Shown here: in pieces, positions 1-64,000 of the stretch | Layout: each line of letters opens with the position of its first letter | How positions within the stretch are numbered: the stretch's first letter is position 1 | NCBI GenBank assembly: GCA_028287465.1 | Contig: JAQBPO010000064.1 | Coordinates: 1-64,000, forward strand | DNA: 64,000 bases | DNA from: Fibrobacterota bacterium | Lineage (GTDB): Bacteria > Fibrobacterota > Fibrobacteria > UBA11236 | Reading direction: 5' to 3' | Notes under the pieces: generated by a model | What the model was told of the DNA's origin: nothing | Databases searched by the model: none | Seen by the model: only the letters and a program-made list of their open reading frames with translations | Program-made: the position numbers and the translations under genes

Positions 1-928
1 CCCCCCTATGCAGGCCCTTCCACCGGATTTCATGCCGGCCGGGCGGGAGAGTACCCGGGGCCAGGTCTGCCAATTTCGTTCCGGTAAGGCTGAAGACCGC
101 CACCTCGGCCTTCCGCCCTGCAGGCACATCCAGGATGTAGATGGGAATGTCTTCCGCGCCGCCATACCGGAATGCCGCGCCCGACAGGGTGAACCCCGCG
201 AGCCGGTAACCGGCGGACCCCGTTTCCAAGGCGGTCGCCCCGTCCGCGGCGAAGCAGTAGAAGTACCCGTTCCCGCCCGTGGACACCAGGGCGCTTTGGC
301 TGCATCCCGCAGAAGCATGGGCCTGGTTCCACGAGGCCGGATCGATATTGGAAACGACGCCCTGGCGATCATGGTGCCCGAGCATGGCGCTGCCCGTGGT
401 CTCGCTGGTCCAGTTCGCGCAGGTCATGTCCGCCCCCGCGGGAAAGGCGGTGCCGTCCGCCTTCGACCCCGTCAGCATATCGTGTTGATTGGGGGAATCC
501 CCCCGTCCCTTCACCACCTCGCCTTTCTCGGTGAGGGAGTTCTCCTTGCTGAGCTTGTTGTCCGCGCTGTGCAGATCCTCCACGCTCATGGCCACCCGCA
601 CCCCCTTGGCATTGTACCAGGGGCCGGCCCCGATCCGATCCCGGGCGTTCACGGCTGGAGTTCCGGTCACCGCCTGGGTGCTGAGATAGGCGCGCCAGGT
701 GCGCTTTCCCGCTCCCGCGGCCGCGGCCAGTTTCTGGCACTGGGCGTCCGCACCCGCGAGGCCCCCCAGGTTGGCGCCCTTTCCCAGGCCGGCGCTGGTG
801 ATGAAAAAGCCCAAGCTCGTATCGCCCGCGCCCTGAGCCGCGGCCCTCGCGGCCAGAAGGGAGGCGGGAATCAGGATAGCCGCGGCAATAATGGTGCTAA
901 GGGAAAGGGAGATTGTGCGAATCGACAT
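1..928 (-). CDS. Secreted lectin-like protein, 3' end outside the window
   Basis: Translating from the ATG at 928-926 gives about 309 residues running off the left edge without a stop. A signal peptide (MSIRTISLSLSTIIAAAIL, then a stretch ending AARAAAQG) is followed by a Cys-containing domain with GLGKGANLGGLAGADAQCQ, WRAYLSTQ, GPWYNAKG, GDSPNQHDMLTG, CANWTS and GYFYCFAAD. These match my memory of a bacterial secreted family often annotated as lectin. The tail (VAVFSLTGTKLADL, then PPGRHEIRWKG) looks like a FlgD-type Ig or sorting module. It lies divergent from the SMP-30 gene with about 110 bp between. Ligand unknown. Long reading frames on the other strand here are shadows. Confidence 0.75.
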   Translation of the reverse strand, partial: MSIRTISLSLSTIIAAAILIPASLLAARAAAQGAGDTSLGFFITSAGLGKGANLGGLAGADAQCQKLAAAAGAGKRTWRAYLSTQAVTGTPAVNARDRIGAGPWYNAKGVRVAMSVEDLHSADNKLSKENSLTEKGEVVKGRGDSPNQHDMLTGSKADGTAFPAGADMTCANWTSETTGSAMLGHHDRQGVVSNIDPASWNQAHASAGCSQSALVSTGGNGYFYCFAADGATALETGSAGYRLAGFTLSGAAFRYGGAEDIPIYILDVPAGRKAEVAVFSLTGTKLADLAPGTLPPGRHEIRWKGLHRG

Positions 929-1040
929 GGGACCATCCTCTCGGCCGGAGTTAGGGGACCGGTATCCGAAAAACTAAACTCCCGGAACGGTCCCCGGTGC
1001 TATATTCTCCTTCCGGGTGGAGGGGGCATAGGAGATTTCC

Positions 1041-2228
1041 ATGCGCCCATTGGTGTCAGACTTTTACCGGTTACCGGTCATTCCGTTCCGGACCCTATTG
1101 TTCCGGGTCCTTCCCGTTCTGCTCCCGCTGCTGGGGCCGACCTCCCCGCGCGCCCAGGATTACGGGTACGCCCAAGGCGATGTGCCCGCCTTCATCGCCG
1201 CCGCCGGGGCCAAGGTCCTGCCCGTCCTCATCAAGCATCCCGAAACCGGAAAGGCCTTGGGCCTCTGCGATGGCGTGGCCGCGGACGCGGAGGGCGATGT
1301 CTACGTATCCGAGCCGGGCGCCCACAGCATTTACAAGGTAAACCCCCAGGGCCAGGCCTCCGTGTTCTACTCCGGCCATGGCGACTCCCCCAACGGCCTG
1401 GAGTTCGACAACCAGGGCCGGCTCACCGCCTGCCTCAACGGCGCCATCGTGCGTTTCCGGCCGGACGGATCCCGGGATACGGTCGCCGCTTCCGGGGGCG
1501 GCATCGACTTCAAATCCCTGGACGACATCACCATCGGATCCGACGGCTCCATGTTCGTCTCCAACCTGGCCTCGGGCAAGACGGTCTTCCACGTGAGCGC
1601 GGACGGCAAGACCGTCAAGGCCGATGCCACCGTGGCCGCTCCCGATGGGGTGGAATGGCTGGAGGAGAAGAAGATCCTCTACGTCTCCGATCGGGAGGCC
1701 CATACCACCTGGCAGTTCGACGTGGCCGCGGACGGCTCCCTGGCCAACAAGCGCGGCTACGTGACCGACATCCCCGGCGCGGGCGGCATCACCATGGATG
1801 AAAGGGAGGACGTCTACCTTTCCGGCTACACCCAGGGCGCGGTCCACCTCTATTCCCCGGGCAAGAAGGATCCCTTCCTCGGCCATATCCTGGTCAAGGG
1901 CAGCCCCACCCCCAACGGCAACAATGCCAACCAATGCTTCGGCGGAACGGACGGCAAGACCCTCTACATCACCGGCAACGGCGGGCTCTTCCGGATCCAG
2001 CTGAACCTGAAGGGGCGCAAGCGGCCCGGATCCGTAGGCACGATCCGCTTCTCCCCGGTTATCTTTAACCGAGGAATCCATGCTTATGCCTATCCCTTTG
2101 CCGATCCGATCGATCCTTCCCTGCGCTACACCCTTTCCGGCCGCCGGCTGGAAGGCAGCGGGAAGCGGGCCATCCTTCCCGTCCCCTTGGCCCTCGCCCC
2201 CGCCCTCGGGTATCCGGCCCGGAAATGA
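1041..2228 (+). CDS. Secreted SMP-30/gluconolactonase-like beta-propeller protein
   Basis: 395 residues with a hydrophobic N-terminus ending near SPRAQD and an AGGAGA ribosome site five bases before the ATG. Repeats such as DGVAADAEGDVYVSEPG, NGLEFDNQGRLTACLNG and GGITMDEREDVYLSGY are the blades of an SMP-30/gluconolactonase/LRE-type propeller; the last clear blade ends at GLFRIQLNLKG (about residue 330). These enzymes usually hydrolyse sugar lactones with a bound divalent metal. The last 60 residues do not look like a propeller but contain YTLSGRRLEG, possibly a degenerate sorting tail or a frameshifted end. Substrate not predictable. Confidence 0.8.
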   Translation: MRPLVSDFYRLPVIPFRTLLFRVLPVLLPLLGPTSPRAQDYGYAQGDVPAFIAAAGAKVLPVLIKHPETGKALGLCDGVAADAEGDVYVSEPGAHSIYKVNPQGQASVFYSGHGDSPNGLEFDNQGRLTACLNGAIVRFRPDGSRDTVAASGGGIDFKSLDDITIGSDGSMFVSNLASGKTVFHVSADGKTVKADATVAAPDGVEWLEEKKILYVSDREAHTTWQFDVAADGSLANKRGYVTDIPGAGGITMDEREDVYLSGYTQGAVHLYSPGKKDPFLGHILVKGSPTPNGNNANQCFGGTDGKTLYITGNGGLFRIQLNLKGRKRPGSVGTIRFSPVIFNRGIHAYAYPFADPIDPSLRYTLSGRRLEGSGKRAILPVPLALAPALGYPARK

Positions 2229-2258
2229 GGCCTTCTGATACCCTACCGTCTCTGGGTG

Positions 2259-3245
2259 ATGCTGGCCTTCTCGCGCATCCCCGGCAACGCCTTCTCGTTC
2301 TGGATCCGCCAGACCCTGCGCTGGTCGCGGGGCCGCCCCTCCCTGCCGCATGAACCCAAGGAGGATCTGTTCGCCTATCTGTCCGAAGGGCCGGAAGGCG
2401 GAGGGAACGAAGGCGGAGGAAACAAGGATGTTACGGCCCCCGGAGCGGCGGGCGCCGAAGCGGCGGCGGTGTCGCGGGAGGCTTACCTGCGGGCCCGCTA
2501 TCGCCTGGACGACCTGGCCAATGCATCCACCCGGGCCCTGTACCGCAAGAACCTGTACCTGATCGATATCCTGGAAAAGGCCGCGGAGGGGCTACCCGTC
2601 CCGGCCATCGCCGAAGCCGGGAGCGGCGCGGACGGATCCGACGGCGCCGACCGGCTGGCCGCCATGGACGTGGGCTCCCAGGACTGGCACTACGTATTCG
2701 GATTGGAGCGATGGCTCCGCCATGGGGGCGATGCCCCGGCGCGGTCTCAACGAGTTGAAAGGACGGGACCGCCGGGTCCGACGGATCCAGGCCGCCAGGT
2801 CGCTCTGCGGGGCGTGGAGGTGGACGGCTACGGTATCTATCCGGATTTCCGTTCCCGCAAGGACTATGCCCTGGCCTATGCGGAGCAGACGGGTAACTCC
2901 CAGGTCACCTACGAGGTCGGGGATTTCCTGAAGGCGGAGGGCCGGGGCCTGGACGTCATGACCCTGTTCTATCCCTTCGTCACCCGGCATCATCTATTGC
3001 TTTGGGGCCTGCCCCTGCGCTTCTTCCGGCCGGAGCGCCTGTTGGCGAAGGCGGCGGCCCTCATCCGCCCGGGGGGATGGCTTCTGGTTTTCACCCATAC
3101 CCTGAAGGAGCATGAAGCGTTCCTGGAACTCGGGCGCGCGGAACCGGGGTTCGCCTTGGCCAAGGAAGGGCGGGCCCTGAGCGATCTGGTCCATTTCCAC
3201 GAGGACGTGGCGGACCGGCATTATTCGGTCTGGAGGCGGGTATGA
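2259..3245 (+). CDS. SAM-dependent methyltransferase-like protein
   Basis: 328 residues from the ATG at 2259 (a GTG directly precedes it); neither start has a good ribosome site, so the N-terminus is uncertain. Segments resemble a class I methyltransferase: AMDVGSQDWHYVFGLERWL as motif I, VDGYGIYPDFRSRKDYALAY as the acidic loop, YEVGDFLKAEG, DVMTLFYPFV, then LIRPGGWLLVFTHT. The canonical GxGxG is not obvious. Between RHGG and RGVEVDG sits a Pro/Arg-rich stretch (about 2735-2815) with codons unlike the rest; see findings. It follows the SMP-30 gene by 30 bp in the same frame and may be cotranscribed. Confidence 0.6.
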   Translation: MLAFSRIPGNAFSFWIRQTLRWSRGRPSLPHEPKEDLFAYLSEGPEGGGNEGGGNKDVTAPGAAGAEAAAVSREAYLRARYRLDDLANASTRALYRKNLYLIDILEKAAEGLPVPAIAEAGSGADGSDGADRLAAMDVGSQDWHYVFGLERWLRHGGDAPARSQRVERTGPPGPTDPGRQVALRGVEVDGYGIYPDFRSRKDYALAYAEQTGNSQVTYEVGDFLKAEGRGLDVMTLFYPFVTRHHLLLWGLPLRFFRPERLLAKAAALIRPGGWLLVFTHTLKEHEAFLELGRAEPGFALAKEGRALSDLVHFHEDVADRHYSVWRRV

Positions 3246-3251
3246 TCCCGC

Positions 3252-3407
3252 TCAGGCCTTGGCGGCTCTTTCAACCTTCGCCTTGACCCCCGCACGCTTA
3301 CCGTCCAGGCGCCTATGCGCGCGTTTCCAGCAGACGGGACAAGGGCCCGCCCCGCGGAATTTATGGCCCCGGGCGCAGGTCTTCCATCCGTTTCGATTCG
3401 TTTCCAT
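3252..3407 (-). CDS. Tiny zinc-ribbon protein (51 aa)
   Basis: A 51-residue reading frame from the ATG at 3407-3405 to a TGA at 3254-3252. It contains [17 protein letters not shown], a C-x3-H plus C-P-x-C knuckle typical of small zinc ribbons, followed by a basic Lys/Arg tail. It lies 51 bp downstream of the DUF1080 gene on the same strand and ends six bases from the convergent methyltransferase gene. The Cys/His spacing and tight packing support a real gene. Small proteins of this sort often bind nucleic acid or ribosomes, but nothing here shows a role. Confidence 0.6.
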
Positions 3408-3458
3408 ACTGACAAAATAAAATCCCGCCCCGTCCGGACCATGGCCGGGAGGCGGGAC

Positions 3459-4325
3459 CTACCTGGCAGGGGCGCGGTCCCGATCGAAGAGGATGGGTCC
3501 GGAGCGATCCCAGCGCAAGGCCGCGGCCGGGATCTCCCGTCCCCGCGCATCGAAGCCGATCAGGGAGCCGGGCAGCCCCAGGGACTGGTTGGCCGTCTTG
3601 CGCTTGGCCTTGATCTCGATGCCCACGATGTTGAGCTTGTTGCCCAGGGAATCCCAGGCATTGTTCGCCGGAATCGCGAAAGATCCGTTCAGCGGCTGGA
3701 TGAAGATGTTCTTGAAATTCACGGAGAAGTCGCCGGGAGCGTGGAGCTGCAATCCGATGTAGCCCTTGCCCACCACCTTGAAGGTCTTATAGTCGAAGCA
3801 GCTTTTGCCGGCCATGAGATGGGTGGCATGGGGGCCGTCCGCGATGATCTCCATCTTCTTGTACTCGGAAACGTTGCCCGAGGGATCCTTGCATCCGCCG
3901 GTGAAGCCCAGCTCGCTGCCGCGCTCGTGGTAGAAGGCTCCCGTGCCCCCGTCGGAGATTTCATATTGGTACCCGGCGGCGGCGTAGCCGGTCTTGTTGA
4001 CTATGGTGCTGCGGTACATGATGCCGCTGTTCCGGTACCCGCCGGAGCCGGGCATGCGCCCTTCCAGCTTCAGGTGGAAATCGCTGAAGGTGCTGTCCGT
4101 GAAGAGGAAGGTGTTCTCGCCGTTCATGGCCGGCCCGCCGATATTGGTTCCCACGATGACGCCTGCGGTGTCCACCTTCCACATGGCCGGGATCCGTCCC
4201 TGCCAGCCGGTGAAATCCTTCCCGTCGAAGAGCTTCATCCAGACGTTGGAGGATTGGGAGAAGGCGGTCGAGGACGCCGCTGCGAACGAAAGCAATCCGA
4301 TGAGCAAACGCGACGATCGTACCAT
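3459..4325 (-). CDS. Secreted DUF1080 protein (3-keto-glycoside hydrolase family)
   Basis: 288 residues from the ATG at 4325, with AGGGG upstream and signal peptide MVRSSRLLIGLLSFAAASS ending at AFSQ; a longer upstream frame is not needed. VWMKLFDGKDFTGWQG, NSGIMYRST and GYQYEISDGG are hallmarks of DUF1080 jelly-roll domains. Members have been described as hydrolases of 3-keto-disaccharides and related keto-glycosides, so an extracytoplasmic role in oxidised sugar breakdown is likely. The C-terminus (LIGFDARGREIPAAALRW) resembles the sorting tails of neighbours. An inverted repeat (4361-4380) and a TTCACA-N2-TGTGAA palindrome (4461-4474) lie upstream. Confidence 0.85.
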   Translation of the reverse strand: MVRSSRLLIGLLSFAAASSTAFSQSSNVWMKLFDGKDFTGWQGRIPAMWKVDTAGVIVGTNIGGPAMNGENTFLFTDSTFSDFHLKLEGRMPGSGGYRNSGIMYRSTIVNKTGYAAAGYQYEISDGGTGAFYHERGSELGFTGGCKDPSGNVSEYKKMEIIADGPHATHLMAGKSCFDYKTFKVVGKGYIGLQLHAPGDFSVNFKNIFIQPLNGSFAIPANNAWDSLGNKLNIVGIEIKAKRKTANQSLGLPGSLIGFDARGREIPAAALRWDRSGPILFDRDRAPAR

Positions 4326-4360
4326 GTTGATTACCCCTGTTGTCGTAAAGCACCGCCGTC

Positions 4361-4380
4361 GTTCCGATTGGGATCGGAAC
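4361..4380. promoter_or_regulatory. Inverted repeat GTTCCGAT-TGGG-ATCGGAAC
   Basis: Perfect 8-bp arms with a four-base centre, 36-55 bp upstream of the DUF1080 start codon. The position fits an operator overlapping the promoter or a hairpin in the 5' leader. No copy of this repeat was noticed elsewhere in the window. Confidence 0.45.
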
Positions 4381-4460
4381 GCCCCCGGCGGGGCATGATC
4401 CCATAGTACCGGGACCCGGGGGAATGGCATGGCGGAGATGGCATGTCCGCCGGAATTCTT

Positions 4461-4474
4461 TTCACATCTGTGAA
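4461..4474. promoter_or_regulatory. Palindrome TTCACATCTGTGAA, putative operator
   Basis: A perfect 14-bp palindrome 136 bp upstream of the DUF1080 start. Close relatives occur at 21092-21105 and 37172-37185, upstream of two other secreted carbohydrate or phosphate enzymes. In gene orientation all three are followed by an A-rich stretch, suggesting one shared regulator. Confidence 0.5.
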
Positions 4475-4698
4475 CCGGGGGAAAACGGCCCTGCCGCCGC
4501 GACCCCGCGTTTTCCGGGCCGGAACGGGCATGTTACGGCCGCGCGGAACCCGGGGTTCCGATCCCGGGAAGGCCGGGCGGCGGTCCTGAAAAAGTCAACC
4601 TGCCCCAAGGAACGCCGGAATCCAAAAGAAAAGCCCCGCAGGAGCGGGGCTTTGAAGAGGACGGTGACCCCGGGGCCGGGGCTCCGGAGGTGAAGGGT
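4475..4698. other. Intergenic remainder between DUF1080 and metalloprotease genes
   Basis: Apart from the two upstream palindromes and the terminator at 4622-4653, I see no reading frame with a convincing start or domain in the gap 4326-4698. Confidence 0.6.
4622..4653 (-). terminator. Intrinsic terminator of the metalloprotease gene
   Basis: A 10-bp stem AAAGCCCCGC / GCGGGGCTTT with a four-base loop (4630-4653). Read on the minus strand it is followed by TTTTCTTTT, and it lies 46 bp beyond the stop codon of the metalloprotease gene. Confidence 0.85.
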
Positions 4699-6651
4699 TC
4701 AGAAGCCCGCGGCCCACTTCGCGGCATTGTCGAACAGGGTCCAGCCGGCGGCCGTGAGGCTGCCCCCGGTCCCGTCCGTCAGGAAGAGCTGAACGCGCCG
4801 GGCGGGCGCGGTGAGGCCCACCATGGCCGCGCCCTTTTCATACGCGTACACCGAGGTCTTGGTCGCATCGCCCGCTTGGTTGGCGACCTTCACGGCCCCG
4901 GTACCGGGCTGGCCCCAGGCGAAATCGCCCGCGACCGTGGTGACGGTCTGGGTTCCGGTCAGGCCGGCGCTGATGGGATGCGCGGAGGCGATCGCCACCT
5001 GGGTCTGGGTGACGGTGGTGCCGGCGGAACCGATGGTGGCGGCCGTCATGCCGAAGTCGTCCTGCAAGGCCTGTTCCCAATTGAGGACGGGCACGGTGAA
5101 GGCGCGGAACTTCGTGTTCACGTCCGCGGAGGTGACCGTGGAGGAGACCACGACCAGGTTCTTGCCGGTGGCGTCCGCCGCGGTGGAGGCAAGGCCGGAC
5201 TTGACCGTCACGGTGAAGCCCAGGGCCTGGAGACGGTTCTGCACGGCCTGGTCGCCGGCGTTGAGGACGGTATTGCCCACGACCAGGAGCGCGTTGCGCG
5301 TGGTCGGCGGCACGCCGATATAGAAGTTGGCCGCGATGGGGGCGGTATTGTTGATGGTGCGGGCATTGTCGGCGGAATTGGCCTGGCCGTCCGGGATGCC
5401 GGTGGGCACGCCCAGGTACGTCACGTTGGGATTGGAATAGTAGGGAATGGACATGCCCGGGGAATAGGCCATGATGGTCCGGTACTGGGTGGTGCCGGCA
5501 TTGAAACGGTAGCCGTAGGAATACGGGTAGGCGGCCTGGCTGCTGCTGTTCTGGCGATCATGCGCGCAGCCCAGGTTGTGCCCCACCTCGTGGGCCAGGG
5601 TATTGCCGCTGCCCGTATAGGCGCGGCCGATGGCGGTGAAAGCGTAGCTCTTGAATCCGGATCCCACCGAGGTCATCACGTAGCCGATGCCGGCGATGCC
5701 GCCGCCGGTATTCTCCACGATCAGGGAGACCAGGTCCGCCTTGTAGGCGTCCCGCACGGCGTGCACGTCGTCCATGTACCCGTCCGTTCTATTCTGCAAC
5801 CGACCCAGGTCCGTGCCCATGTTCCCGGTTTCCGCGTAATTGATCTGCTGCGCCCGGACCAGGCTGAGACGTGCGTCGATCCTGCTGTTGGTGAAGGCCG
5901 TGTTCGCCTCGGCCACGGCCTTGTCGATGCGCGTGCGCATGGCCGCTTCGCCTCCCGCCCCGGTCACGGCCGCCGCGGTATACACGACGAGGATATCGAT
6001 GACGGAAGTACCGGCGGCGGTCTTGCCCAGGCCCATGGTCATGTTGGGATCGTTCATGTCGTGGTTCATCATGGAACCGTCCGTGAAGATGGCTCCATGG
6101 GTCACCCGGGGCATTTTGGCGGGATCGAATTCCGAGACCTTCCCGATGCCGTCCCCGGCGGGGGTGATTTCGAAAACCCCCTTAGCGGGGTGATAAGCGG
6201 TCAGGGAAATGGATCCCTCGGAGTAGGTAAGGATGAAATAGCTCCCGTCCACGCCGTCCAGATGGCCGTTCAGGGTGAAGCGGCCGGCATCCTGGATGTC
6301 GGAGCGATCGACCAGGGCGGTGAACTTCACGTCGTCGAACAGGTTGAGGAGAAAGCCAGGGGTGGAACTGAGCAGGGTTCCGCCATCGGCGGCGAAGGCG
6401 GGATCGACCGCGACCAGGCGCATGCGCAGTTCCTCGGGGAAGCTGCGGGTGGCCTCGCCGGCGGGGCTGACCGAAGAGAAGAGGAGGGGCAGACCCCGAT
6501 CGATGGGGGCGGACCTTTCTCCACTCTTGGTATCGGTCATGCAACCCGTGAAGGCGGACAAGGCCAGGAAGGCCGCGAAAGCCGCGGAAAGCCCCGCGCG
6601 CTTCGGGCTCCGGTTCGAAAAAAAGGCAATAAACGGTTTATCCCAAGCCAT
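4699..6651 (-). CDS. Reprolysin-like zinc metalloprotease lipoprotein
   Basis: 650 residues from the ATG at 6651, chosen because AAAGGA lies eight bases upstream. A basic N-terminus, a hydrophobic segment and LSAFTGC give a lipoprotein signal (Cys about residue 37). HEVGHNLGCAHD near residues 354-365 is the HExxHxxGxxHD zinc site of M12/reprolysin-type metzincins, and TIMAYSPGMSIPYYSNP is the downstream Met-turn region. An N-terminal region with KGVFEITP and SEFDPAKMP may be a prodomain; the last 170 residues form a separate Ile/Val/Thr-rich domain. It probably acts at the cell surface as an endopeptidase. Divergent from the phosphofructokinase operon. Confidence 0.88.
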   Translation of the reverse strand: MAWDKPFIAFFSNRSPKRAGLSAAFAAFLALSAFTGCMTDTKSGERSAPIDRGLPLLFSSVSPAGEATRSFPEELRMRLVAVDPAFAADGGTLLSSTPGFLLNLFDDVKFTALVDRSDIQDAGRFTLNGHLDGVDGSYFILTYSEGSISLTAYHPAKGVFEITPAGDGIGKVSEFDPAKMPRVTHGAIFTDGSMMNHDMNDPNMTMGLGKTAAGTSVIDILVVYTAAAVTGAGGEAAMRTRIDKAVAEANTAFTNSRIDARLSLVRAQQINYAETGNMGTDLGRLQNRTDGYMDDVHAVRDAYKADLVSLIVENTGGGIAGIGYVMTSVGSGFKSYAFTAIGRAYTGSGNTLAHEVGHNLGCAHDRQNSSSQAAYPYSYGYRFNAGTTQYRTIMAYSPGMSIPYYSNPNVTYLGVPTGIPDGQANSADNARTINNTAPIAANFYIGVPPTTRNALLVVGNTVLNAGDQAVQNRLQALGFTVTVKSGLASTAADATGKNLVVVSSTVTSADVNTKFRAFTVPVLNWEQALQDDFGMTAATIGSAGTTVTQTQVAIASAHPISAGLTGTQTVTTVAGDFAWGQPGTGAVKVANQAGDATKTSVYAYEKGAAMVGLTAPARRVQLFLTDGTGGSLTAAGWTLFDNAAKWAAGF

Positions 6652-7010
6652 GGGCGTCCTTTCGATATGGATGTAGACGGGTACCCCCGAACCGGCCGTC
6701 CCGTAGCGCGAGGACCGGTGCAATTCCCGTGTCAGGATTATAGGATGAGGACGGTTTTCATGCCCGCCGCTTCCGCCCCGGAGGCCCGGAAAAAAGGCGC
6801 CTGAACGGGAGTTTCAGTCCCATTAGGGATATTACCGTTGTCCCCGGGACAACTTGCGAAGGTCTTCTTTTTTGCGCCTGAGGCGTTGAAATCCACTTCA
6901 CCGGATAGTCGCCGAATAATCAGAATTGTTAAAAAAATCGTCGAATCGTCCAACCGTTGGCTTTTTGGGCGAAGTAGCTTGGTTAAGCGACCAAAAGCGA
7001 AGGGGTACCA
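6652..7010. other. Divergent intergenic region (359 bp)
   Basis: This region separates the metalloprotease from the phosphofructokinase operon. It holds the palindrome at 6837-6853 and an AT-richer patch near 6915-6945 that may contain the operon promoter. No convincing gene. Confidence 0.6.
6837..6853. promoter_or_regulatory. Palindrome GTTGTCCC-C-GGGACAAC
   Basis: Perfect 8-bp arms around one base, about 185 bp upstream of the metalloprotease start and about 157 bp upstream of the phosphofructokinase start. A candidate operator for either or both divergent units. Confidence 0.45.
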
Positions 7011-8237
7011 GTGAAGGGCAATGCAGTCATCGGGCAGTCGGGCGGGCCCACCTCCGTCATCAATTCCAGCCTCGCCGGCATCATCGAGCAATGCCGCCGC
7101 CTGGGCCTGGCCGACGATATCTACGGCATGAATTTCGGGATCAAGGGCTTCATGGAGGAGCGCCTGATCGACCTCGGCCAGCAGCCCGCCCACGTCATCG
7201 AAGGCCTCCGCACCACGCCCTCCTCGGCCCTCGGCTCCTCGCGCCACAAGGTCAAGGAGGAGGACCTCCCCCGCATCCTCGAAGTGCTCCGCAAATACGA
7301 TATCCGGTATTTCTTCCTCATCGGCGGCAACGACACCATGGACACGATCCATCGGGTCGAACAGTACTGCCGCGCCAACCATTACGAACTCCAGGGCATC
7401 GGCATCCCCAAGACCGTGGACAACGATCTGTTCGGCACCGACCATACGCCCGGGTTCGCCTCGGCGGGACGCTCCAATATGCTGAGCGTGCGCCAGTCCG
7501 GCTGGCTCTTCCGCGACATGCAGCGCGTCGACCAATTCGTCATCTACCAGACCATCGGCCGCGACGCGGGCTGGCTGGCCGCGGCCACCGCCCTCGCCAA
7601 GACCAACGAGGACGACGCCCCCCACCTCATCTACATGCCGGAACGCGTTTTCGACGCGGACCGGTTCCTCGTGGACGCCCAGGAGTGCATCAAGAAATAC
7701 GGCTGGGTCTCCGTGGTCTGCGGCGAAGGCCTCAAGTACGCGGACGGATCGCCCGTGAGCGCCTCGATGACCAAGGACAATTTCCACAATACCGAGTTCG
7801 GCGCCATGGGCGGGGCCAGCGTCGGCCTCAACCTGCACAAGATGATGTCCAAGGTCACCGGCCTGCGCGGCGAATTCCAGATCACCGAGTCCCTCATCAT
7901 GTGCGCCATGGACCGGGCCCTGAAGCAGGACCTGCAGGAGGCCTTCGACTGCGGCAGGCATGCCGTGGATCTCGCGGCCAAAGGCGAGACAGGTCATATG
8001 GTCACGATCGAGCGCGTATCCAACGACCCTTATTCCATCCGGTTCTCCAAAGCCTCCCTGGGCGACGTCGCGGTGCGGGCCAAGCCCATGCCGGACTCGT
8101 ACATCAACGCCGCCGGGAACCATGTCACCGCGGAGGCCCTGGACTACCTGCGCCCCCTGCTGGGCGAAGTGCCCGAGTACGTGACCCTGGAAAAGAACTT
8201 CGTCAAGAAGCCCTCGAAACAGAAGGCGATCGCGTGA
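7011..8237 (+). CDS. pfp: Pyrophosphate-dependent 6-phosphofructokinase
   Basis: 408 residues from a GTG with GAAGGGG upstream. GQSGGPTSVINSSLAGI (residues 8-24) binds the phosphoryl donor, GGNDTMDT (105-112) carries the Asp that marks PPi-dependent rather than ATP-dependent enzymes, and PKTVDNDL (133-140) is the catalytic loop; TIGRDAGWLAAATALA follows. It phosphorylates fructose-6-phosphate with PPi, reversibly, in the cytoplasm. Its stop overlaps the next gene's start (GTGA), so translation is coupled to the deacetylase and then to the SIS isomerase. It is the first gene of that operon. Confidence 0.95.
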   Translation: MKGNAVIGQSGGPTSVINSSLAGIIEQCRRLGLADDIYGMNFGIKGFMEERLIDLGQQPAHVIEGLRTTPSSALGSSRHKVKEEDLPRILEVLRKYDIRYFFLIGGNDTMDTIHRVEQYCRANHYELQGIGIPKTVDNDLFGTDHTPGFASAGRSNMLSVRQSGWLFRDMQRVDQFVIYQTIGRDAGWLAAATALAKTNEDDAPHLIYMPERVFDADRFLVDAQECIKKYGWVSVVCGEGLKYADGSPVSASMTKDNFHNTEFGAMGGASVGLNLHKMMSKVTGLRGEFQITESLIMCAMDRALKQDLQEAFDCGRHAVDLAAKGETGHMVTIERVSNDPYSIRFSKASLGDVAVRAKPMPDSYINAAGNHVTAEALDYLRPLLGEVPEYVTLEKNFVKKPSKQKAIA

Positions 8238-9061
8238 ACCAGTTCCCCAAGAAAATCGTCGCCATCCACGCCCACCCGGACGATACGGAGATCTTCTCCG
8301 CCGGGACCATGGCCCTCATGCGGGCCAAGGGCTACGAGCTCGCCATCGTCACCATGACCCCCGGGGGCCTGGGCGGAATCGGTTCCACCGAGCAGGAAAC
8401 CATCGAGACCCGCAAGCGGGAGGCCCGGAAGGCCGCCGAGCAGCTGGGCGCGAAATACTATTGCTGCGAGGGCCGGGACGGCTATCTCTACGATACCGAG
8501 GCCCTGCGCATCCGCATCACCGAGATCCTCCGCCTGGAAAAGGCCGGTATCGTGATGACCCACCTTCCCTGGGACTACCATAGCGATCACCGCACCACCT
8601 GCAATATCGTGGAAGCGGCGACCATGGTGGCGACCCTGCCCAACGTGCCCTGCAAGGCCAAGCCCCTGGACATCACGCCCCTGCTCTACCATACCGCGCC
8701 CCTGGGATCCTCCGATCCCCTCGGCGGCAAGTTGCAATCGCCCCATTTCTTCGTGGACATCACCTCGGTGATGGACGTCAAGATGGAAATGCTCGGGCAC
8801 CACCAGAGCCAGATCGAACTCATGCGCGTGATGCACAAGATGGACGATTTCTTCGGCGAGATGAAGAAGCAGAACGAGTATTTCGGCAAGCAGGCGGGCT
8901 GCGGATACGCCGAAGCCATGTGGCAGCACCTGGGCGGCGGGTTCCAGAAGGATCCCGTCCTCCAGGAAACCATCGCCGAATTCGTATTGGACAATAAAAG
9001 GGCAAGCATCGGAGCGCGTTCGCTCCAGGGGAGCGCGTCGCTCCAGGGGAGCGTGGCATGA
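8234..9061 (+). CDS. PIG-L/LmbE family N-acetylglucosaminyl deacetylase
   Basis: 275 residues from a GTG inside the phosphofructokinase stop (GTGA). AIHAHPDDTEIFSAGT (about 10-25) is the HPDD zinc motif and LPWDYHSDHRTTCNIVEA (about 111-128) supplies the second metal His. Family members remove acetyl groups from GlcNAc-containing substrates, including free or phosphorylated GlcNAc and lipid- or thiol-linked sugars. Between a sugar isomerase and a phosphofructokinase, a GlcNAc or GlcNAc-phosphate substrate is the natural inference. The C-terminal residues (RSLQGSASLQGSVA) come from an inverted-repeat tract and are probably dispensable. Confidence 0.9.
   Translation: MNQFPKKIVAIHAHPDDTEIFSAGTMALMRAKGYELAIVTMTPGGLGGIGSTEQETIETRKREARKAAEQLGAKYYCCEGRDGYLYDTEALRIRITEILRLEKAGIVMTHLPWDYHSDHRTTCNIVEAATMVATLPNVPCKAKPLDITPLLYHTAPLGSSDPLGGKLQSPHFFVDITSVMDVKMEMLGHHQSQIELMRVMHKMDDFFGEMKKQNEYFGKQAGCGYAEAMWQHLGGGFQKDPVLQETIAEFVLDNKRASIGARSLQGSASLQGSVA
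9011..9054 (+). repeat. Alternating GGAGCG/CGCTCC hairpin tract over the SIS gene ribosome site
   Basis: GGAGCG occurs three times and CGCTCC twice, alternating, so that at least two mutually exclusive hairpins can form. The last AGGGGAGCG is the ribosome-binding site of the SIS gene (ATG at 9058). The tract also encodes the end of the deacetylase. It could tune coupled translation or be a small repeat insertion. Confidence 0.6.
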
Positions 9062-10071
9062 ATCTGACGGACGATAAATACTCCAAATACGCCTTGGTCC
9101 GGGAAATGCTCGAGACGGCGGACGTGATCCGGAACTTCGATCCGGAATGCGCCGCCGCCTTCGCCGATTCCCTGTCCCAGGAGAACCGCCTGTTCTTCAC
9201 GGGGGAAGGCAGCAGCCGCATCTTCCCCGCCAAGCGCGCCATGTACGAGGCCATGAAGACGGGCTTCCCCTTACCCATGGCCACCGATGGCGCCACCCAG
9301 GCCATGGAATACGATCTGTCGCGCCATGCCGTGCTGGCCGCGTCCAATTCCGGCAAGACCAAGGAAGTGGTCCGCCTCTTCAAGGGCCTCAACGCCAAGG
9401 GACATAAGCATACCTACGGCGTGATGGCCCATGCCGGCGCGCCCCTGGCGGAGATTTCCAAAAAGGCCCATGTGCTCACCTGCGGTCCCGAGAAGGCCGT
9501 GGCCGCCACCAAGAGCGTGGTGGAGCAGGCCCTGTTCTACCAGGCCGTGCTGGCCAAGCTCCGCAAGTCCGCCATGACGGAATTGCCCGCCGCGGCCGCC
9601 GCGGTCAAGGCGGCCCTGGAACTCAGCATCGACCCCGAATACACCAAGGCCGTCGCGAGCGCCCCGGTCATCTACTTCTCCGGCCGCAATAATGGCGTGG
9701 CCGAAGAGCTGACCCTCAAGACCAACGAGATCACGCGCAAGAAATCCGCCTTCCTCGAAGGCACCTACGCGGTCCACGGCATCGAAGAAGTCATGAACCC
9801 CGACGAGGTGGTGGTCCTGGTGGAACCCTTCCCGGACGAAGAAGAGAAGTTCAGCCAGGTCCTGAAAACGGGCGTGGGCATGCGGGTCATCGCCATCAGC
9901 ACCCGCCAGACCTCCTTCCCCACCATCCTCATCCCTTCCGTGAAGGGCTACGATGAATACGTCCAGCTGGCGGCGGGGTGGAACCTGCTGGTGGAAGTGG
10001 GCATCAGGCTGGGCATCGACCCGGACAAGCCCGTGCGGGCGCGGAAGGTCGGTAACGAGTTCTTAGGGTAG
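9058..10071 (+). CDS. GlmS/AgaS-like SIS-domain sugar-phosphate isomerase or deaminase
   Basis: 337 residues; the ATG overlaps the deacetylase stop (ATGA). Two SIS domains are visible: FFTGEGSSRIFPAKRAMYEA with AASNSGKTKEVVRLFKGL, then VIYFSGRNNGVAEELTLKTN with FLEGTYAVHGIEEVM. GPEKAVAATKSVVEQALFYQ is the GlmS-like substrate loop. There is no N-terminal glutaminase domain, so ammonia-dependent synthesis or, more likely in this context, catabolic deamination/isomerisation of glucosamine-6-phosphate to fructose-6-phosphate is expected. The product would feed the phosphofructokinase encoded first in the operon. Confidence 0.9.
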   Translation: MNLTDDKYSKYALVREMLETADVIRNFDPECAAAFADSLSQENRLFFTGEGSSRIFPAKRAMYEAMKTGFPLPMATDGATQAMEYDLSRHAVLAASNSGKTKEVVRLFKGLNAKGHKHTYGVMAHAGAPLAEISKKAHVLTCGPEKAVAATKSVVEQALFYQAVLAKLRKSAMTELPAAAAAVKAALELSIDPEYTKAVASAPVIYFSGRNNGVAEELTLKTNEITRKKSAFLEGTYAVHGIEEVMNPDEVVVLVEPFPDEEEKFSQVLKTGVGMRVIAISTRQTSFPTILIPSVKGYDEYVQLAAGWNLLVEVGIRLGIDPDKPVRARKVGNEFLG

Positions 10072-10123
10072 TCCATTCAATCGAATATCCGGGGTAGGGC
10101 ACAACGCTCTATTCCCGGCGAAG

Positions 10124-10163
10124 CGGCCGGGGGGTCCCCTCCTCCCCGGCCGTTATTATGTTT
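10124..10163 (+). terminator. Intrinsic terminator after the amino-sugar operon
   Basis: Nine-bp stem CGGCCGGGG (10124-10132) / CCCCGGCCG (10144-10152), followed by TTATTATGTTT. It lies 53 bp after the SIS gene stop. Confidence 0.75.
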
Positions 10164-10233
10164 ACCCTTCGGAAACATTATATTCCCGGAACATTTCCGC
10201 CGATGCCGTCGTCCCATCCCATAGGGGGGTACC

Positions 10234-11013
10234 ATGCGAAACCGAATCCCGTCCTTGCTCTTGATCCTTTCCGCGGCGGGCGCCGCCTGGAGCCTGGATT
10301 CCACCCTTGTCTATAAGCAGGGCCATATGGAGGGCAGGATCCGCCTCTATGCCGGGGCCCGGCAGGTGGAAGCGTCCCTCACGGAGATCCAGGCGGTCCG
10401 TTTCGACCTGGGCCAGAACACCATCCTGACCTTGCGGAATATCGGCCTCCCCGACTTCAACGCCTCCTGCAATGCCACCGACTTCAGCGCCCTCATCGCC
10501 GAACAGGCCCAAGGCGTATCCGGGTTCAAAGGAGCGGCGGATACGGCCTGGGCCCAGGCCCTGGTCTTCCCCACCCGCCTGACGCCCCTCGACTCCGTGC
10601 CGGACCGTTATCCGGAGTACACCAAGCGGAATGCTTTCGCGGGGATGGGGTGGATCCATTCGGGGGACGTAAGCATCGGATGCAAGACCACCCAACAGTC
10701 GCCGCAGCAGGGATTCCGCAGGATCTTCTACTATCGCGCCAACCGCGGCGTATACATCAAGGCGCAGGTGGATGGATTCGAGACCGAGGATCTCAAATGC
10801 GAAATGGGCCCCGGCGTCCCCTGCACCCGGTTGAAATACCTTTCCTTGCGATATGCCGTTACGGATGCGGAAGGCGGCCTGTTTTCGGATCCCGCTTCAG
10901 TAGCGCGCCCGGCCAAGGACAGCGGTCGGTATCCGGCGCAGGGTCCGGGCCTGATCTTCCGGCAGGCCTTTCCCCGGCCCATTTGGGAATACGTCCTGGG
11001 CCGGACCCTCTAA
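10234..11013 (+). CDS. Secreted protein of unknown function
   Basis: 259 residues with a run of six G upstream of the ATG and a clear signal peptide (MRNRIPSLLLILSAAGAAWS). Four to five Cys residues (for example FNASCNATDF, VSIGCKTTQQ, LKCEMGPGVPC) suggest disulphides outside the cytoplasm. I do not recognise a domain. It precedes an ABC exporter pair by 35 bp, so it may be cotranscribed with it. Confidence 0.75.
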   Translation: MRNRIPSLLLILSAAGAAWSLDSTLVYKQGHMEGRIRLYAGARQVEASLTEIQAVRFDLGQNTILTLRNIGLPDFNASCNATDFSALIAEQAQGVSGFKGAADTAWAQALVFPTRLTPLDSVPDRYPEYTKRNAFAGMGWIHSGDVSIGCKTTQQSPQQGFRRIFYYRANRGVYIKAQVDGFETEDLKCEMGPGVPCTRLKYLSLRYAVTDAEGGLFSDPASVARPAKDSGRYPAQGPGLIFRQAFPRPIWEYVLGRTL

Positions 11014-11048
11014 GCGCCGTCCTCCCCTAAAAGGATTACCTTTCGGGC

Positions 11049-11702
11049 ATGATCGATGTCCGCGGCCTTGGATATGCGTACCCGGGATCTCCTCATCAAG
11101 CCTTACGGGGCGTGGACTTCCACGTAGGCCCCGGCGTCGTTTTCGGCATCCTGGGCCCGGCGGGCGCGGGGAAGTCCACCCTGATGGGCATCCTCGCGGG
11201 CTCCCTCAGGGACTATGCCGGATCGGTCCGATACCTGGACAGGGAGTACCCGGACTGGAACCGGGAATTCTATGAGCGCGTCGGGATTTCCCGGGAGCGT
11301 CCCGGCCTGTTCGAAACCTTGACCGCGCGCACCAACCTGGCCTCCATAAGGCGACTGTACCGCGGCGGCAAAGGATCCGTTTCCGATCTGCTGGAGCGGA
11401 TCGGCCTTTCCTCCCAAGCGGATTGGCCGGCGCGCAAACTGGACCCTGGCATGCGGAAACGTTTGAGCCTGGGGTTGGCCCTCGTCCACGATCCCGAATG
11501 CCTGATCGCGGACGAACCCACGGCCGGGCTCGATGCCGGGGAAATCGAAATCGTGAGGCGCCTCCTGCTGGACCGGAAACAAGCGGGCAAGAGCGTGGTG
11601 ATGGCAACGGCGGACGCGAATCTGTTGGCGGGACTTTGCGATCGCTGGATCCCGCTGCGGGACGGCAGGGCCGGGACGGAGTCGATCCGGGGCGGCGCAT
11701 GA
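11049..11702 (+). CDS. ABC transporter ATP-binding protein
   Basis: 217 residues. Walker A is GPAGAGKST and Walker B is CLIADEPTAGLD; the signature is degenerate (LDPGMRKRLSLGLAL instead of LSGGM). MATADANLLAGLCDRW is the switch region, where the usual His is absent (A-D-A). It overlaps the permease gene by four bases (ATGA), so the two form one exporter of the ABC-2 type. Substrate unknown. Confidence 0.9.
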   Translation: MIDVRGLGYAYPGSPHQALRGVDFHVGPGVVFGILGPAGAGKSTLMGILAGSLRDYAGSVRYLDREYPDWNREFYERVGISRERPGLFETLTARTNLASIRRLYRGGKGSVSDLLERIGLSSQADWPARKLDPGMRKRLSLGLALVHDPECLIADEPTAGLDAGEIEIVRRLLLDRKQAGKSVVMATADANLLAGLCDRWIPLRDGRAGTESIRGGA

Positions 11703-12397
11703 AACGACTGGCCGCCAGCGTAGGCCGCGATCTCCTGATCCAGGCCAAACGCGGCTATCCGTTCCTCGCCGCCCTCGCCGCGTTCCTGACCGTGCTTGCC
11801 TTCGCGCATATCCCCCAGGGGAATTCGGATACGCTTGCCCCGTTCGCCTCCCTCGCCTTCTCGTTCTCCACCACGGTCCCCTTCCTGGTGCTGCAGGCCC
11901 TCGGCGAAAAACGCGAAGGCTCCCTGGATCTCCTGGACCATACCCCCCTGCGGCCCCATGAATACCTGGCCTCCAAGGCCATCAGCCTGGCCATCCCCTC
12001 CATCGCCTGCAATACGGCCATGGTCCTGGTGTCGCGCGGCCCCTACTTCAACCCGTTCCCCTTCTGGATCGGCCTCGCCGCGGCCGGCACCCTGTTCGCC
12101 TGCTTCGGCTTCCAGATCGCCGCATTGGGCGGATCGGTTCCCAAGGCGCTCGGGTCGTGCCTGGTGGCGGCGCTTCCGCTGTTGCTTCCCTTTTTTCCCA
12201 TGGCGGGGCCTGGTCCTGCGGGGCTCTACCTTCTCCATCCCTTGGCCGGCGCTAGCCTGTTGATCCGCCGCTCTTATCAGGGGGATACCTGGACGGCCCT
12301 GATTCTCGGCGCGGGGATGTCGATCGTATGGATTGGAGCGGCCCTGGTACTATGCCGGAAGGCCTTTGCGCGGTTCCGCAGGCAGCCGGATCGTTAA
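11699..12397 (+). CDS. ABC-2 type permease
   Basis: 232 residues starting at the ATG that overlaps the stop of the ATPase gene. About six hydrophobic segments are visible, such as YPFLAALAAFLTVLAFAHI, FSFSTTVPFLVLQAL, FWIGLAAAGTLFACFGF and ALILGAGMSIVWIGAALVL. LGEKREGSLDLLDHTPLRPHEYLASK, quoted in parts, is the cytoplasmic loop typical of ABC-2 permeases that contacts the ATPase. An inner-membrane partner of the preceding protein, acting in export or drug efflux. Confidence 0.85.
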   Translation: MKRLAASVGRDLLIQAKRGYPFLAALAAFLTVLAFAHIPQGNSDTLAPFASLAFSFSTTVPFLVLQALGEKREGSLDLLDHTPLRPHEYLASKAISLAIPSIACNTAMVLVSRGPYFNPFPFWIGLAAAGTLFACFGFQIAALGGSVPKALGSCLVAALPLLLPFFPMAGPGPAGLYLLHPLAGASLLIRRSYQGDTWTALILGAGMSIVWIGAALVLCRKAFARFRRQPDR

Positions 12398-12472
12398 AAG
12401 ACCAATAACACTTTGACGAGGGGCTTGAAGTCGGCTTCCCGAAGGGGGATGCGGATCGCAGTACGATTCACA

Positions 12473-12742
12473 TCAATCCTGGAGCGTCGGGCCCAGGGAG
12501 GGTTTCTCGTCCGGTACGATGAAGCTCCATTCCCGGGCGGGCAGGCGGACCAAGGACCACAGCCTTTCGATATCCGGATTGCCTGGATTGGATTGGGTCA
12601 GGTCCAATGCCCGTTTACGGAGGATGAGCCTCCGACCCATAGGATTCATTTGCCTGAAGAGGTTCAACTCCCTGGGAGTCAAGGCGACGCGCTGGCCGTT
12701 TTCATCGAGGTAAAAGACACCGGATTCGCTTATCAGCTTCAT
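12473..12742 (-). CDS. Small hypothetical protein
   Basis: 89 residues from the ATG at 12742; the frame is open further upstream to 12844 but without a better start. SGVFYLDENGQRVALTPREL and WSLVRLPAREWSFIVPDE read like a folded cytoplasmic protein with normal codon use. No domain recognised and no good ribosome site, so existence and start are uncertain. It lies convergent with the ABC permease gene. Confidence 0.45.
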   Translation of the reverse strand: MKLISESGVFYLDENGQRVALTPRELNLFRQMNPMGRRLILRKRALDLTQSNPGNPDIERLWSLVRLPAREWSFIVPDEKPSLGPTLQD

Positions 12743-12932
12743 GATACTTAGGATAAAACCCGGCAGGATTCCGAGGACAGTCAAACCTTGCGAAAATCCC
12801 TCCTTTTGAGGCTGCATACGCTCATTTTGTACGCGGACACGCATCGGGATAGGCTAAAGTCCAATCGTCCGGATTCCGATATACGGGGTATACCTCACTG
12901 TTCCAACTTGAGGCGAATCCCGAAAGGGCATG

Positions 12933-12970
12933 AAGGCTCCGGAGCAATCCGGGGCCTTTTCATTTTCCAG
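12933..12970 (+). terminator. Terminator-like hairpin with T-rich tail on the + strand
   Basis: AAGGCTCCGGA / TCCGGGGCCTT (11 pairs, one G-T) with a GCAA loop, then TTTTCATTTT. The T-rich side faces the + strand, but no + strand gene ends here. It may be bidirectional and serve the minus-strand GH43-like gene whose stop is at 12989. Confidence 0.55.
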
Positions 12971-12988
12971 GATCCTTGGGCAAAGCCG

Positions 12989-14668
12989 TCAAGGCTTGGT
13001 AAGGACGGGTGCGAAGATCATGGCCTTGCCCTGCTTCCGCCCCTGGGCGTTATAGGTTCCGGGCGCCGAGCGGGGTCGATGGGTCCCCTGCGTGTTACCT
13101 CCCCGGATGCCATCACGGACGGCGACCGCGGCCTTCACGTCCACGGCGAACTTCACGTCCCGCGCCGGTTCCGCCGTGAATGAGCCGCCTCCGTCCACGC
13201 TATAGCTTTCCGACCCTCCCATGTAGGGATTGCCGTCATTGTATTCGAATCCGTAGCAGCCCGCGGCGGTCGCGGAGCGCAGGCGCAGCAGGTAGGACCG
13301 GCCCGCCGATACCGGGATATCCGGGTTCACCGCAACGGCCTTGGGGGCCCAGGGAATGGAGGAAACGGGAATGGCGGTGGAGCGCAATAGCGCGCCTTGG
13401 GAGTCCAGCACGTCCAGGAACAACGGCGCATCGGGGGCGCCGGAGCGGAAGGTGGTCACGCTCACCGAGGTCAGGGTGCCGCTGCGGGAGGCGGTGAAGG
13501 CCTGTTGGCGCTGGACCGGGCCCTTGATATCGCAATAATGGCGGAAGCCCTCGAAGCCGCTCGTCTGATCCAGGTCCGCGGAAACCTTGTAGGCCCCCGG
13601 GGATCCCGTTTTAAGCGAAGCGGTGAAGGAGTCCACGCACCGGATGGAATCCAGGGTTCCCCGGGAGTCGAAGGCCAGGGGTCCTATGAACAGGTTGGCC
13701 AGGGATTCGTTGGGCGCGCGATTGTTCCAGCGATCCGAGATGAAGTAGTAGGCGGTCGATTCGTCCTCCTGGACCACGGGAAGGACCGCGAGGGGCTGCC
13801 CGCCGCAATTGTCCTTGTTGACGATGCGCGCCCGCATGCGCGGTTCCTTGCGGCCGCTCTGGTGCACGCCGTCCGGATCGGACCAGGCGCCTTTCCAGGG
13901 ACCGAGCATCGCGGCGCTCGTCATCTCGCCCGTCCCTCCGGAGCAATAGGCGCAGCTGGGATCGGACATGAGCGCATGGTAGACGCCGTTCCTCTTGAAG
14001 ACGGCGAAGCCTTCCACATCCCCCAGCCCGAGCTCCACCTTGGCCCCCGTGGTGTTCAGGTAATCGGGCGTGAGCTTTTCCACCACCATGTCGGCGGTGA
14101 GGCCGGCGGCCACCTGGGTGGTGTTATGGATGAGCCATCCGGTCCCGTCCTCGTCCTGGAAGAGGGCCTCGTCGACGGCGCCGCCCACGGCCAGGGTCGG
14201 ATTGGGCCGCTGGGTGAAAGGCCCCTGGGGGTCCGCGCTGGTATAGACATGGTAGGCTCCGCCCGCGTCCGTCCACATGACGTAGGTCTTGGTGGCCTGG
14301 TTGTAGAGCACGTGGGGGCGGAAGCAATACGCGCAATCCCCGGGCGGCACGGCGAAACCCTCGTCGGTCCAATGGGCCAGGTCCGGGGAACTGTAGACCT
14401 TGAACCCGCAGAATTTCGAGTTGACCTGGTATTCATATCCGCAGGCATAGCTGGTCCCGTAAAGCCAATACTCGCTCCCGAAAAGCGCCAATGTGCCGTC
14501 ATGGGCGTCCAGGGAATTCCCGTCCACGTCGAAACGGCTGGCCTGGTTGCCCGCGGCGTCCGCGTTGAGGATGAGGGGTTTGACGGCGGAGGAGGTTCCC
14601 GACTCCAGCAGGCCCAGGAGGCACACCAGGCGGGCGATTACGGGTGCGCGGAGATTCGGGAGATGCAT
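12989..14668 (-). CDS. Secreted GH43-like glycosidase with C-terminal domain
   Basis: 559 residues from the ATG at 14668 (AGGTGG upstream) with a signal peptide ending near SGTSSA. LDAHDGTLALFGSEYWLYG, then GFKVYSSPDLAHWTDEG, RPHVLYNQATKTYVMW and VDEALFQDEDGTGWLIHN follow the five-bladed propeller pattern of GH43 enzymes, especially galactan-active subfamilies. The early Asp (DAHDG) and later Glu or Asp would be the catalytic pair. Several Cys residues suggest disulphides. A beta-sandwich-like region (about 370-510) follows, then a tail with YNAQGRKQGKAM. Likely acts on plant or microbial side-chain sugars outside the cell. Confidence 0.75.
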   Translation of the reverse strand: MHLPNLRAPVIARLVCLLGLLESGTSSAVKPLILNADAAGNQASRFDVDGNSLDAHDGTLALFGSEYWLYGTSYACGYEYQVNSKFCGFKVYSSPDLAHWTDEGFAVPPGDCAYCFRPHVLYNQATKTYVMWTDAGGAYHVYTSADPQGPFTQRPNPTLAVGGAVDEALFQDEDGTGWLIHNTTQVAAGLTADMVVEKLTPDYLNTTGAKVELGLGDVEGFAVFKRNGVYHALMSDPSCAYCSGGTGEMTSAAMLGPWKGAWSDPDGVHQSGRKEPRMRARIVNKDNCGGQPLAVLPVVQEDESTAYYFISDRWNNRAPNESLANLFIGPLAFDSRGTLDSIRCVDSFTASLKTGSPGAYKVSADLDQTSGFEGFRHYCDIKGPVQRQQAFTASRSGTLTSVSVTTFRSGAPDAPLFLDVLDSQGALLRSTAIPVSSIPWAPKAVAVNPDIPVSAGRSYLLRLRSATAAGCYGFEYNDGNPYMGGSESYSVDGGGSFTAEPARDVKFAVDVKAAVAVRDGIRGGNTQGTHRPRSAPGTYNAQGRKQGKAMIFAPVLTKP

Positions 14669-14809
14669 GCCTGGGCCCACCTGGTTGGCGCGCAGGGAAG
14701 CCGCGCTCCCTCCAATCTATCCGGCCCAGCCTTTGAGGATGGGACGAAACCGCCCCTCGCCCCCATTTTCCGTTGTTAAAAACCGGACAACGCGCCCCGA
14801 AAACCGGGT

Positions 14810-16174
14810 TTACGGCACCGAATGCTTGCGGATGAATTCCAGGATCAGGGTCCGGGTCTCGTCGACGGCGTTCCCGATGGTGCTGACGATATGCTCATGG
14901 TCCCGGCCCGGCATCACCGAGAACTCCAGGTTGCTGCTTCCGGCCGCCGCCATGGCCTTGACGAAATCATTGTTGTCGGAAATCCGCTGGGTCTCCAGGC
15001 CACCCGCGAAGAGGTGGATGGGCATGTCCGTCTTGCGCACGAACTTCATCGCCGCCGCTTCCGTGATGCCGCGATCGGTAATGCCCTTCTCGATGGCGTA
15101 CTCGCCGTAGGTGTAGGTCTGCGCGCTCAAGGGGATGTACCCGGAAACCGCCCTCGCGTCGAACCCGGCCTCGTGGTAATAGGTCGTATCCATGGCCATC
15201 ATCAGGGCCAGCCAGGCGCCGGCGGAATACCCCATCACGAAGAAGTTCGCGGTATCCCCTCCGTAGGGTTCCACGTTGCGCTTGGCCCAGGCGATGGACG
15301 CGGCCGCGTCCCTGAGGTAATCCGGGAACTTGCCGCGCAGGCCGCCCTTGTCCGGGAGATCGGGATCGATGCCGAGGCGGTAATTGACGCAGACCAGGAT
15401 GAACCCTTCATCGGATATCTTCCGCACGTAATCGTTCTTGTCCGACAGGGACCAACCCTCCTTGCTATCCCCTTCCTGCAGGCCGCCTCCGTGGAGATGG
15501 ACGATGACCGGGTATTTCCGGACCGGGCCGGCGGGGACGTGGACGTCCAGGGTGCACATCTGCTTTTCGTAGGCCGAAAGGTTGGCGCCGGTCTTGTAAG
15601 GCACGCCGGTATAGGCCAGGAGCTTGAGACGGAAATCCTGGGTGCCGGTGAGGCTGGATACGATCCGCCCATCCCGCTGGTAGCCGATGGCGAGGACCAC
15701 GATGGAGTCCTGGACGGATCCGGCTTTCGCGAGGGGTACCTTGGCTCCCCGGGGTCCCTGGGAACCAAGGGATCCGCGGGAACCATGGGTATCCTCCAGG
15801 TTACCCGACGGCGGCACTCCGGACTTCCTCCCCGATGCGGACCAGGCATTTCCCATATCCCCCGATTCCAGAAAGGTGATCCCGCCGAAGGCGAAGGCCC
15901 GGCCATTCCGCGCCGCGCCGGGCGCGGATCCCGGTGCCCGCAGGGCGGTTCCGGATTGGATCAGCTTATAATGGCCCGCCGCATCCGTCCTGGCGGACAG
16001 ATCCGGGCGCCCCACCAAGGTCACCTGCGCCCCGGCGATGGCCTTGCCGGCGGGATCGGTGATGGTCCCGGATAGGGAAACGGGATCGACACCCTGAGCC
16101 CCGCCATAACGGGGGAAAACCGAAGAAACCATGCAAACGATGAAAACGGCCGGAAGGGCCTTGAATGATGACAC
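14810..16174 (-). CDS. Secreted alpha/beta-hydrolase esterase with CarboxypepD-reg-like domain
   Basis: 454 residues from the GTG at 16174, chosen because GAGGGAG lies seven bases upstream and VSSFKALPAVFIVCMVSS begins a signal peptide; the frame is open upstream. LSGTITDPAGKAIAGAQVTL is a carboxypeptidase-regulatory-like Ig domain. The catalytic domain has the oxyanion motif VIVHLHGGGLQEGD, the nucleophile elbow GYSAGAWLALM and a late His (GRDHEHIVS), as in carboxylesterase/acetyl-xylan-esterase-type hydrolases. Between the domains lies a short collagen-like G-x-y run (see findings). Probably removes ester groups from polysaccharides. Confidence 0.85.
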   Translation of the reverse strand: MSSFKALPAVFIVCMVSSVFPRYGGAQGVDPVSLSGTITDPAGKAIAGAQVTLVGRPDLSARTDAAGHYKLIQSGTALRAPGSAPGAARNGRAFAFGGITFLESGDMGNAWSASGRKSGVPPSGNLEDTHGSRGSLGSQGPRGAKVPLAKAGSVQDSIVVLAIGYQRDGRIVSSLTGTQDFRLKLLAYTGVPYKTGANLSAYEKQMCTLDVHVPAGPVRKYPVIVHLHGGGLQEGDSKEGWSLSDKNDYVRKISDEGFILVCVNYRLGIDPDLPDKGGLRGKFPDYLRDAAASIAWAKRNVEPYGGDTANFFVMGYSAGAWLALMMAMDTTYYHEAGFDARAVSGYIPLSAQTYTYGEYAIEKGITDRGITEAAAMKFVRKTDMPIHLFAGGLETQRISDNNDFVKAMAAAGSSNLEFSVMPGRDHEHIVSTIGNAVDETRTLILEFIRKHSVP

Positions 16175-16503
16175 GAACCACTCCCTCTGAAAAAGCCTGC
16201 GCACAAGCTTCCCCAAGCCCCGGCCAAAGGATAAGTGAAATAAGTCCCGCCGGGATCCCTGGGACGCGACAAACCGTTTCCGTTTTGGGAACGATGGGGA
16301 GTTACAACCTCGGCATCGCAAGCAGTCCAAGATCGTGATCAGGCTGGCCACGCTTTGTATACGGGGAATAGCTATGGTCCGGACGGATCGAATTATCTTC
16401 CCCGCTACGCATGATGGCGGGATGCCTCCGGGAAGCGATTCCCCGGGGTCCGATCCCTTTCTCTCCCGTACCGCGCCCTTCACTTGATCCAAAGGACCCA
16501 CCC
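16175..16503. other. Divergent intergenic region (329 bp)
   Basis: Between the esterase and the large PQQ-type dehydrogenase. An imperfect inverted repeat (CGTTTCC ... GGGAACG, near 16277-16295) is the only structure noticed; no gene supported. Confidence 0.55.
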
Positions 16504-19500
16504 GTGTTCATCCGCAATACCGTTTTTCCCGTCCTCCTTTCCCTTTTCGCCTTGGGGCAAAATGCCCGAGCGGGACTCCCCGCCCAATTCGGGTTCAATA
16601 CCATCGCCTCCGGCTTCAACCAGCCCATGTCCTTCGCCTACGCGCCGGACGGACGCATCTTCGTGGCCGAGCGCGCCGGCATCGTCAAGATCGTCAAGAC
16701 CAACGGATCCATCGCCACCTTCCTGGACATGCGCGCCCAGATCAACTCCGCCTGGGGGCGCGGCATCCTTTCCATCGCCTTCGATCCTCAATTCTCCGTG
16801 AACAAGCGTTTCTACATGCTCTACCATGAGGAGCTGTCCCCCGGGGATCCCGATCAGGGCGGTTCCGCGCGGTGGCGGGTGGTGCGGCTTTCGCCCCGGA
16901 CCGACAATCCCGACGCGGCCGACCTGGCCACCATGGTCACCCTGGCCACCGACCTCGAGACCGCGGGGTTCAAGAACGATCCCCATTCCGGAGGCGATCT
17001 GGATTTCGATTTGAACGGGAACCTGCTCGCGACCTTCGGCGACGGGGCCACGCCCTCGGCCCTCGACCCCGAGGCCACCAAGACCTACGACTACGATCGC
17101 CTCAACGGAAAGATGATCCGCATCAATCCCTCCACCGGAGCCGGCATCCCTTCCAATCCCTTCTACGATGCGGCGAATCCCGCCTCCAACCGCTCCAAGG
17201 TCCTGGCCCGCGGCCTGCGCCAGCCCTTCCGCTTCACCGTCGATCGCGCCAACGGGACCATCTATGAGGGCGATGTGGGTTGGGACACCTGGGAAGAGCT
17301 GAACGTCATCTCCACGGCCTGGACCAATCCCGTGCGCGACCAGAACATGGGCTGGCCCTGCTACGAGGGCGAAAGCAATGTGGCCAGGAAGCAGCCCCTC
17401 TACGCCGCCGACGGCCGCACCAGCGCCACCTGCAATACCGTGGCCGGCGAGGGCACCAAGCCGGCCGTGCACGCCTACCAGCACAATGGCGTCGGCGCGG
17501 CCATCATCATGGGCCAGGCCTACCGCGGCGGCGCCTATCCGGGAACCTATCTGGGCAAGGTCTTCTGGGCCGATTTCAACCGCGATGAACTTTGGACCTA
17601 CGCTCCCGGCGGCGGTGTCGCCCTCTTCGGGACCGCGGGGGGGTTCGGGTCCATGGTGGATTTCGAGGCCGCGCCCAACGGCAACCTGGCCTACCTCTCC
17701 TATAATGAAGGCCGCCTCCGCGAAATCGCCTACCTGGGGGCCAACCATGCCCCGGTCGCCGTGGCGACGGTCTCTTATGTCGCCGGCACGGCCTATACCT
17801 ACAACTTCTCCGCCGCCGGTTCCACGGATGCCGACGCCGATGCCATGACCTATTCCTGGAGCTTCGGGGACAATGCCACGGCCGCCGGCATCGGCGCCTT
17901 GCATACCTACGCCGCAGGATCCTATCAGGTGGAACTGAAGGCGACCGATTCCAAGGGAGCGTCAGGCACCAAGACCGTGCTCATCAATGCGGGCAATACT
18001 TTGCCCACGGTCTCCTTCCTCTCCCCGGCGGACAATTCCAGATACGCGGCCGGGGACCAGGTCTCCTTCCGGATCCAGGCCGATGACGCCGAAGATGGCC
18101 CCCTGACCGCGGCCAAGGTCACCTATCAGGTCATCCTCCATCATGCCGAGCATATCCATCCCGATCAGGAGGTGAACGGCCTCTCCGGATCCTTCGAGGC
18201 CACCTTCCCGGAACTCGTCGACACCTGGTACGAGCTCAAGGCCGTGGCCCGGGACAATAACGGAGGCGTCTCCAGCGCATCCATATCCATCCTGCCCAGG
18301 AAGGCGGACATCACCTTCGCCTCCTCGCCCGCCGGCGCGGGACTGGTCGTGGACGGGACCGCGCGCACCGCGCCCTTTACCCAGGCCTTCATCGTAGGCA
18401 GCACCCATTCCGTAACCGCCAACGCGTCCTTCACCGCGGGCGGGATCCCCTACGGCTTCAAATCCTGGACCAACAATGGCATGGTCACCACGGCCTCGGA
18501 TCTCACCTTCGCCGTACCCGCCTCGGCCCGCAGCGTGACGGCCGCCTATGGCGCGCCCGCCTTCCCGCAGGTCTACCTGCGCGGCAGCCATAACGGGTTC
18601 GCGGCCACCCAGAAGATGAACGGCCTTGGCGACAATACCTGGACCGCCCAGGCTTCCTTTGGCTCCACCGCCACGGAGCGGTTCAAGTTCGACATCTACG
18701 GGGATTGGACCCTGAACTTCGGCGACATCGCCCCGGCCAACGGGATCGCGGATCAGGGCGGCGCCGATATCATGGTGACCCAGGGCGCGGGCGATTACGC
18801 CATCGCCTTCAACGGGAACACCAAGGCTTATTCCGTGACCCGGATCGTGCCGGATCCCCAATCCCCCGTGGCCAAGGCGGGCGCGGATCAAACCGTCTCC
18901 GCCTCCGGAGCCACCGCCCTTCTGGACGGCTCCGCCTCGACGGACCCGGACGGGATCATTGCCGGCTGGCTATGGACCCAAATCTCCGGGCCCATGGTCA
19001 CCCTGGCCAATCCCGGTACCGCCAAGGCTTCCGCCGCCATCCCTCCGACCACGGTCGACCGGACCTATGCCTTCGAGCTCAAGGTCACGGACAATAGCGG
19101 CCGCACCGGCCTGGATACCGTTCTCATCAAGCAGGTCCCGACCGCATCCACCTGGAAGCGCACGGTCGTCTTCATTTACGGCCAGACCGTGGTGGGCCAG
19201 GACATGTTCGTCCGCGGCGGCCTGGATCACAATTACGCCAACGCCAACCTGGGCCGCAACTGCCAGAAGACCAATTACGAATGCGCCATGCCCATCCGGC
19301 ACCTCAACCTGCGGAACGCGACCACGGCCCCGTTGAAGGCCAACGATTCGTATCTCGATTGGTACGGCGTGGAAGCGGGCCAGAGCGCCGCCGCCGTGGG
19401 CTCGCCCGCGGATTGGACCACGGATGTCTGGCCCGCCGCCTGGGGCCCCAAGAAGACCGTGGCCATCGACGGCCATGGCGAGGAGATCCTGAACGTCTGG

Positions 19501-19716
19501 GGCCAGCATTACTGGATGCTGGACGTGGAGATGGATTGCTCCAGGAGCGTGAACGGCTGGTTCGAGTTGAAGTCCTTCATCTCCAACGGTCCCGGTTGGG
19601 AAGCGGACCTGGCGCAGCCGGGAGCGCCCTACCTGTCCGGGAACCACTTCGGGAAATGCGGCGAGGTGAACATGTTCAAGCGCGGCGCGAATACCTGGGA
19701 GCATTGGCCGCTATAA
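16504..19716 (+). CDS. Secreted PQQ-type sugar dehydrogenase with PKD and binding modules
   Basis: 1070 residues from a GTG with AAAGGA upstream; signal peptide [18 protein letters not shown] to ARAG. Residues about 22-410 form a soluble aldose-dehydrogenase propeller ([62 protein letters not shown]). Then come a PKD domain (414-497), an Ig-like region (500-597), a PEGA/Big-like repeat (600-685), a [12 protein letters not shown] starch-binding-like domain (688-780), a second PKD (785-878) and a Trp-rich C-terminal domain (879-1070; [29 protein letters not shown]). I recall similar ends on some secreted amylases. It probably oxidises sugars while bound to polysaccharide. Confidence 0.85.
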
Positions 19717-19749
19717 GGGGTGATTGGCCGGGAGCCGGGGCCCGGGGGC

Positions 19750-20901
19750 TCAGCGCACCCCGGATGGCAAGGCCGATACGGGAACCGCCCGCAGGCGTCC
19801 CGAGGCATCCAATCCCAACCCGAAATCGATGGCGCCGTTGGAGAAGGTGGGCCCTAGTGAACCGGCGCGGCCCATGGACCTTATCATGGACCCGGTCGCG
19901 ATCACGTCGCTGGGATTGTTGGGCGGGATGAAGACGATGCCCTTCGAAGTCATTCCCGATGCGGTATAACCGCCGAAGGAATAGATGCTGTCGCCCACGA
20001 TCGCCGTGGCAAGGGCCTTCCAGGCTTCCGGCATGCGGATCACGGCCCGCCACGACTTCGCCACCGGATCGTATTCCTCGTTATTGTCGTAGATGCCCGG
20101 CCACTCGCCGCCGAAGGCGTACATCCGGCCCTTCACCAGCCCGAAGCCCATATCGCTGCGCGGGGTCGGGATGTTCGGCAGCTTGTACCAGGTATCGCTG
20201 GCCGGGGAATAGGCCTCGAAGGCGCCGGTATTCTTCTTGAGCACGCCTCCGCTGCAGACGTAGATGAGGGAATCCAGCACCTCCACGCCCGCATGGTCCC
20301 GGGGCGTGAACATCGGTTTCTTCAGGGTCCAGGTATCCGTGGCCGGATCGTATTCCTGGGTGGCGGTATGCACGATGCCCATGCTGTCCACCCCGCCTAT
20401 CACGTAGATCTTCTTCCCGAACGCGATGATGGCGGAGGTGGCCGTGGTGCGGATCAGGGGCTTCAGGGTCTTCCACTTGTCCGTGGCCGGATCATAGGCG
20501 AAGTTGTAGGAGGTGCCGGTATGCTCGGCCCCGCCGGGCTTCGGGCTGTTGGCATCGCCATGGGAATCCCCGCCGATGCTGTACAGCTTGCCGTCCAGGA
20601 CCGCCGCCTGGCCGATATGGTGAAGGGAGGCGGGCATGTTCGCCCCCGTCTTCCAGACCTTGGCGTCCAGGTTGTAGATGTAGAGGGTGTTCACGGGCTT
20701 ACCCTGGTAGTACCCGCCCGCGTAATAGATGTTACGGCCGATGAGACCCACGGCGCCGTTGGCGCGCGGGGCCGGCAGATTGGGCTTGGTGCCCCAGCTT
20801 CCCGTTCCTTGCGCGGCCGCATCGCCGGCATGCAGGCATAGGCATGCCGCCAAAGCGGGAAGGGCCTTGAATGCCATCCGTATCGAAAGGTTTTTTCCCA
20901 T
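19750..20901 (-). CDS. Secreted Kelch-repeat beta-propeller protein
   Basis: 383 residues, signal peptide ending CLHAGDAAAQ. Repeats such as GLIGRNIYYAGGYYQGKPVN, AVLDGKLYSIGGDSHGD, AFGKKIYVIGGVDSMG, GLVKGRMYAFGGEWPGIYD and AIVGDSIYSFGGYTASG, each followed by Y-D-P-A-T-D-x-W, define at least five Kelch blades. The galactose-oxidase active-site residues are not evident, so a binding role is likely. The end (FGLGLDASGRLRAVPVSAL) resembles the shared sorting tail. Convergent with the large dehydrogenase gene. Confidence 0.85.
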   Translation of the reverse strand: MGKNLSIRMAFKALPALAACLCLHAGDAAAQGTGSWGTKPNLPAPRANGAVGLIGRNIYYAGGYYQGKPVNTLYIYNLDAKVWKTGANMPASLHHIGQAAVLDGKLYSIGGDSHGDANSPKPGGAEHTGTSYNFAYDPATDKWKTLKPLIRTTATSAIIAFGKKIYVIGGVDSMGIVHTATQEYDPATDTWTLKKPMFTPRDHAGVEVLDSLIYVCSGGVLKKNTGAFEAYSPASDTWYKLPNIPTPRSDMGFGLVKGRMYAFGGEWPGIYDNNEEYDPVAKSWRAVIRMPEAWKALATAIVGDSIYSFGGYTASGMTSKGIVFIPPNNPSDVIATGSMIRSMGRAGSLGPTFSNGAIDFGLGLDASGRLRAVPVSALPSGVR

Positions 20902-21091
20902 GAGAGAACCTCAAGTGAGGATTAGGGTTGAATGTCCAAAGGATAGGGTAGGTCGGGACCGCCGCTTTGCCCGGTAGTTTTTCGGCATGAGGGTTCCGGA
21001 GGGCTCCCCTCGGGTGCGTCGAAACCTCCATTTTCGGAACCGTGTACCTCGATCCCGCCCCGTAGAACGCGATATCGCCCCGATTCAGGCA

Positions 21092-21105
21092 TTCACTATT
21101 GTGAA
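21092..21105. promoter_or_regulatory. Palindrome TTCACTATTGTGAA, putative operator
   Basis: TTCAC-TATT-GTGAA, extended by A/T to ATTCAC-TATT-GTGAAT (21091-21106), 82 bp upstream of the phosphodiesterase operon and followed by AAAAG. Second member of the three-site set. Confidence 0.5.
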
Positions 21106-21186
21106 TAAAAGATCCCGCGCGGGGCAGGTATGCCCGGGCGGGAGCGGGTCCCCCGGCTAGGTTACCCTCGTAGACAAGGGGGCCCT

Positions 21187-22590
21187 ATGCAATTCCATTC
21201 CGCAGACGCCTGGAGATCCATGATGCGATCCGATAGATCTCCGTTGAAGACCGGGCTCCGCTCCCTGGCCATGATGCTTTCCGTCCTGGTTGTTCCGGCC
21301 CTGGTCCTTGCGGGCCTGGTGTCCCCCATCCACGCCCAAAAGACCACCGTAGTCATCTTCTTCATCGACGGCCTGGAACCCGCCTCCGCCAAGCTCATGG
21401 CCGCCAACGGCGCGGCCAACCTCAAGTTCATGTTCGACAGCGGCGTGGTCGCGGAGAAATCCTTCACGCCCTACCCCAAGGAAGGCTACAAGCTCGAGAA
21501 CGGCACCGCCCCCTGGGGGAACACCTCCCCGGGCAACGTGGCCTGCCATAACGGATGCCATATCTTCGAATCCAAGAACGTGGACGATATCTTCCTCGCC
21601 GCGCGCGAGAAGGGCATCAAGTCCGTATACGCGGGAGGCTCGGCCAACTATTCGGAAATCACCACGCCCGACTTCCATTATAGCGGCGAGCTCACCGACG
21701 AAGCGGTGGTCCAGCACGGCATCGATCATTTCCAGAAGGACAAGGCCCGCCTCATCCGCCTCCATCCCCAGCGCATCCGCGACGGCTGGACCGGCCCCGC
21801 TGGGATCCCGGACCCCGCCTCGTCCTACAACAAGGCCATCCTGGCCGTGGACGCGCAGCTGGGCCTGCTCATCAAGGCCCTCAAGGCCGGTGGCGTCTGG
21901 GACAGCACCTACCTGATCGTGGCCGCCGATCACGGCATGAACAACAACACCATCTCCCTGCACGACGCGGACCAGCTCAATTCCTGGATCCCGTTCATGA
22001 GCTTCTACGGCCCCGGCATCAAGAAGGGCCAGACCATCCCCTACGCGGAATTGTCGGACGTGGCCATCATGGCGGATTATTTCCTGGGCCTGCGCCCCTT
22101 GAAGGGCGTCCTGGATCCGGCCGTGACCATCACCCCCAAAGGGCCCACGGGCTCCTTCCTCTCCAACCTTTTCATCGGTTCCCCCAAGGAGCTCAACCAT
22201 CCCCGCTACGTGGAGCGCTTCCTGGAAGCCGTGGCCATGAAGCCCAAGGCCGATTACGTGAGCTACCGCAATACCATGTTGCCCATCCTGAAACAGTTCA
22301 CGCCCGTCGACCTCGGCGAACAAATCCGCCGGGAAATGGACATGCAGCGTTCCCCGGAACGCTTCGCCATCCGCAGCCTGCCCGGCGGCGGCATGAGCAT
22401 CGTGGCCCCGTATCTTTTCGATCGGGTGGAACTGCTGGGTCTCGACGGCCGGTCCTTGTTCTCTTCCAATGCGCCTGCCACCGCGTCCCTGGAATTGCCG
22501 GGCCTCCCCATGGGGAGCGCGCCTGTGCTGGTGCGGTTGCGCAGGAACGGTGGTGCGGTCACGCAAGCCTTGACCCTCGCGCCCCGGTGA
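21187..22590 (+). CDS. Secreted type I phosphodiesterase / alkaline-phosphatase-superfamily protein
   Basis: 467 residues from the ATG at 21187 (AAGGGG upstream), with an in-frame ATG pair 12 codons on as alternative; signal peptide ends SPIHAQ. TTVVIFFIDGLEPASAKLM holds the first metal Asp, GTAPWGNTSPGNVACHNGC the nucleophile region and YLIVAADHGMNNNTIS the D-H-G metal site of the nucleotide pyrophosphatase/phosphodiesterase group. It ends in a sorting-like tail (VELLGLDGRSLFSSNAP, then VLVRLRR). It probably cleaves phosphate or sulphate esters outside the cytoplasm and is cotranscribed with the next gene, eight bases on. Confidence 0.85.
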   Translation: MQFHSADAWRSMMRSDRSPLKTGLRSLAMMLSVLVVPALVLAGLVSPIHAQKTTVVIFFIDGLEPASAKLMAANGAANLKFMFDSGVVAEKSFTPYPKEGYKLENGTAPWGNTSPGNVACHNGCHIFESKNVDDIFLAAREKGIKSVYAGGSANYSEITTPDFHYSGELTDEAVVQHGIDHFQKDKARLIRLHPQRIRDGWTGPAGIPDPASSYNKAILAVDAQLGLLIKALKAGGVWDSTYLIVAADHGMNNNTISLHDADQLNSWIPFMSFYGPGIKKGQTIPYAELSDVAIMADYFLGLRPLKGVLDPAVTITPKGPTGSFLSNLFIGSPKELNHPRYVERFLEAVAMKPKADYVSYRNTMLPILKQFTPVDLGEQIRREMDMQRSPERFAIRSLPGGGMSIVAPYLFDRVELLGLDGRSLFSSNAPATASLELPGLPMGSAPVLVRLRRNGGAVTQALTLAPR

Positions 22591-22597
22591 GACGGCC

Positions 22598-24394
22598 ATG
22601 AAATCCATCGCTTCTATTTCATCCATCACCTTAGTCGCCCTTTCCGCGTCCCTGGTCCACGCCCAAGCGCCGTGGCCCCAGGACACCAAGAACCCCTCCC
22701 TGGTCATCGAAACCGTTCCCATGCCCGCCACCTACATGAACATGGGCTTCGCCTTCCTCTCCGACGGACGCATGGTGATGGCGACGACGGAGATCGAAAC
22801 GGTGAATGGGGAAATCCCGCCCGCCAAGCCCGGGTCCATGATCCAGATCGTGAGCGGCCTGACCGGGGACATGTCAAAGCTCTCCGTGAGGAAAGTCGCC
22901 GACATGTGGAAGCAACCCTCCGGCGTCACCGTGGTCGAGGACAAGGTCTTCGTGGCGGAACGCGACGGATTCTACTCCGTGCAGAACATCGAGAACCCCG
23001 CCACCCTCTCCGCCAACCGCACCAAGCTGATCGGCTGGCCCCAACCGGACGACGGCCTCAAATGGAACAACGGGGAGCAATGGCATCAGTGGGTGATGAC
23101 CCCGGTCTATTACAACGGGAAATTCTACGGCCCCTACGGCGGCACCACCCAACCGGGCGGGCGCTCCGCCTTCCCGCCCACCTCCACCTATAGCGGCGCC
23201 TTCCTCGCCTGGAACGCGGACGGTTCGGGGGGCCTGACCAAGGTCGCCGGCGGCCTCCGCCAGCCCAACGGCATGACCATGACCCCGGACGGGCGCATGT
23301 TCGTCACGGACAACCAGGGCGGCTGGCTGCCGGCCTGCACCTTCATGCTCATCAAGCCCGGCAAGACCTATGGCTACCGCCAGGCCCCGCCCAACCGGCC
23401 CAACTGGGCCGAAGGCCTACCCTACGAACCTCCCATCGCATGGCTCGTGGACGGCGTGCATCAAAGCGCCAGCCAACCGCTTTACCTGGACAAGGGGCCC
23501 TATGCCGGGGACTTCCTGATAGGGGACGTGAACAGTCCGGGCATCTCCCGCGTCGCCCTCGACAAGGTGGGAACGGACACCTATAACGGGGCCCTGTTCT
23601 TCTTCACGGGAGGCTTCGGCACCGCGGCCGTGAACCGCCTGGCCCTGCATTCCACCGAGGACGCCATCGTGGTGGGGACCATCCTGGCCATGGGCGACTG
23701 GCCCGCGGGAGCCGCCAAGCCCATCTATCGCATCAAGTACGCCGCCAATCCCGCCTTCGAAATGCGCGAAGCGCATTCGCGCCAAGGCGGTATCGAAATC
23801 GCATTCTCGCAACCCCTCGACCCCAATGTCACTCCCGCGAACTTCGCCCTGACCCAATGGCATTACAATCGAACGGAAGTCTACGGCTGCTGCATCGACG
23901 GTCAGCCCGCGGTTGCCGCCGTGGCCTCGGTGAAACTCTCGGACGACAGGAAGCGGATTTTCCTGGCCGCCCCGACCGCGACCGCGGCGACGGATCGGGA
24001 GCTCAAGATCGTCACCACCGGCATCAAATCTGCCACGGGCGGGGCCTTGTTCCACGGCACCGCGTACTTCACCCATAATTACCAGTCCACGGTTCCCTTC
24101 AACGCCGCCTCGGTCGGCATCGCCGATACGGATCGCCGGGAAGGAATCGGAGCCATCGGGTCCGCGGTCCGGCATTCGATCCTCCCGGGAATGTTGCGGG
24201 TGAAGGTCGGCTTGGAAGGCGATTACACCGTCAGCCTCCATGGCCTGGACGGAACCCTCGTGGAATCGCGCCAGGGCCGCGGACCGGAGGAATTCCTCTT
24301 CAGGGCCGGGAACCAGGCCCGTTCCGGCGGGACCATGCGGTTGCTCCGGGTGAAGCGGAACGGCCTGGGTTACGCCCGGCCGGTCTTCTTCTAG
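22598..24394 (+). CDS. Secreted beta-propeller protein resembling PQQ/haem dehydrogenases
   Basis: 598 residues with signal peptide MKSIASISSITLVALSASLV to HAQA. MNMGFAFLSDGRMVMATT, WKQPSGVTVVEDKVFVAERD, GGLRQPNGMTMTPDGRMFVTD and SRVALDKVGTDTYNG are propeller blades like those of the large secreted dehydrogenase-type proteins common in Planctomycetes and Verrucomicrobia; no CxxCH haem motif is present. A C-terminal Ig-like region (about 400-500) precedes a sorting-type tail (YTVSLHGLDGTLVES). Second gene of the phosphodiesterase operon. Possible sugar oxidation, not certain. Confidence 0.7.
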   Translation: MKSIASISSITLVALSASLVHAQAPWPQDTKNPSLVIETVPMPATYMNMGFAFLSDGRMVMATTEIETVNGEIPPAKPGSMIQIVSGLTGDMSKLSVRKVADMWKQPSGVTVVEDKVFVAERDGFYSVQNIENPATLSANRTKLIGWPQPDDGLKWNNGEQWHQWVMTPVYYNGKFYGPYGGTTQPGGRSAFPPTSTYSGAFLAWNADGSGGLTKVAGGLRQPNGMTMTPDGRMFVTDNQGGWLPACTFMLIKPGKTYGYRQAPPNRPNWAEGLPYEPPIAWLVDGVHQSASQPLYLDKGPYAGDFLIGDVNSPGISRVALDKVGTDTYNGALFFFTGGFGTAAVNRLALHSTEDAIVVGTILAMGDWPAGAAKPIYRIKYAANPAFEMREAHSRQGGIEIAFSQPLDPNVTPANFALTQWHYNRTEVYGCCIDGQPAVAAVASVKLSDDRKRIFLAAPTATAATDRELKIVTTGIKSATGGALFHGTAYFTHNYQSTVPFNAASVGIADTDRREGIGAIGSAVRHSILPGMLRVKVGLEGDYTVSLHGLDGTLVESRQGRGPEEFLFRAGNQARSGGTMRLLRVKRNGLGYARPVFF

Positions 24395-24531
24395 AGGTCC
24401 CGCGCCCTAGGGACGGCCGCAGCCGCGGACCGCTTTCGCAAACGGAACTACTTTTGCTTCCGTCGCGCCAAGCAATGGAATCGGACCGGTCCTCGGTCCC
24501 CATCCAGCGGAACCGGCGCGGCGGAGGATCC

Positions 24532-25503
24532 ATGACCGCGAATACCCTGTCCCCCCAACAAGCCATTACCATCATCGAAAAGGTCGCCGGTACCAAGCCC
24601 GGTTATCGCCGCGCCCATGCGCGCGGCCTGGGGATCCGGGGCACCTTCCAGGCCTCCCAGGAAGCCAAGGCCCTGTCCAAGGCCGAACATTTCCAGGGCG
24701 ATCCCATCCCCTGCCTGGTCCGGTTCTCCAATGCCGCGGCCAATCCCTGCGCGCCGGACCGCACCTCGCCGGATATCGGCCGGGTCCTGGGCATGGCCAT
24801 CCGCTTCGACCTTCCCTCCGGAGCCGCGGCGACCTGGGCCGGCATCAATATCCCCAGCTTCCCCGCCCGCACCCCGGAGGAATTCCTGGCGCTCACTTCG
24901 GCCCAGGCTCCCGGCAGCAAGGGCAAGCCCAATATGCTCCGCATCATCTGGCATGTGCTCAAGCATATCCACATCCTCGCGAGCGTGAAGTTCATCAAGG
25001 CGCTGAAACCGTCCGGCAGCTTCGCCCTGGAAGCCTATTACGGCATCCACACCTATTACTTGGTGGACGCGGCCGGGAAACGCAATGCGTTCCGCTACCG
25101 CTGGATCCCGCGGACGGACTCGGATGTCCCCGGGGCGGAAGAGATCAAAGGCCGCCCGGAACAATACCTGTTGAATGAAATCCGCTCGCGTCTGGCCAAG
25201 GGGCCGGTGACCTGGGATCTGGTCGCGCAATTCCCGTCTCCGGGCGATGAGCTCAATGACCCGAGCATCGCTTGGCCGGAGGATCGTCCGAAGTCGGTGT
25301 TGGGCCGGTTGGTGCTGGACCGGGTGCATGAGGATCAGAAGGCCATCGAAGGGGTCGTTTTCGATCCCACGAATGTGGTTCCGGGGTTGGAGTTGTCGGA
25401 GGATCCGGTGCTGAAGTTCCGGTCGTTGGCTTACGGGGTGTCATTCGAGCGGCGGGATAAGGAGAAGCGGACGGAGGCGGCGCCGGCGGATATGGGGCAA
25501 TGA
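24532..25503 (+). CDS. Catalase-family haem peroxidase
   Basis: 323 residues from the ATG with GGAGGA just upstream. RRAHARGLGIRGTFQASQEA includes the distal His region, LVRFSNAAANP the conserved Asn loop, and KFRSLAYGVSFERRDKE near the C-terminus matches the R-x3-Y proximal haem ligand region. At about 320 residues it is a catalase-related peroxidase of the short SrpA/YcaT type rather than a full catalase. No signal peptide. It may remove peroxide made by the secreted oxidases. Codons in the last 90 residues switch to more G-ending choices. Confidence 0.85.
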   Translation: MTANTLSPQQAITIIEKVAGTKPGYRRAHARGLGIRGTFQASQEAKALSKAEHFQGDPIPCLVRFSNAAANPCAPDRTSPDIGRVLGMAIRFDLPSGAAATWAGINIPSFPARTPEEFLALTSAQAPGSKGKPNMLRIIWHVLKHIHILASVKFIKALKPSGSFALEAYYGIHTYYLVDAAGKRNAFRYRWIPRTDSDVPGAEEIKGRPEQYLLNEIRSRLAKGPVTWDLVAQFPSPGDELNDPSIAWPEDRPKSVLGRLVLDRVHEDQKAIEGVVFDPTNVVPGLELSEDPVLKFRSLAYGVSFERRDKEKRTEAAPADMGQ

Positions 25504-25535
25504 GTATAATTGAAAAGTCGGCCTAATTAATCCTC

Positions 25536-26201
25536 TTATCTCGGATTCTTGTACTCGAACATTGGTGTTCTTAGATTTCCGGTTTGCAATTTAGGTTGAT
25601 TCTTCTTCCCATTCGAATCATATGTCCACTCAGTAATGTCCCCCGATTTAGGATTTGAACTCCGCCGTTCAACAAAAGAGGCATGTTTTTGAATCCCGAG
25701 CATTATCAATGAATCACGTTCGACGCCGGAATAGAAGATAACCTTCACAGAAACCGAGTCGCCCACCAAATTATAATTGGCCGACGTCTTCCCTGATGGG
25801 CAAATAACGCATATATCGATATTTGCACTTTGAACAAATAAATCTGTTTTGGGAGGGATAATCGAGTTATAAAAATTGTGTCTTCTCCAACCTATCGGCT
25901 TATAATATTCCATGGCAAAGCTTCCATAAATAATGGAGTTCTCGCGTGAATCGGCGCCAACCACTATTTGAAGCTGTAAACTTTGCGCCTTGGTTCTAGA
26001 CTCAGTGATGGTTATCGAATCCAACCTGATTTCATTCTCGGACATGTTTCTTAGAAATAGAATCGAATCGGCCTTAACAATACCTCTCACCGTAACATCT
26101 ATTGTGTCTGGCACGATGTCGAATGGACTGGCGGGACTGATACCCTGAAACGGGAAAACGATAAGAAGAAACAGGAGAATTTTATCGTAAGGTGATTTCA
26201 T
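25536..26201 (-). CDS. Secreted protein of unknown function (AT-rich island)
   Basis: 221 residues; signal peptide MKSPYDKILLFLLIVFPFQG and AGGAAA before the ATG. A beta-rich sequence with ADSILFLRNMSENEIRLDSI suggests an Ig-like fold. Two Cys (ICVIC) lie in the middle. Base composition and codon use are clearly more AT-rich than in the genes to the left. No homologue recognised. Confidence 0.65.
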   Translation of the reverse strand: MKSPYDKILLFLLIVFPFQGISPASPFDIVPDTIDVTVRGIVKADSILFLRNMSENEIRLDSITITESRTKAQSLQLQIVVGADSRENSIIYGSFAMEYYKPIGWRRHNFYNSIIPPKTDLFVQSANIDICVICPSGKTSANYNLVGDSVSVKVIFYSGVERDSLIMLGIQKHASFVERRSSNPKSGDITEWTYDSNGKKNQPKLQTGNLRTPMFEYKNPR

Positions 26202-26458
26202 TTTTTTCCTGCGTTCTGGGTTAAATTCATTTGTATTTAATCCCGTTACCCCTCGATAGGGCAGGCTGCATATTGATTGTGGGGTAGCCCATAGATGAAC
26301 TTATTTTTCAATTGCGGCTGAATAAAGGATTCCTGTATTCAGAGACGCTTCCTAACTCCTTTTCCCATTTGAATCGAATGCCGCATTGACTCGGGAGCTT
26401 GGAGTCGAATTCAACCGCATTCTAATTGCCGAAGAAGCCCTTTTTTGTGCCCCCAGCA

Positions 26459-27667
26459 TCACCAAGCGATCCTAATCGGGCCCGGAGTATAAAGGTCGCG
26501 GCCCCGATTCCCTCCGATCCGGACCAGATACACTCCTTTGGCGGTTCCTCGCGCGGACCATATGGCACGGATTGTAGACCCGTTTAGGCGCTCCACCAAT
26601 CGGCCGTCCAGGCTATGGATGGCTATGGTTCTTCCTGCCTCCTGCCTTTGGAACAGGAAGGAGATACCGGTCTGGCCGGTTTCCATGCGGAACATGGATC
26701 GGTCGATTGAGCGGGGTCGGATGGCGTTTGCTGGGTGCAGCGGTCTGCCTTGGTCATCAAGGGGTCTCCAGCGGATATTCCGGTACCAGGTTCCCCGGGA
26801 CCCCGTAAACCGGCCCCCGCCCTGCACCTGGAAACCGATATAACCAGCAGGCGTTGGCCAGACCAGGGTCGTATCCTCAATAAGGGGAATCCAGGTCTCG
26901 GCCCTTACCCTCCGGAACCACGCTTTGGCCTTAACCGCGTCCGTTCCTTCGATGCCACCATAGAATTGCAGCCTGAACTGGTTCCAGCCATCGATATCCC
27001 AGAGGCGCAGCCAGTCAGTGGCATTGCAGCCCTCTGGAGCGCAACCGAAGTCCTGCGAATAGTGCTTGCTCGTTAAGGAATCCCATGAATAGTGATTAAT
27101 CCCAGGGCTGCCCAAGCTGATTTCACTTTCCGACCCTAGGAATTTAAAAGGGCGGATGTCCCTGGCTGGGTATCCAAATTCTCCCCATACTCCTCCCAGG
27201 CTGGCTCCGTTGAGGTAGGAAAGGGTGGTCTTATAACATATTCCGGAGGCAGGAGTCCGGTTGAAGATCCCCGCATCATTTCCGAAGTCGGGCCAGAAGT
27301 CGAAGACGAGGTCGTAGTTGTCGAATTTCCGCTTGGTCATCAGAACGCCGCCGGTCGCCGTTTTGCCGGAATCCCTTTGCATGCTGTAGATGGCTTTGCG
27401 GAGCGTATCCACCCGGAAGATCGCCCCATCGACTGACCCTAGGGAATGCCTAGTCAGGCAACTTTGCCACAAGCCTGTGAAGTCCTTGCCATTGAACAGC
27501 GGATAATACCCTTCCGCATCCGGATCCGCGGCCACAGTATCCTTCGGGTCGAAGGCTGTTTCTTCCTGGCAAGAAGCATCCCCGGATTTGGGAGGATTAT
27601 CGGGTTGACTATAAACGGGAACCAAAAGCAGCCTCAGGACGAGGAAAGCTCCGAGGTACTTGTTCAC
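26459..27667 (-). CDS. Secreted DUF1080 protein with C-terminal sorting domain
   Basis: 402 residues from a GTG with AAGGAG upstream and signal peptide NKYLGAFLVLRLLLVPVYS. YYPLFNGKDFTGLWQSC, DNYDLVFDFWPDFGNDAGIF, NRTPASGICYKTTLSY and GYIGFQVQGGG fit the DUF1080 jelly-roll fold. The end has an intact sorting-type module: AIHSLDGRLVERLNGSTIRA and TAKGVYLVRIGG. It sits in the AT-rich island but is itself closer to the local high-GC composition. Probable extracellular hydrolysis of oxidised glycosides, as for its two relatives in the window. Confidence 0.8.
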   Translation of the reverse strand: MNKYLGAFLVLRLLLVPVYSQPDNPPKSGDASCQEETAFDPKDTVAADPDAEGYYPLFNGKDFTGLWQSCLTRHSLGSVDGAIFRVDTLRKAIYSMQRDSGKTATGGVLMTKRKFDNYDLVFDFWPDFGNDAGIFNRTPASGICYKTTLSYLNGASLGGVWGEFGYPARDIRPFKFLGSESEISLGSPGINHYSWDSLTSKHYSQDFGCAPEGCNATDWLRLWDIDGWNQFRLQFYGGIEGTDAVKAKAWFRRVRAETWIPLIEDTTLVWPTPAGYIGFQVQGGGRFTGSRGTWYRNIRWRPLDDQGRPLHPANAIRPRSIDRSMFRMETGQTGISFLFQRQEAGRTIAIHSLDGRLVERLNGSTIRAIWSARGTAKGVYLVRIGGNRGRDLYTPGPIRIAW

Positions 27668-27686
27668 GATAGGCTCCTTAGGTCAT

Positions 27687-28230
27687 TCATCTTTTAAATT
27701 GCAAAATTGATTCTTCATCATGAATATGACCTTTAAAAGAATGATTCCGCCCAACAACATCGTAACCATTTCCTCCAATGGTTAAGGCTCTAAACTGTAA
27801 TTTCTTGCTTGGAATAATGGAGGACGGGCATTCAGTTCGGTAATAAAGGCGACTGATAAACGGCTCTTCAACCATTTCTTTAGCCGTCATTTTCGAGACC
27901 AAAATAAATTGATATTCCCAATTCAATAACGAATCGGGTGGAGTAGGGAGCCGTTCAGTTGATTTCGGGTACCTTGCATCCCGAAGGTAATACTTGGAAT
28001 AAATTGAATCAGACCAAGCCTTTAAATTTGCCTGGTTTTCCGTTGTATTCAAGGAATCATGCGGTGGTCTCTTAAGTTCAATATGGAAAATCATTAGATC
28101 TGAGTCGGTTTTGGCTGCGAGTGAATCGCAGACATTGGCCCCCCCCAAATTTTTCTGAGCATACCGCTAGCGCAGATTTCCCGATAAATAAGATGAATAC
28201 ACCGGTGACTAAAATACTTTTACGGTTCAT
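27687..28230 (-). pseudogene. Secreted protein gene interrupted at a G8 tract
   Basis: The ATG at 28230 (GAGAGG upstream) gives signal peptide MNRKSILVTGVFILFIGKSA, then CSEKFGGG, running into a poly-G tract (plus-strand C8 at 28139-28146) and out of frame. Removing one G restores GGANVCDSLAAKTDSDL and an uninterrupted 150-residue body ending at 27687. This is either a slipped-strand contingency locus, a real frameshift, or an assembly error. Function of the body unknown. Confidence 0.6.
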
Positions 28231-28381
28231 GGCCAATACCTCTCCGGTATAAGGAAAACCAGGGTGGGTGATCCGGGACAAAGCCCAAAACTAGCGAACG
28301 ATAGGTGCAACCTGAAAGTGGGTCTGGAGGCGCCCTTCATTCGCCAGCTGAAGAGTATAGACAGGACCGGGCATTATCAAG

Positions 28382-28939
28382 TCAGGGTAACGGTTGGATG
28401 AGAGGCAATGGAGGTTCCAGAGTCGTCCATCCTATCCATCTGTTATGGGCCGTTTCCCCTATCACTTTTCCATCGATTCTCATTGCGCCAAGGTCTTTCC
28501 ATTTACCGCTCGGTTTATTCCCCGGCTTCATTTTGGAAAGCACCCCCAAAGGCGCCTTTATTTCAAACCGGTTGGTATCCCCCAGCTCCACCCTGAACTC
28601 ACTCGTCGAATCGAACTGAAGGACATACGCCCCCGCCTCCAGATTTTCAAAAACAACCCTCGGCCCGCTATACCCCGCAGCAAGGGCGCACTCCGGCCTC
28701 CTCACCGCGACCATATTGACAATCATGGTCTTCTTCGAACTGATCTGCGTCGGCAGTAAGGTGTAGGTTACATCATACCTGTACATACACATATTAAATT
28801 CGAAAACCTGGAAGGTGACCGGCTCCCCACCCTTGGCTTCGCGCGGAGCCAAGGTGTAATAGAACGAGCCAGTAGCGGGCATTTGAGGAAATGCGGCGGA
28901 GGCGAAAAGAACCACGAGGCAAAACTTTTCAAATGACAT
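28382..28939 (-). CDS. Secreted protein of unknown function
   Basis: 185 residues from the ATG at 28939, five bases after AGGAGG. Signal peptide MSFEKFCLVVLFASAAFPQ. GEPVTFQVFEFNMCMYRYDV and YVLQFDSTSEFRVELGD suggest a small beta-sandwich. It belongs to the row of minus-strand secreted orphans in the AT-rich island. Confidence 0.65.
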   Translation of the reverse strand: MSFEKFCLVVLFASAAFPQMPATGSFYYTLAPREAKGGEPVTFQVFEFNMCMYRYDVTYTLLPTQISSKKTMIVNMVAVRRPECALAAGYSGPRVVFENLEAGAYVLQFDSTSEFRVELGDTNRFEIKAPLGVLSKMKPGNKPSGKWKDLGAMRIDGKVIGETAHNRWIGWTTLEPPLPLIQPLP

Positions 28940-29041
28940 TTCCACCTCCTTCAGGTATGACTGCTATTCAAGCAAAACCTATACCCCGATGAATGTACGG
29001 GAAATGAAGCGTTTCCGCCCAGAGTGCTCAAGGATTGACCG

Positions 29042-29296
29042 TCAAGCTGCCTTTTTCCGGCTTCCCGTCGGAACCTGGGAAGCGTAATGATCCAAAAGGG
29101 TCCTTATAATCTTCTGGTATTGAGTGTGGTGCTTGCTCGCCACTTTCTTGAAAAAATTAATACTCGATTCTTTCAAATTGATGGTCACCCTTACATTCTT
29201 TTCCTTTAATACCAATTCTTCCGGCGACGGAAGAAAATCTTTTATGATTTCCAGCTCGCCCATTGGTTCGTTCGTGTACTTAATTTTCTTCTTCAT
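29042..29296 (-). CDS. brnA: BrnA-type antitoxin
   Basis: 84 residues. VRVTINLKESSINFFKKVAS, then HHTQYQKIIRTLLDHYASQ, is the ribbon-helix-helix pattern of BrnA antitoxins, with a basic C-terminus. Its start lies inside the end of the toxin gene (17-bp overlap), the usual brnT-brnA order. It would bind and neutralise BrnT and repress the operon. Confidence 0.85.
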   Translation of the reverse strand: MKKKIKYTNEPMGELEIIKDFLPSPEELVLKEKNVRVTINLKESSINFFKKVASKHHTQYQKIIRTLLDHYASQVPTGSRKKAA

Positions 29297-29555
29297 AGGC
29301 TTTCTTCCCTTTTCTCCAATATCCGGCTCCGAAAACCCGGATCTTCCCGCTTCGATACGTAAAGCGAACGGTTAAAATTCCTCCCTTAACCTTTCCCATG
29401 CAGTAATATCGCCTCTCCCGAGCAGAATGGGACTTATCCAAAGCGATAATCCTTTTGGGATCAAGGAATGCGTTTTGCGCATCTTCGAAGGATATGCCAT
29501 GCTTTTCCTGATTCGCTGCATTCTTTTCCTCGTCCCACTCGAAGGATTCCATCAT
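29280..29555 (-). CDS. brnT: BrnT-type ribonuclease toxin
   Basis: 91 residues from the first ATG of a pair at 29555. FEWDEEKNAANQEKHGISFE, DAQNAFLDPKRIIALD, ARERRYYCMGKV and RIRVFGA-type residues (GKIRVFGAGYWRKGKK) match the BrnT fold related to RelE RNases. A GTG at 29579 is an alternative start; TATAAT directly before the ATG may be a -10 box, implying a very short leader. With BrnA it forms a type II toxin-antitoxin module in the accessory island. Confidence 0.88.
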   Translation of the reverse strand: MMESFEWDEEKNAANQEKHGISFEDAQNAFLDPKRIIALDKSHSARERRYYCMGKVKGGILTVRFTYRSGKIRVFGAGYWRKGKKAYEEEN

Positions 29556-29663
29556 ATAATTATACACACTTTCGTGCACCGGGTATAGATCGCATTTTAG
29601 GATAAGGACCGTTTATTACCGGATTTTTTTGGGCCCATACGGGTCCCGCCAATACCTTTCCGG

Positions 29664-29730
29664 CCCCGGGAAAATGCGACGGCGCCCACCGGGACCTTCA
29701 ACGGATGTTACAAGACCCGCCTTTAGGAAA
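29664..29730 (+). pseudogene. Gene remnant, left copy (APTGTFNGCYKTRL)
   Basis: A short + strand frame reads APTGTFNGCYKTRL then stops. It aligns in DNA and peptide with the segment at about 31151-31200 (LAPAGAFNGCYKTRS). It lies just beyond the 3' end of the sialidase-like gene. Confidence 0.5.
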
Positions 29731-29739
29731 GCCGCCTGG

Positions 29740-31083
29740 CTAGTGTAACTTTCGCGTTACGGTTGCCCGCACTTCCGCTTCACGGCCCCAGGACCTGCCC
29801 CGCACATCGAATCCAAGGTATTGCCAACCGTTGTTTCCGTCCCGACCCGAGGCGATCTGCGGGTGCTTTCGGCCCCCCTGCGGATGGCGGAAGATGGACG
29901 TTTGGCCCGTATCCCGCAGGACCCGGCCGATCACGGTCCAGACCCCATTGTTCCCCATCCCCGCTACGGAACTCACGGCCATGACCGTGCTGTCGTCGAT
30001 GGCCAACAGGGAGTTCCACAGGCCGTTACCGACCGCCGGGATATCCGGGAAAGGCGTGGTCTTCCCGGAGAACGAACCCGCTTCCGCGGTTCCCACATAG
30101 ACTTGCATGATGGGATGGGCCGTGGGCGAAGTCCCGGGATCCCGTCCCTCGCCCGATTGGATCGACAGGACGGTCTCACCGGAAGGCAACCGGACCATGT
30201 AAGGCGCGCCCGCGTAGATAGACGGGGCCAGTACGGCCTCTTGCGCCAAGGCGCCCCAACGGCGCGGATCCTTTCCGCCTACCGGTGTCCCGCCCCAGCC
30301 CATGCCTGCGGGTGAATGGATGATGGCGGGCTTGAACGATCCGGAGAGGCCATTGTCCTCGATGGCCACGGCGATGCCGCCATCCTTGAGGAGGACGGGC
30401 ACCGGCATGCCGTCCCTCGAGCCGGCCCGGTGCGAAACGGCGAGATAGGATCCCCATGTTCCTCCGTTATCCAGGGACCGGAGCATGCCGATTTCCTGAT
30501 CCGCGCTGGTACCGGGATAGGGAGATTCATTTGCGAAGTAGAGTTGCAGTTCCCCGCCCGGCAGTTGCAGGAAGGCGGGCTCCCAGCAACCGGTGCCTGC
30601 ATCCGGACCGCCGGTATAGGCCCGCGCCTCGGCGCCCCAAGTGAGGCCGCCATCCTTGGAGATTTTGGTGCCTATGAAATAAGGACCGCCCGCCTGCGGC
30701 CTGCCGTTCCAGCCATAGACGAGCCAGCCGTTCCGAAGCTCCGCCATTTCGGCATTGGTATTGGCATAGCCGTCGTCATGGGCGACCCGGATCCCGGTTC
30801 CCCAGTTCCGGCCTCCGTCTCCGCTCTTGCGGATCCACACATCGGTTCCACTGCTATAGACAAGGGCCAAGTCTCCCGAGCCCAGCTTTTTGGCGCGGCC
30901 ATAGGTTCCGGCGCACGCGAACTTCCGGGTTCCCGCATCCCAATCGATCCGGGTCTTGGCGAGTAACGGTCCGACGAGGAGCGGCATCGCCAAAAGCACC
31001 GCGCCCAGTATCGACAAAAACCGGGCCATCCATAGAGGGGCGGGCCCGGTCGGCTCTGGGAAAGGCGCGGGGTGGTTTGGCAT
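29740..31083 (-). CDS. Secreted sialidase-like (BNR repeat) protein
   Basis: 447 residues; start at 31083 lacks a ribosome site and an ATG at 31029 before RFLSILGAVLLAMPLLVG is an alternative. Asp-box motifs typical of sialidases are visible: SGDGGRNWGT, SKDGGLTWGA and SLDNGGTWGS. ANESPYPGTSADQEIGMLRS and PYMVRLPSGETVLSIQSGEG also fit a six-bladed exo-sialidase-like fold (GH33-type or related). The end (YLGFDVRGRSWGREAEV) resembles the shared tail. Flanked by two diverged copies of a gene remnant. Confidence 0.8.
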   Translation of the reverse strand: MPNHPAPFPEPTGPAPLWMARFLSILGAVLLAMPLLVGPLLAKTRIDWDAGTRKFACAGTYGRAKKLGSGDLALVYSSGTDVWIRKSGDGGRNWGTGIRVAHDDGYANTNAEMAELRNGWLVYGWNGRPQAGGPYFIGTKISKDGGLTWGAEARAYTGGPDAGTGCWEPAFLQLPGGELQLYFANESPYPGTSADQEIGMLRSLDNGGTWGSYLAVSHRAGSRDGMPVPVLLKDGGIAVAIEDNGLSGSFKPAIIHSPAGMGWGGTPVGGKDPRRWGALAQEAVLAPSIYAGAPYMVRLPSGETVLSIQSGEGRDPGTSPTAHPIMQVYVGTAEAGSFSGKTTPFPDIPAVGNGLWNSLLAIDDSTVMAVSSVAGMGNNGVWTVIGRVLRDTGQTSIFRHPQGGRKHPQIASGRDGNNGWQYLGFDVRGRSWGREAEVRATVTRKLH

Positions 31084-31154
31084 GATCCCATGATAAGGGG
31101 GTATCCGGCGGAAGGCATGCCGCCTTTACCGTTAATGCATGGCGGATATTACCT

Positions 31155-31352
31155 TTGGCCCCCGCCGGCGCCTTCAACGGCTGCTACAAGACCCGTTCCA
31201 AGGCCCAATGGGGACCGTGGAAGAGCGAGGCCGACGGCTGGTCCCATCCCGTCGTCCCCATCAATGGCCTGGTGCGCACCAAGGGCGTGGACAAGAAGTT
31301 CGACATGGAACTGGTGGCCTACGGTCTGACCGGAGCCGCGAGCGAATTTTGA
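31155..31352 (+). pseudogene. Gene remnant, right copy (C-terminal fragment)
   Basis: An open frame of about 65 codons (APAGAFNGCYKTRSKAQWG, WSHPVVPINGLVRTKGVD, FDMELVAYGLTGAASEF) begins without a real start and reads like the C-terminal part of a larger secreted protein. It shares its first 14 residues with the stretch at about 29690. Confidence 0.5.
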
Positions 31353-31417
31353 GTTCGGGAATTGGGAACCTTAAGTAAAACCATGCTACGGGCCTCGCCT
31401 CTTTAAGGAGCGCGGCC

Positions 31418-31528
31418 ATGATCAGGTGCCTGAGGATCCTTCAACCCTTTTATCCGGATTTAGCGGAACATATTGGTACGGATATCACCCCACAATCCCC
31501 AAATTTCGGACTGTGCGGATGGCATTAA
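31418..31528 (+). CDS. Possible 36-residue peptide
   Basis: AAGGAG lies seven bases before the ATG; the peptide reads MIRCLRILQPFYPDLAEHIG onward to GLCGWH. No homologue recognised, and it may be chance in a 470-bp gap that otherwise contains only the remnant at 31155-31352. Confidence 0.22.
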   Translation: MIRCLRILQPFYPDLAEHIGTDITPQSPNFGLCGWH

Positions 31529-31552
31529 CAAGAGACGAAAACGGCCATTTGA

Positions 31553-32716
31553 ATGACTTTTGACCTCCAACCCTGGAGGATAAATGATTCAACTTCGCCA
31601 ATGGCCGGCTCTTTGAAGAGGCAGCTGTCCATATATCTCGATTTGATCCGGGTTCTGGCCGCCCTTTTTGTCTTCCTTGACCACACTCCCAGCTACACCG
31701 GCGGATTTTTATGGAGGTTTTCAGGAATCGGGCATCAGTGCGTGATGTTTTTCTTCGTTCTTTCCGGATTCGTTATCGCCTATGTTACCGACACGAAGGA
31801 AAAGGAAGGTTCGGAGTATGCCATTAATCGCATGGCCCGGATCTACTCAGTAGCCCTTCCTGGGCTCATCCTTACAATCGCCCTTTTTTACCTGGGCAAG
31901 GCGATCGACCCCACGGCATTCGCGAACCTGGACGGCAAGCTCCGGTTACCCGGGCAGACCATCGTTCTCGCGCTGACCTTCCTGAACCAAAGTTGGACGC
32001 CTACGATCGTTTTTTCGAACATCCCCTATTGGTCTCTCGGATTCGAAGTGCTTTACTACTTCTTCTTCGGCCTTTGCGTTTTTACGACGGGAAGGCGAAG
32101 GCTGGTATTGATCGCTTTCGCGATGTTGATCATGGGTCCAAGCGTATGCCTGGACCTGCCCATCTGGCTGATGGGAGTCGCTTGTTACAAGGCCCAGGCA
32201 CGATGGAGAATGAAACTCCCGGCGGGAATAGGCCTTTTTTCCCTTTCCATTCCTCTGATCGCGACCTTCATGTACTCCCCCCTTCGGGAAAGGATCGAAC
32301 ACGGGGCGAATTCCCTTATCAACCCTTGGATCCTCGGCAACCTTTATCCTCCAGCCATCCATTTTGCTCCGGATTATCTGTTAGGGTTGGCCGTTGCGTT
32401 GAATATTTTCGCATTCGCCCAACTCTGCGGTTCAATCGCGATCCCGAAGCTCATCGGCAAGGGAATCCAACGCCTCGCGTCCTATACATTCTCGCTTTAC
32501 CTGTTCCATATGCCGCTGATATCCTTTGCGTCCTTGATTTTCCCCTACTCCAGATCCCATAAAGCGAACCTCTTCGCGTGCATGGTCGCAACGCCTTCCA
32601 TCATCGTGGCCTTGGGCAACCGCACGGAAAGGCAAAAGTCCTTGTATAAGGACTTTTTCGCCTGGATTCTCATGGGGAAACCACGAATGGCGGTCGCCAA
32701 GGTCCCTATCGAATAA
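31553..32716 (+). CDS. Acyltransferase 3 family membrane protein
   Basis: 387 residues; start could also be the ATG at 31601. IYLDLIRVLAALFVFLDH is the family's first membrane segment with its R and H, followed by GHQCVMFFFVLSGFVIAYV, NRMARIYSVALPGLILTIAL and about ten membrane segments in total. Such inner-membrane enzymes move acyl groups onto exported polysaccharides, peptidoglycan or lipids. Convergent with the ABC exporter gene; GC content is lower than in flanking genes. Acceptor unknown. Confidence 0.88.
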   Translation: MTFDLQPWRINDSTSPMAGSLKRQLSIYLDLIRVLAALFVFLDHTPSYTGGFLWRFSGIGHQCVMFFFVLSGFVIAYVTDTKEKEGSEYAINRMARIYSVALPGLILTIALFYLGKAIDPTAFANLDGKLRLPGQTIVLALTFLNQSWTPTIVFSNIPYWSLGFEVLYYFFFGLCVFTTGRRRLVLIAFAMLIMGPSVCLDLPIWLMGVACYKAQARWRMKLPAGIGLFSLSIPLIATFMYSPLRERIEHGANSLINPWILGNLYPPAIHFAPDYLLGLAVALNIFAFAQLCGSIAIPKLIGKGIQRLASYTFSLYLFHMPLISFASLIFPYSRSHKANLFACMVATPSIIVALGNRTERQKSLYKDFFAWILMGKPRMAVAKVPIE

Positions 32717-32758
32717 CACCATGGACAGGGGCTCTTCCAGCCCGGATGCGTTTCTTGT

Positions 32759-34519
32759 TCAGATCCGGGACTGGTACGTGAACAGCTGGAAATACCGCCC
32801 CTGCTTCGCGATCAGCTCATCATGCGTCCCCCGCTCCACGATCTCCCCCGCTTCCACCACCAGGATGGCATCCGCCCGGCGGATGGTGGAAAGGCGGTGG
32901 GCGATCACGAAGGTGGTCCGTCCCTTCATCAATCCGGCCAGGCTCTCCTGGATCAGCATTTCGCTTTCCGCGTCCAGGTTCGAAGTGGCTTCGTCCAGGA
33001 ACAGGATGCGCGGATCGGCCAATAGGGCCCGGGCGATGGCCACGCGCTGACGCTGGCCGCCCGATAGCTTTACGCCCCGCTCCCCGATCAGGGTATCCAA
33101 TCCCTTCTCCAGGCCGTCCGTGAATTCCTTCAGGTTGGCCGAACGCACCGCGTCCGTCAGTTCCGCATCGCCCGCCCCCGGTCGTCCGAAGAGAATATTG
33201 TCGCGGATGGTGCCTTCGAAGAGGAACTCGTCCTGCAGCACCACGGCCAGGTGCCTCCGATAGCTTTCCAGCTTCAAGGTGGCCAGATCCACGCCGTCCA
33301 CCAGGATGGAACCCTGGGTCGGCTTCAGGAAGGAGGCGGCCAGGCCCGCCAGGGTCGTCTTGCCGGAACCGGAACTGCCCACCAGGGCCGTCACCGTGCC
33401 CGCCTTGGCTTCCAGGTCGATGCCCTTCAGGACCTCCTTGCCGGTCTCGTAGCCGAAGCGCACGTTCCGGAACGCCACATGGCCTTCCAGCCGCTTCAGA
33501 TCGTTCACGCGCTCGGGCTCGCGCCCTTCCGGTTCCAGGGCCAGGATCTCTTCCATGCGGTCCAGTCCGGCGAAGGCCTCGGTCAATTGCGAACCGATAT
33601 TGCTCATCTGCACGATGGGAGCCACCAGGAATCCCAGGTACAGGGTGAAGGCCACGAAATCGCCGACCGTCATTTCGCCCTGGAAGATCAACCGGCCGCC
33701 GATGCCCATGATGAGCACGCTGGTGACGCCCAGCAGCAAGGTCGCCAGGCTGGTCACCACGCTGGTCGTGGTCATGGACTTGCGCACGTTGCGGAACAGG
33801 GTGTCCACGCCGGATTCGAACACCTTCACTTCCCGGTCCTCGGCATGGAAGCCCTTGACCACGCGGATGCCGCCCAGGGTCTCGGTGAGCCGGCCCGTCA
33901 CCTCGGCCGTGATCTTGCCGCGTTCGCGGAAGATGGGGCGGATGCGCGAAAAGGCCTTGAAGGAGATGAGGCTGAACAGGATCAGGGGGAACAGGCTGGC
34001 GATGGTGAGCCAGGGGCTGATGCGCAGCAGGAGGAACAGGGAGACCACGGCCGTGAGGATGCCGCCCACCAACTGCACCACCCCCGTACCCACCAGGTTA
34101 CGCACCCCCTCCGGATCGTTCATGATGCGGGAGAGGAGCACGCCGGATTTGGTGGAATCGAAGAACCCCACCGGCAGCCCGATGATATGCTTCTGCATCT
34201 GCAGGCGCAGGCGCGAAATGAGATGCTGCGCCTCCACGGCCAACAGGCGCGTCAGGGCGAAAGAGGTGGCGGACTGGACCAGCACCGAGAGCCCCACCAC
34301 GGCGAGCAGGATGCCCAGCAGGCGGAAGTCCCGGTGGGGGACCACGGTGTCGAGCAGGTACTTGGTGGAACCGGGAAGCACCAGGCCGGAAAGGCGGCTG
34401 ATGACGATCAGGATCAACCCCAGGAAGAGGAGTTTGCGGCGGGGCCAGACGATGGTGGCGAAGGCTTTGCGGACGGTCCGCATGGAGGGTTTTTTCTTTT
34501 TCGGGTCGGGTGCGTTCAT
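32759..34519 (-). CDS. MsbA-like ABC exporter (fused membrane and ATPase domains)
   Basis: 586 residues. Six membrane segments (for example LLFLGLILIVISRLSGLVL and ILTAVVSLFLLLRISPWLTI) fill residues 1-320, followed by the ATPase with Walker A VGSSGSGKTT, Q-loop VLQDEFLFEG, signature LSGGQRQRVAIARALL, Walker B ILFLDEATSNLD and switch IAHRLSTIRRAD. All catalytic residues look intact. Homodimeric exporters of this type flip lipid A or other lipids, or expel drugs. Confidence 0.95.
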   Translation of the reverse strand: MNAPDPKKKKPSMRTVRKAFATIVWPRRKLLFLGLILIVISRLSGLVLPGSTKYLLDTVVPHRDFRLLGILLAVVGLSVLVQSATSFALTRLLAVEAQHLISRLRLQMQKHIIGLPVGFFDSTKSGVLLSRIMNDPEGVRNLVGTGVVQLVGGILTAVVSLFLLLRISPWLTIASLFPLILFSLISFKAFSRIRPIFRERGKITAEVTGRLTETLGGIRVVKGFHAEDREVKVFESGVDTLFRNVRKSMTTTSVVTSLATLLLGVTSVLIMGIGGRLIFQGEMTVGDFVAFTLYLGFLVAPIVQMSNIGSQLTEAFAGLDRMEEILALEPEGREPERVNDLKRLEGHVAFRNVRFGYETGKEVLKGIDLEAKAGTVTALVGSSGSGKTTLAGLAASFLKPTQGSILVDGVDLATLKLESYRRHLAVVLQDEFLFEGTIRDNILFGRPGAGDAELTDAVRSANLKEFTDGLEKGLDTLIGERGVKLSGGQRQRVAIARALLADPRILFLDEATSNLDAESEMLIQESLAGLMKGRTTFVIAHRLSTIRRADAILVVEAGEIVERGTHDELIAKQGRYFQLFTYQSRI

Positions 34520-34833
34520 GGGATGAATAAGACTAAAGCGAGGGCGGAATGACCACCGGTTTCAGGCCCTGTTACAATCGGATACATTGCGGAAATCCGT
34601 CGTTTACCTGCATACGGTATCTTGTTGGTAACGGCTTTCACCCTTGGCCCCCGGACCCGGGGGGTCCGGGGGCCGGCTCCGGTTTTCGACTACCTGCTCC
34701 AACCGGAATTTGGGTTGTTGCTGGCGTCACCATGGACAATGGTGAGGCATTCCGTTCCTGAAGGTACTACCTTGCAGACCATTGTTCGGGGGATTTTCCC
34801 CGCTCCGGCAAAGACCCCAAACCAGGAATCATC
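34520..34833. other. Intergenic region (314 bp) with a long GC-rich hairpin
   Basis: Lies upstream of both the ABC exporter (minus) and the small secreted protein gene (plus). The perfect inverted repeat at 34646-34674 is the only clear structure; no gene supported. Confidence 0.55.
34646..34674. repeat. Perfect 12-bp inverted repeat
   Basis: GGCCCCCGGACC and GGTCCGGGGGCC with a five-base centre. There is no T-tract on either side, so an ordinary intrinsic terminator is unlikely; a leader hairpin or a protein binding site is possible. Confidence 0.55.
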
Positions 34834-35172
34834 ATGATCTCGTCCCTCAGACTCGCCGCCGCAACCCTCGTCTTCACCGCCATGACGGCCTTCTGCACCC
34901 CCGTATCGTTCACAAGCAAGACCCTGGCCGTCGTCCAGACCATGAGCTATGACTTCAAGGATGTCAACCATCCGGGCGGAGTCCTTTTCACCGTATCCGG
35001 GATGCCAACCGGCATCAGCCGCTTCATCATCCGGGAGAACGATTCCTCCCTGGACCGGCATCTCGCCTTGCTCTTGAAGGCCAAGGAACTCGGGAAGACC
35101 GTCAGCTTCGTGTATGATGTGGATCCGCTCAACGCCACCAACGGCGTCGTCACCACCATCTGGATCAATTAA
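34834..35172 (+). CDS. Small secreted protein of unknown function
   Basis: 112 residues with signal peptide MISSLRLAAATLVFTAMTAF and AGGA before the ATG. SYDFKDVNHPGGVLFTVSGM and VSFVYDVDPLNATNGVV suggest a small beta fold. It ends 14 bp before the next gene and is probably cotranscribed with it. Confidence 0.65.
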   Translation: MISSLRLAAATLVFTAMTAFCTPVSFTSKTLAVVQTMSYDFKDVNHPGGVLFTVSGMPTGISRFIIRENDSSLDRHLALLLKAKELGKTVSFVYDVDPLNATNGVVTTIWIN

Positions 35173-35186
35173 GGCGAATCGATACC

Positions 35187-37049
35187 ATGAAAATCGCAGC
35201 GTTTTGCCTGGCCTTGGCGTCCGCGCCGGTCACCCAGGCCGCCATCGAATTCGTCTGGTGCCCCCTTTTCGACCGGGGCGCGGGCGTCAATCATCTCGAC
35301 AACGTCAACCGTTGCGCGCCGGGCGGCCTTCCGCTCAATGATGTACAGAACCTTCCCGATGTACGGATCTATGGGAACGGCTACGAAGGCTCCCTCTCCA
35401 CCGCGATCGCGCCCGCCATCCAGAATGCCTATAACAAAGGGGTCCGGGTCATCGACCTGCCTTTCGTCTACGGCGTCCAGGTCTGGAACAAAACCACGAG
35501 CGTCTGGGCCGATGAGCAGATCGCGGGCTTCAAGTGGCTGGAAGCCGTCGAGAAATTCAATTCGACCCGGGCATTGGCCGACAAGGTCAGGGTCCGCATC
35601 CGGTTCCAGGCGACCGCACAGACGCTGTTCGTGTATACCATCGATTACCTGCCCCGTAGGACGGGGTTGGCGGTGGTCACGGGATTGCCCGCGACGGAAC
35701 CGGGTTTCGGAGCCTGGCAACGCGACGGCAAGGCCTCGAACCTGATCCCCGATCTGGCCAATCCGAAAATCCGCGAAGCCATCGGTACCTATGCCAGGAA
35801 CATCCTGACGGAAGCGAAAACCATCGCCAAGACGACCACCATCGAATCCATGACCCTGGTATTCGACGGAGGCGGGGAAACTTCCCTGTTACCCATATCC
35901 ACCGAATCCATCCCCTATGGATTCAGGGACCGATTGCCCTTCAACCAGCTTTGGAAGCTCGAGGACAAGGCGAAATGGTTCCAGGGCCGCACCTTGCTTA
36001 TCAATACGACCCTGAAGGCATTCGCGACCCAGGTCCATGCCCAGAACAGCCGCCTGGATGGCACGGGACCCGCCGTCAAAGCGGCGATTTTCTACCAGAC
36101 CTGGCCCGGGGACGGGTACTTCCGGGGGGCATTCGATTTCTCGAGCCTGCTCGACGGCACGGGAATAGACCTGGTGCACCATTCCATGCACCCGATCCAG
36201 CTTCCCTATTATTCCGGCGAGGCCGCCACGCGCACCTCGACGCGGGAGGACGCGGCCATCCAGACGAGCGAATTGGGTTCCTTCCTGTCCGTCAACAAGA
36301 GGAAGGCGAACATCACTTACGCCTTCGACGCCGAATATTCCTGGCCGTGGTACAACTTCACGAACAACGAAGAGAAAATCGACTATGTAAGCCGAAAGAT
36401 CACGGACCAGAACGCCACCGGGTTCAAGAACCAGGCGGACGGCTCCATCCGGTACGGCGCCAACGGGACCACTTTCTGCAATTGGTCGAGGTATGACATG
36501 GAAAAGGGATTGTACCGTCCCTCGGACCCCCTCTTTCCCACCGGATCCACGGCCACGGCTTTCGACAAAGTGCTGAGTACGACCGCCAAGACCTCCCTGG
36601 GCGGGACCGCGGCCTTGGGCCCGGCCACGCGAGCCATATTCATCAGCACCATGGGGAAAATGCTCGCCGAGATCGACGGCGTGGAGGGGAAGACCCCGGA
36701 AGCGGTCGCGGCCTATCCCGGCTCCAAATATTACAAGGGCTGGTTCGCCGCGTTCGGCATCTCGCCGTTCAACGAGCGGATCGATTTCATCACCGATAAA
36801 ATGCTTTTGAAGTATCCATCCTTGCTTTCGGATTATACCGAGATTTTCATGCCCTTCGAAACCTCGAAGAGCGTGGACGCGGCCATCTTCAATGTCTTCG
36901 AGGCGGCCACCGACGCGAACAAGGCCAAGATCAGGTTCCAGATGGCGAAGGACAACGGTCTGACCCAGCTGCAGACCTACGATATGTGGAAGTTCAAGGT
37001 CCGGGTCTTCACCGGATTGAACACCTTCGCGAACGGCATCCTCTTCTGA
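35187..37049 (+). CDS. Large secreted protein of unknown function
   Basis: 620 residues, short signal peptide MKIAAFCLALASAPVTQA. The alternation of beta-like and helical segments (GVRVIDLPFVYGVQVWN, ESMTLVFDGGGETS, AAIFYQTWPGDGYF, IDLVHHSMHPIQLPYYSG, NITYAFDAEYSWPWYNF) suggests a TIM-barrel glycosidase-like fold, but I cannot name a family. Asp and Glu at strand ends (FDGGGE, FDAEYS) could be catalytic. No sorting tail is evident. Confidence 0.65.
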   Translation: MKIAAFCLALASAPVTQAAIEFVWCPLFDRGAGVNHLDNVNRCAPGGLPLNDVQNLPDVRIYGNGYEGSLSTAIAPAIQNAYNKGVRVIDLPFVYGVQVWNKTTSVWADEQIAGFKWLEAVEKFNSTRALADKVRVRIRFQATAQTLFVYTIDYLPRRTGLAVVTGLPATEPGFGAWQRDGKASNLIPDLANPKIREAIGTYARNILTEAKTIAKTTTIESMTLVFDGGGETSLLPISTESIPYGFRDRLPFNQLWKLEDKAKWFQGRTLLINTTLKAFATQVHAQNSRLDGTGPAVKAAIFYQTWPGDGYFRGAFDFSSLLDGTGIDLVHHSMHPIQLPYYSGEAATRTSTREDAAIQTSELGSFLSVNKRKANITYAFDAEYSWPWYNFTNNEEKIDYVSRKITDQNATGFKNQADGSIRYGANGTTFCNWSRYDMEKGLYRPSDPLFPTGSTATAFDKVLSTTAKTSLGGTAALGPATRAIFISTMGKMLAEIDGVEGKTPEAVAAYPGSKYYKGWFAAFGISPFNERIDFITDKMLLKYPSLLSDYTEIFMPFETSKSVDAAIFNVFEAATDANKAKIRFQMAKDNGLTQLQTYDMWKFKVRVFTGLNTFANGILF

Positions 37050-37171
37050 ACCCCGGGGTCCGGCCGCCACCCATGGCCGGCGATCGGACCCTTCCTCCCC
37101 CGCCTTGGCCGGATCCGATTCCTTCCCCGTAAGCGGAATTTGGGGTGGAACGGGAATTCGCGATCCTTCGG

Positions 37172-37185
37172 TTCACATTTGTGAA
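37172..37185. promoter_or_regulatory. Palindrome TTCACATTTGTGAA, putative operator
   Basis: A 14-bp palindrome 106 bp upstream of the first ThuA gene, followed by TAAAT. Same design as 4461-4474 and 21092-21105. Confidence 0.5.
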
Positions 37186-37291
37186 TAAATCCTGGTCAAG
37201 GATGCAATCATGCCGCATGCTGGAGTCAGGCGCGCTTTAGATTCCCCAGCGGCAGGGGGAATGCCGAACACATCGGGTGGAGGATACTTCA

Positions 37292-38395
37292 GTGATTGCA
37301 TCGATCATGCGCCGTTCCCATGGATACCCATTCCCTACCATAATGGCCGGATTCGGCCTGGCCGCCGCCCTGCTGTCCGCCGTCCCCGCCGGGGCCCAGG
37401 CCCAGACGCCCTTCAAGGTGCTCGGCCTGTTCAAGGCCGGCTATGACGCCGCCCATATCAATTACGCCCATGAGGCCAATGCCTGGTTCCCGAAGGTGGC
37501 GGCCGAGAACGGCTTCCAGTACGATTCCTCCAAGAACTGGGATCTGCTCAACGATCCCGCCCTGAACACCAAGTACCAGGTGGTCATGTTCATCGATGAC
37601 CAGCCTTCGGCCAGCCAGCATGCCGGGTTCCAGAAGTACATGGAGAACGGGGGCGGATTCATCGGCTTCCACGTCAGCGCCTTCTGCACCAATGCGGCGG
37701 ACTGGGACTGGTACCACAACAAGTTCCTCGGGTCGGGCGCCTTCCGCAGCAATACCTGGGGGCCCACCACGGCCCAGATGCGGGTCGAGGACTCCTCGCA
37801 CGCCGTGACCAAGGGATTCCCTCTCGTCTTCAAGTCCGAGGTCAGCGAGTGGTACAACTGGACCAATGATCTGCGGAAGAACCCGGACATCAAGGTCCTC
37901 TGCTCCATCGACCCGACCAGCTATCCCCTGGGCACCGATCCCAACCAATCCTGGCGCAGCGGGGACAACCCCATCGTATGGACCAACAAGAAGTTCAAGA
38001 TGATCTATTGCAATAGCGGCCACAACGACATGGACTACGCGGCGAATACGGCCAAGTCCCATACCTTCGACAATGCCCAGCACCGCACCCTGATCCTGAA
38101 CGCGCTCAAGTGGCTGGCCGGCCGCACGGTGACCTCCATCGGCGGGAATTTCGCGAACGCGGGCCGCGATGCGCGCATGGACATCCAATGGGGCAATCCC
38201 GGGCTCACCGTCTCCCGGCCGGGCCTGAGCGAGTTCGGAGTCGCCATCCTGGATTTGCAGGGGAACCGGATCACCGGAGGCAGCACGGCCACCGGCATGG
38301 TCTCCCTGGAACGGAACCGCCTCAAGAGCGGGTTCTACGTCATCCAGTCGACCTCCTCGGCCGGCAAGATCGCGCAAACCCTGCGGGTCAGGTAG
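37292..38395 (+). CDS. Secreted ThuA-domain protein 1
   Basis: 367 residues from a GTG preceded by GGAGG at eight bases; an ATG five codons later is an alternative. Signal peptide ends VPAGAQAQ. FKVLGLFKAGYDAAHINYAH, YQVVMFIDDQP, ENGGGFIGFHVSAF and SEVSEWYNWTNDLRK are the ThuA (glutamine-amidotransferase-like fold) motifs. ThuA proteins were first tied to trehalose use and are proposed to act on keto-sugars. It ends in a sorting-type module (VAILDLQGNRITGG, LKSGFYVIQS). Confidence 0.87.
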   Translation: MIASIMRRSHGYPFPTIMAGFGLAAALLSAVPAGAQAQTPFKVLGLFKAGYDAAHINYAHEANAWFPKVAAENGFQYDSSKNWDLLNDPALNTKYQVVMFIDDQPSASQHAGFQKYMENGGGFIGFHVSAFCTNAADWDWYHNKFLGSGAFRSNTWGPTTAQMRVEDSSHAVTKGFPLVFKSEVSEWYNWTNDLRKNPDIKVLCSIDPTSYPLGTDPNQSWRSGDNPIVWTNKKFKMIYCNSGHNDMDYAANTAKSHTFDNAQHRTLILNALKWLAGRTVTSIGGNFANAGRDARMDIQWGNPGLTVSRPGLSEFGVAILDLQGNRITGGSTATGMVSLERNRLKSGFYVIQSTSSAGKIAQTLRVR

Positions 38396-38522
38396 CAGCC
38401 CGCCTTCCGGGCCGCCCGAACCGTAGGGTCAGGACGGCGGCGGAGGCAAGTCCGGCCTTCGCCCCGTCCGCGCCTTCTTCTGCTCATTCGCCTGACCGCT
38501 CTCGCGTGCTTGCCCCGTTTGC

Positions 38523-40163
38523 TTATCGGGCTTTCAGCATCCTCACCTGCTTGATCTTCTCCGAATCCCCCTGGAAAGGTCCCTGCCCTATCCCGTAGAG
38601 CCGGACTTCCGGGACCAGGGTCTCGGGATATTCGCGCCAGGCCTCGGCGAAATCGGCGTTCACCTTGATGAGATGGCCCAGGATGGATTCCCCGAAGCGG
38701 CGCTTCAACTCTTCCGTGGGTTCCGCGTCCACTTCGAAGTAGAAGGCGGGCCTCACTCCGGCATCCGGCGTCTCCAAAAGGGATTGGCAGAAGGAGCGGG
38801 TGATGCGGGCCAGGTCCGCGTCCGCGTACACGCATTGCTCCAGGTCTTCCGGATAGATGTTCGCGCCCATCACGCTCAAGGTGAAGTCGCGGCGCCCGTA
38901 TATCCACAGGAAGGGCAGGCCCAGGCTCGCGCAGCCGGTTTCCGCGATCAGGTCGCGGATATCCCGGCCCGCCTTCTTGAGCGCTAGGGCCATCTCGTCG
39001 AAACGCATCACCCCGCCTTCGTCATGCACATTGTATCGGATGCGCGGGGAAAGCAGGGATCCGCGGGTGATGGTGAACAGCAGTTCGCGGTTATCGTTGG
39101 TTTCGATATGGTGCATGAGGGGATTGTATTGGAACACCATGGGCAGGCGCGAATCGTTCCCGAAGAGCGCTTCCCGCACGGCCGGATCGTCCTTGGCCAG
39201 CCTGCGGATGGCCACCGAGAGCGGCGTCTCCCCCGCGATCCCGATCTCCAGATCCGTGGCCCCGTAGCCGCTGAACACCTGGCGGAAGCGCTTGTACAGG
39301 TAGTCCCGCAGGCCTTCCGACATGCCTTCGCCCCCCACCAGGGCGTTGAGCCGGTACTCCTGCAGGGGGAACCCGCGCTTTTCCGCCGCGTCGATCAATT
39401 GCTTGAGGAAGGGCGGGTAGCCGAGCACCAGGTAGTCGTAGCCGGGGCCGAAGAAGGCGAGGGTATTCAGGATCTTGCCCAGGTCCGGGCCCGTATTCTT
39501 GACGATGCCGTTATGTTGCAAGGCCTGGCCCATATTGATGCCCGTGGCCCAGGCGCCCATGGAAAAGGCGTTGATGGTGATGCCGGGCTTCGGACCGAAG
39601 CAGTAGCGCGCGAAATAGCTGATGAAGAGATGGCTGTCCTTGCGCTCGCGCATATTGCGGACCCAATTGTAGGGCGTGCCCGTGCTCCCGGAGGACTCGT
39701 CGATCATGACGCCCTTTTCGGGGATGCGCCCGCCCACGCATCGGGCTTCGGGGGAGTAGGCCTTGATATAGGTGTCCTTGTCCATCTCGGGGACCCCGGT
39801 CCGGACGCCCCGTCCGCCCAGGTAACTCGCATAAGCCGGTACCTTGCGCGCTGCCCGGTAGAAGGACCGGCGGGCGCGGATTCGGCTGGTCCATTCCATG
39901 TAGCGGGGCGGCAATAGGGTGATCCCCCAAATGAAGGTCTCGTAACGGACGCAGATGAGGGCAAGCAGCAGGTCCCGCGGGCCCAGGGCCAGGAACTGGA
40001 GGCGTTCGAAAAGAGTGGGTCCCGGAGGCGCCTTCGTCGCGGTTGCGCCCGGAGACCGGACTTCCGGAACCTTTCGCGGCTCCGCTCCGGGTCCATTTCC
40101 GGCCCGGGGCTTGTCCAAGGTTTCCTGCGATTCTACGTTCATGGTAGCGTTCATGGTTCCCAT
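38523..40163 (-). CDS. PaaK-like acyl-adenylating enzyme
   Basis: 546 residues; several ATGs within the first eight codons make the exact start uncertain. MIDESSGSTGTPYNWVRN is the AMP/ATP-binding P-loop of phenylacetate-CoA-ligase-like enzymes, followed by FSGYGATDLEIGIAGE, PRIRYNVHDEGGVMRFDE and WIYGRRDFTLSVMGANIYPE with the late domain-turning region. About 70 N-terminal residues are Pro/Ala-rich and probably disordered. It would activate a carboxylic acid as acyl-AMP and then a thioester; substrate unknown. Convergent with ThuA 1. Confidence 0.88.
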   Translation of the reverse strand: MGTMNATMNVESQETLDKPRAGNGPGAEPRKVPEVRSPGATATKAPPGPTLFERLQFLALGPRDLLLALICVRYETFIWGITLLPPRYMEWTSRIRARRSFYRAARKVPAYASYLGGRGVRTGVPEMDKDTYIKAYSPEARCVGGRIPEKGVMIDESSGSTGTPYNWVRNMRERKDSHLFISYFARYCFGPKPGITINAFSMGAWATGINMGQALQHNGIVKNTGPDLGKILNTLAFFGPGYDYLVLGYPPFLKQLIDAAEKRGFPLQEYRLNALVGGEGMSEGLRDYLYKRFRQVFSGYGATDLEIGIAGETPLSVAIRRLAKDDPAVREALFGNDSRLPMVFQYNPLMHHIETNDNRELLFTITRGSLLSPRIRYNVHDEGGVMRFDEMALALKKAGRDIRDLIAETGCASLGLPFLWIYGRRDFTLSVMGANIYPEDLEQCVYADADLARITRSFCQSLLETPDAGVRPAFYFEVDAEPTEELKRRFGESILGHLIKVNADFAEAWREYPETLVPEVRLYGIGQGPFQGDSEKIKQVRMLKAR

Positions 40164-40471
40164 CCTATCCTGCGGTTAGGACGTAACCCGGGGGCGGCTT
40201 GGTTCCTCTCCTGCAAGGGGTTAAGGCTTGGCGGCGGCGCCCGGGGCGCAAAGGCCTGACGCCTGGAAATCCGGGTTTCGAGGGTTTATAGGGCGGATTC
40301 ACACGATTTTGCCCCGCTTTTCAATGATTTCGCCCCCAATCAAGGCACTTTTGGCCTTTCCCCGGTTTGGAGGCAGGATGGCGTTTTCCCTTGGTATTTG
40401 GTCGGTATTTGCACATTCTTCAATAGGTCCCGCCCCCCCGCCCGAAACGTCCAGGCTATGTTTTTCCCAGA
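40164..40471. other. Divergent intergenic region (308 bp)
   Basis: Between the acyl-adenylating enzyme and the third DUF1080 gene. A half-site GATTCACACGA (about 40299) resembles one arm of the shared palindrome; otherwise GC-rich low-complexity runs and no gene. Confidence 0.5.
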
Positions 40472-41530
40472 ATGAGAACCCGCTATTTGATCCTCATTCC
40501 CGTTTGCGCCTCCGTGATCCTGGCCAAGCCGGTCTGGAAACCGCTCTTCAACGGGAAATCCTTCGGGCCGGAATGGCGCTTCGTGGGCGACTCCGCCTTC
40601 TGGACCATCGATCCCAAGGACTCGGCGATCGTCGGGTATTCCGCCACCTCCAAGACGCCCCATTCCCTGCTCTTCACGAACAAGGCCGATTACGATCAGT
40701 TCACGGTGAAATACGCCTATCGCCTCAAGGCCGGTTGCAGCGGGTTCTGGTTCCGCACCCATGGGGCCACGCCCTCGGACGTGGCGGGACCCCAGGTCGA
40801 GATCAAACGCGAAGGCGCCGAGCTGCTCGAAGTCGGATCGATCTACGCCCATCCCGCTCCGGGCTGGGAAGTCCAGCATAGCCGCGCCTACTCGCTCAAG
40901 ACCGCTCCCAAGGTCGACGAATACCAGGAAGTGATCCTGACGGTGAAGAAGCCGAACGTCTACGTGAACGTGAACGGGAGCCAGGCCGTGGGCGAGACCG
41001 ATGCCGCCGCCCTCGCGGCCGGCGCGAAGCCCGCCTGGAATTACACCGGCTCGGAACCGGCCAAGCTGCCCGGATCCTTCGCCCTGCAGGTCCATGAGGG
41101 ATACGCCATCGACGTGCGGTTCAAGGGAATCATGATCCTGGCGGGATGCGGCGACGCGGCTTCGCCCCGCTACGACGGGGAGTTCGTGCCTGGATTCCCG
41201 AGGCAGCCCGCGGTGTATCAGGACGATGGCTCCTGCGGCGGGACCGGCCTGGAACAGGGTGGCCGTGGGGGTCTGAAGGGCCTGGAAGGCTTGGCGTATG
41301 CCCCCCATCTGGGGATGCCGCGGCGGATCGGCAACACCCTGGAATTGGCGGCGACCTGCGAAGGACCGAACACCTTGGACATCCTCACCTTGGATGGTCG
41401 TGCGGTTTTCAACGGTACCGCCCCGGGCGCGCATGTCTATCGGCTCGCGGCGCGCATGGAAGCGGGTCTGTATTTGGCGCGGCTCACCACCCTCAGGGGG
41501 ACGGAAAGCCGCAGGATCCTGGTCACCTGA
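40472..41530 (+). CDS. Secreted DUF1080 protein with sorting tail
   Basis: 352 residues with signal peptide MRTRYLILIPVCASVILA; no clear ribosome site. WKPLFNGKSFGPEWRFVGDS, CSGFWFRTHGATPSDVAG and GSFALQVHEGYAIDVRFKG are the DUF1080 pattern, in a version with less similarity to the other two copies. The last 90 residues carry a linker rich in Gly and a sorting-type module (LDILTLDGRAVFNG, MEAGLYLARLTT). It leads the row of ThuA genes, 61 bp upstream of ThuA 2. Confidence 0.85.
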   Translation: MRTRYLILIPVCASVILAKPVWKPLFNGKSFGPEWRFVGDSAFWTIDPKDSAIVGYSATSKTPHSLLFTNKADYDQFTVKYAYRLKAGCSGFWFRTHGATPSDVAGPQVEIKREGAELLEVGSIYAHPAPGWEVQHSRAYSLKTAPKVDEYQEVILTVKKPNVYVNVNGSQAVGETDAAALAAGAKPAWNYTGSEPAKLPGSFALQVHEGYAIDVRFKGIMILAGCGDAASPRYDGEFVPGFPRQPAVYQDDGSCGGTGLEQGGRGGLKGLEGLAYAPHLGMPRRIGNTLELAATCEGPNTLDILTLDGRAVFNGTAPGAHVYRLAARMEAGLYLARLTTLRGTESRRILVT

Positions 41531-41591
41531 AGGCCAGGCGGTCCCCGGCAAGGGATCGCGATTCGGACATCGGGGAAGAGAATCGGAACGG

Positions 41592-42665
41592 ATGGGTATG
41601 CATTCCAGACATTTGACGACGCGCGTTCTTGCCGGCCTCCTCCTGGCTTCGCCCTTCACGGCCTCGCCCGCGAGCACCCAGGCGCCCGCCCCGCGCTTCC
41701 GCATGATCGTGATCGGCGAGTTGAAGGACGATAAGGGGGACGATGAAATCCATAAGCCCTACGTGGAGGCCGGGACCCTCTGGCTGAACCAGCTGGCCAA
41801 GGACAGCGGATTCGCCGTCACCTATCTCACCAGCCCCAATACCATGACCGATTCCATGCTGGCGGGCATCGACCTGATCTGGCAGATGAACTATACCCCT
41901 TACCGCTGGACGGCCCCGGCCAAGGCCGCCTTCGAGAAGTACATGAACGCCGCCAAGGGCGGATGGGTGGGCGATCACCATGCCTCCCTGTACGGGCCCG
42001 TCCTGACGACGGATACCTGGCCGTTCTTCGCCAAGCTGATCGGCGAGGTCAATTACAAGAACTACATCTCCAAGTTCGCCTCCGGGAACGTCCGCGTGGA
42101 GGCCGCCGATCACGAGATCTTCAAGGGCGTCCCCGCCTCGTTCAATATCGCCACGGAAGAGTGGTACATCTGGGACAAGAATCCCCGTTCCAAGGTGCAT
42201 GTGCTCGCGAACGTGGACGAGAGCTCCTACAAGTTCACGGACCCGGCCGAGAGCGGCGTGAAGATGGGCGATCATCCCGTCATCTGGACCTATGACGGGT
42301 ACAAGGCCCGGAACCTCTACATCTTCATGGGGCACCATCCCAACCTCTTCCAGAATACGGCCTATACCACCCTGCTGCGGAACGCCTTGTTCTGGGCGGC
42401 CAACAAGCCCGCGCCCACGACGGCGGTCAAGCCGAAGGAACGCGCCGGAGGCATCGCCCTGGGTTCCGATACGCGATTCATCACCTTGCCGGCCGGAGGG
42501 CTGCGCGGTGTGACCGTGTCGGACGCGGCGGGACATGCGTTGTACCGCTCCGGGGAACGGGAAGCCGTCGACCGGATCGACCGTTCCCATTGGGGCGCGG
42601 GACGCTACCTGGTGCAGGCGGTTTCGGCGCAGGGCCGGGTCGCCCAATGGCTGGAGCTTCGATAA
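41592..42665 (+). CDS. Secreted ThuA-domain protein 2
   Basis: 357 residues from the ATG at 41592 (another in-frame ATG two codons later); signal peptide runs to about ASPASTQA. FRMIVIGELKDDKGDDEIHK, IDLIWQMNYTPYRW, AAKGGWVGDHHASLYG and ATEEWYIWDKNPRSKVHVL follow the ThuA layout but are the most divergent of the five. The end has a sorting-type module (VTVSDAAGHALYRSG, WGAGRYLVQAV). Followed by an intrinsic terminator. Confidence 0.85.
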   Translation: MGMHSRHLTTRVLAGLLLASPFTASPASTQAPAPRFRMIVIGELKDDKGDDEIHKPYVEAGTLWLNQLAKDSGFAVTYLTSPNTMTDSMLAGIDLIWQMNYTPYRWTAPAKAAFEKYMNAAKGGWVGDHHASLYGPVLTTDTWPFFAKLIGEVNYKNYISKFASGNVRVEAADHEIFKGVPASFNIATEEWYIWDKNPRSKVHVLANVDESSYKFTDPAESGVKMGDHPVIWTYDGYKARNLYIFMGHHPNLFQNTAYTTLLRNALFWAANKPAPTTAVKPKERAGGIALGSDTRFITLPAGGLRGVTVSDAAGHALYRSGEREAVDRIDRSHWGAGRYLVQAVSAQGRVAQWLELR

Positions 42666-42674
42666 GGCTTCGAT

Positions 42675-42702
42675 GGCCGCTTCGCGCGGCCGGATTTTTT
42701 TT
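42675..42702 (+). terminator. Intrinsic terminator between ThuA 2 and ThuA 3
   Basis: GGCCGC-TTCGC-GCGGCC stem-loop (42675-42691), then GGA and eight T. It lies ten bases after the ThuA 2 stop and 31 bases before the ThuA 3 start, splitting the row of genes into two units. Confidence 0.8.
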
Positions 42703-42733
42703 CACTTCGGTGGGGCCGAGGGGAAATGACATC

Positions 42734-43783
42734 ATGTTCGGATTGGCTAATCGCGGTACCGTGATCGATTCCGTATCGTCCAGGATTTTCACGGCGGCCC
42801 TGGCGCTCGCTTTGGTCGGACCGGGGATCGCCGCGGCCCAGACCGCGCCGAAATTCAAGGTTCTGGCCTTCTGCCCCATGAGCGGCGACGCCGGGCATGA
42901 CAGCTATATCCATGAGGCCAACAAATTCTTCCCCAAGCTGGCCGCCCAGAACGGATTCCAATACGATTCCACCAAGAACTGGAGCGATTGCAATCCCGCC
43001 AAGCTCGCCCAGTACAAGCTGGTCATGTTCCTGGACAACCGGCCCGATCAGCAGGCCCAGCGGGACGCCTTCAAGGCCTATATGGACAACGGCGGCGCCT
43101 GGATCGGATGCCATTTCGCCGCCTTCGCGCTGAACAATTCCGCCGTGCCCCAGAACTGGGACTGGTACCACAATGACTTCATCGGATCGGGCGAGTACAA
43201 GAGCAATACCTGGGCGCCCACGCCCGCCTTCCTCAAGGTGGAAGACGGCACCCACCCCTTCATGAAGGGCCTGCCGGGCCTGTTCAAGGCCTCCGCCAAC
43301 GAATGGTACCGCTGGAACAACGACCTGAAGGCCAATCCCAACATCAAGATCCTCGCCTCCATCGATCCGTCCAGCTTCCCCCTGGGCACGGGCCCCAAGC
43401 CGGAGGAGATCTGGCATAGCGGCTATTATCCCGTGGTGTGGACCAATATCAAGTACAAGATGCTCTACCTGAACATGGGGCATAACGATATCGATTACTC
43501 CAACGGCAACAAGGACAAGTCGCAGACCTTCGGCAATACCGTCCAGGACCAGATGATGCTCAATGCCATCCTCACCCTTACGGGCACCGCCCCGACCGCG
43601 ATCTCCGCGGGCCCCCGGGAGGCGGCGACCGGCGCGGCCAAGGTCACCGGTTTCCGTTTCGATGGCGGTACCATGACCATCGCCGCTCCCTCAACGGGCG
43701 GCTTCAAGGCCGCAGGTCCGCCGGACCCCGGATTCGGCGCGGACGGCCGCCGCGCACCCTCGATCCGGATCGTCCCCAAGTGA
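42734..43783 (+). CDS. Secreted ThuA-domain protein 3
   Basis: 349 residues from the ATG at 42734 (GAGGGG ten bases upstream), signal peptide ending GPGIAAAQ. FKVLAFCPMSGDAGHDSYIH, KLVMFLDNRPDQQ, MDNGGAWIGCHFAAF, ASANEWYRWNNDLKANPNIK and LNMGHNDIDYSN are ThuA motifs. It is nearly collinear with ThuA 4, indicating a tandem duplication. The sorting tail is shortened (GFGADGRRAPSIRIVPK). Confidence 0.87.
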   Translation: MFGLANRGTVIDSVSSRIFTAALALALVGPGIAAAQTAPKFKVLAFCPMSGDAGHDSYIHEANKFFPKLAAQNGFQYDSTKNWSDCNPAKLAQYKLVMFLDNRPDQQAQRDAFKAYMDNGGAWIGCHFAAFALNNSAVPQNWDWYHNDFIGSGEYKSNTWAPTPAFLKVEDGTHPFMKGLPGLFKASANEWYRWNNDLKANPNIKILASIDPSSFPLGTGPKPEEIWHSGYYPVVWTNIKYKMLYLNMGHNDIDYSNGNKDKSQTFGNTVQDQMMLNAILTLTGTAPTAISAGPREAATGAAKVTGFRFDGGTMTIAAPSTGGFKAAGPPDPGFGADGRRAPSIRIVPK

Positions 43784-43821
43784 ATCTCCCCATAAAGCCT
43801 TTTACCGGAATCCGGAAGGAC

Positions 43822-44880
43822 ATGACCATGCATTCCAACCCTACCCGTTCCTCCCTCGCCCTGGCGTCCTCGGTGGCCCTCGTCGCCTTCGCATCCTTCC
43901 TCGGGACCGCGGCCGCCCAGGATGCGCCCAAATTCAAGGTGTTGGGTTTCTCCACCACCAAGTCGGACGCCGGCCACGTCAGCTACGAGCATGAGGCCAA
44001 CCGCTGGCTGCCCAAGATCGCCAAGCAATACGGCTTCAGCTACGATTCCACCAAGGTCTGGACGGATTGCAATACCGCCAAGCTGTCCCAGTACCAGGTG
44101 GTGATATTCATGGACGAGCGCCCCGAGGATCCCGGCCAGCGCGCGGCCATCCGCAAATACATGGCCGATGGCGGCGGCCTGATCGCCTGCCACGGGGCCG
44201 CTTTCGAAATGGCCGGTTCCGAGCAGGCCATGAACTGGCCCTGGTACCACGACTCCCTTTTCGAATCGGGCGAGTACAAGAGCAATACCTGGCGGCCCAC
44301 CTCCGCCTTCCTGAAACGCGAAGACAGCACCCATCCCTTCATGAAGGGCCTTCCTGCGCTGTTCAAGTCCTCGCCCAACGAATGGTACCGGTGGAAGGTG
44401 GACCTCCGGACCAAACCGGACATCAAGATCCTCCTCTCCATCGACCCGTCCAGCTTCCCCCTGGGCACCGGTCCCAAGCCCGAAGAGATCTGGTACGACG
44501 GCTATTATCCCGTGGCCTGGACCAATACCAGGTACAAGAACAAGATGCTCTACGTGAACATGGGCCATAACGATCTCAACAGCCCCGCCACGGGCAAGGA
44601 TTCCCAGACCTTCGACAACGATATCCAGAACAAGCTGTTCATCAACGCCCTGCTGATCATGGGCGGCCTGGATCCCACCGCGGTCGCCAAACCCGCCGTG
44701 CAATCCGCCGCCAAGCCCATTCCAAAAACCGCCGCCGGTTTCCATCTCAAAGGCGCGGGCATGACGGCCTCCAAGACCCGCGGCGCCGAGGCCGGGGAGT
44801 CCGAATTCGACCTGCACGGCCGCGCCGTCAGCCGCGAAGCCTCCCCTGTCCACGCCGTCGAGAAAGCCGCAGCCAAATGA
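43822..44880 (+). CDS. Secreted ThuA-domain protein 4
   Basis: 352 residues; ATGs at 43822 and 43828 both follow GGAAGGA, the second at better spacing. Signal peptide ends GTAAAQ. FKVLGFSTTKSDAGHVSYEH, ADGGGLIACHGAAFEM, SPNEWYRWKVDLRTKPDIK and VNMGHNDLNSP align closely with ThuA 3. The C-terminus is Ala/Lys-rich, with only a trace of the sorting motif (EFDLHGRAVSREAS). Its stop overlaps the GH9 start (ATGA), so the two are translationally coupled. Confidence 0.87.
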   Translation: MTMHSNPTRSSLALASSVALVAFASFLGTAAAQDAPKFKVLGFSTTKSDAGHVSYEHEANRWLPKIAKQYGFSYDSTKVWTDCNTAKLSQYQVVIFMDERPEDPGQRAAIRKYMADGGGLIACHGAAFEMAGSEQAMNWPWYHDSLFESGEYKSNTWRPTSAFLKREDSTHPFMKGLPALFKSSPNEWYRWKVDLRTKPDIKILLSIDPSSFPLGTGPKPEEIWYDGYYPVAWTNTRYKNKMLYVNMGHNDLNSPATGKDSQTFDNDIQNKLFINALLIMGGLDPTAVAKPAVQSAAKPIPKTAAGFHLKGAGMTASKTRGAEAGESEFDLHGRAVSREASPVHAVEKAAAK

Positions 44881-46964
44881 AGTCCCCCGAAATCCAGAAA
44901 GCATCCTTTATGCGCATCCCCGACTCCCTCCGGTCCATGTCCTTCGGCATCGCCTTCTCCGCGGCGGCCTTCACAATCCTTCAGGCCGCTCCCGCCGTCT
45001 ACGTCAACCAGGTCGCCTACGATGCCGGCGGCCCCAAGGTCGCCGTGGTGCAGGCCGACGCCGAACTGGGCGCGACCGCCACCTTCACCCTCATCGACGC
45101 GGCCTCCTCGGCGGTGCAGGCCACCCAGCCCCTGGGCAAGGCCTACACCATCCCCGATTGGTTCAGCGGGCGCACCTTCTACCGGGCGGACTTCTCCTCC
45201 TTCAAGAAGGCCGGATCCTATAAGGTCGCGGTCACGATCAACGGCGCCCTGACGATCTCGCCCGCCTTCCGGATCGATGAGCAGGCCATGGCCAAGGAGG
45301 TTCTGCCCTCGATCGTCCGTTATATCCGCGGCCAGCGTGCGGACCGTCCCGAGGAATTGGCGGCGGACGCGTCCATCCTCCTGAACGACGGATCCAAAAG
45401 GGTCGACGTGCGCGGCGGCTGGGACGACGATGCGGGCAACAACAGCAAATACATGTCGCATCTCAACTACGCCAATTTCTTCTCGCCCCAGCAGATCCCC
45501 ATGCACGCCTGGGAACTGGCGGACGTCTACGAGCGCATCCCCGCCCTGGATTCCGCCCTGGGCATGGCCGACTCCATCCAGGCCGAGGCCCTCTGGGGCG
45601 CGGACTACCTGACGCGCGTCCTCACCTCCGGCGACTACTTCTACATGGTGGTCTTCGACTACCTCAATTCGGACGTGTCCAAACGCCGCGTGGGCGGCCT
45701 CCTGGCCAACAGCGTCACCGACAACAAATGGCAGTGCTCCTTCCGCGCCGCGGGGGGCATGGCCATCGCGGCCCTGGCGCGCATCTCCCGCTGGAACAAG
45801 AACGGGGCGTCCTATACGTCCAAGAATTACCTCGACGGAGCCAAGCGGGCCTTCGCGCATCTGCTCGTCAACAACAAGAACTACCTCTACGACGGCAAGG
45901 AGAACATCATGGACGATTACTGCGCCCTGATGGCCGCGACGGAATTGTGGATCGCCACCGACGACGTGCTCTATCAGACCGAGGCCCGCAAGCGGGCGCA
46001 GAACCTGGCGAACCGCGTTTCCAGCGCCGGGTACTTCATCGCCGATGACGGAACCCGCCCCTTCTGGAGCGCCTGCGACGCCGGGCTCCCCATCTGGGCC
46101 CTGGTCCGCTACCTGGACAAGGAGAAGGACGGGGCCAGCCGGACCATCGCCCTCACCGCCATCCGCAAGAACCTGGACTGGCAGCTTTCCATCACCAACA
46201 AGGTGCAGAACCCCTTCGGCTACGCCCGCCAGGCCATCTCCTACAAGGGAGCCATGAAGGAAAGCTTCTTCGTCCCCCATGACAACGAGACCGGCTGGTG
46301 GTGGCAGGGCGAGAATGCGCGCCTGGGCTCGCTCGCCACGGCCGCCATCCTGGGCGGACGCCTGGTGTATCCCGCCGACAATGCCTGGGGCCTCAAGGAC
46401 TCCCTGGCGGAATACGCGGTCAACCAGGTCTCCTGGGTGCTCGGCCAGAACCCCTATGCCATCTGCTTCATGTACGGGTTCGGCAAGACCTATCCGCCCA
46501 TCACCAAGTCCTACTTCGGCCATCAGTCCGGCAAGGGCGGCATCTCCAACGGGATCACAGGAAAGGTGGGCGCGCCCGACGGCGTAGGCATCGACTATTA
46601 CCCGCCGGGCAGCGATGACTGGCGCTTCACGGAGCAGTGGATCCCGCATGCGGTGCGCATGCTCGCCGCCACCGCGGCCATGGCCCAGGCTCCCGCAAAG
46701 ACCACGGGCATCCGCGCCCGCGCGCCGGAACTTCCCGAAGCCGCCTATGCGGTCAACCGCCGCAACGGCACCTTGGAGATCCGGTTCGTGAATCCCCTGG
46801 CCGCCCACGCCAAGGCCGTCCTCGCGGACATGAACGGCAAATCCGTCGGCGCCTGGGACGTGCGCCAAGGGGATCGGTCCACGTCGATCCCGTTGCCAAG
46901 TCTGGAAGAAGGAATCTATTTCCTCCGGGTCGGCGCGATTTCCCTCAAGCTGGAACTGCCTTAG
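44877..46964 (+). CDS. Secreted GH9-family glycosidase with N-terminal Ig domain and sorting tail
   Basis: 695 residues; an ATG at codon 12 is an alternative. After a signal peptide (to about ILQAAPA), residues 41-135 form a CelD-type Ig domain (VYVNQVAYDAGGPKVAVV). The (alpha/alpha)6 catalytic domain has VRGGWDDDAGNNSKYMSHLN, WQCSFRAAGGMAIAAL, PFGYARQAISYKGAM and WRFTEQWIPHAVRML with a candidate acid Glu. The usual GGWYDAGD base Asp appears as Asn (about residue 188). Ends with a sorting module (AVLADMNGKSVGAW, LEEGIYFLRVG). Expected to cut beta-glucans or related polymers. Confidence 0.88.
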   Translation: MKSPEIQKASFMRIPDSLRSMSFGIAFSAAAFTILQAAPAVYVNQVAYDAGGPKVAVVQADAELGATATFTLIDAASSAVQATQPLGKAYTIPDWFSGRTFYRADFSSFKKAGSYKVAVTINGALTISPAFRIDEQAMAKEVLPSIVRYIRGQRADRPEELAADASILLNDGSKRVDVRGGWDDDAGNNSKYMSHLNYANFFSPQQIPMHAWELADVYERIPALDSALGMADSIQAEALWGADYLTRVLTSGDYFYMVVFDYLNSDVSKRRVGGLLANSVTDNKWQCSFRAAGGMAIAALARISRWNKNGASYTSKNYLDGAKRAFAHLLVNNKNYLYDGKENIMDDYCALMAATELWIATDDVLYQTEARKRAQNLANRVSSAGYFIADDGTRPFWSACDAGLPIWALVRYLDKEKDGASRTIALTAIRKNLDWQLSITNKVQNPFGYARQAISYKGAMKESFFVPHDNETGWWWQGENARLGSLATAAILGGRLVYPADNAWGLKDSLAEYAVNQVSWVLGQNPYAICFMYGFGKTYPPITKSYFGHQSGKGGISNGITGKVGAPDGVGIDYYPPGSDDWRFTEQWIPHAVRMLAATAAMAQAPAKTTGIRARAPELPEAAYAVNRRNGTLEIRFVNPLAAHAKAVLADMNGKSVGAWDVRQGDRSTSIPLPSLEEGIYFLRVGAISLKLELP

Positions 46965-46979
46965 CGATTCCCGCGTCCC

Positions 46980-47978
46980 CTACCGGCCCGGACCCGCGAA
47001 CGGAAGGATCGAAAGGGTCCTTCCATCGGCCTTCATGAGGCGGGATTCCCCCTGGCTTTCCAAACCGAAGAAGCCGGCCCGCATCCATGCCTCGCCGCTC
47101 CCGCCCCGAAGCGCCTTGGCGACCGGCGCGCCCAGGTAGCCTTTCGCCGCATCGCGCGGATCCAGCCGCGTAGCGGCGGGCTTCGCCCAGAGCAGGGCCT
47201 CGCGGATCAGCAGGATATAATCGGGATTCTTCCAAACGCTCACGTCATGCCCTATTCCGATATAGGTCATTTTCGGATAGGCGGGATTCGTCCAGACGAT
47301 CGGATGATCCCCCTGGCTCTTGACCTGGTTATAGGTGGCTTCGTCCGCCTTGCCCAGGACATGGACCTTGGGCCGCGGGTTCCCGTTCCATTCATACCAT
47401 TCGTCCTTCAGCTGGAATGAGGCCGGCAGATTGCGCGTCACCGGATGGGTGCGGTCCTCGAAGACGATGGTGCCCGTCTGCAAAGCCGGATGGGTCACGT
47501 AGGTGACCCCGCCGAAGAAGGCCGTGTACCATGCCCAGGTCGGCTGGCTGCCGAACTGATCCCCGGTCAGGCCCGCCGCGTGCACCCCCACCCAGCCTTT
47601 CCCCCCATCGATGAACTTCTGGAAGATGGCGCGTTGCTTCACGGACATCTCGAAAGGGGCGAAATGCATTTGCAGGAAGACCTGGTACTTCCCCAGGTTG
47701 GCTTCCGTGATGAGACTGGTATCCATGGTATAGTCGACCGTGAACCCGTTGGCCGCGCCGATCTTCTCCACCTGGATCTTCGCTTCCGTGCTCATGACGA
47801 GGTGGTCCGCCGCCTTGGAGGCGATCATGAAGACCTTGAAAGGCGTTTGCGCGCGGATGCGCGATCCCGGGCCGGCCGCCCCCGCGGTAAGCAGGGCCAG
47901 GAGGGCGATCCGGGCCGCCCGTACCGGACCCCCTTGGCGCATGCGGGTCAATGGGGGCCGATGCGTTCTTGCGTTCAC
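46980..47978 (-). CDS. Secreted ThuA-domain protein 5
   Basis: 332 residues from a GTG with GGGAG five bases upstream; signal peptide ends SRIRAQ. FKVFMIASKAADHLVMSTEA, YQVFLQMHFAPFEM, DGGKGWVGVHAAGLTG and QLKDEWYEWNGNPRPKVHVL are ThuA motifs, closest to the classic Planctomycete-type ThuA proteins. The end (AGFFGLESQGESRLMKADG) may be a weak sorting tail. Convergent with the GH9 gene, 15 bp apart; a LacI-like palindrome lies 57 bp upstream. Confidence 0.87.
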   Translation of the reverse strand: MNARTHRPPLTRMRQGGPVRAARIALLALLTAGAAGPGSRIRAQTPFKVFMIASKAADHLVMSTEAKIQVEKIGAANGFTVDYTMDTSLITEANLGKYQVFLQMHFAPFEMSVKQRAIFQKFIDGGKGWVGVHAAGLTGDQFGSQPTWAWYTAFFGGVTYVTHPALQTGTIVFEDRTHPVTRNLPASFQLKDEWYEWNGNPRPKVHVLGKADEATYNQVKSQGDHPIVWTNPAYPKMTYIGIGHDVSVWKNPDYILLIREALLWAKPAATRLDPRDAAKGYLGAPVAKALRGGSGEAWMRAGFFGLESQGESRLMKADGRTLSILPFAGPGR

Positions 47979-48317
47979 GATTTCTCCCGGGACGAGGTTT
48001 GCGCCCGCCGAAAATACCTAACGCTTACCGGAACGGAAACCGGTTTCATGCGAATCCGGACAATCCGCGGTTTCGGATCGGAAGCGGCGAGGTTACGGGC
48101 GGGCGTCGTCGGCCTTTGGCGATTTTAGCCTCGACCCCAAACAGCTCCGTACCTCCCGGTACGCCGGCCTCCCAAACTCCCCCGGGATTCCCCAAATACC
48201 TCCGGTCGGTTTGCGGATTTGGAGGCCGCGCGAACACGGCCATTGAATCCCGTTCCGGGTTCGGTCATAGTATTCGCAGCCACCGCCCAACTCGCATTCG
48301 GGACATAGAGGAAATCA
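47979..48317. other. Divergent intergenic region (339 bp)
   Basis: Between ThuA 5 (minus) and the lipoprotein at 48318 (plus). It contains the palindrome at 48036-48047; no gene supported. Confidence 0.55.
48036..48047. promoter_or_regulatory. Palindrome GAAACCGGTTTC
   Basis: A 12-bp perfect palindrome with a central CG, 58 bp upstream of the ThuA 5 start codon. LacI-family sugar repressors typically bind palindromes of this design. Confidence 0.45.
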
Positions 48318-50195
48318 ATGAAGCCGGGAAAAATCCGATCTTTATCCGCCGGGAAACCGCCGCTGCAAACCGCCATCCGCCTCGCCGCCGCTGCCACGGG
48401 CGCCATCTTGTGGGGATGCATGGAATCCGGCTCCCCGGGGTCCTCCCAATCCCAGGCCATGGCCATCCGCTCCGAAGCGGCGAATCCCTTTTGCAAGATC
48501 CAGACCCACCTGCTCGTCCTGGACGAGGACGCCATCGCGAACGGGAAGCATTGCCGATGCGAGGAAGCCGGAAGCAAGGAGCCGGGAAGGCACGACGATC
48601 CGGACGATGACCGCTCCAAAGGCGGAGGCGGCTCCGGGGGAAAGGGCGGTGCCGGCCAGGATGAAGGCAAGGACAAGGTGGAGATCTGCCATATCCCGCC
48701 CGGGAACCCCGGTAACGCGAAAACCCTTTCCGTGGGCGCTCCTGCGGTCAAGGCGCACTTGGCCCATGGGGATTATCTCGGAACCTGTTCTTGCGGTCTG
48801 GATGCGCCACGCGCCTCCGGAAAGGGGAATGGGAATGCGGCCTCCGCCGCCTGCATGCCCTCCTTTATCGGCAACCGCATCACCTTGTCCTCCTTCGCCG
48901 ATGCCGTGGGCAAGGAAATCACCCTGCCCGCGGGAACCCTCGGGGACGAAGGCTGGTTCGCCATCACGTCCGTCCGCATCGGCTGGAAGACCGCCGGGCC
49001 CGACTCCGGGGACGGCCTGCGGAACTATGCGGAGGCCGGTCCGGGATTGGGCAGGCCCGATGCCAAAGGGAACCGGGAAACCCTATTGGAACGCATCCCC
49101 GACCTCACGCCCTTGCGGGCCACGGGCCTGGCGCGCCTCCAAGGACGCTCCGTCTGCGCCGTGGTCCTGGACGGGGACGTGAAGATGGGATACGACCCGC
49201 TGGTGGGCGATATCCGCGGGCCCAACCTGGGGAAGGTCGCCTTCCAGGTCCTGTCGGTCCAATCCGATCCGCGGGGCGGCGCCCTGCCTTCCGTTACCGT
49301 GCGCATCCTGGATGCGGAGGCGGTATGCAACGATCCCCTGGCGCCTTTCCTGGAAGCCCCGCGCATCGTCTCGACGACCGAACCGCCCGATATCGAAAAG
49401 CCCTCCTGCGCGATCCAGGAAAACCTGGTGAGCGATCCTTGGAACACCCTGGATACCTCGGTATGGAGCGTCGACGGCGATCAGAGCATCGAAGACGGGC
49501 TTTTCTTCGCCCGGGAAGGGGCCGGTTCCGCCGCCGCCGACTGGATGCCCCCGTGCCCGGTGAGCGTGGATACTTCCACGGCCATCCGTTTCACCAACCG
49601 CCTCAGCCTGAACAGTCCGCGCCAGAACGAGTTCGCGGAAAGCGGCGCCCTGTTCCTGGTCATGACGGGCGAAGAGGGCGCGTTCGACAAATTCGTATTC
49701 GTGAACGTGGGCTATACCATGTCGCCCAGCAAGGTGTTCGTGGAACTTTTCGGCTCCGACGGCGGGAAGGATTTCGACCAATACGAGGAGACCAACATCC
49801 CTTTCACCACGAGCCAGCTTTTCAACGTGGACCTGTGGGTGCTTTCCGACGCCTACCGCGTGGCCGTGGCCGAGGAGATGATCGATACCGTGCCTCTGTC
49901 CGCCCGGCTGACCGGAGCCGGCCTGTTCGAGGTGGGCGTGCAGCAGAACGGAGGGGGCCTGCGCGGACTCGTCGACATGACCACGATCTCGAAACTCTGC
50001 AAGACCGTGGCCGTCGAAAACCGCTGCAAGCGCCATAGCCCCCACCGGGGCAAGAAGAAGGAGCGCCTGGGGACCCGCTGCCGGACCCGCAACCAATACG
50101 TGCGGATGGCCAGGGAAAGGATCAAGCATTGCGCGCACCCCTCGCGGAGCCTGGAAATCCTTTCCAAGATGCAGGAGCGGCCCGAATTCGATTGA
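48318..50195 (+). CDS. Lipoprotein with a CHIPPGNPGNA motif
   Basis: 625 residues, GAGGA before the ATG. The lipobox GAILWGC places the lipidated Cys near residue 34. A charged segment with a Gly-rich linker (about 85-117) precedes VEICHIPPGNPGNAKTLSVG and HLAHGDYLGTC, a small Cys/His motif seen in many secreted Bacteroidota-like proteins. Then comes a long beta-rich region and a C-terminal tail very rich in Lys, Arg and Cys (NRCKRHSPHRGKKKERLG, TRCRTR). Function unknown; a surface role is likely. Confidence 0.75.
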   Translation: MKPGKIRSLSAGKPPLQTAIRLAAAATGAILWGCMESGSPGSSQSQAMAIRSEAANPFCKIQTHLLVLDEDAIANGKHCRCEEAGSKEPGRHDDPDDDRSKGGGGSGGKGGAGQDEGKDKVEICHIPPGNPGNAKTLSVGAPAVKAHLAHGDYLGTCSCGLDAPRASGKGNGNAASAACMPSFIGNRITLSSFADAVGKEITLPAGTLGDEGWFAITSVRIGWKTAGPDSGDGLRNYAEAGPGLGRPDAKGNRETLLERIPDLTPLRATGLARLQGRSVCAVVLDGDVKMGYDPLVGDIRGPNLGKVAFQVLSVQSDPRGGALPSVTVRILDAEAVCNDPLAPFLEAPRIVSTTEPPDIEKPSCAIQENLVSDPWNTLDTSVWSVDGDQSIEDGLFFAREGAGSAAADWMPPCPVSVDTSTAIRFTNRLSLNSPRQNEFAESGALFLVMTGEEGAFDKFVFVNVGYTMSPSKVFVELFGSDGGKDFDQYEETNIPFTTSQLFNVDLWVLSDAYRVAVAEEMIDTVPLSARLTGAGLFEVGVQQNGGGLRGLVDMTTISKLCKTVAVENRCKRHSPHRGKKKERLGTRCRTRNQYVRMARERIKHCAHPSRSLEILSKMQERPEFD

Positions 50196-50415
50196 ACCCC
50201 GCATCGCCATTTTTGCAAAGCCCGGAAAGCCCGTTCCGCGAAACCTCCTTGGATGCGGCGATCCGGACCCACCCGGTCCCTTGGGAATCCGTAATCCCCA
50301 CCGTCGTTGCGGGCGCCGATCGCGAACGGTATCTTGATCCTATCCCGCGCCTGCGATCCCGGTAACGTTTGTCGATCGCGGACGCCAGCCCTAAAAAATG
50401 AAAAGGAAGGCAACC

Positions 50416-50865
50416 ATGAATCGATTCCATACCATCGCATTCGCAGCGACCGCGGCCGCCCTGGTGGCGTCCTGCTCAAGGCTGAATTCGACCAAGACGG
50501 CCCCCATTTCCGCCGGTCAGCAGGAAAGCAAGGCCGAGGCCAAGCTATGCAAGAACATGACCGAGAAGAATGCCGCGGTCCGGGATTATCCGACCATCAC
50601 CCCGGAAACCTCGCTGGACCAGGTCAAGACGGCCAACAAGGATCTGGAGGAGGCCGTACGCAACGTCCAGTCCGAGTCGCGGAACGTGAATGATCCCGGG
50701 GTCCTGGAAATCCAGGCCGCCTACCAGAAGCTGCTCAACACGGTGAATAACGTTCCGGGCGGCCGGGCCACGGTCGGCGATGCCGCCGATTCGGTCCAGA
50801 ACGACGCGCGGCAGCTGCAGCAGGCCTGGAACCAGGTCTACCGCAACCTGGAATGCGGGGCTTGA
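50416..50865 (+). CDS. Small helical lipoprotein
   Basis: 149 residues from the ATG at 50416, with AAGGAAGG upstream; a start six codons earlier is possible. ALVASC is the lipobox (Cys about residue 20). The mature part (KAEAKLCKNMTEKNAAVRDY, VKTANKDLEEAVRNVQSESR, DAADSVQNDARQLQQAWNQV) is almost entirely amphipathic helix, probably coiled coil, with two Cys that may pair. It resembles small envelope lipoproteins. Monocistronic. Confidence 0.75.
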   Translation: MNRFHTIAFAATAAALVASCSRLNSTKTAPISAGQQESKAEAKLCKNMTEKNAAVRDYPTITPETSLDQVKTANKDLEEAVRNVQSESRNVNDPGVLEIQAAYQKLLNTVNNVPGGRATVGDAADSVQNDARQLQQAWNQVYRNLECGA

Positions 50866-50885
50866 TCGGTATGTTTTCCACGTAA

Positions 50886-50955
50886 GTAGGAGCCGTCTTC
50901 CAGCAAAGCTCCTGATGGGTTGCCGGACAAACGGGAAACCATCAGGAGCGCCTAC
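50886..50955. repeat. Compound inverted-repeat element between convergent genes
   Basis: GCTCCTGATGG (50908-50918) pairs perfectly with CCATCAGGAGC (50939-50949), while AGGAGC (50888-50893) can pair instead with GCTCCT (50908-50913), and GTAGG/CCTAC close the ends. It could be a bidirectional terminator or a REP-like element. Confidence 0.6.
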
Positions 50956-50967
50956 AAAGGAAAGGAA

Positions 50968-53900
50968 TTAAGGCTTAACCATCGGGTTCCCCTTACAGGT
51001 TCCGCTTCCCGTGAAAGTGATGTACTCGATATCGGTATCGCAATTGAATGACGTATTCACGCCGATGGATATGGTGGAATTGTCGTACACCGCCAAATCC
51101 TTGGTCGATTCCGTTTCCCATTCATAACTGTTCATATAAAAACTGGTGGAACCCGACAGGGCCAATTTCCCGTCGAATACGGCTACCGCATACCCGGGAC
51201 CCCAATTGACAACGTTTCCCTTTATCATGCTGTTGTCGAAAGTCGCCTCGCTGTTTTCTCCGATCCGGACCACATTCACGCGATACTTCCCATTGAAGAT
51301 AGTATCGTTTTTCGCGGTGAGTTTCGACCCGTTCTGCAAGTCGATGGCATAGTCCACGAGGCTGACCAGGTCCGGAGCGAACTTCGAGTCGAAAAGGTTT
51401 ATCGCGCACCTCTTCGCAGTGACGGTTTGGCCGAAAGTGAAATTATCGATAGTGATAAGGTTGGCGGCATCTGAGCATTCAGCATAGACACCGGAGGTAA
51501 ACGTATTCACCGGAGTACGGCCACTTGTTGTTACCGGAAGGGCGGTGGCGTTGAACCCGCCTAGAATGGATATGCCGTATGTAGGCGTAAAGCCGGGGTA
51601 CGTACCGGATGCCACCCAATATTCATTCTTGGGATTGTTCGGAATCGCGATCAGGCTGGTCGGATCCTTTTTGGCCTTTTCCCAGCTGGACCCGTCCCCG
51701 TCAACGGAGTTATTCGCGTTTATGAAATAGGTATTGGGCCGATAATACACCGTAATGGACGCATCGGTTTTGTTTCCCGCGGCATCCGTTTCGCTCACGG
51801 TGCAGGTGTTGGCCTGATTTATTTTGGTCAAGGTGCAATTGACGGTCGGGGCCGCAACGTTATCGATCTTGTAGGTGATGGCCACCGGAGTGGTATTCGT
51901 GATGAAGTTATTCCGCGTGGAAATCGCCAGCGCGGGGAAGGTCCTGTCCAAAACGATTGTGAACGTACCTTCCGCGCCCCATCGACCCAGCCCATCCAAC
52001 TCCTGTACCCGTATGGTATAGGTTCCGTCGGGGGTGGTGGATGGAAGTGAGAAGGTGCGTGTTGTATTGTTGGATTCACGGTAAGCGCCTTCCGAATTGA
52101 CCTTGATCCTATATATGTCTAATCCCCTGGCCCCGCTTGTCCAGCTGAAATTCAGGAACCGGGAAGGTCCATTGTCCGGAACACCGGAAGGACCGGAAAC
52201 CGTCGGAGCCGCAGGAGCGTTAACGGCTATCTGGTATCGGAAGGATTTAGCCGCGCCCAACACGCCCTCCACCCTGTCCTTCTGCCGCACCGAAAGGGTA
52301 TGCGTCTGATTGTCGGAAAGCGCACTAGGGGTGAACACCGTCCCATTTACGATAACGGGTAAGGCCGCACCGTCCAGGGTTACTTCATAGGAGTTGATGC
52401 CTCCGTTGGTCAGGGAAGGGCTCCAGCTCCAAGTCGGAGGGTTGTCGCTCGTAAATCCGTTCTCGGTTCCCGAGAAACTGACGGTATCCGGCGCCTTGGT
52501 ATCCACTGTTACGGATTGGCTGGCGGCGCTTGAGGCATTGCCCAAGGCATCCACTGATCGGACATAAAGCACGTATTCCCCATCCGGCGAAACGTTAAGC
52601 GTATGGTTGAGGGTGGTCTTTTCGATGTTTCCCTGGGTTTTCGTGAAATCGCCATCCCCGAAACGCACCTGATATTTGGCCGCGCCGGCCACCGGGCCCC
52701 AGGTCCATGTCGGCGTATTGTCATTTGTGAATAGGGGTTGGGAAACAAGGGCCGGGACTCCCGGTGCGGACCGATTTACGTCCAGCACCACCTGATCCTT
52801 TCCCGTACCGCCCGCATTGACCCTGGATACGATAACGGTGTTTTTTCCGTCGACCAGGTTATTCACGAGGCTGTCCTTGGAGATGTCAATCCCAGAGGAT
52901 GGGTCTTTAACCGTAAAGCGGATCGTATAGGAAAGCTGATTGATGGTTATATCCGTCGCAGGATCGAAGATGTCAACTATGGGAGCAGCCGGCGGATTCA
53001 CGATGACGTTGCGATGGACATCCACCTTGTTGCCTTCGCTATCCTTGATCTGGAAATTGAGGGAGTAGGTTTTTGCTTGGCTGTATTTGGCTTTGAACTG
53101 CGCCGTGCTTTTGGCAAGAACGGTTTGCTCATAGATGCCATCACCATCCATGTCCGCTTTTATTTCCGCCACGGTTCCATTCGCCTGGGTTACGGATATA
53201 TCGAAAACCGCCTCCGCTCCGAATGTGATGGTTTGGTCCGCCGTGATGGTCGGAATCGGCGGGTCGGTTATTACGGTTACGGTGCATACGCTTGATATGG
53301 CAGGGTACCCTACTACCGATGCAGTTATATAGGCCGTGCCCGATTTCCAACCCTTCACGGATCCTTCGGCCGATACCGAGGCAAATGCAGCATCGGAACT
53401 TGCCAAGGCGTAAACCGCGCCGGATGTATCGCTTCCGATTAAGCTCACGGTCAATTTTCCTTCATCGCCACCGGAATAAATCGACATTGTACTGGGAGAA
53501 AGGCTTATTCCGCCCACTTTGATCGGCACAATGATATTCAATTCGAAACTGGCGCTGATTTTCGGGTCTTCTTTCGACTTGGCGGTAATAGTAGTTTTAC
53601 CCGCCTTTAATGGTTTCACCTTATTTTCGAAGGTGATCACTGCTTTTGCCGTATCCGTTATCGACCAGACAATTTCCTGTGAAACACCCTCAGGATAGAT
53701 TCTGGCTGCCAAATCACCTTTGGCTCCCCCCTCGGCTAAAACCATGGGGGTGGGTACCAGAATGGAAATCGAAGTAGGCTTGACTCCCAAGGCGCCGACA
53801 TTCACCATCAAGGTGGTTTTGATTTCCGGCTTCACACTACTTGCCGCCGTCACCTCTACGCTACCAACCTTCAGTCCCTTTATTTTGTTTCCCGCTTCGA

Positions 53901-54453
53901 TGACGGCGAATTCATTGACTGGCATGGTCCATATTATCGTTTGCGGGGCGCTAGTTGGAAGGACGGCCGCACTCAGGAATATCGACTCCCCGCCGACATA
54001 AATCTGCAGCGGAGAAGGCCCGTTGATGGAAATAGAAGACGGAATCGAATCCTTGCTCCCCGGTTCTACGTACACCGGAGGGTTCTGGGTCGCCCGACCA
54101 TTTGTGATGTCGATTTCAATCACCAGGCAGTTTTCTTTGCCCTTGTACCCGTTAATCTTGATCACCATTGGATTTGGAATTGGGCCGTTCAATTGGAGGT
54201 TCGCCAATTTCGCGGAATCCCGAGCCGGATTGAACTCACCGGCGAAAACGCCTTTATGGGTCAGCTTTCCGTTTCGGTCGTAAATATCAACGACCACGGA
54301 ATCATAACCTTTCGCTTTGGTCAGGGAATCGGGCAAGCTCATTTTCAGGGTGGCCGTATCCTTCGGCTCGCTCAGATTGCAATTCCAAAGCGACATCACC
54401 GATACTGAAATCAAAACAAATGCCAAAACCCAGAATCTGGTGACTCTTAACAT
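50968..54453 (-). CDS. Giant lipoprotein with Big2 repeats and beta-helix end
   Basis: 1161 residues; AAGGA before the ATG. Lipobox SLWNC (Cys about 25). Residues about 135-400 hold three bacterial Ig-like Big2 repeats (PSSISINGPSPLQIYVGG, PTSISILVPTPMVLAEGG, VGGISLSPSTMSIYSGG). A PKD-like domain (about 400-490) and several FN3-like domains (TNDNTPTWTWGPVAGAAKYQ, TSDNPPTWSWSPSLTNGG) follow. From about 925 (YFINANNSVDGDGSSWEKA) it becomes a right-handed beta-helix. Probably a surface adhesin or carbohydrate-binding scaffold. A perfect CRP-type site lies about 97 bp upstream; less GC-rich than neighbours. Confidence 0.85.
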   Translation of the reverse strand: MLRVTRFWVLAFVLISVSVMSLWNCNLSEPKDTATLKMSLPDSLTKAKGYDSVVVDIYDRNGKLTHKGVFAGEFNPARDSAKLANLQLNGPIPNPMVIKINGYKGKENCLVIEIDITNGRATQNPPVYVEPGSKDSIPSSISINGPSPLQIYVGGESIFLSAAVLPTSAPQTIIWTMPVNEFAVIEAGNKIKGLKVGSVEVTAASSVKPEIKTTLMVNVGALGVKPTSISILVPTPMVLAEGGAKGDLAARIYPEGVSQEIVWSITDTAKAVITFENKVKPLKAGKTTITAKSKEDPKISASFELNIIVPIKVGGISLSPSTMSIYSGGDEGKLTVSLIGSDTSGAVYALASSDAAFASVSAEGSVKGWKSGTAYITASVVGYPAISSVCTVTVITDPPIPTITADQTITFGAEAVFDISVTQANGTVAEIKADMDGDGIYEQTVLAKSTAQFKAKYSQAKTYSLNFQIKDSEGNKVDVHRNVIVNPPAAPIVDIFDPATDITINQLSYTIRFTVKDPSSGIDISKDSLVNNLVDGKNTVIVSRVNAGGTGKDQVVLDVNRSAPGVPALVSQPLFTNDNTPTWTWGPVAGAAKYQVRFGDGDFTKTQGNIEKTTLNHTLNVSPDGEYVLYVRSVDALGNASSAASQSVTVDTKAPDTVSFSGTENGFTSDNPPTWSWSPSLTNGGINSYEVTLDGAALPVIVNGTVFTPSALSDNQTHTLSVRQKDRVEGVLGAAKSFRYQIAVNAPAAPTVSGPSGVPDNGPSRFLNFSWTSGARGLDIYRIKVNSEGAYRESNNTTRTFSLPSTTPDGTYTIRVQELDGLGRWGAEGTFTIVLDRTFPALAISTRNNFITNTTPVAITYKIDNVAAPTVNCTLTKINQANTCTVSETDAAGNKTDASITVYYRPNTYFINANNSVDGDGSSWEKAKKDPTSLIAIPNNPKNEYWVASGTYPGFTPTYGISILGGFNATALPVTTSGRTPVNTFTSGVYAECSDAANLITIDNFTFGQTVTAKRCAINLFDSKFAPDLVSLVDYAIDLQNGSKLTAKNDTIFNGKYRVNVVRIGENSEATFDNSMIKGNVVNWGPGYAVAVFDGKLALSGSTSFYMNSYEWETESTKDLAVYDNSTISIGVNTSFNCDTDIEYITFTGSGTCKGNPMVKP

Positions 54454-54549
54454 TTTTATCCTTGGAAAATCGAAACCGAATTGATGGACTAAAAATCGCG
54501 GACTTCATCCCAAACCATTTTAAACATAACCCAAATCTTCACCCCGGAA

Positions 54550-54565
54550 TGTGAACATGGTCACA
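54550..54565. promoter_or_regulatory. CRP-type site TGTGA-ACATGG-TCACA
   Basis: A perfect match to the CRP/FNR-family consensus TGTGA-N6-TCACA, 97 bp upstream of the giant lipoprotein start codon and just after the stop of the gene upstream. Confidence 0.6.
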
Positions 54566-54569
54566 TATG

Positions 54570-55232
54570 CTAATGCGGGGTCGCGTCGATTTCCGTGTGG
54601 GTCCCCTCGTTTTGGGTCAAAATCCAAAGGTAGATGCCAATCCCGGCAGTAACTCCCGCACCTGCCACGATCCAAGGCCAAACCTTCCTCCTGGACTTTA
54701 TTTCAGGTTGAGGGTTCTTTGGATCCATTGGAAGGGGTTGAGCAAGTGGCGTGGGCAGACTGGTGACCTCCGCACTGTCCTTCGCGCCCTTCCCATGCGC
54801 CTGATCGGAGGGCGATGTTCGGGGATTTCCAAACTCATCGAAATCCTTGAGATCCCGCGTCTCTTTGAGAAACCGCGTCTTGGTTTTTTCGAACAGGTTT
54901 TCCACCGCGGATGAAACGTAAAGGTCCGAGAGATACGCGTTGGGAGCAAGCCAAAACAATCGGTAAAAATAGGTTTCAGCGACCGGATATCCCTGCGCTT
55001 CGGCAGCGTAAACCACGCCTAGGTATTTGAAGGTGAAGATCTTTTCTTTCGGCTCAGCCGATTCACCCGCTTGTTTAAGGAAACGCTCGAGATCGACCCG
55101 GATTTTATCGAATTCCCCTTCTTTATAGAGATTCTTTATTTTGTTGAAATCCAGCTTTGGCGCTGCCATGGCCCATGAACAGGCACAAATAAGGAAAAGG
55201 GTAGAGAATCGGGCTAAAATACTGTTTTTCAT
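54570..55232 (-). CDS. Exported protein with C-terminal membrane anchor
   Basis: 220 residues. Signal peptide (MKNSILARFSTLFLICACSW to AMAA), a helical TPR-like part (IKNLYKEGEFDKIRVDLERF, YLGVVYAAEAQGYPVAETYF), a Pro-rich linker and a C-terminal membrane segment (VWPWIVAGAGVTAGIGIYLW). It lies 116 bp upstream of the giant lipoprotein on the same strand and may help its export or anchoring. No good ribosome site seen. Confidence 0.7.
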   Translation of the reverse strand: MKNSILARFSTLFLICACSWAMAAPKLDFNKIKNLYKEGEFDKIRVDLERFLKQAGESAEPKEKIFTFKYLGVVYAAEAQGYPVAETYFYRLFWLAPNAYLSDLYVSSAVENLFEKTKTRFLKETRDLKDFDEFGNPRTSPSDQAHGKGAKDSAEVTSLPTPLAQPLPMDPKNPQPEIKSRRKVWPWIVAGAGVTAGIGIYLWILTQNEGTHTEIDATPH

Positions 55233-55318
55233 AGGGATGCTGTCTTAAAGTAATCATCAGGGCCGGCGGCCTCAATTGGTTGGAAGCCTGATTCCCTCTT
55301 ATATCCTAATTTCCCAGA

Positions 55319-56149
55319 GTGAAGGTGAAATTCTGGATCCCCATTTCTTGCCTGTCCGCCCTCATGGTTTCAGCATGTCTTTTCGAAACCGAGTCTCCAT
55401 CTCGCTTACTTGAATCCCCTGGAATCCGACCCGACTTGTTCATCGGGAATGAATGGATGTATCGGCATCTCCAGTTCACCGAGTATGAAGATGGTTCGAA
55501 AGGCGACTCCACCGTATTTTTCATTCATTACCGAATCCAAGGGGACTCAGCGATCGCCGGCAAAACCTACCGGATCATGGTCGAAGAGGATCTTTCCCTA
55601 TTAAACACTGACTTGGGCTTGGTTAAGATTCGTTCCACCTATGCTGTCAGAGCTGATTCGACCGGCTTACTTGTAAAGTCTTTGAGGTACGCCGGCCAAG
55701 GAATGGGGCGGTTACCTTTCAAGACTGCGGCTGGGATACCTGGGCAATCAATACCCGTCGGGTTCGATAGCTCCCATTTCCAGGATGAGATATTGGCCTT
55801 GAAGCAGCCGCTTTTCACCGGGATTAAGTGGGATTTCCGGGAACCAGGAAGCCCTTACGGCCAATGGCCCGCGACCAAAACCCTGGTTGGGATGGAAACC
55901 ATTCTCCTTGAAGGCACCGCCCTCTCCACGCTCAAGTTTCAAATCGAAGTGGAAAACCAGGAATATATCCGTACATTCGAATGGTACTCCGATGATACGA
56001 AGGTCTTTTCCCGATCCAGCTCATCGATAACTTTTGAGGGCAAGGACTCCACCCGTGTAGAAGAGGAATACCTAGGCTCCCGATCCTTCACGAGCGAAGA
56101 TACCTTGGCCGTCCTTAAGGGTACGATACTCGATCCAAACCGGAATTGA
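55319..56149 (+). CDS. Lipoprotein of unknown function
   Basis: 276 residues from a GTG (a second GTG two codons later). LSALMVSAC is the lipobox (Cys about residue 20). The body is beta-rich (NEWMYRHLQFTEYEDGSKGD, STVFFIHYRIQGDSAIAGKT, TLKFQIEVENQEYIRTFEWY), resembling small outer-membrane lipoproteins of unknown role. Lower GC than the core genes. Ends at a strong shared terminator. Confidence 0.7.
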   Translation: MKVKFWIPISCLSALMVSACLFETESPSRLLESPGIRPDLFIGNEWMYRHLQFTEYEDGSKGDSTVFFIHYRIQGDSAIAGKTYRIMVEEDLSLLNTDLGLVKIRSTYAVRADSTGLLVKSLRYAGQGMGRLPFKTAAGIPGQSIPVGFDSSHFQDEILALKQPLFTGIKWDFREPGSPYGQWPATKTLVGMETILLEGTALSTLKFQIEVENQEYIRTFEWYSDDTKVFSRSSSSITFEGKDSTRVEEEYLGSRSFTSEDTLAVLKGTILDPNRN

Positions 56150-56176
56150 AGTCCGGGAAACAGCCAACTGAAAAAG

Positions 56177-56205
56177 AAAAGGCCGCCTGGTCAAGGCGGC
56201 CTTTT
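56177..56205. terminator. Bidirectional intrinsic terminator
   Basis: AAAAGGCCGCC (56177-56187) / GGCGGCCTTTT (56195-56205) with a seven-base loop, between convergent genes; A- and T-runs on the two sides make it work in both directions. Confidence 0.85.
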
Positions 56206-56226
56206 CGTTCATATGCAGACTCTTTA

Positions 56227-57975
56227 TTACAGCGCCGCAGGGACCCAACGGTATTGCAATGCGCCGCCCTTGATTCCGGCAGGCAACCGGAAAGTCTCTC
56301 CGACCTTCAGGTGATTCGCGCTCCAAATCTGTTTGCCCGAAATATCATAGAGCTCGATTCCGGTCATCCCATCTGGAACCTTAACCAAACTGGAAGCGTC
56401 CAGATTGATGAGATATCCGGAGCGGCGAGCAATCATATCGAAGCGGGTCTGAGCCAGACCAACGGGAGTTTCGAGTCTCGGCTCAGCGGGGCGACAAGTG
56501 CCGGTGTAGGAGATTTTAACAATGTTGGTTTTTTCGCTGGTCGTAAAGTTGTCGAAACCATAATTGACAAGATACAGCGCCCCATCGGGACCCTGGCGGA
56601 AATCCACCGGTCCCTTGAATTCCATGGCGCTGAGGAATGGTTTGTAGGCGGTCGCCTGAGGCTCAAATCCAGTCGCCTGGGTTCCAACCGAATCCACATC
56701 GAAAATGAATAGGCGCCCGAAAGTATAATCGGTAACGAACCATTTCCGGTTGAAGTGAGGAGGGAACTTTACCGTTGACTTGGAATCGCCGTCGTACAGG
56801 TAAAGAGGTCCGGTAATGGGAGCGGTATGCATGCTGGAAGATCTGAATGTAGCCGGCAAGACCGTGGTAGGACGAGCGGGAGGCAAAGTGGTCAGTCCTT
56901 TGTTCCAAATGGAATTGTTGACGGGGGCGGCGGGATCATGGTCGCCCGCAAACTTGATATTGGCTCCGGTAAAATACGGCCAACCTTCAAAGCCCGGAGT
57001 TTTTCTGAAATTGAATTCCTCTCGCTGGGCGGCAGTCAGCTGATCCGGGCCGACATCGCCCCACAAAACCCAACGGCGGACAGGGTCCAAAGCCATGCTG
57101 TAATTGTTGCGGGTACCCTTGATGTAAATCTCCGGATAGACCTTGCTGGTATCGAGGTACTTGGCATCCTTGGTCTGGTTAAAGAAGTATTCCCCGAAGT
57201 TGCCGGCGGGAATGGTGTATTTGCCGCTGGGCAAGGGATGAATGCGCAGGAACCCGCCGCGCATCCCGTGCGTGCTCGTCGCGCCCCACTCTTCGCTTTT
57301 GTATTTGAACAAAGGGTCCTCGTTGATACCGATGGGCGGGGTTGAAGTCATGTTAGCGGAAACGTTTCCGCCATTCGCGCCTTGGGCTATCCATAAATCC
57401 CCATAGGCATCGAACTGCATCGAACCGCCGGTATGGCAGCACATGTCCCGTTGCGATTCGAATTGGAGGACGATTTTTTCCGTATTGATATCGATTTTGT
57501 CGTCTACGACCGTGAATCTGGAAATACGGAAAACATTCTCGCTGGCAGGTGACCAATGGATGTACATCCAACCATTCGTCTTGAAACCGGGGTCGAGAGC
57601 GATGCCGGTGACGCCCTCTTCAATGTTCGCTCCCTTGTTGTTGTCCTTGGCCGCGTAGGGTCCTTTCCAAACAGGCAGCTTCGCAAGCGTTGTCACCGCT
57701 TTTGTCCGGGGATTGTAATGCTTGATGTTTCCAGGACGGATTTCGGTGAAATAGACATCGACATTGCCCTGCGCGTCCATATCGAAAGCCAATTTGTCCG
57801 GTTCAGCCAGATTCGGATCCGGAGCGATGGTGCGCCGCATCAACGTGTCGATTTTGAAATCGGCGTCGGTCACGTCCGCGCAACCCGGATAGGACCATTT
57901 GGCCTGGGACTGCGCTTCAAGCGCGGCCAGGCAGATACATGCGATCGAAAGCCCGAATCGGGACAGCTGTTTCAT
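56227..57975 (-). CDS. Secreted PQQ-type sugar dehydrogenase
   Basis: 582 residues from the ATG at 57975 (GGGGGA four bases upstream); signal peptide MKQLSRFGLSIACICLAALE to AQSQ. KLAFDMDAQGNVDVYFTEIR, EGVTGIALDPGFKTNGWMYI, DMCCHTGGSMQFDAYGDLWI, TRNNYSMALDPVRRWVLWGD and GPVDFRQGPDGALYLVNYG outline a GSDH-type six-bladed propeller; the adjacent Cys pair is typical of the ThuA-linked PQQ group. Ends with IELYDISGKQIWSANH and a Gly-Lys-Gly stretch, a sorting-type tail. A probable extracellular sugar oxidase. Confidence 0.87.
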   Translation of the reverse strand: MKQLSRFGLSIACICLAALEAQSQAKWSYPGCADVTDADFKIDTLMRRTIAPDPNLAEPDKLAFDMDAQGNVDVYFTEIRPGNIKHYNPRTKAVTTLAKLPVWKGPYAAKDNNKGANIEEGVTGIALDPGFKTNGWMYIHWSPASENVFRISRFTVVDDKIDINTEKIVLQFESQRDMCCHTGGSMQFDAYGDLWIAQGANGGNVSANMTSTPPIGINEDPLFKYKSEEWGATSTHGMRGGFLRIHPLPSGKYTIPAGNFGEYFFNQTKDAKYLDTSKVYPEIYIKGTRNNYSMALDPVRRWVLWGDVGPDQLTAAQREEFNFRKTPGFEGWPYFTGANIKFAGDHDPAAPVNNSIWNKGLTTLPPARPTTVLPATFRSSSMHTAPITGPLYLYDGDSKSTVKFPPHFNRKWFVTDYTFGRLFIFDVDSVGTQATGFEPQATAYKPFLSAMEFKGPVDFRQGPDGALYLVNYGFDNFTTSEKTNIVKISYTGTCRPAEPRLETPVGLAQTRFDMIARRSGYLINLDASSLVKVPDGMTGIELYDISGKQIWSANHLKVGETFRLPAGIKGGALQYRWVPAAL

Positions 57976-58265
57976 TATTTCCCCCACGAAGTTTGAAAAG
58001 AACCCGACTGCGAACCTAGGATTTTGGCCTGCATTTTCCAAGGAATCGCGACTCCAGGAAACCCTTAAAATAACGCGAATTCCCGAAAATAGCTGGCCAA
58101 AACGGGGCCCTGCCCCATTCCGCGTTCTCATTCCGAAAACGCGTTTCCCAATCGAAATGCCGATTAGCGGGCCGGCCGGGCTTCTTCCGGTATAATCACG
58201 GCGTTTTCATGTACGGATCCGGGCAACCGCTTTGTGAACGATAGGTACCCGGCGAAGGGGCCATC

Positions 58266-59135
58266 CTAATAACGTCCCGCTTTTCCGAACGGCAAGGCGA
58301 GCACGCCCATCACATTTCCCGAATCGGGATAAGAAGAGGGATCGACCACTCCCAGCCGCGCCGGCTTCGCGCCGGGGTCAAGGTACAGGGTCCCGAATAC
58401 CAGATCCCAGATGGCTAGGGTATTGCCGTAATTGCCGGCCTCCTTCGAATCGGCGCTATGGTGGAACCGATGGGATTCCGTCCCGATCAGCACATAGTTC
58501 AGGAAACCCGCCCGTATGTCCACGTTGAAGTGCGATACCAGGCTCTGGAGATCGATCATCAGGGCCGAGGCCAGGGCGGCGGCCGGAGGCACTCCCAGGA
58601 GCATGAGGGTGGATTGGATGATGGCGGTGGAGAGGATGGCGTTGATGGGATTGAATACGGCGTGCATCAGGACATACACCTTGTCGGGCAGGTGATGGGC
58701 CACGTGGACCCTCCATAGGAACCTCCCCGCCGGGCCCCTGGCCTCATGGCTCAGGCGGTGGAACCAGTATTGGAAGAACTCGAACGTCACCAACACGGCC
58801 ACCGTGCCCGCGAGGGCGGGCGCATGCGAGAACGGCCCGGTATGGGACTCGCTATAACGGATCATCAGGTATCCGAACGCCGCCTTGGTCAGTCCGATGG
58901 TCGGGGCATCCAGGAGGATGTACTTCAGGTCGCGCAGGAAGCTCCGTCCGGTCATGGACCATTCCCGCGACAGGGGGTAAAGGCGCTCCGCCGTGATGAG
59001 GACCGCCAGCAGGAACAGGGTGGTCTTCCAATAGACCCCGCCGTAATCCCATCCCAGCCTTACCGAGAGCCAGGTTACGCCGACCACGGTGGCCAGCAGG
59101 AAGGGGTACAGGCCGTATGAAACTATCTTCTTCAT
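58266..59135 (-). CDS. Sterol desaturase / fatty acid hydroxylase family membrane enzyme
   Basis: 289 residues. Di-iron His clusters are complete: FQYWFHRLSHE (H126, H130), WRVHVAHHLP (H144, H147, H148) and TESHRFHHSAD (H222, H225, H226). Four or more membrane segments surround them. Enzymes of this family hydroxylate or desaturate lipids, sterols or carotenoids in the inner membrane. AAGGAG precedes the ATG. The promoter is overlapped by the palindrome at 59158-59170, so repression by the divergently encoded TetR protein is likely. Confidence 0.92.
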   Translation of the reverse strand: MKKIVSYGLYPFLLATVVGVTWLSVRLGWDYGGVYWKTTLFLLAVLITAERLYPLSREWSMTGRSFLRDLKYILLDAPTIGLTKAAFGYLMIRYSESHTGPFSHAPALAGTVAVLVTFEFFQYWFHRLSHEARGPAGRFLWRVHVAHHLPDKVYVLMHAVFNPINAILSTAIIQSTLMLLGVPPAAALASALMIDLQSLVSHFNVDIRAGFLNYVLIGTESHRFHHSADSKEAGNYGNTLAIWDLVFGTLYLDPGAKPARLGVVDPSSYPDSGNVMGVLALPFGKAGRY

Positions 59136-59157
59136 GATGGACTCCTTGTATTATAAT

Positions 59158-59170
59158 GAACACGGTGTTC
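59158..59170. promoter_or_regulatory. Operator GAACAC-G-GTGTTC between desaturase and TetR genes
   Basis: A perfect 13-bp palindrome. On the minus strand it lies directly upstream of TATAAT, which is followed by AAGGAG and the desaturase ATG, so it occupies the promoter spacer. The TetR-family gene starts 64 bp away on the other strand. Confidence 0.75.
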
Positions 59171-59233
59171 GGTTATTAATCTAAGGGCCGGGAGGCCGGG
59201 GCGCCAAATACCGGGGCCCGGGGAGAGTACGTT

Positions 59234-59833
59234 ATGGGACAAAACGACGCGAAAGTCCGGGAACACGCGGGAACGGTCGATAGGCGCGTCCAGAAGACGA
59301 AGAAACTCCTGTCCGAATCCCTGATCGCCCTGATCCTGGAGAAGGGATACGATGAGGTTACGATCCAGGATATCCTGGACAAGGCCAACGTGGGCCGCTC
59401 CACCTTCTATTCCCATTACGAAAGCAAGGAACGATTGCTGTTCGCGGGGCCGCAGAACCTGGGAATCGCCCTGTTCGGCGGCCATGCCGGCACCGGCAGC
59501 GGGCCGGCGGACTTCCTTCCCCTCTTCCTCCACGCGGGCGCGAACCTGGCCCTGGCCAAGGCGATGCTGGGGCGGAAGAGCGGGACCCTGTTCATGGGGC
59601 ATCTGAAAGGCAGGCTTTCGGAAAGCATCCGTGACGCCTTCAAACACCGCTTCGGCAGGACCCGGCAGGAAAAGCTATGGCTCGCCTACCATTCCGCGGC
59701 CTCGGCCTCCATGGTGATCGATTTCCTGGTTTCCTGGCTGGAGGACGGCATGCCCTTCCCGGCGGCGGAAATCGCGGAGAGGTGCGGCGAGGCCGTATCG
59801 GCGATGTTCGGAGGAGCCGTAACCGCGAAGTGA
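59234..59833 (+). CDS. TetR-family transcriptional regulator
   Basis: 199 residues with GGGGAGAG before the ATG. The N-terminal helix-turn-helix is typical: RRVQKTKKLLSESLIALILE, then YDEVTIQDILDKANVGRSTF and YSHYESKERLL. The C-terminal ligand domain has the length of the TetR_C33-like group. It most likely represses the divergent sterol-desaturase-like gene and itself through GAACAC-G-GTGTTC; the inducer would be a hydrophobic small molecule. Confidence 0.92.
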   Translation: MGQNDAKVREHAGTVDRRVQKTKKLLSESLIALILEKGYDEVTIQDILDKANVGRSTFYSHYESKERLLFAGPQNLGIALFGGHAGTGSGPADFLPLFLHAGANLALAKAMLGRKSGTLFMGHLKGRLSESIRDAFKHRFGRTRQEKLWLAYHSAASASMVIDFLVSWLEDGMPFPAAEIAERCGEAVSAMFGGAVTAK

Positions 59834-59847
59834 CCCGGGCGGGTAAC

Positions 59848-60636
59848 TCAGTCCGTGAGGACGATGCAGCGCCCGGAGGAGGGCTTGCGCTTCTTCCGGG
59901 TCTCCCGCGGGGTATATCCCGTTTTCGTGCCGCCGCGGTAGTTCGACATGGCGGGATCCAGGGCGCACTGGACCATGAAGTCGATCATGGATTTGAAAAC
60001 GGTGATGAGGTTGTCCTGGGGCCGGCCCGGCAGGCTTTCAACACCCCTGCGATCCGCCTCGCCCAGGAAGAAATGGATGGACTCCAGGGTCGAGAGGCAA
60101 TAGGCCGCGGGCTGTTCCTTGATGAAGAAGATCGATTCATGGGAAGCCGTGAAGGATATCCTGGGCAGCTTGCGGATGTTCATGGACAGGGTCATCATCT
60201 TCTTGGCGGATTGCCAGGTCCCGTCGATCAGGAATACCACCAGGGTCTTGCCGGACGCCTTGCGTTCCAGGAGAGGGGCCACATCGTCCTTGGACACGTC
60301 CAGGGAGTTCCTTCCAGGATACAGGACCATGCAATGGTTTCCGGGATCGGCGATGATGGCGTTCACCTCGGGATGCTCCGTGAAATCCACCCCGACTATG
60401 ATCTCGGAATTCAGGAGGGTGGCCTTGCAGATCCGCCCGGTGCCGAGCTTCTCGTACTTGGCCTCCTTGACGTGCATCAGGATGATGAAGCGGGTTTCCG
60501 TGGCGAAGGGCTTGATCAGGGGGCACCGGCAGTATTGCTCCAGCCAATGGCAGCGATAGCACTTCTTCTCCTTCTTATAGGAGACGGCTTCGTCCTTGAG
60601 CTTCTGCTTCCGGAGCAGGTAGGTTGCTTTATCCAT
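59848..60636 (-). CDS. DTW-domain tRNA-uridine aminocarboxypropyltransferase
   Basis: 262 residues. CYRCHWLEQYCRCPL gives the CxxC and CxC zinc cysteines (26, 29, 36, 38), and FLIDGTWQSAKKM the D-x-T-W motif (138-141) naming the family; YRGGTKTGYTPRET lies near the end. Members (E. coli YfiP/TapA type) attach the 3-amino-3-carboxypropyl group of SAM to uridine in tRNA (acp3U). Cytoplasmic housekeeping enzyme. Convergent with the TetR gene. Confidence 0.9.
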   Translation of the reverse strand: MDKATYLLRKQKLKDEAVSYKKEKKCYRCHWLEQYCRCPLIKPFATETRFIILMHVKEAKYEKLGTGRICKATLLNSEIIVGVDFTEHPEVNAIIADPGNHCMVLYPGRNSLDVSKDDVAPLLERKASGKTLVVFLIDGTWQSAKKMMTLSMNIRKLPRISFTASHESIFFIKEQPAAYCLSTLESIHFFLGEADRRGVESLPGRPQDNLITVFKSMIDFMVQCALDPAMSNYRGGTKTGYTPRETRKKRKPSSGRCIVLTD

Positions 60637-60850
60637 GAATCCGGGTCCCGGGCCTTTTGGTGCTGAGGCCGAAGCGGCCGGTGGTGTTAAGGCCTAAACG
60701 GCCGGCCTAAATATAGGGCCAAGCCGGAGGACCGGTCAACTATAGGGCCCCGTGGCGGCCCGATACCCGGCAACCGCGCCGCCCCGCAGCCCCGCAGGAA
60801 CGGGTGCCGCGGGCCTTTGCCCCGGGGCGGCCCGGCCGGGTTGGCCGGGA

Positions 60851-62635
60851 TCAGGGGATGAAAATCCGGCCGCTATGCTTCCGGTTCCCCATGCGGACCA
60901 CGGCCATATAGGCTCCCGCCAGCCCATGCGCCGGCAGGCGGAACTCCGGACCGGCGGCGCGCTTCAGCACGGCCACCCTTTCGCCCCGGCCGTTGAGGAG
61001 GATGCATTCCGCGTCGGCGGCCAACTCCAGGCCCGCGACCCGGAGCCGGTTCCCGGCCACGGTCAAGCGGAAGGCGCCCGCGCCCCGCGGCTGCGCGATC
61101 AGGGGACTCCCGCCGGCGGGCGAGGTGACCCATACGATCTTGGCGAGGGAGGGGATTCCCGCCTCGTCCAGCAGGAAGAGCATGTGCGCGCCCGGCTGAT
61201 CCAGGGCGGAATCCGAGGGCGGGGTCACCAGCAGGCTCGTCGCCGATTGCCGCGTCACGGCCAGGCGGTTGAAGTTCGCATTATGGTCGAAGGCGTGGGT
61301 CACCGCGGCCAGCCGCAGCAGGGAAACCTTCGGGGCGCCCGCAACCTTGGTCGAAAGCGCGAAAGTCTTTCCGTAGAATAGGGTGTCCGGTGCCGCATCG
61401 ATGACGGGCCGGGTCCCCTTGAACAGGTAAGGCGGCTCATAGATTTCGAAATCGGGATGTTCGCTCAGGTAATTGGATTCTTCGCCGGGATGGCCTCCGC
61501 CCCCGGTGAGGATGCGGCCGTCGGGCAGGAGCAGGGAGAAGGAGTGGTAGATCCGCACCGTGCTGGCGGGCGCCAGGACCGTCCAATGGCCCGTGGCCGG
61601 GTCCCACATCTCCGCGTTGAAGACCGCGCCGACCACGTTGTTGTCGCCGCGGCCGCTGGTCCCTCCGGTGACGATCACCTTGCCGTCGGGAAGCATCACC
61701 GCGGTCTGGTGGCGGCGGGCGAAATGCATTGAGTCCGAGAATTTCCAGGCCGGCGCGCCCTCGTTCAGGTCGATGGTCTCGACGGAGGCCAGGGGAGGCT
61801 GGCGCCCGCCCCCGCATATCATCACCTTGCCCGGTTCGTACATCACCGCCGAGCCGTAGTTGCGGTTCTTCCCCGAGCGGGTCATCCCGATGGTGGTCCA
61901 CTTCCCCGTCCCGGAGACGTCCAGCATGCGCGTCAGGGAATCCTCCCCCGCGAGGAAGACCTTGTTGCCCGGCCGCACGAACATCCAGGGATACAGGCCT
62001 ATCACCTGCTGCGCGCCGGTAAGGGTCCGGAGGGTGCGCGTGCGGTATTCATAGACCTGGGGGATTTCGTTGAAGGCGGTCTGGCCGGTCGTATTGCCGC
62101 TGGTGATCAGCACGTCGCCGTTGGCCAGGGTGGTGGCGGTGGGATACCAGCGCCCGGCGTTCATGTTGGGGAGGCCGGCGTCGAAGGTATTGGTCCGCCA
62201 ATTGTAGATCCGCATCTTGTCTTCGCCGAAAAAATCCTGCTGGTGGCCGCCGGCGATCAGGACGTCCCCATTGCGGAGCTGGGAATGGCCCGCGCAGAAC
62301 ATATCGTATCCGGGATTCGGGGCCTTGGTCGTCGTATTGGCACCGGGATCCCAGATCCGCGGGGTCATGTCATGGGTGCCCTGGTCATGGCGATCCCAGT
62401 ACATGATCTTGCCGTTGGGAAGGAGCATCACGTGGATGGGGACGAGTTCGGCCTTGATCAGGGAGCCCCAGCGCCCCACCACCGCCGGATCCTGGGCGAA
62501 GGCCTTATGACCCAAGGCCTGCATGCCCAGGGCCATAAGCCCCAAGGCCAGGATGCGGAAGGAACCGACCGCCCGCGGAGACCGTGCGGGCGAGGGTTGG
62601 CGGTTGGGACCGAGGTTGGATTTAAGGACCGGCAT
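60851..62635 (-). CDS. Secreted copper-radical (galactose-oxidase-like) oxidase
   Basis: 594 residues with a signal peptide ending GHKAFAQ. The propeller and C-terminal DUF1929 domain carry all Cu-radical residues: DMFCAGHSQL (Cys114) and GRWYPTATTL (Tyr164) for the Cys-Tyr crosslink, STVRIYHSFSLLLPDGRI (Tyr363, His364) and AAVTHAFDHNANFNRL (His447) for copper. Such enzymes oxidise primary alcohols of sugars or glycolaldehyde to aldehydes and release hydrogen peroxide. The end holds a sorting-type module (CILLNGRGERVAVLKR, LAGAYMAVVRMG). Confidence 0.92.
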   Translation of the reverse strand: MPVLKSNLGPNRQPSPARSPRAVGSFRILALGLMALGMQALGHKAFAQDPAVVGRWGSLIKAELVPIHVMLLPNGKIMYWDRHDQGTHDMTPRIWDPGANTTTKAPNPGYDMFCAGHSQLRNGDVLIAGGHQQDFFGEDKMRIYNWRTNTFDAGLPNMNAGRWYPTATTLANGDVLITSGNTTGQTAFNEIPQVYEYRTRTLRTLTGAQQVIGLYPWMFVRPGNKVFLAGEDSLTRMLDVSGTGKWTTIGMTRSGKNRNYGSAVMYEPGKVMICGGGRQPPLASVETIDLNEGAPAWKFSDSMHFARRHQTAVMLPDGKVIVTGGTSGRGDNNVVGAVFNAEMWDPATGHWTVLAPASTVRIYHSFSLLLPDGRILTGGGGHPGEESNYLSEHPDFEIYEPPYLFKGTRPVIDAAPDTLFYGKTFALSTKVAGAPKVSLLRLAAVTHAFDHNANFNRLAVTRQSATSLLVTPPSDSALDQPGAHMLFLLDEAGIPSLAKIVWVTSPAGGSPLIAQPRGAGAFRLTVAGNRLRVAGLELAADAECILLNGRGERVAVLKRAAGPEFRLPAHGLAGAYMAVVRMGNRKHSGRIFIP

Positions 62636-62863
62636 ACGGGACTCCAGGACTTGGGAAGGGCAAGTTTTGCAGTGACTTGATGATACCCCCCGAACCGGAC
62701 GCGGCTCAAGGAACCGCCGGTCAAATTGAATTCAATCCGGCCGGTTCACCAAGGCCTCCCCGGAAAATCGGGCCGGTTACGGTTCCGGGACCGTTTCAGG
62801 GAGGATAGCTACCTTTGCCCTTTCCCGGGGTTTCCAGCGTTACCCCAGCAAAGGCAGGCAGAA

Positions 62864-63403
62864 TTGGCGCAGCCCTCGGCCCTATACCGGTTCCATCTCG
62901 ACCTGTCCGACGTCGACCAGGGCCTCTACAAGACCCTGGACCTGCGCCTGGCGAAGCACCCTTCCGAATCCGACGCCTACCTGATGACGCGCCTGATCGC
63001 CTACGCCCTCAACGAACGGGAGTTCCTGGAATTCGCCCCGGAGGGCCTTGGGGATCCGGATGCCCCGGCCATCAGCGCCAAGACCCCCGGCGGGGAAATC
63101 CTCCTCTGGATCGAGATCGGTAATCCCTCCGCGCGCAAACTCCACAAGGCGGCCAAGGCCGCCAAGCAGGTCAAGGTCTATACCTACAAGGATCCGGACG
63201 TCCTGCTCAAGGAGATCCGCGAGAACAAGGTCTTCCACGCCGAGACCATCGAGATCTATTCCATCGATCCCCGCTTCCTGGAAACCATCGCGGGCAGGCT
63301 GGAGCGGAAGAATACCTGGGGCATCATCCTCCACGAAGGCACCCTGAACGTGAGCATGGGGAACCTGGCCGAGGTCACCGACCTGGTCAAGCACCAGGCC
63401 TGA
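62864..63403 (+). CDS. yaeQ: YaeQ family protein
   Basis: 179 residues from a TTG with AGGCAGG upstream, the length expected for YaeQ; the frame is open further upstream but without a plausible start. ALYRFHLDLSDVDQGLYKTL, HPSESDAYLMTRLIAYALNE and LLWIEIGNPSARKLHKAAKA are YaeQ signatures; the latter part resembles a PD-(D/E)xK nuclease fold. Cytoplasmic; function unclear. Confidence 0.88.
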   Translation: MAQPSALYRFHLDLSDVDQGLYKTLDLRLAKHPSESDAYLMTRLIAYALNEREFLEFAPEGLGDPDAPAISAKTPGGEILLWIEIGNPSARKLHKAAKAAKQVKVYTYKDPDVLLKEIRENKVFHAETIEIYSIDPRFLETIAGRLERKNTWGIILHEGTLNVSMGNLAEVTDLVKHQA

Positions 63404-63438
63404 CAGGCCGCGGAACGCGGTCGCGCAACCGCGCCTGT
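63403..63438. terminator. Hairpin between convergent yaeQ and VOC genes
   Basis: Outer stem ACAGG/CCTGT and inner stem CGCGGT (63416-63421)/ACCGCG (63428-63433). There is no T-tract, so termination is only possible, not shown. Confidence 0.4.
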
Positions 63439-63468
63439 TCAGCGCCTTTCCGTTCCGGCGGAAGATCC

Positions 63469-63855
63469 TCAGGCGGTTTTCTGTTCCAGAACGGACAGGA
63501 TGTTCCCCGCGGGGTCCTTGAACCAGGCTATACGGGGCCCCTCTCCCGTGGATATCCCCTTCGCGTCCGTCTTGATATCCTTGTCGTGGTAGGATTCGAA
63601 GCGGACGCCGTTCTTCTTGAGGCCGTCCACGGCCTTTTCGATGTCCTCCACCTGGAAGTTCAGGACCGTGAACGTGGCCGGCAGGTGGTTGGGCTTGGGG
63701 TAGACCAGGACCGGGGGACCGCCCCGGAGGCGTAGTTCCAACAGGCCCATCATGATATCCGCCACCTCCAGGCCCAGGGTCTGACCGTAGAAGATCCGGG
63801 CCTTGTCCAGATCGTCGACGGAAAAGCTGCAGAACGATTTGGAATCTCGGAGCAC
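63469..63855 (-). CDS. VOC (glyoxalase/bleomycin-resistance-like) protein
   Basis: 128 residues from a GTG with GGAGG upstream. [37 protein letters not shown] and [18 protein letters not shown] are the two beta-alpha-beta-beta-beta halves of a vicinal-oxygen-chelate monomer; the metal His/Glu set looks incomplete, with Glu late (LEQ). Cytoplasmic enzyme or binding protein with no predicted substrate. Confidence 0.88.
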
Positions 63856-64000
63856 GCGCCCTCCTTGGGACTCCCTTAAAAAAAACCTTATGCGCCGGAG
63901 GGGATCAACCGCCTTCTCCCCCTCTCCGCTCCCGCCTTCCGCTATCGGCCTCGATCGCCCCCGATCGGCAAGGGGTGGCTATCGCCCGCACTTTCCACTT

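Follow-up and report, generated by a model that had tools for sequence, protein, structure and literature searches.

A conserved three-gene operon of PPi-type phosphofructokinase, PIG-L deacetylase and SIS-domain protein with a predicted role in amino-sugar catabolism

Layout of the locus

The window is a stretch of 64,000 nucleotides from contig JAQBPO010000064.1 of a Fibrobacterota bacterium, whose genome is 5.8 Mb long and 98% complete. Three genes, for a PPi-type phosphofructokinase (PFK), a PIG-L/LmbE-like zinc deacetylase and a SIS-domain protein, follow one another on the forward strand (Table 1) and overlap by GTGA (8234–8237) and ATGA (9058–9061), exactly as given in the first-pass annotation. 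A terminator-like hairpin lies downstream; a scan of the region found three such sites against 2.8 expected by chance, so this feature is weak when taken alone. A scan for sigma-70 promoters gave no match, and the genes flanking the operon in this genome include no recognisable kinase, transporter or glycosidase.

Table 1. Genes and features of the operon
Feature	Position	Strand	Details
PFK, PPi-type phosphofructokinase, PRK14072/NF010675 subfamily	7011..8237	+	408 aa; GTG start at 7011
PIG-L/LmbE-like zinc deacetylase	8234..9061	+	275 aa; GTG start overlaps PFK stop
SIS-domain GlcN6P deaminase/isomerase-like protein	9058..10071	+	337 aa; ATG overlaps PIG-L stop; own stop 10069-10071
Terminator-like hairpin	10122..10154	+	about 50 bases past SIS stop; 13-pair stem, 10 G-C

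Families, folds and catalytic residues

Profile searches agree with the families first assigned to the three proteins. The PFK scores 139 bits against PF00365 and 411.9 bits against NF010675 (diphosphate--fructose-6-phosphate 1-phosphotransferase, cut-off 273), and its nearest PDB entries are the PPi-PFKs 3hno and 3k2q (E = 1.4e-70 and 1.6e-67). Glycines at the positions of G104 and G124 of E. coli PfkA mark ATP enzymes and Asp/Lys is the PPi signature; the equivalents here are D108 and K134, invariant in 33 aligned homologues. By both tests of the PRK14072 PPi-dependent subfamily, the NF010675 cut-off and the Asp/Lys signature, PPi is the predicted phosphoryl donor. While subfamily and signature residues are shared with 3hno and 3k2q, the enzyme described here differs from them as an operon paralogue that stands beside a genomic long-type PPi-PFK (TIGR02477, 771 bits). 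Since this second PFK is also of PPi type, a PPi-based step is normal for the organism. Most carriers of the operon that we examined have two to five PFK genes per genome, so the operon copy is usually an extra paralogue; it could provide higher flux or, if the sugar is GalNAc, act on tagatose-6-phosphate.

The second protein matches PF02585 with 91.7 bits (gathering score 28.2). Members of the PIG-L superfamily share an HxDD motif and a distal metal or base histidine, separated by a spacer of 97–148 residues (PMC4101496); in our protein these are H14, D16, D17 and H119, with a spacing of 102, and all are invariant in 34 sequences. The AlphaFold model (pLDDT 87.5) has the diacetylchitobiose deacetylase of Pyrococcus (8bgn, E = 2.9e-18) as its best Foldseek match, above BshB and MshB, the margin over the Bacillus BshB-like structure 2ixd being small. 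The strongest NCBIfam match is to the bacillithiol deacetylase BshB1 (TIGR04001), at 112 bits under a cut-off of 182.5. BshB1 proper is encoded elsewhere in the same genome and scores above that cut-off (229.6 bits). We rejected membership of the bacillithiol deacetylase family on these scores, and the separate BshB1 makes a role of the operon enzyme on a thiol precursor unlikely.

The SIS protein matches PF01380 with 44.3 bits, and the best Foldseek matches of its AlphaFold model (pLDDT 92.9) are the Pyrococcus GlcN6P deaminases 2dec and 2cb0 (E = 8e-18 and 3e-17), followed closely by GlmS and other deaminases. K221, E224, H240 and K330 correspond to K485, E488, H504 and K603 of GlmS and, together with the phosphate-binding S52, S53, S96, S98 and T101, are invariant in 36 sequences. 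The equivalence of K330 and K603 was taken from ungapped C-termini and from the HMMER alignment to NagB-II, as MAFFT placed a gap near the C-terminus. Judged by its residues, the protein carries the GlmS-type K/E/H/K set and the phosphate-binding Ser/Thr residues expected of GlcN6P enzymes. NagB-II has the lysine equivalent to K330, but neither AgaS nor FrlB of E. coli does, which makes either of the latter two a less likely identity. GlmD, NagB-II and GlmS likewise lead the weak NCBIfam matches, and no model named AgaS matched at E 0.01. The scores against the GlmD and NagB-II models are nonetheless far under their cut-offs (NF041128, 38.5 versus 580 bits; NF046059, 37.6 versus 430 bits), so that by score the protein falls outside both curated families. 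A plasmid search with it returned distant SIS proteins only.

Conservation and genomic neighbourhood

A scan of GTDB contigs in which the PIG-L protein was the query returned 39 loci with sequences 51–80% identical to it, from Bacteroidota and Spirochaetota and from one record each of Planctomycetota, Chlorobiota and Fibrobacterota. Because the pattern used is biased towards close relatives, this spread over phyla is a lower bound. The complete trio stands in the same order at 32 of the 39 loci, and some of the remaining loci stop at a contig edge. PFK is missing beside PIG-L at four loci and SIS at one; as PFK is missing from some copies, PIG-L and SIS form the core. The nearest named relative, a Fibrobacteres MAG whose PIG-L protein is 80% identical, has TTGA in place of GTGA and an unchanged ATGA. 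The pairwise distances of any one of the three proteins follow those of the others (correlations of 0.83–0.90), which indicates that they evolved as a unit. The coupling is thus no product of chance, and the proposal of one coupled unit stands, with its order kept over several phyla.

Neighbouring genes are suggestive of sugar use. A ROK-family protein, mostly a kinase and in a few cases a ROK-type regulator, is found at 33 of the 39 loci, a CBM9_2 protein at 28, a FucP/GluP-like MFS sugar porter at eight, GH125 at six and GH92 at four. Within the genus the operon is patchy (2 of 6 genomes). In the tree of the joined proteins, the Bacteroidota group together with the sole Chlorobiota record inside them, while the two Fibrobacterota rows fall outside; a recent horizontal arrival from Bacteroidota is therefore unsupported, and the topology agrees with an operon of early origin that was lost in some lineages, or with early transfers.

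NagA and NagB in carriers and relatives

The locus had been put forward as a route used where NagA and NagB are missing. NagA (TIGR00221) is indeed absent from this genome, where the best match has 21.9 bits against a cut-off of 225.65, and none was found in 30 relatives. A stand-alone NagB was not found in this genome either (TIGR00502, cut-off 236.9). Two proteins of 800–860 aa encoded at other sites, however, combine a NagB-like with a PIG-L-like domain; they score 95 and 84 bits to nagB, under that cut-off, and are also under the cut-off of PRK02122. Two other members of the genus, one of them an operon carrier, have a stand-alone NagB over or near full length. In another member of the Fibrobacteres, Chitinispirillum alkaliphilum, a conventional GlcNAc-6-P deacetylase and a GlcN6P deaminase have been assigned (PMC4814513).

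The expected correlation of the operon with missing nagA and nagB was not borne out. A NagA homologue (at least 174 bits) is present in 22 of the 39 carriers, often as a pair with a NagB-like protein. In a sample of 247 genomes of one order, NagA (E 1e-30) occurs in 3 of 6 carriers versus 16 of 241 non-carriers, a positive association (Fisher P = 0.007) that is based on small numbers and on a statistic that ignores relatedness. Conversely, most Fibrobacterota and most genomes of the sampled order have neither NagA nor the operon. Five carriers show no NagA match above 35 bits and no NagB match at E 0.001, an absence that is soft as they are metagenome assemblies. Four of these five, like the genome studied here, encode GH20 hexosaminidases. 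Replacement of NagA/NagB was accordingly rejected as a general rule. Carriers are either amino-sugar specialists with redundant routes, or use the operon for a different amino sugar.

Discussion

Gene order and overlaps, the conserved unit, the invariance of the catalytic residues and the nearest folds are direct observations, and on them we build the following proposal. The operon probably serves the breakdown, in the cytoplasm, of an N-acetylated hexosamine, as a module that runs parallel to NagA/NagB and resembles the archaeal Dac/GlmD route. We infer a catabolic direction and, as the most likely substrate, GlcNAc or GlcNAc-6-phosphate, whose source may be chitobiose or fragments of N-glycans. 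Deacetylation would fall to the PIG-L zinc enzyme, and the 6-phosphate would be added, before or after this step, by a ROK kinase whose gene lies next to the operon in most relatives. The SIS protein would then convert GlcN-6-P to Fru-6-P and ammonia, and the PPi-dependent PFK would push Fru-6-P into glycolysis. The chemistry suggested in the first-pass annotation (deacetylation, deamination, PPi-dependent phosphorylation) is thus the best reading, strengthened by the conserved order, the catalytic residues and the ROK neighbours in relatives, while a general role as a substitute for NagA and NagB is unsupported. The best structural matches of both PIG-L and SIS are enzymes of the archaeal pathway, the sequence profiles agree, and operon copies that lack PFK favour ordinary Fru-6-P as the product. 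Against this stand the SIS protein, far below the family cut-offs, and a neighbourhood in this genome that shows no recognisable kinase, transporter or glycosidase gene; the module may also serve another sugar, since many carriers have the pair of NagA and NagB-like proteins. It should also be noted that Fru-6-P needs no dedicated PFK.

A bolder version of the proposal can be put forward tentatively, as a possibility that we would not rate as the expected outcome. Here the operon would be a new bacterial pathway present in several phyla, in which PIG-L deacetylates GlcNAc-6-P or GalNAc-6-P itself, as an analogue of NagA with an unrelated fold, the resulting ketose-6-phosphate passes to a dedicated PPi-dependent kinase, and pyrophosphate pays for part of the catabolism.

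The closest known system is the chitin pathway of thermophilic archaea. GlmD, going by the PDB titles, is the deaminase of the Thermococcus/Pyrococcus route. The PIG-L deacetylase of Thermococcus has two successive substrates, diacetylchitobiose and GlcNAc, between which GlmA acts, on the route to GlcN (PMC6566704). As in the Dac-GlmA-GlmD pathway, a PIG-L deacetylase is encoded with a SIS protein of deaminase type, and the nearest solved structures of both come from it. The operon differs in being bacterial, in its three overlapping genes, in the added PPi-PFK and in the ROK kinase neighbours of relatives; identity to the archaeal proteins is only about 20–28%, and inspection by eye recognised no GH35 exo-glucosaminidase GlmA beside it.

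Among bacterial systems, catabolism of GlcNAc-6-P by NagA and NagB has the same proposed net chemistry, deacetylation followed by deamination/isomerisation to Fru-6-P, but its genes are not homologous to those of the operon, NagA being an amidohydrolase and NagB having a different fold. Many carriers have both systems. With NagB-II (Shewanella SO3506 type) and the GlmS isomerase domain the SIS protein shares the double-SIS fold and the GlmS K/E/H/K set, the C-terminal lysine being also present in NagB-II; it differs from NagB-II in its low score and in having PIG-L as the partner deacetylase. Fusions of NagB and PIG-L (PRK02122, glucosamine-6-phosphate deaminase-like protein), of which the two fusion proteins of this genome are distant relatives, also combine GlcN6P deaminase-like and PIG-L domains, with a NagB rather than a SIS fold and with no PFK.

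Coexistence with NagA/NagB and the dedicated PFK could both be accounted for by a module for GalNAc or another amino sugar, in which PIG-L acts on GalNAc or GalNAc-6-P, SIS yields tagatose-6-phosphate and PFK is a PPi-dependent tagatose-6-phosphate kinase. The enrichment of NagA among carriers, the usual status of the operon PFK as an extra paralogue and the annotation of a SIS protein, AgaS, for the GalN6P step in E. coli would fit. We nevertheless consider it unlikely: the SIS protein resembles GlmD, NagB-II and GlmS and not AgaS, and retains the C-terminal lysine that AgaS lacks; the neighbours of the operon include no recognisable tagatose-bisphosphate aldolase; PFK is dispensed with in some copies; and the GH125 and GH92 mannosidase neighbours point to N-glycan or mannan.

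Less probable again is the salvage or remodelling by PIG-L of some special conjugate of GlcNAc, such as one with a thiol or inositol or one that comes from peptidoglycan, with SIS as a deglycase/isomerase of FrlB type. The PIG-L family does act on many GlcNAc conjugates (reviewed in PMC4101496), its member here has BshB1 as top NCBIfam match, albeit below cut-off, and deglycases such as FrlB belong to the SIS superfamily. The true BshB1 is however encoded elsewhere in the genome, FrlB has no equivalent of K330, and ROK kinases and PFK suit sugar catabolism better. The least probable reading, a true NagA/NagB replacement kept for want of the canonical genes, would agree with the lack of NagA in this genome and in 30 relatives and with the five carriers that show neither gene, but is weakened by the NagA found in over half of the carriers and positively associated with the operon in the order sample, by the many Fibrobacterota and genomes of that order that lack both NagA and the operon, and by the two NagB-like fusions in this genome.

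Returning to the parallel catabolic module, the operon is real and conserved, it is apparently undescribed, and its predicted amino-sugar role is well supported. A search of open-access PMC literature for PIG-L or LmbE together with GlcN6P deaminase, SIS, PFK or ROK found no description of it. The initial impression of a pathway new to description has to be narrowed, since pairing of PIG-L with a SIS deaminase is known from Thermococcus and Pyrococcus; it is the bacterial operon with PPi-PFK for which no description was found. Existing family models name only a PIG-L deacetylase, a SIS domain protein and a PFK, so the use of amino sugars is easily missed in genomes of carriers, including some that have no NagA or NagB. 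The operon is small, has clear bounds and can be readily tested. If the proposal is true, it would give the archaeal deacetylase/deaminase scheme a counterpart in bacteria and provide an example of amino-sugar catabolism linked to pyrophosphate.

Features of the operon and its neighbour

The tandem short palindrome at the end of the PIG-L gene encodes the C-terminal tail of the deacetylase (residues about 259–275), which is of low confidence in the predicted structure; the repeat was found neither in L004, the nearest Fibrobacterota copy, nor in any other fetched locus. Next to the operon, 28 of 39 loci (the two tabulated and 26 others) encode a CBM9_2 protein that lacks an obvious signal peptide.

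Features in the operon, beside it and elsewhere in the source genome (G000)
Feature	Location	Strand	Basis or position
Tandem palindrome, two copies, GCTCCAGGGGAGC	window 9023-9052		within PIG-L gene, shortly before SIS start
CBM9_2 protein	L006:3745-4401		adjoins operon
CBM9_2 protein	L013:4127-4789		adjoins operon
Long-type PPi-PFK	G000:C77, L082:3677-5545		TIGR02477, 771 bits
BshB1-type deacetylase	G000:C83, L081:3231-4043		229.6 bits, above cut-off
NagB-like/PIG-L-like long protein	G000:C100, L079:5206-8136	+	family-model scores
NagB-like/PIG-L-like long protein	G000:C10, L080:502-2901	-	family-model scores

Related enzymes elsewhere

Two proteins of 800–860 aa encoded away from the operon combine a NagB-like N-terminal part with a PIG-L-like C-terminal part, and both score far under the family cut-offs (PRK02122, 179 and 173 versus 384 bits). 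Long reading frames like these are also present in the relatives G002, G005 and G008. The BshB1-type deacetylase is distinct from the operon PIG-L gene, and its above-cut-off score suggests that this Fibrobacterota genome makes bacillithiol.

A sample of the order to which G071, the carrier of operon locus L014, belongs comprised 247 genomes, and just 19 of them show a NagA match (E 1e-30), so that GlcNAc-6-P deacetylation must be absent from most of the order or be performed by something other than NagA. Besides the operon enzyme, the long-type PPi-PFK is the sole phosphofructokinase found in the source genome. Since three genus members have one PFK match each, with a similar score, parts of the genus may run glycolysis without an ATP-PFK of this family.

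Follow-up and report, generated by a model that had tools for sequence, protein, structure and literature searches.

ThuA belongs to the rhizobial thuEFGKAB trehalose operon, and thuAB is required in rhizobia for 3-ketotrehalose. DUF1080 proteins have been tied to 3-keto-disaccharides, genetically to 3-ketolactose and, in the case of BT2157, to 3-ketotrehalose (PMC9007349). The key subunit purified from a β-xylosidase/β-glucosidase complex of Cellulosimicrobium cellulans F16, M768_06655, is a ThuA-GSDH-PKD-CBM6 protein (PMC4562250). ThuA-like folds are also found as glycan binders, SGBP-lev binding levan (PMC7618045) and Agd3 galactosaminogalactan (PMC7229062). Among the GH9 enzymes, VC0615 is an exo-enzyme which prefers (GlcN)2 and cleaves it, but not (GlcNAc)2 (PMC6096475).

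The locus analysed here lies in a window (the whole stretch of DNA, 64,000 nucleotides) from a Fibrobacterota bacterium, contig JAQBPO010000064.1. It was compared with two other species of the genus (G002 and G005). The features are as follows.

37277/37307-38395, + strand: ThuA A, subfamily A/C/D by tree, PF06283 E 9e-33, predicted secreted, C-terminal sorting-like tail
38523-40163, - strand: PaaK-like ORF, unrelated, between ThuA A and the remaining cluster genes
40472-41530, + strand: DUF1080 (3keto-disac_hyd), PF06439 E 7e-18, first gene of the conserved run
41592-42665, + strand: ThuA B, PF06283 E 3e-36, of the subfamily that in other phyla neighbours exo-GH9 or is fused to it
42734-43783, + strand: ThuA C, PF06283, subfamily A/C/D by tree, tandem duplicate of D, GYYP replacing GDHP
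43780-44880, + strand: ThuA D, PF06283, subfamily A/C/D by tree, AlphaFold model pLDDT 78
44877-46964, + strand: GH9 (Pfam Glyco_hydro_9 catalytic domain and Ig-like CelD_N), exo-glucosidase/glucosaminidase group, motif DDDAGN instead of CDASGD
46980-47978, - strand: ThuA E, third subfamily, PF06283 E 3e-40, convergent with GH9; its orthologue adjoins ThuA B in Mucilaginibacter
48318-50195, + strand: lipoprotein-like protein without family, adjoining ThuA genes also in G002 and G005
16411-19716, + strand, outside the cluster: GSDH
56227-58131, - strand, outside the cluster: GSDH
60851-62635, - strand, outside the cluster: glyoxal-oxidase-like protein
~3459-4430, - strand: second DUF1080 of the window
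~26459-27667, - strand: third DUF1080 of the window

The sequence-only reading had placed five secreted ThuAs, one DUF1080 and one GH9 at the locus, which was borne out by Pfam and by the hydrophobic, signal-peptide-like N-termini of all seven proteins (a heuristic assignment only); it had overlooked the second and third DUF1080. The five ThuA ORFs matched PF06283 with E values of 2e-28 to 3e-40 and scores of 100-139 bits, far above the curated cut-off of 33.4, and the DUF1080 matched PF06439 with 65.8 bits (cut-off 26.8). Sorting-like C-terminal tails of similar look were observed on ThuA A, ThuA B and DUF1080, while the GH9 tail reached 16.6 bits against a cut-off of 23 for the type IX sorting domain TIGR04183. 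The coupling that had been proposed between ThuA D and GH9 is visible as a 4-bp overlap, which is kept only in part (4 bp in G005, but a 25-bp gap in G002); ThuA C and D also overlap by 4 bp if D starts at GTG. The protein at 48318-50195 gave no match in Pfam and NCBIfam searches. Its counterparts on contigs L034 and L037 share 55% and 50-65% identity, and PDB sequence searches were uninformative for it and for the other family-less neighbour (35187-37049).

The window ThuAs are of the same family as rhizobial ThuA, but they are predicted to be secreted, are diverged and multicopy, and have a GH9 as partner instead of the ThuB dehydrogenase. The DUF1080 of the cluster is in the same Pfam family as the hydrolases BT2157 and CCNA_01705 (PMC9007349); in contrast to those, it adds a sorting-like tail and its operon contains neither LacABC nor a Gfo/Idh dehydrogenase. 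By description, M768_06655 is similarly secreted, with ThuA tied to glycoside cleavage, and a GSDH is also present within the orthologous cluster of G002. However, that protein is a single polypeptide, fused with GSDH and devoid of GH9. SGBP-lev (8aa2) and the N-terminal domain of Agd3 have the GATase1/ThuA-like fold in common with the window ThuAs, but are binding modules.

The GH9 had first been taken for a cellulase type. This assignment was rejected, as its nearest solved proteins are exo-glucosaminidases. Only 3h7l, 6gdt and 5dgq were found below E 1e-3 among solved proteins, and similarity to the exo-enzymes VC0615, PBPRA0520 and VP2484 (6gdt, 5dgq/5dgr and 3h7l), members of the same GH9 subgroup, extends over the full length (E 1e-98 to 7e-108). 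Alignments showed that base and acid are kept, D184 and E586 corresponding to Asp140 and Glu546 of VC0615. The GH9 is placed in the exo-glucosidase/glucosaminidase lineage, with VC0615-like hydrolysis as a putative activity. Unlike VC0615-type enzymes, it is predicted to be secreted and lies in an operon with ThuAs. Furthermore, the second water-coordinating residue, Asp144 in VC0615, is Asn (N188) in the window and G005 enzymes, but Asp in every other GH9 relative with a readable motif. These two enzymes share 21 changes at otherwise invariant sites, including this Asp to Asn replacement at a catalytic position, by which hydrolysis may have been lost in the window GH9. A frameshift behind the odd motif finds no support in the codons. 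Decay was likewise rejected, since the dN/dS of 0.28 indicates purifying selection and the same changes are kept in G005.

ThuA was found adjacent (<160 bp, same strand) or fused to GH9 in 26 of the loci of 54 GH9 relatives, about half having no ThuA nearby. The pairing occurs in both orders and extends over Bacteroidota, Fibrobacterota and Gemmatimonadota. Two Pedobacter carry GH9-ThuA fusions, and one fusion of the order ThuA-GH9 is present in Gemmatimonadota. The model of a Pedobacter fusion ranks 3h7l/6gdt/5dgq-type structures first (TM ~0.89) and also matches the ThuA 4jqs. Since the twelve genomes searched hold just 2-7 ThuA genes each, we estimate chance adjacency at ~0.1%; the 26 loci represent far fewer independent events, because many of those from Flavobacterium are closely related. 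Armatimonadota is left out of the host phyla, as the Capsulimonas contig concerned (L106, 5 kb) comes from the same soil data set as G002 and may be misbinned. In Mucilaginibacter, all three ThuA subfamilies and an exo-type GH9 form one operon: all 15 loci have ThuA E next to ThuA B, and 13 of them have the full set (E, B, A/C/D ThuA and exo-GH9), the other two ending at contig edges. Mannose-family PTS genes adjoin many of these operons, and glucosamine-6-phosphate-isomerase-family genes some GH92-GH9 fusions. Among the papers covered by a literature search, none described ThuA paired with GH9 or DUF1080 in carbohydrate systems.

The tree grouped the window ThuAs in three old subfamilies (B; A/C/D; E), C and D being tandem duplicates, and placed all first-partner, GH9-linked ThuAs with window B in one clade (support 100/99). 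Independent divergence of the five copies in place is thereby ruled out. The idea that they reflect different linkages or polymers gives way to three old subfamilies, which recur jointly in a different phylum, and one local duplication. As judged from these sequence comparisons, ThuA B is the dedicated partner of an exo-type GH9, in a module that also includes subfamilies E and A/C/D. H138, E201, Y203, W247 and H263 (D numbering) are invariant in 40 ThuA sequences with identities down to 16%; together with H66 they are kept in all five window copies. The usual D242-H243 pair is replaced by YY in ThuA C and D and by DN in ThuA A. The fold matches GATase1, and the alignment places an invariant His (H138) at the likely nucleophile elbow, where it probably replaces the catalytic Cys.

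Within Fibrobacterota, the gene order DUF1080-B-C-D-GH9 is the same in G002 and G005, so the clustering exceeds chance. The DUF1080 occupies the same operon position in all three species (65% identity in G002 and 59% in G005), and every gene of the run has a dN/dS of 0.23-0.35. Genome-wide there are 23 ThuA, 33 DUF1080 and ~47 GSDH genes, and 7 of 16 ThuA loci have DUF1080 or GSDH within 5 kb (1.8 expected). Genomes sampled from the sister family had no ThuA, and each gave at most a single, weak DUF1080 match.

We regard the locus, with a probability of roughly 45%, as the form taken in Fibrobacterota by a conserved, secreted module of ThuA and exo-GH9 in which GH9 trims ends and the ThuAs act on terminal rings. 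Most likely, such a module is undescribed and would trim β-linked glucosyl or glucosaminyl ends. The GH9 would take these units singly off the non-reducing end, and the ThuAs would be enzymes whose target is the terminal sugar ring, in residues that GH9 either releases or is unable to remove, most likely modified ones (oxidised or N-/O-substituted). In Fibrobacterota the module appears to have gained a DUF1080 and, in one species, a GSDH, so that cleavage of keto-sugars may supply this step or come after it. The rebuilt GH9 active site of the window species and one relative suggests that substrate or mechanism has probably shifted. A more specific version, in which the ThuAs change the terminal ring (e.g. 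giving a keto or eliminated sugar) and the GH9, rebuilt in the window lineage, finishes cleavage in some way that is not ordinary inverting hydrolysis, seems rather unlikely.

The sequence-only reading had favoured an extracellular 3-keto-glycoside pathway, with GSDH/PQQ-type or copper-radical enzymes oxidising C3 (or C6), ThuAs and DUF1080 cleaving the keto-glycoside and GH9 supplying ends. The dehydrogenases and oxidase that it had noticed elsewhere in the window are present as two GSDH genes and one glyoxal-oxidase-like gene. That the genes form a single conserved functional unit also stood. The pathway is favoured by the DUF1080 in the operon of all three species and the GSDH in that of G002, by the expansion and co-localisation of ThuA, DUF1080 and GSDH in this genome, by ThuA-GSDH fusions in Mucilaginibacter, and by the links of M768_06655, DUF1080, BT2157 and rhizobial thuAB introduced above. 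However, the window cluster and the G005 contig lack a sugar dehydrogenase, the closest window GSDH being ~8 kb off, and neither DUF1080 nor GSDH was found near the ThuA/exo-GH9 units in the genomes checked outside Fibrobacterota. Keto-sugar chemistry is therefore not necessary to the core. The pathway is possible at the window locus, if doubtful, but cannot explain what is conserved.

The ThuAs could instead be non-catalytic partners holding the chain for GH9 and DUF1080, as the levan- and galactosaminogalactan-binding domains and the GH-CBM-like look of the GH9-ThuA fusions would allow. This is hardly probable: polar H138, E201, Y203 and H263 are invariant over very diverged copies, while in Agd3 the conserved surface residues of ThuA are reportedly missing (PMC7229062), and three subfamilies side by side are much for binding alone. 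Removal of N-acyl (or O-acyl) groups, so that a GlcN-specific exo-GH9 can act, would fit the preference of VC0615, the glucosamine-6-phosphate-isomerase-family genes near some relatives and a GATase-like fold which houses amide hydrolases and groups with glutaminases and an N-acyl amino-acid acylase. A common fold does not establish function, though, the ThuA-trehalose links involve no amide and the catalytic Cys is probably His, making deacylation improbable. Chance gathering of common secreted proteins, conceivable in a genome so full of ThuA and DUF1080 genes, is refuted by synteny and fusions, the order being kept in three species and the same ThuA subfamilies accompanying exo-GH9 in other phyla.

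ThuA is a large, widespread family, and none of the solved structures found has an assigned activity. Its function becomes directly testable, because the module offers a dedicated, well-understood exo-glycosidase as partner, occurs naturally fused in either order and forms a compact operon in Mucilaginibacter and Flavobacterium, which can be cultured. With the rebuilt GH9, nature has provided an experiment on what becomes of a glycosidase that loses its water-holding carboxylate. The expansion of ThuA, DUF1080 and GSDH relative to the sister family suggests a different use of glycans, plant or microbial, inside the phylum, and the recurrence of the gene set in distant bacteria, sometimes fused, points to an undescribed way of dismantling glycans.

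The 5.8 Mb genome containing the window belongs to the Fibrobacterota. Pfam confirmed the presence of five ThuA proteins, one DUF1080 protein and one GH9 enzyme in 37.3-48.0 kb, and the unit recognized by the sequence-only reading was found to be real.

3459-4430 (-), DUF1080 gene, unnamed in that reading
26459-27667 (-), DUF1080 gene, likewise unnamed, in a stretch with lower third-position GC
35187-37049 (+), 620-aa secreted protein, immediately upstream of ThuA A
37307-38395 (+), ThuA A, upstream of the run and past a PaaK-like gene on the opposite strand
40472-41530 (+), DUF1080 protein
41592-42665 (+), ThuA B
42734-43783 (+), ThuA C
43780-44880 (+), ThuA D
44877-46964 (+), GH9 enzyme
46980-47978 (-), ThuA E, convergent with GH9
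48318-50195 (+), lipoprotein-like, no known family

The intergenic gaps of 61, 65, -4 and -4 bp (the 65-bp gap, from B to C, measured up to the base preceding the ATG of C) indicate that DUF1080-B-C-D-GH9 reads as a single transcription unit. All seven proteins are predicted to be secreted, in agreement with a heuristic N-terminal analysis. The 620-aa protein gave no match in Pfam, NCBIfam or PDB sequence searches. Proteins 50-65% identical to the lipoprotein-like one adjoin ThuA genes in two other species of the genus, G002 (locus L034) and G005 (locus L037). Third-position GC is ~0.6 at about 26400-32700 and 50900-58200, vs ~0.83 in the rest of the window. These segments, perhaps recently acquired, cover a DUF1080 protein, an acyltransferase, a Big_2 repeat protein and one GSDH.

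A search for ThuA D at a stringent cut-off detected close copies in 3 of 61 genomes, its own included, all of the same genus. The order DUF1080-B-C-D-GH9 is kept in G005, and G002 displays ThuA A, a GSDH protein, DUF1080-B-C-D-GH9, a lipoprotein-like gene and ThuA E. Each gene of the run showed a dN/dS of 0.23-0.35 between the window genome and G005.

The GH9 query against 84,980 species genomes returned 54 loci, mostly from Bacteroidota. In 26 of them, a count that takes in the two Fibrobacterota relatives, a ThuA neighbours the GH9 on the same strand or is fused to it, in either gene order; GH9-ThuA fusions occur in two Pedobacter and a ThuA-GH9 fusion on a Gemmatimonadota contig of 480 kb. 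Because a large share of the rows comes from closely related Flavobacterium, these were taken as at least four separate arrangements, not as 26 events. Twelve of these genomes carry 2-7 ThuA copies each, from which we estimate a chance adjacency of about one in a thousand. Window ThuA B and the first GH9-partner ThuAs form a single clade (100/99), which establishes ThuA B as partner of the exo-GH9. The GH9 and ThuA B of G002 (L054) are closest to those on a Gemmatimonadota contig (L100) rather than to the window orthologues, suggesting transfer between phyla.

In the same tree, another clade unites ThuA A, C and D with the second ThuA found in Pedobacter HMWF019 and in two Niabella, the split of C from D predating the divergence of the three Fibrobacterota species, and ThuA E falls in a third group. 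Close ThuA E proteins (63-100% identical) were present in 15 of 80 Mucilaginibacter genomes. ThuA B adjoins E in all 15 loci and the full set of exo-GH9, E, B and an A/C/D-type ThuA was found in 13, the other two ending at a contig boundary. The window's three ThuA subfamilies thus constitute a conserved set, co-occurring in two phyla. In Mucilaginibacter OK098, the genes of a second locus (L107) follow the order GH9, redoxin, ThuA E, ThuA B, DUF4468, A/C/D-type ThuA and copper amine oxidase. The last gene closes the operon in several species (L107, L134, L135, L138), with a mannose-family PTS oriented divergently to the operon.

The GH9 was not borne out as a cellulose-type enzyme, its only significant solved relatives being VP2484, VC0615 and PBPRA0520. 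VC0615 acts as an exo-enzyme with a preference for (GlcN)2 over cellobiose and leaves (GlcNAc)2 uncleaved (PMC6096475). At the positions of the base, water-holding and acid residues proposed for it (Asp140, Asp144 and Glu546), the window enzyme has D184, N188 and E586, respectively. All scan loci other than the window and G005 carry GGW(C/A/T)DASGD(V/I)SKYFSHL, and a second Mucilaginibacter GH9 group has GGWYDATGDYGK, with both Asp kept. The motif GGWDDDAGNNSKYMSHL, in which Asp185 is new, is confined to the window and G005 enzymes. This pair sits on a long branch and is altered in 21 of 173 columns that are ≥98% invariant elsewhere (0-6 in other lineages tested). In GH9 cellulases, however, the base is usually assigned to the later Asp of DAGD, so that N188 could even occupy the site of the base. 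Three more GH9 genes are located elsewhere in the window genome. In Chitinophagaceae the exo-GH9 is fused behind a GH92 domain (L089, 1453-5406; L093, 1-3552), near glucosamine-6-phosphate isomerase family genes and, in L093, also a mannose-family PTS.

An extracellular keto-glycoside pathway had been proposed as the basis of the unit. The conserved core does not require it: both families were looked for in 12 non-Fibrobacterota genomes and, by listed positions, neither DUF1080 nor GSDH was close to the ThuA/exo-GH9 unit in any of them, the nearest DUF1080 lying about 24 kb off, in Niabella. Mucilaginibacter has ThuA-GSDH fusions, at places other than this unit. In the window genome, 22 of 23 ThuA genes and 33 DUF1080 genes score above the cut-off, and GSDH genes number about 47; this dehydrogenase-like set is unusually large, with >70 matches in G005. 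Relative to a simple random-placement model, 7 of 16 ThuA loci had a DUF1080 or GSDH gene no more than 5 kb away (1.8 expected), and 10 of 33 DUF1080 genes had a GSDH at that distance (2.4 expected), which lends modest backing to a shared theme. In the phylum sample, ThuA and strong DUF1080 matches are concentrated in the family of the window genome; its sister family had no listed ThuA match, and none of its genomes gave more than a single weak DUF1080 match (E 1e-5 or worse).

The leads on the ThuA reaction disagree. ThuA D, modelled by AlphaFold with a mean pLDDT of 78 and values >90 over a large part of the core, matched 4jqs, 4pxy, 4e5v and 1t0b first, whose titles assign no activity, followed by class I glutamine amidotransferases. 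Levan is bound by a related fold in SGBP-lev (PMC7618045) and galactosaminogalactan by one in Agd3 (PMC7229062), and a ThuA-GSDH-PKD-CBM6 protein was reported as the key subunit of a beta-xylosidase/beta-glucosidase, its activity not being attributed there to one domain (PMC4562250). H138, E201, Y203, W247 and H263 are invariant across 40 diverse ThuA copies. The Pedobacter fusion was modelled as two well-formed domains, whose predicted mutual orientation is not firm. The role of ThuA would be enzymatic, alongside a GH9 that probably trims beta-glucosyl or glucosaminyl ends in exo fashion, and a keto step may possibly be contributed by DUF1080 and GSDH.
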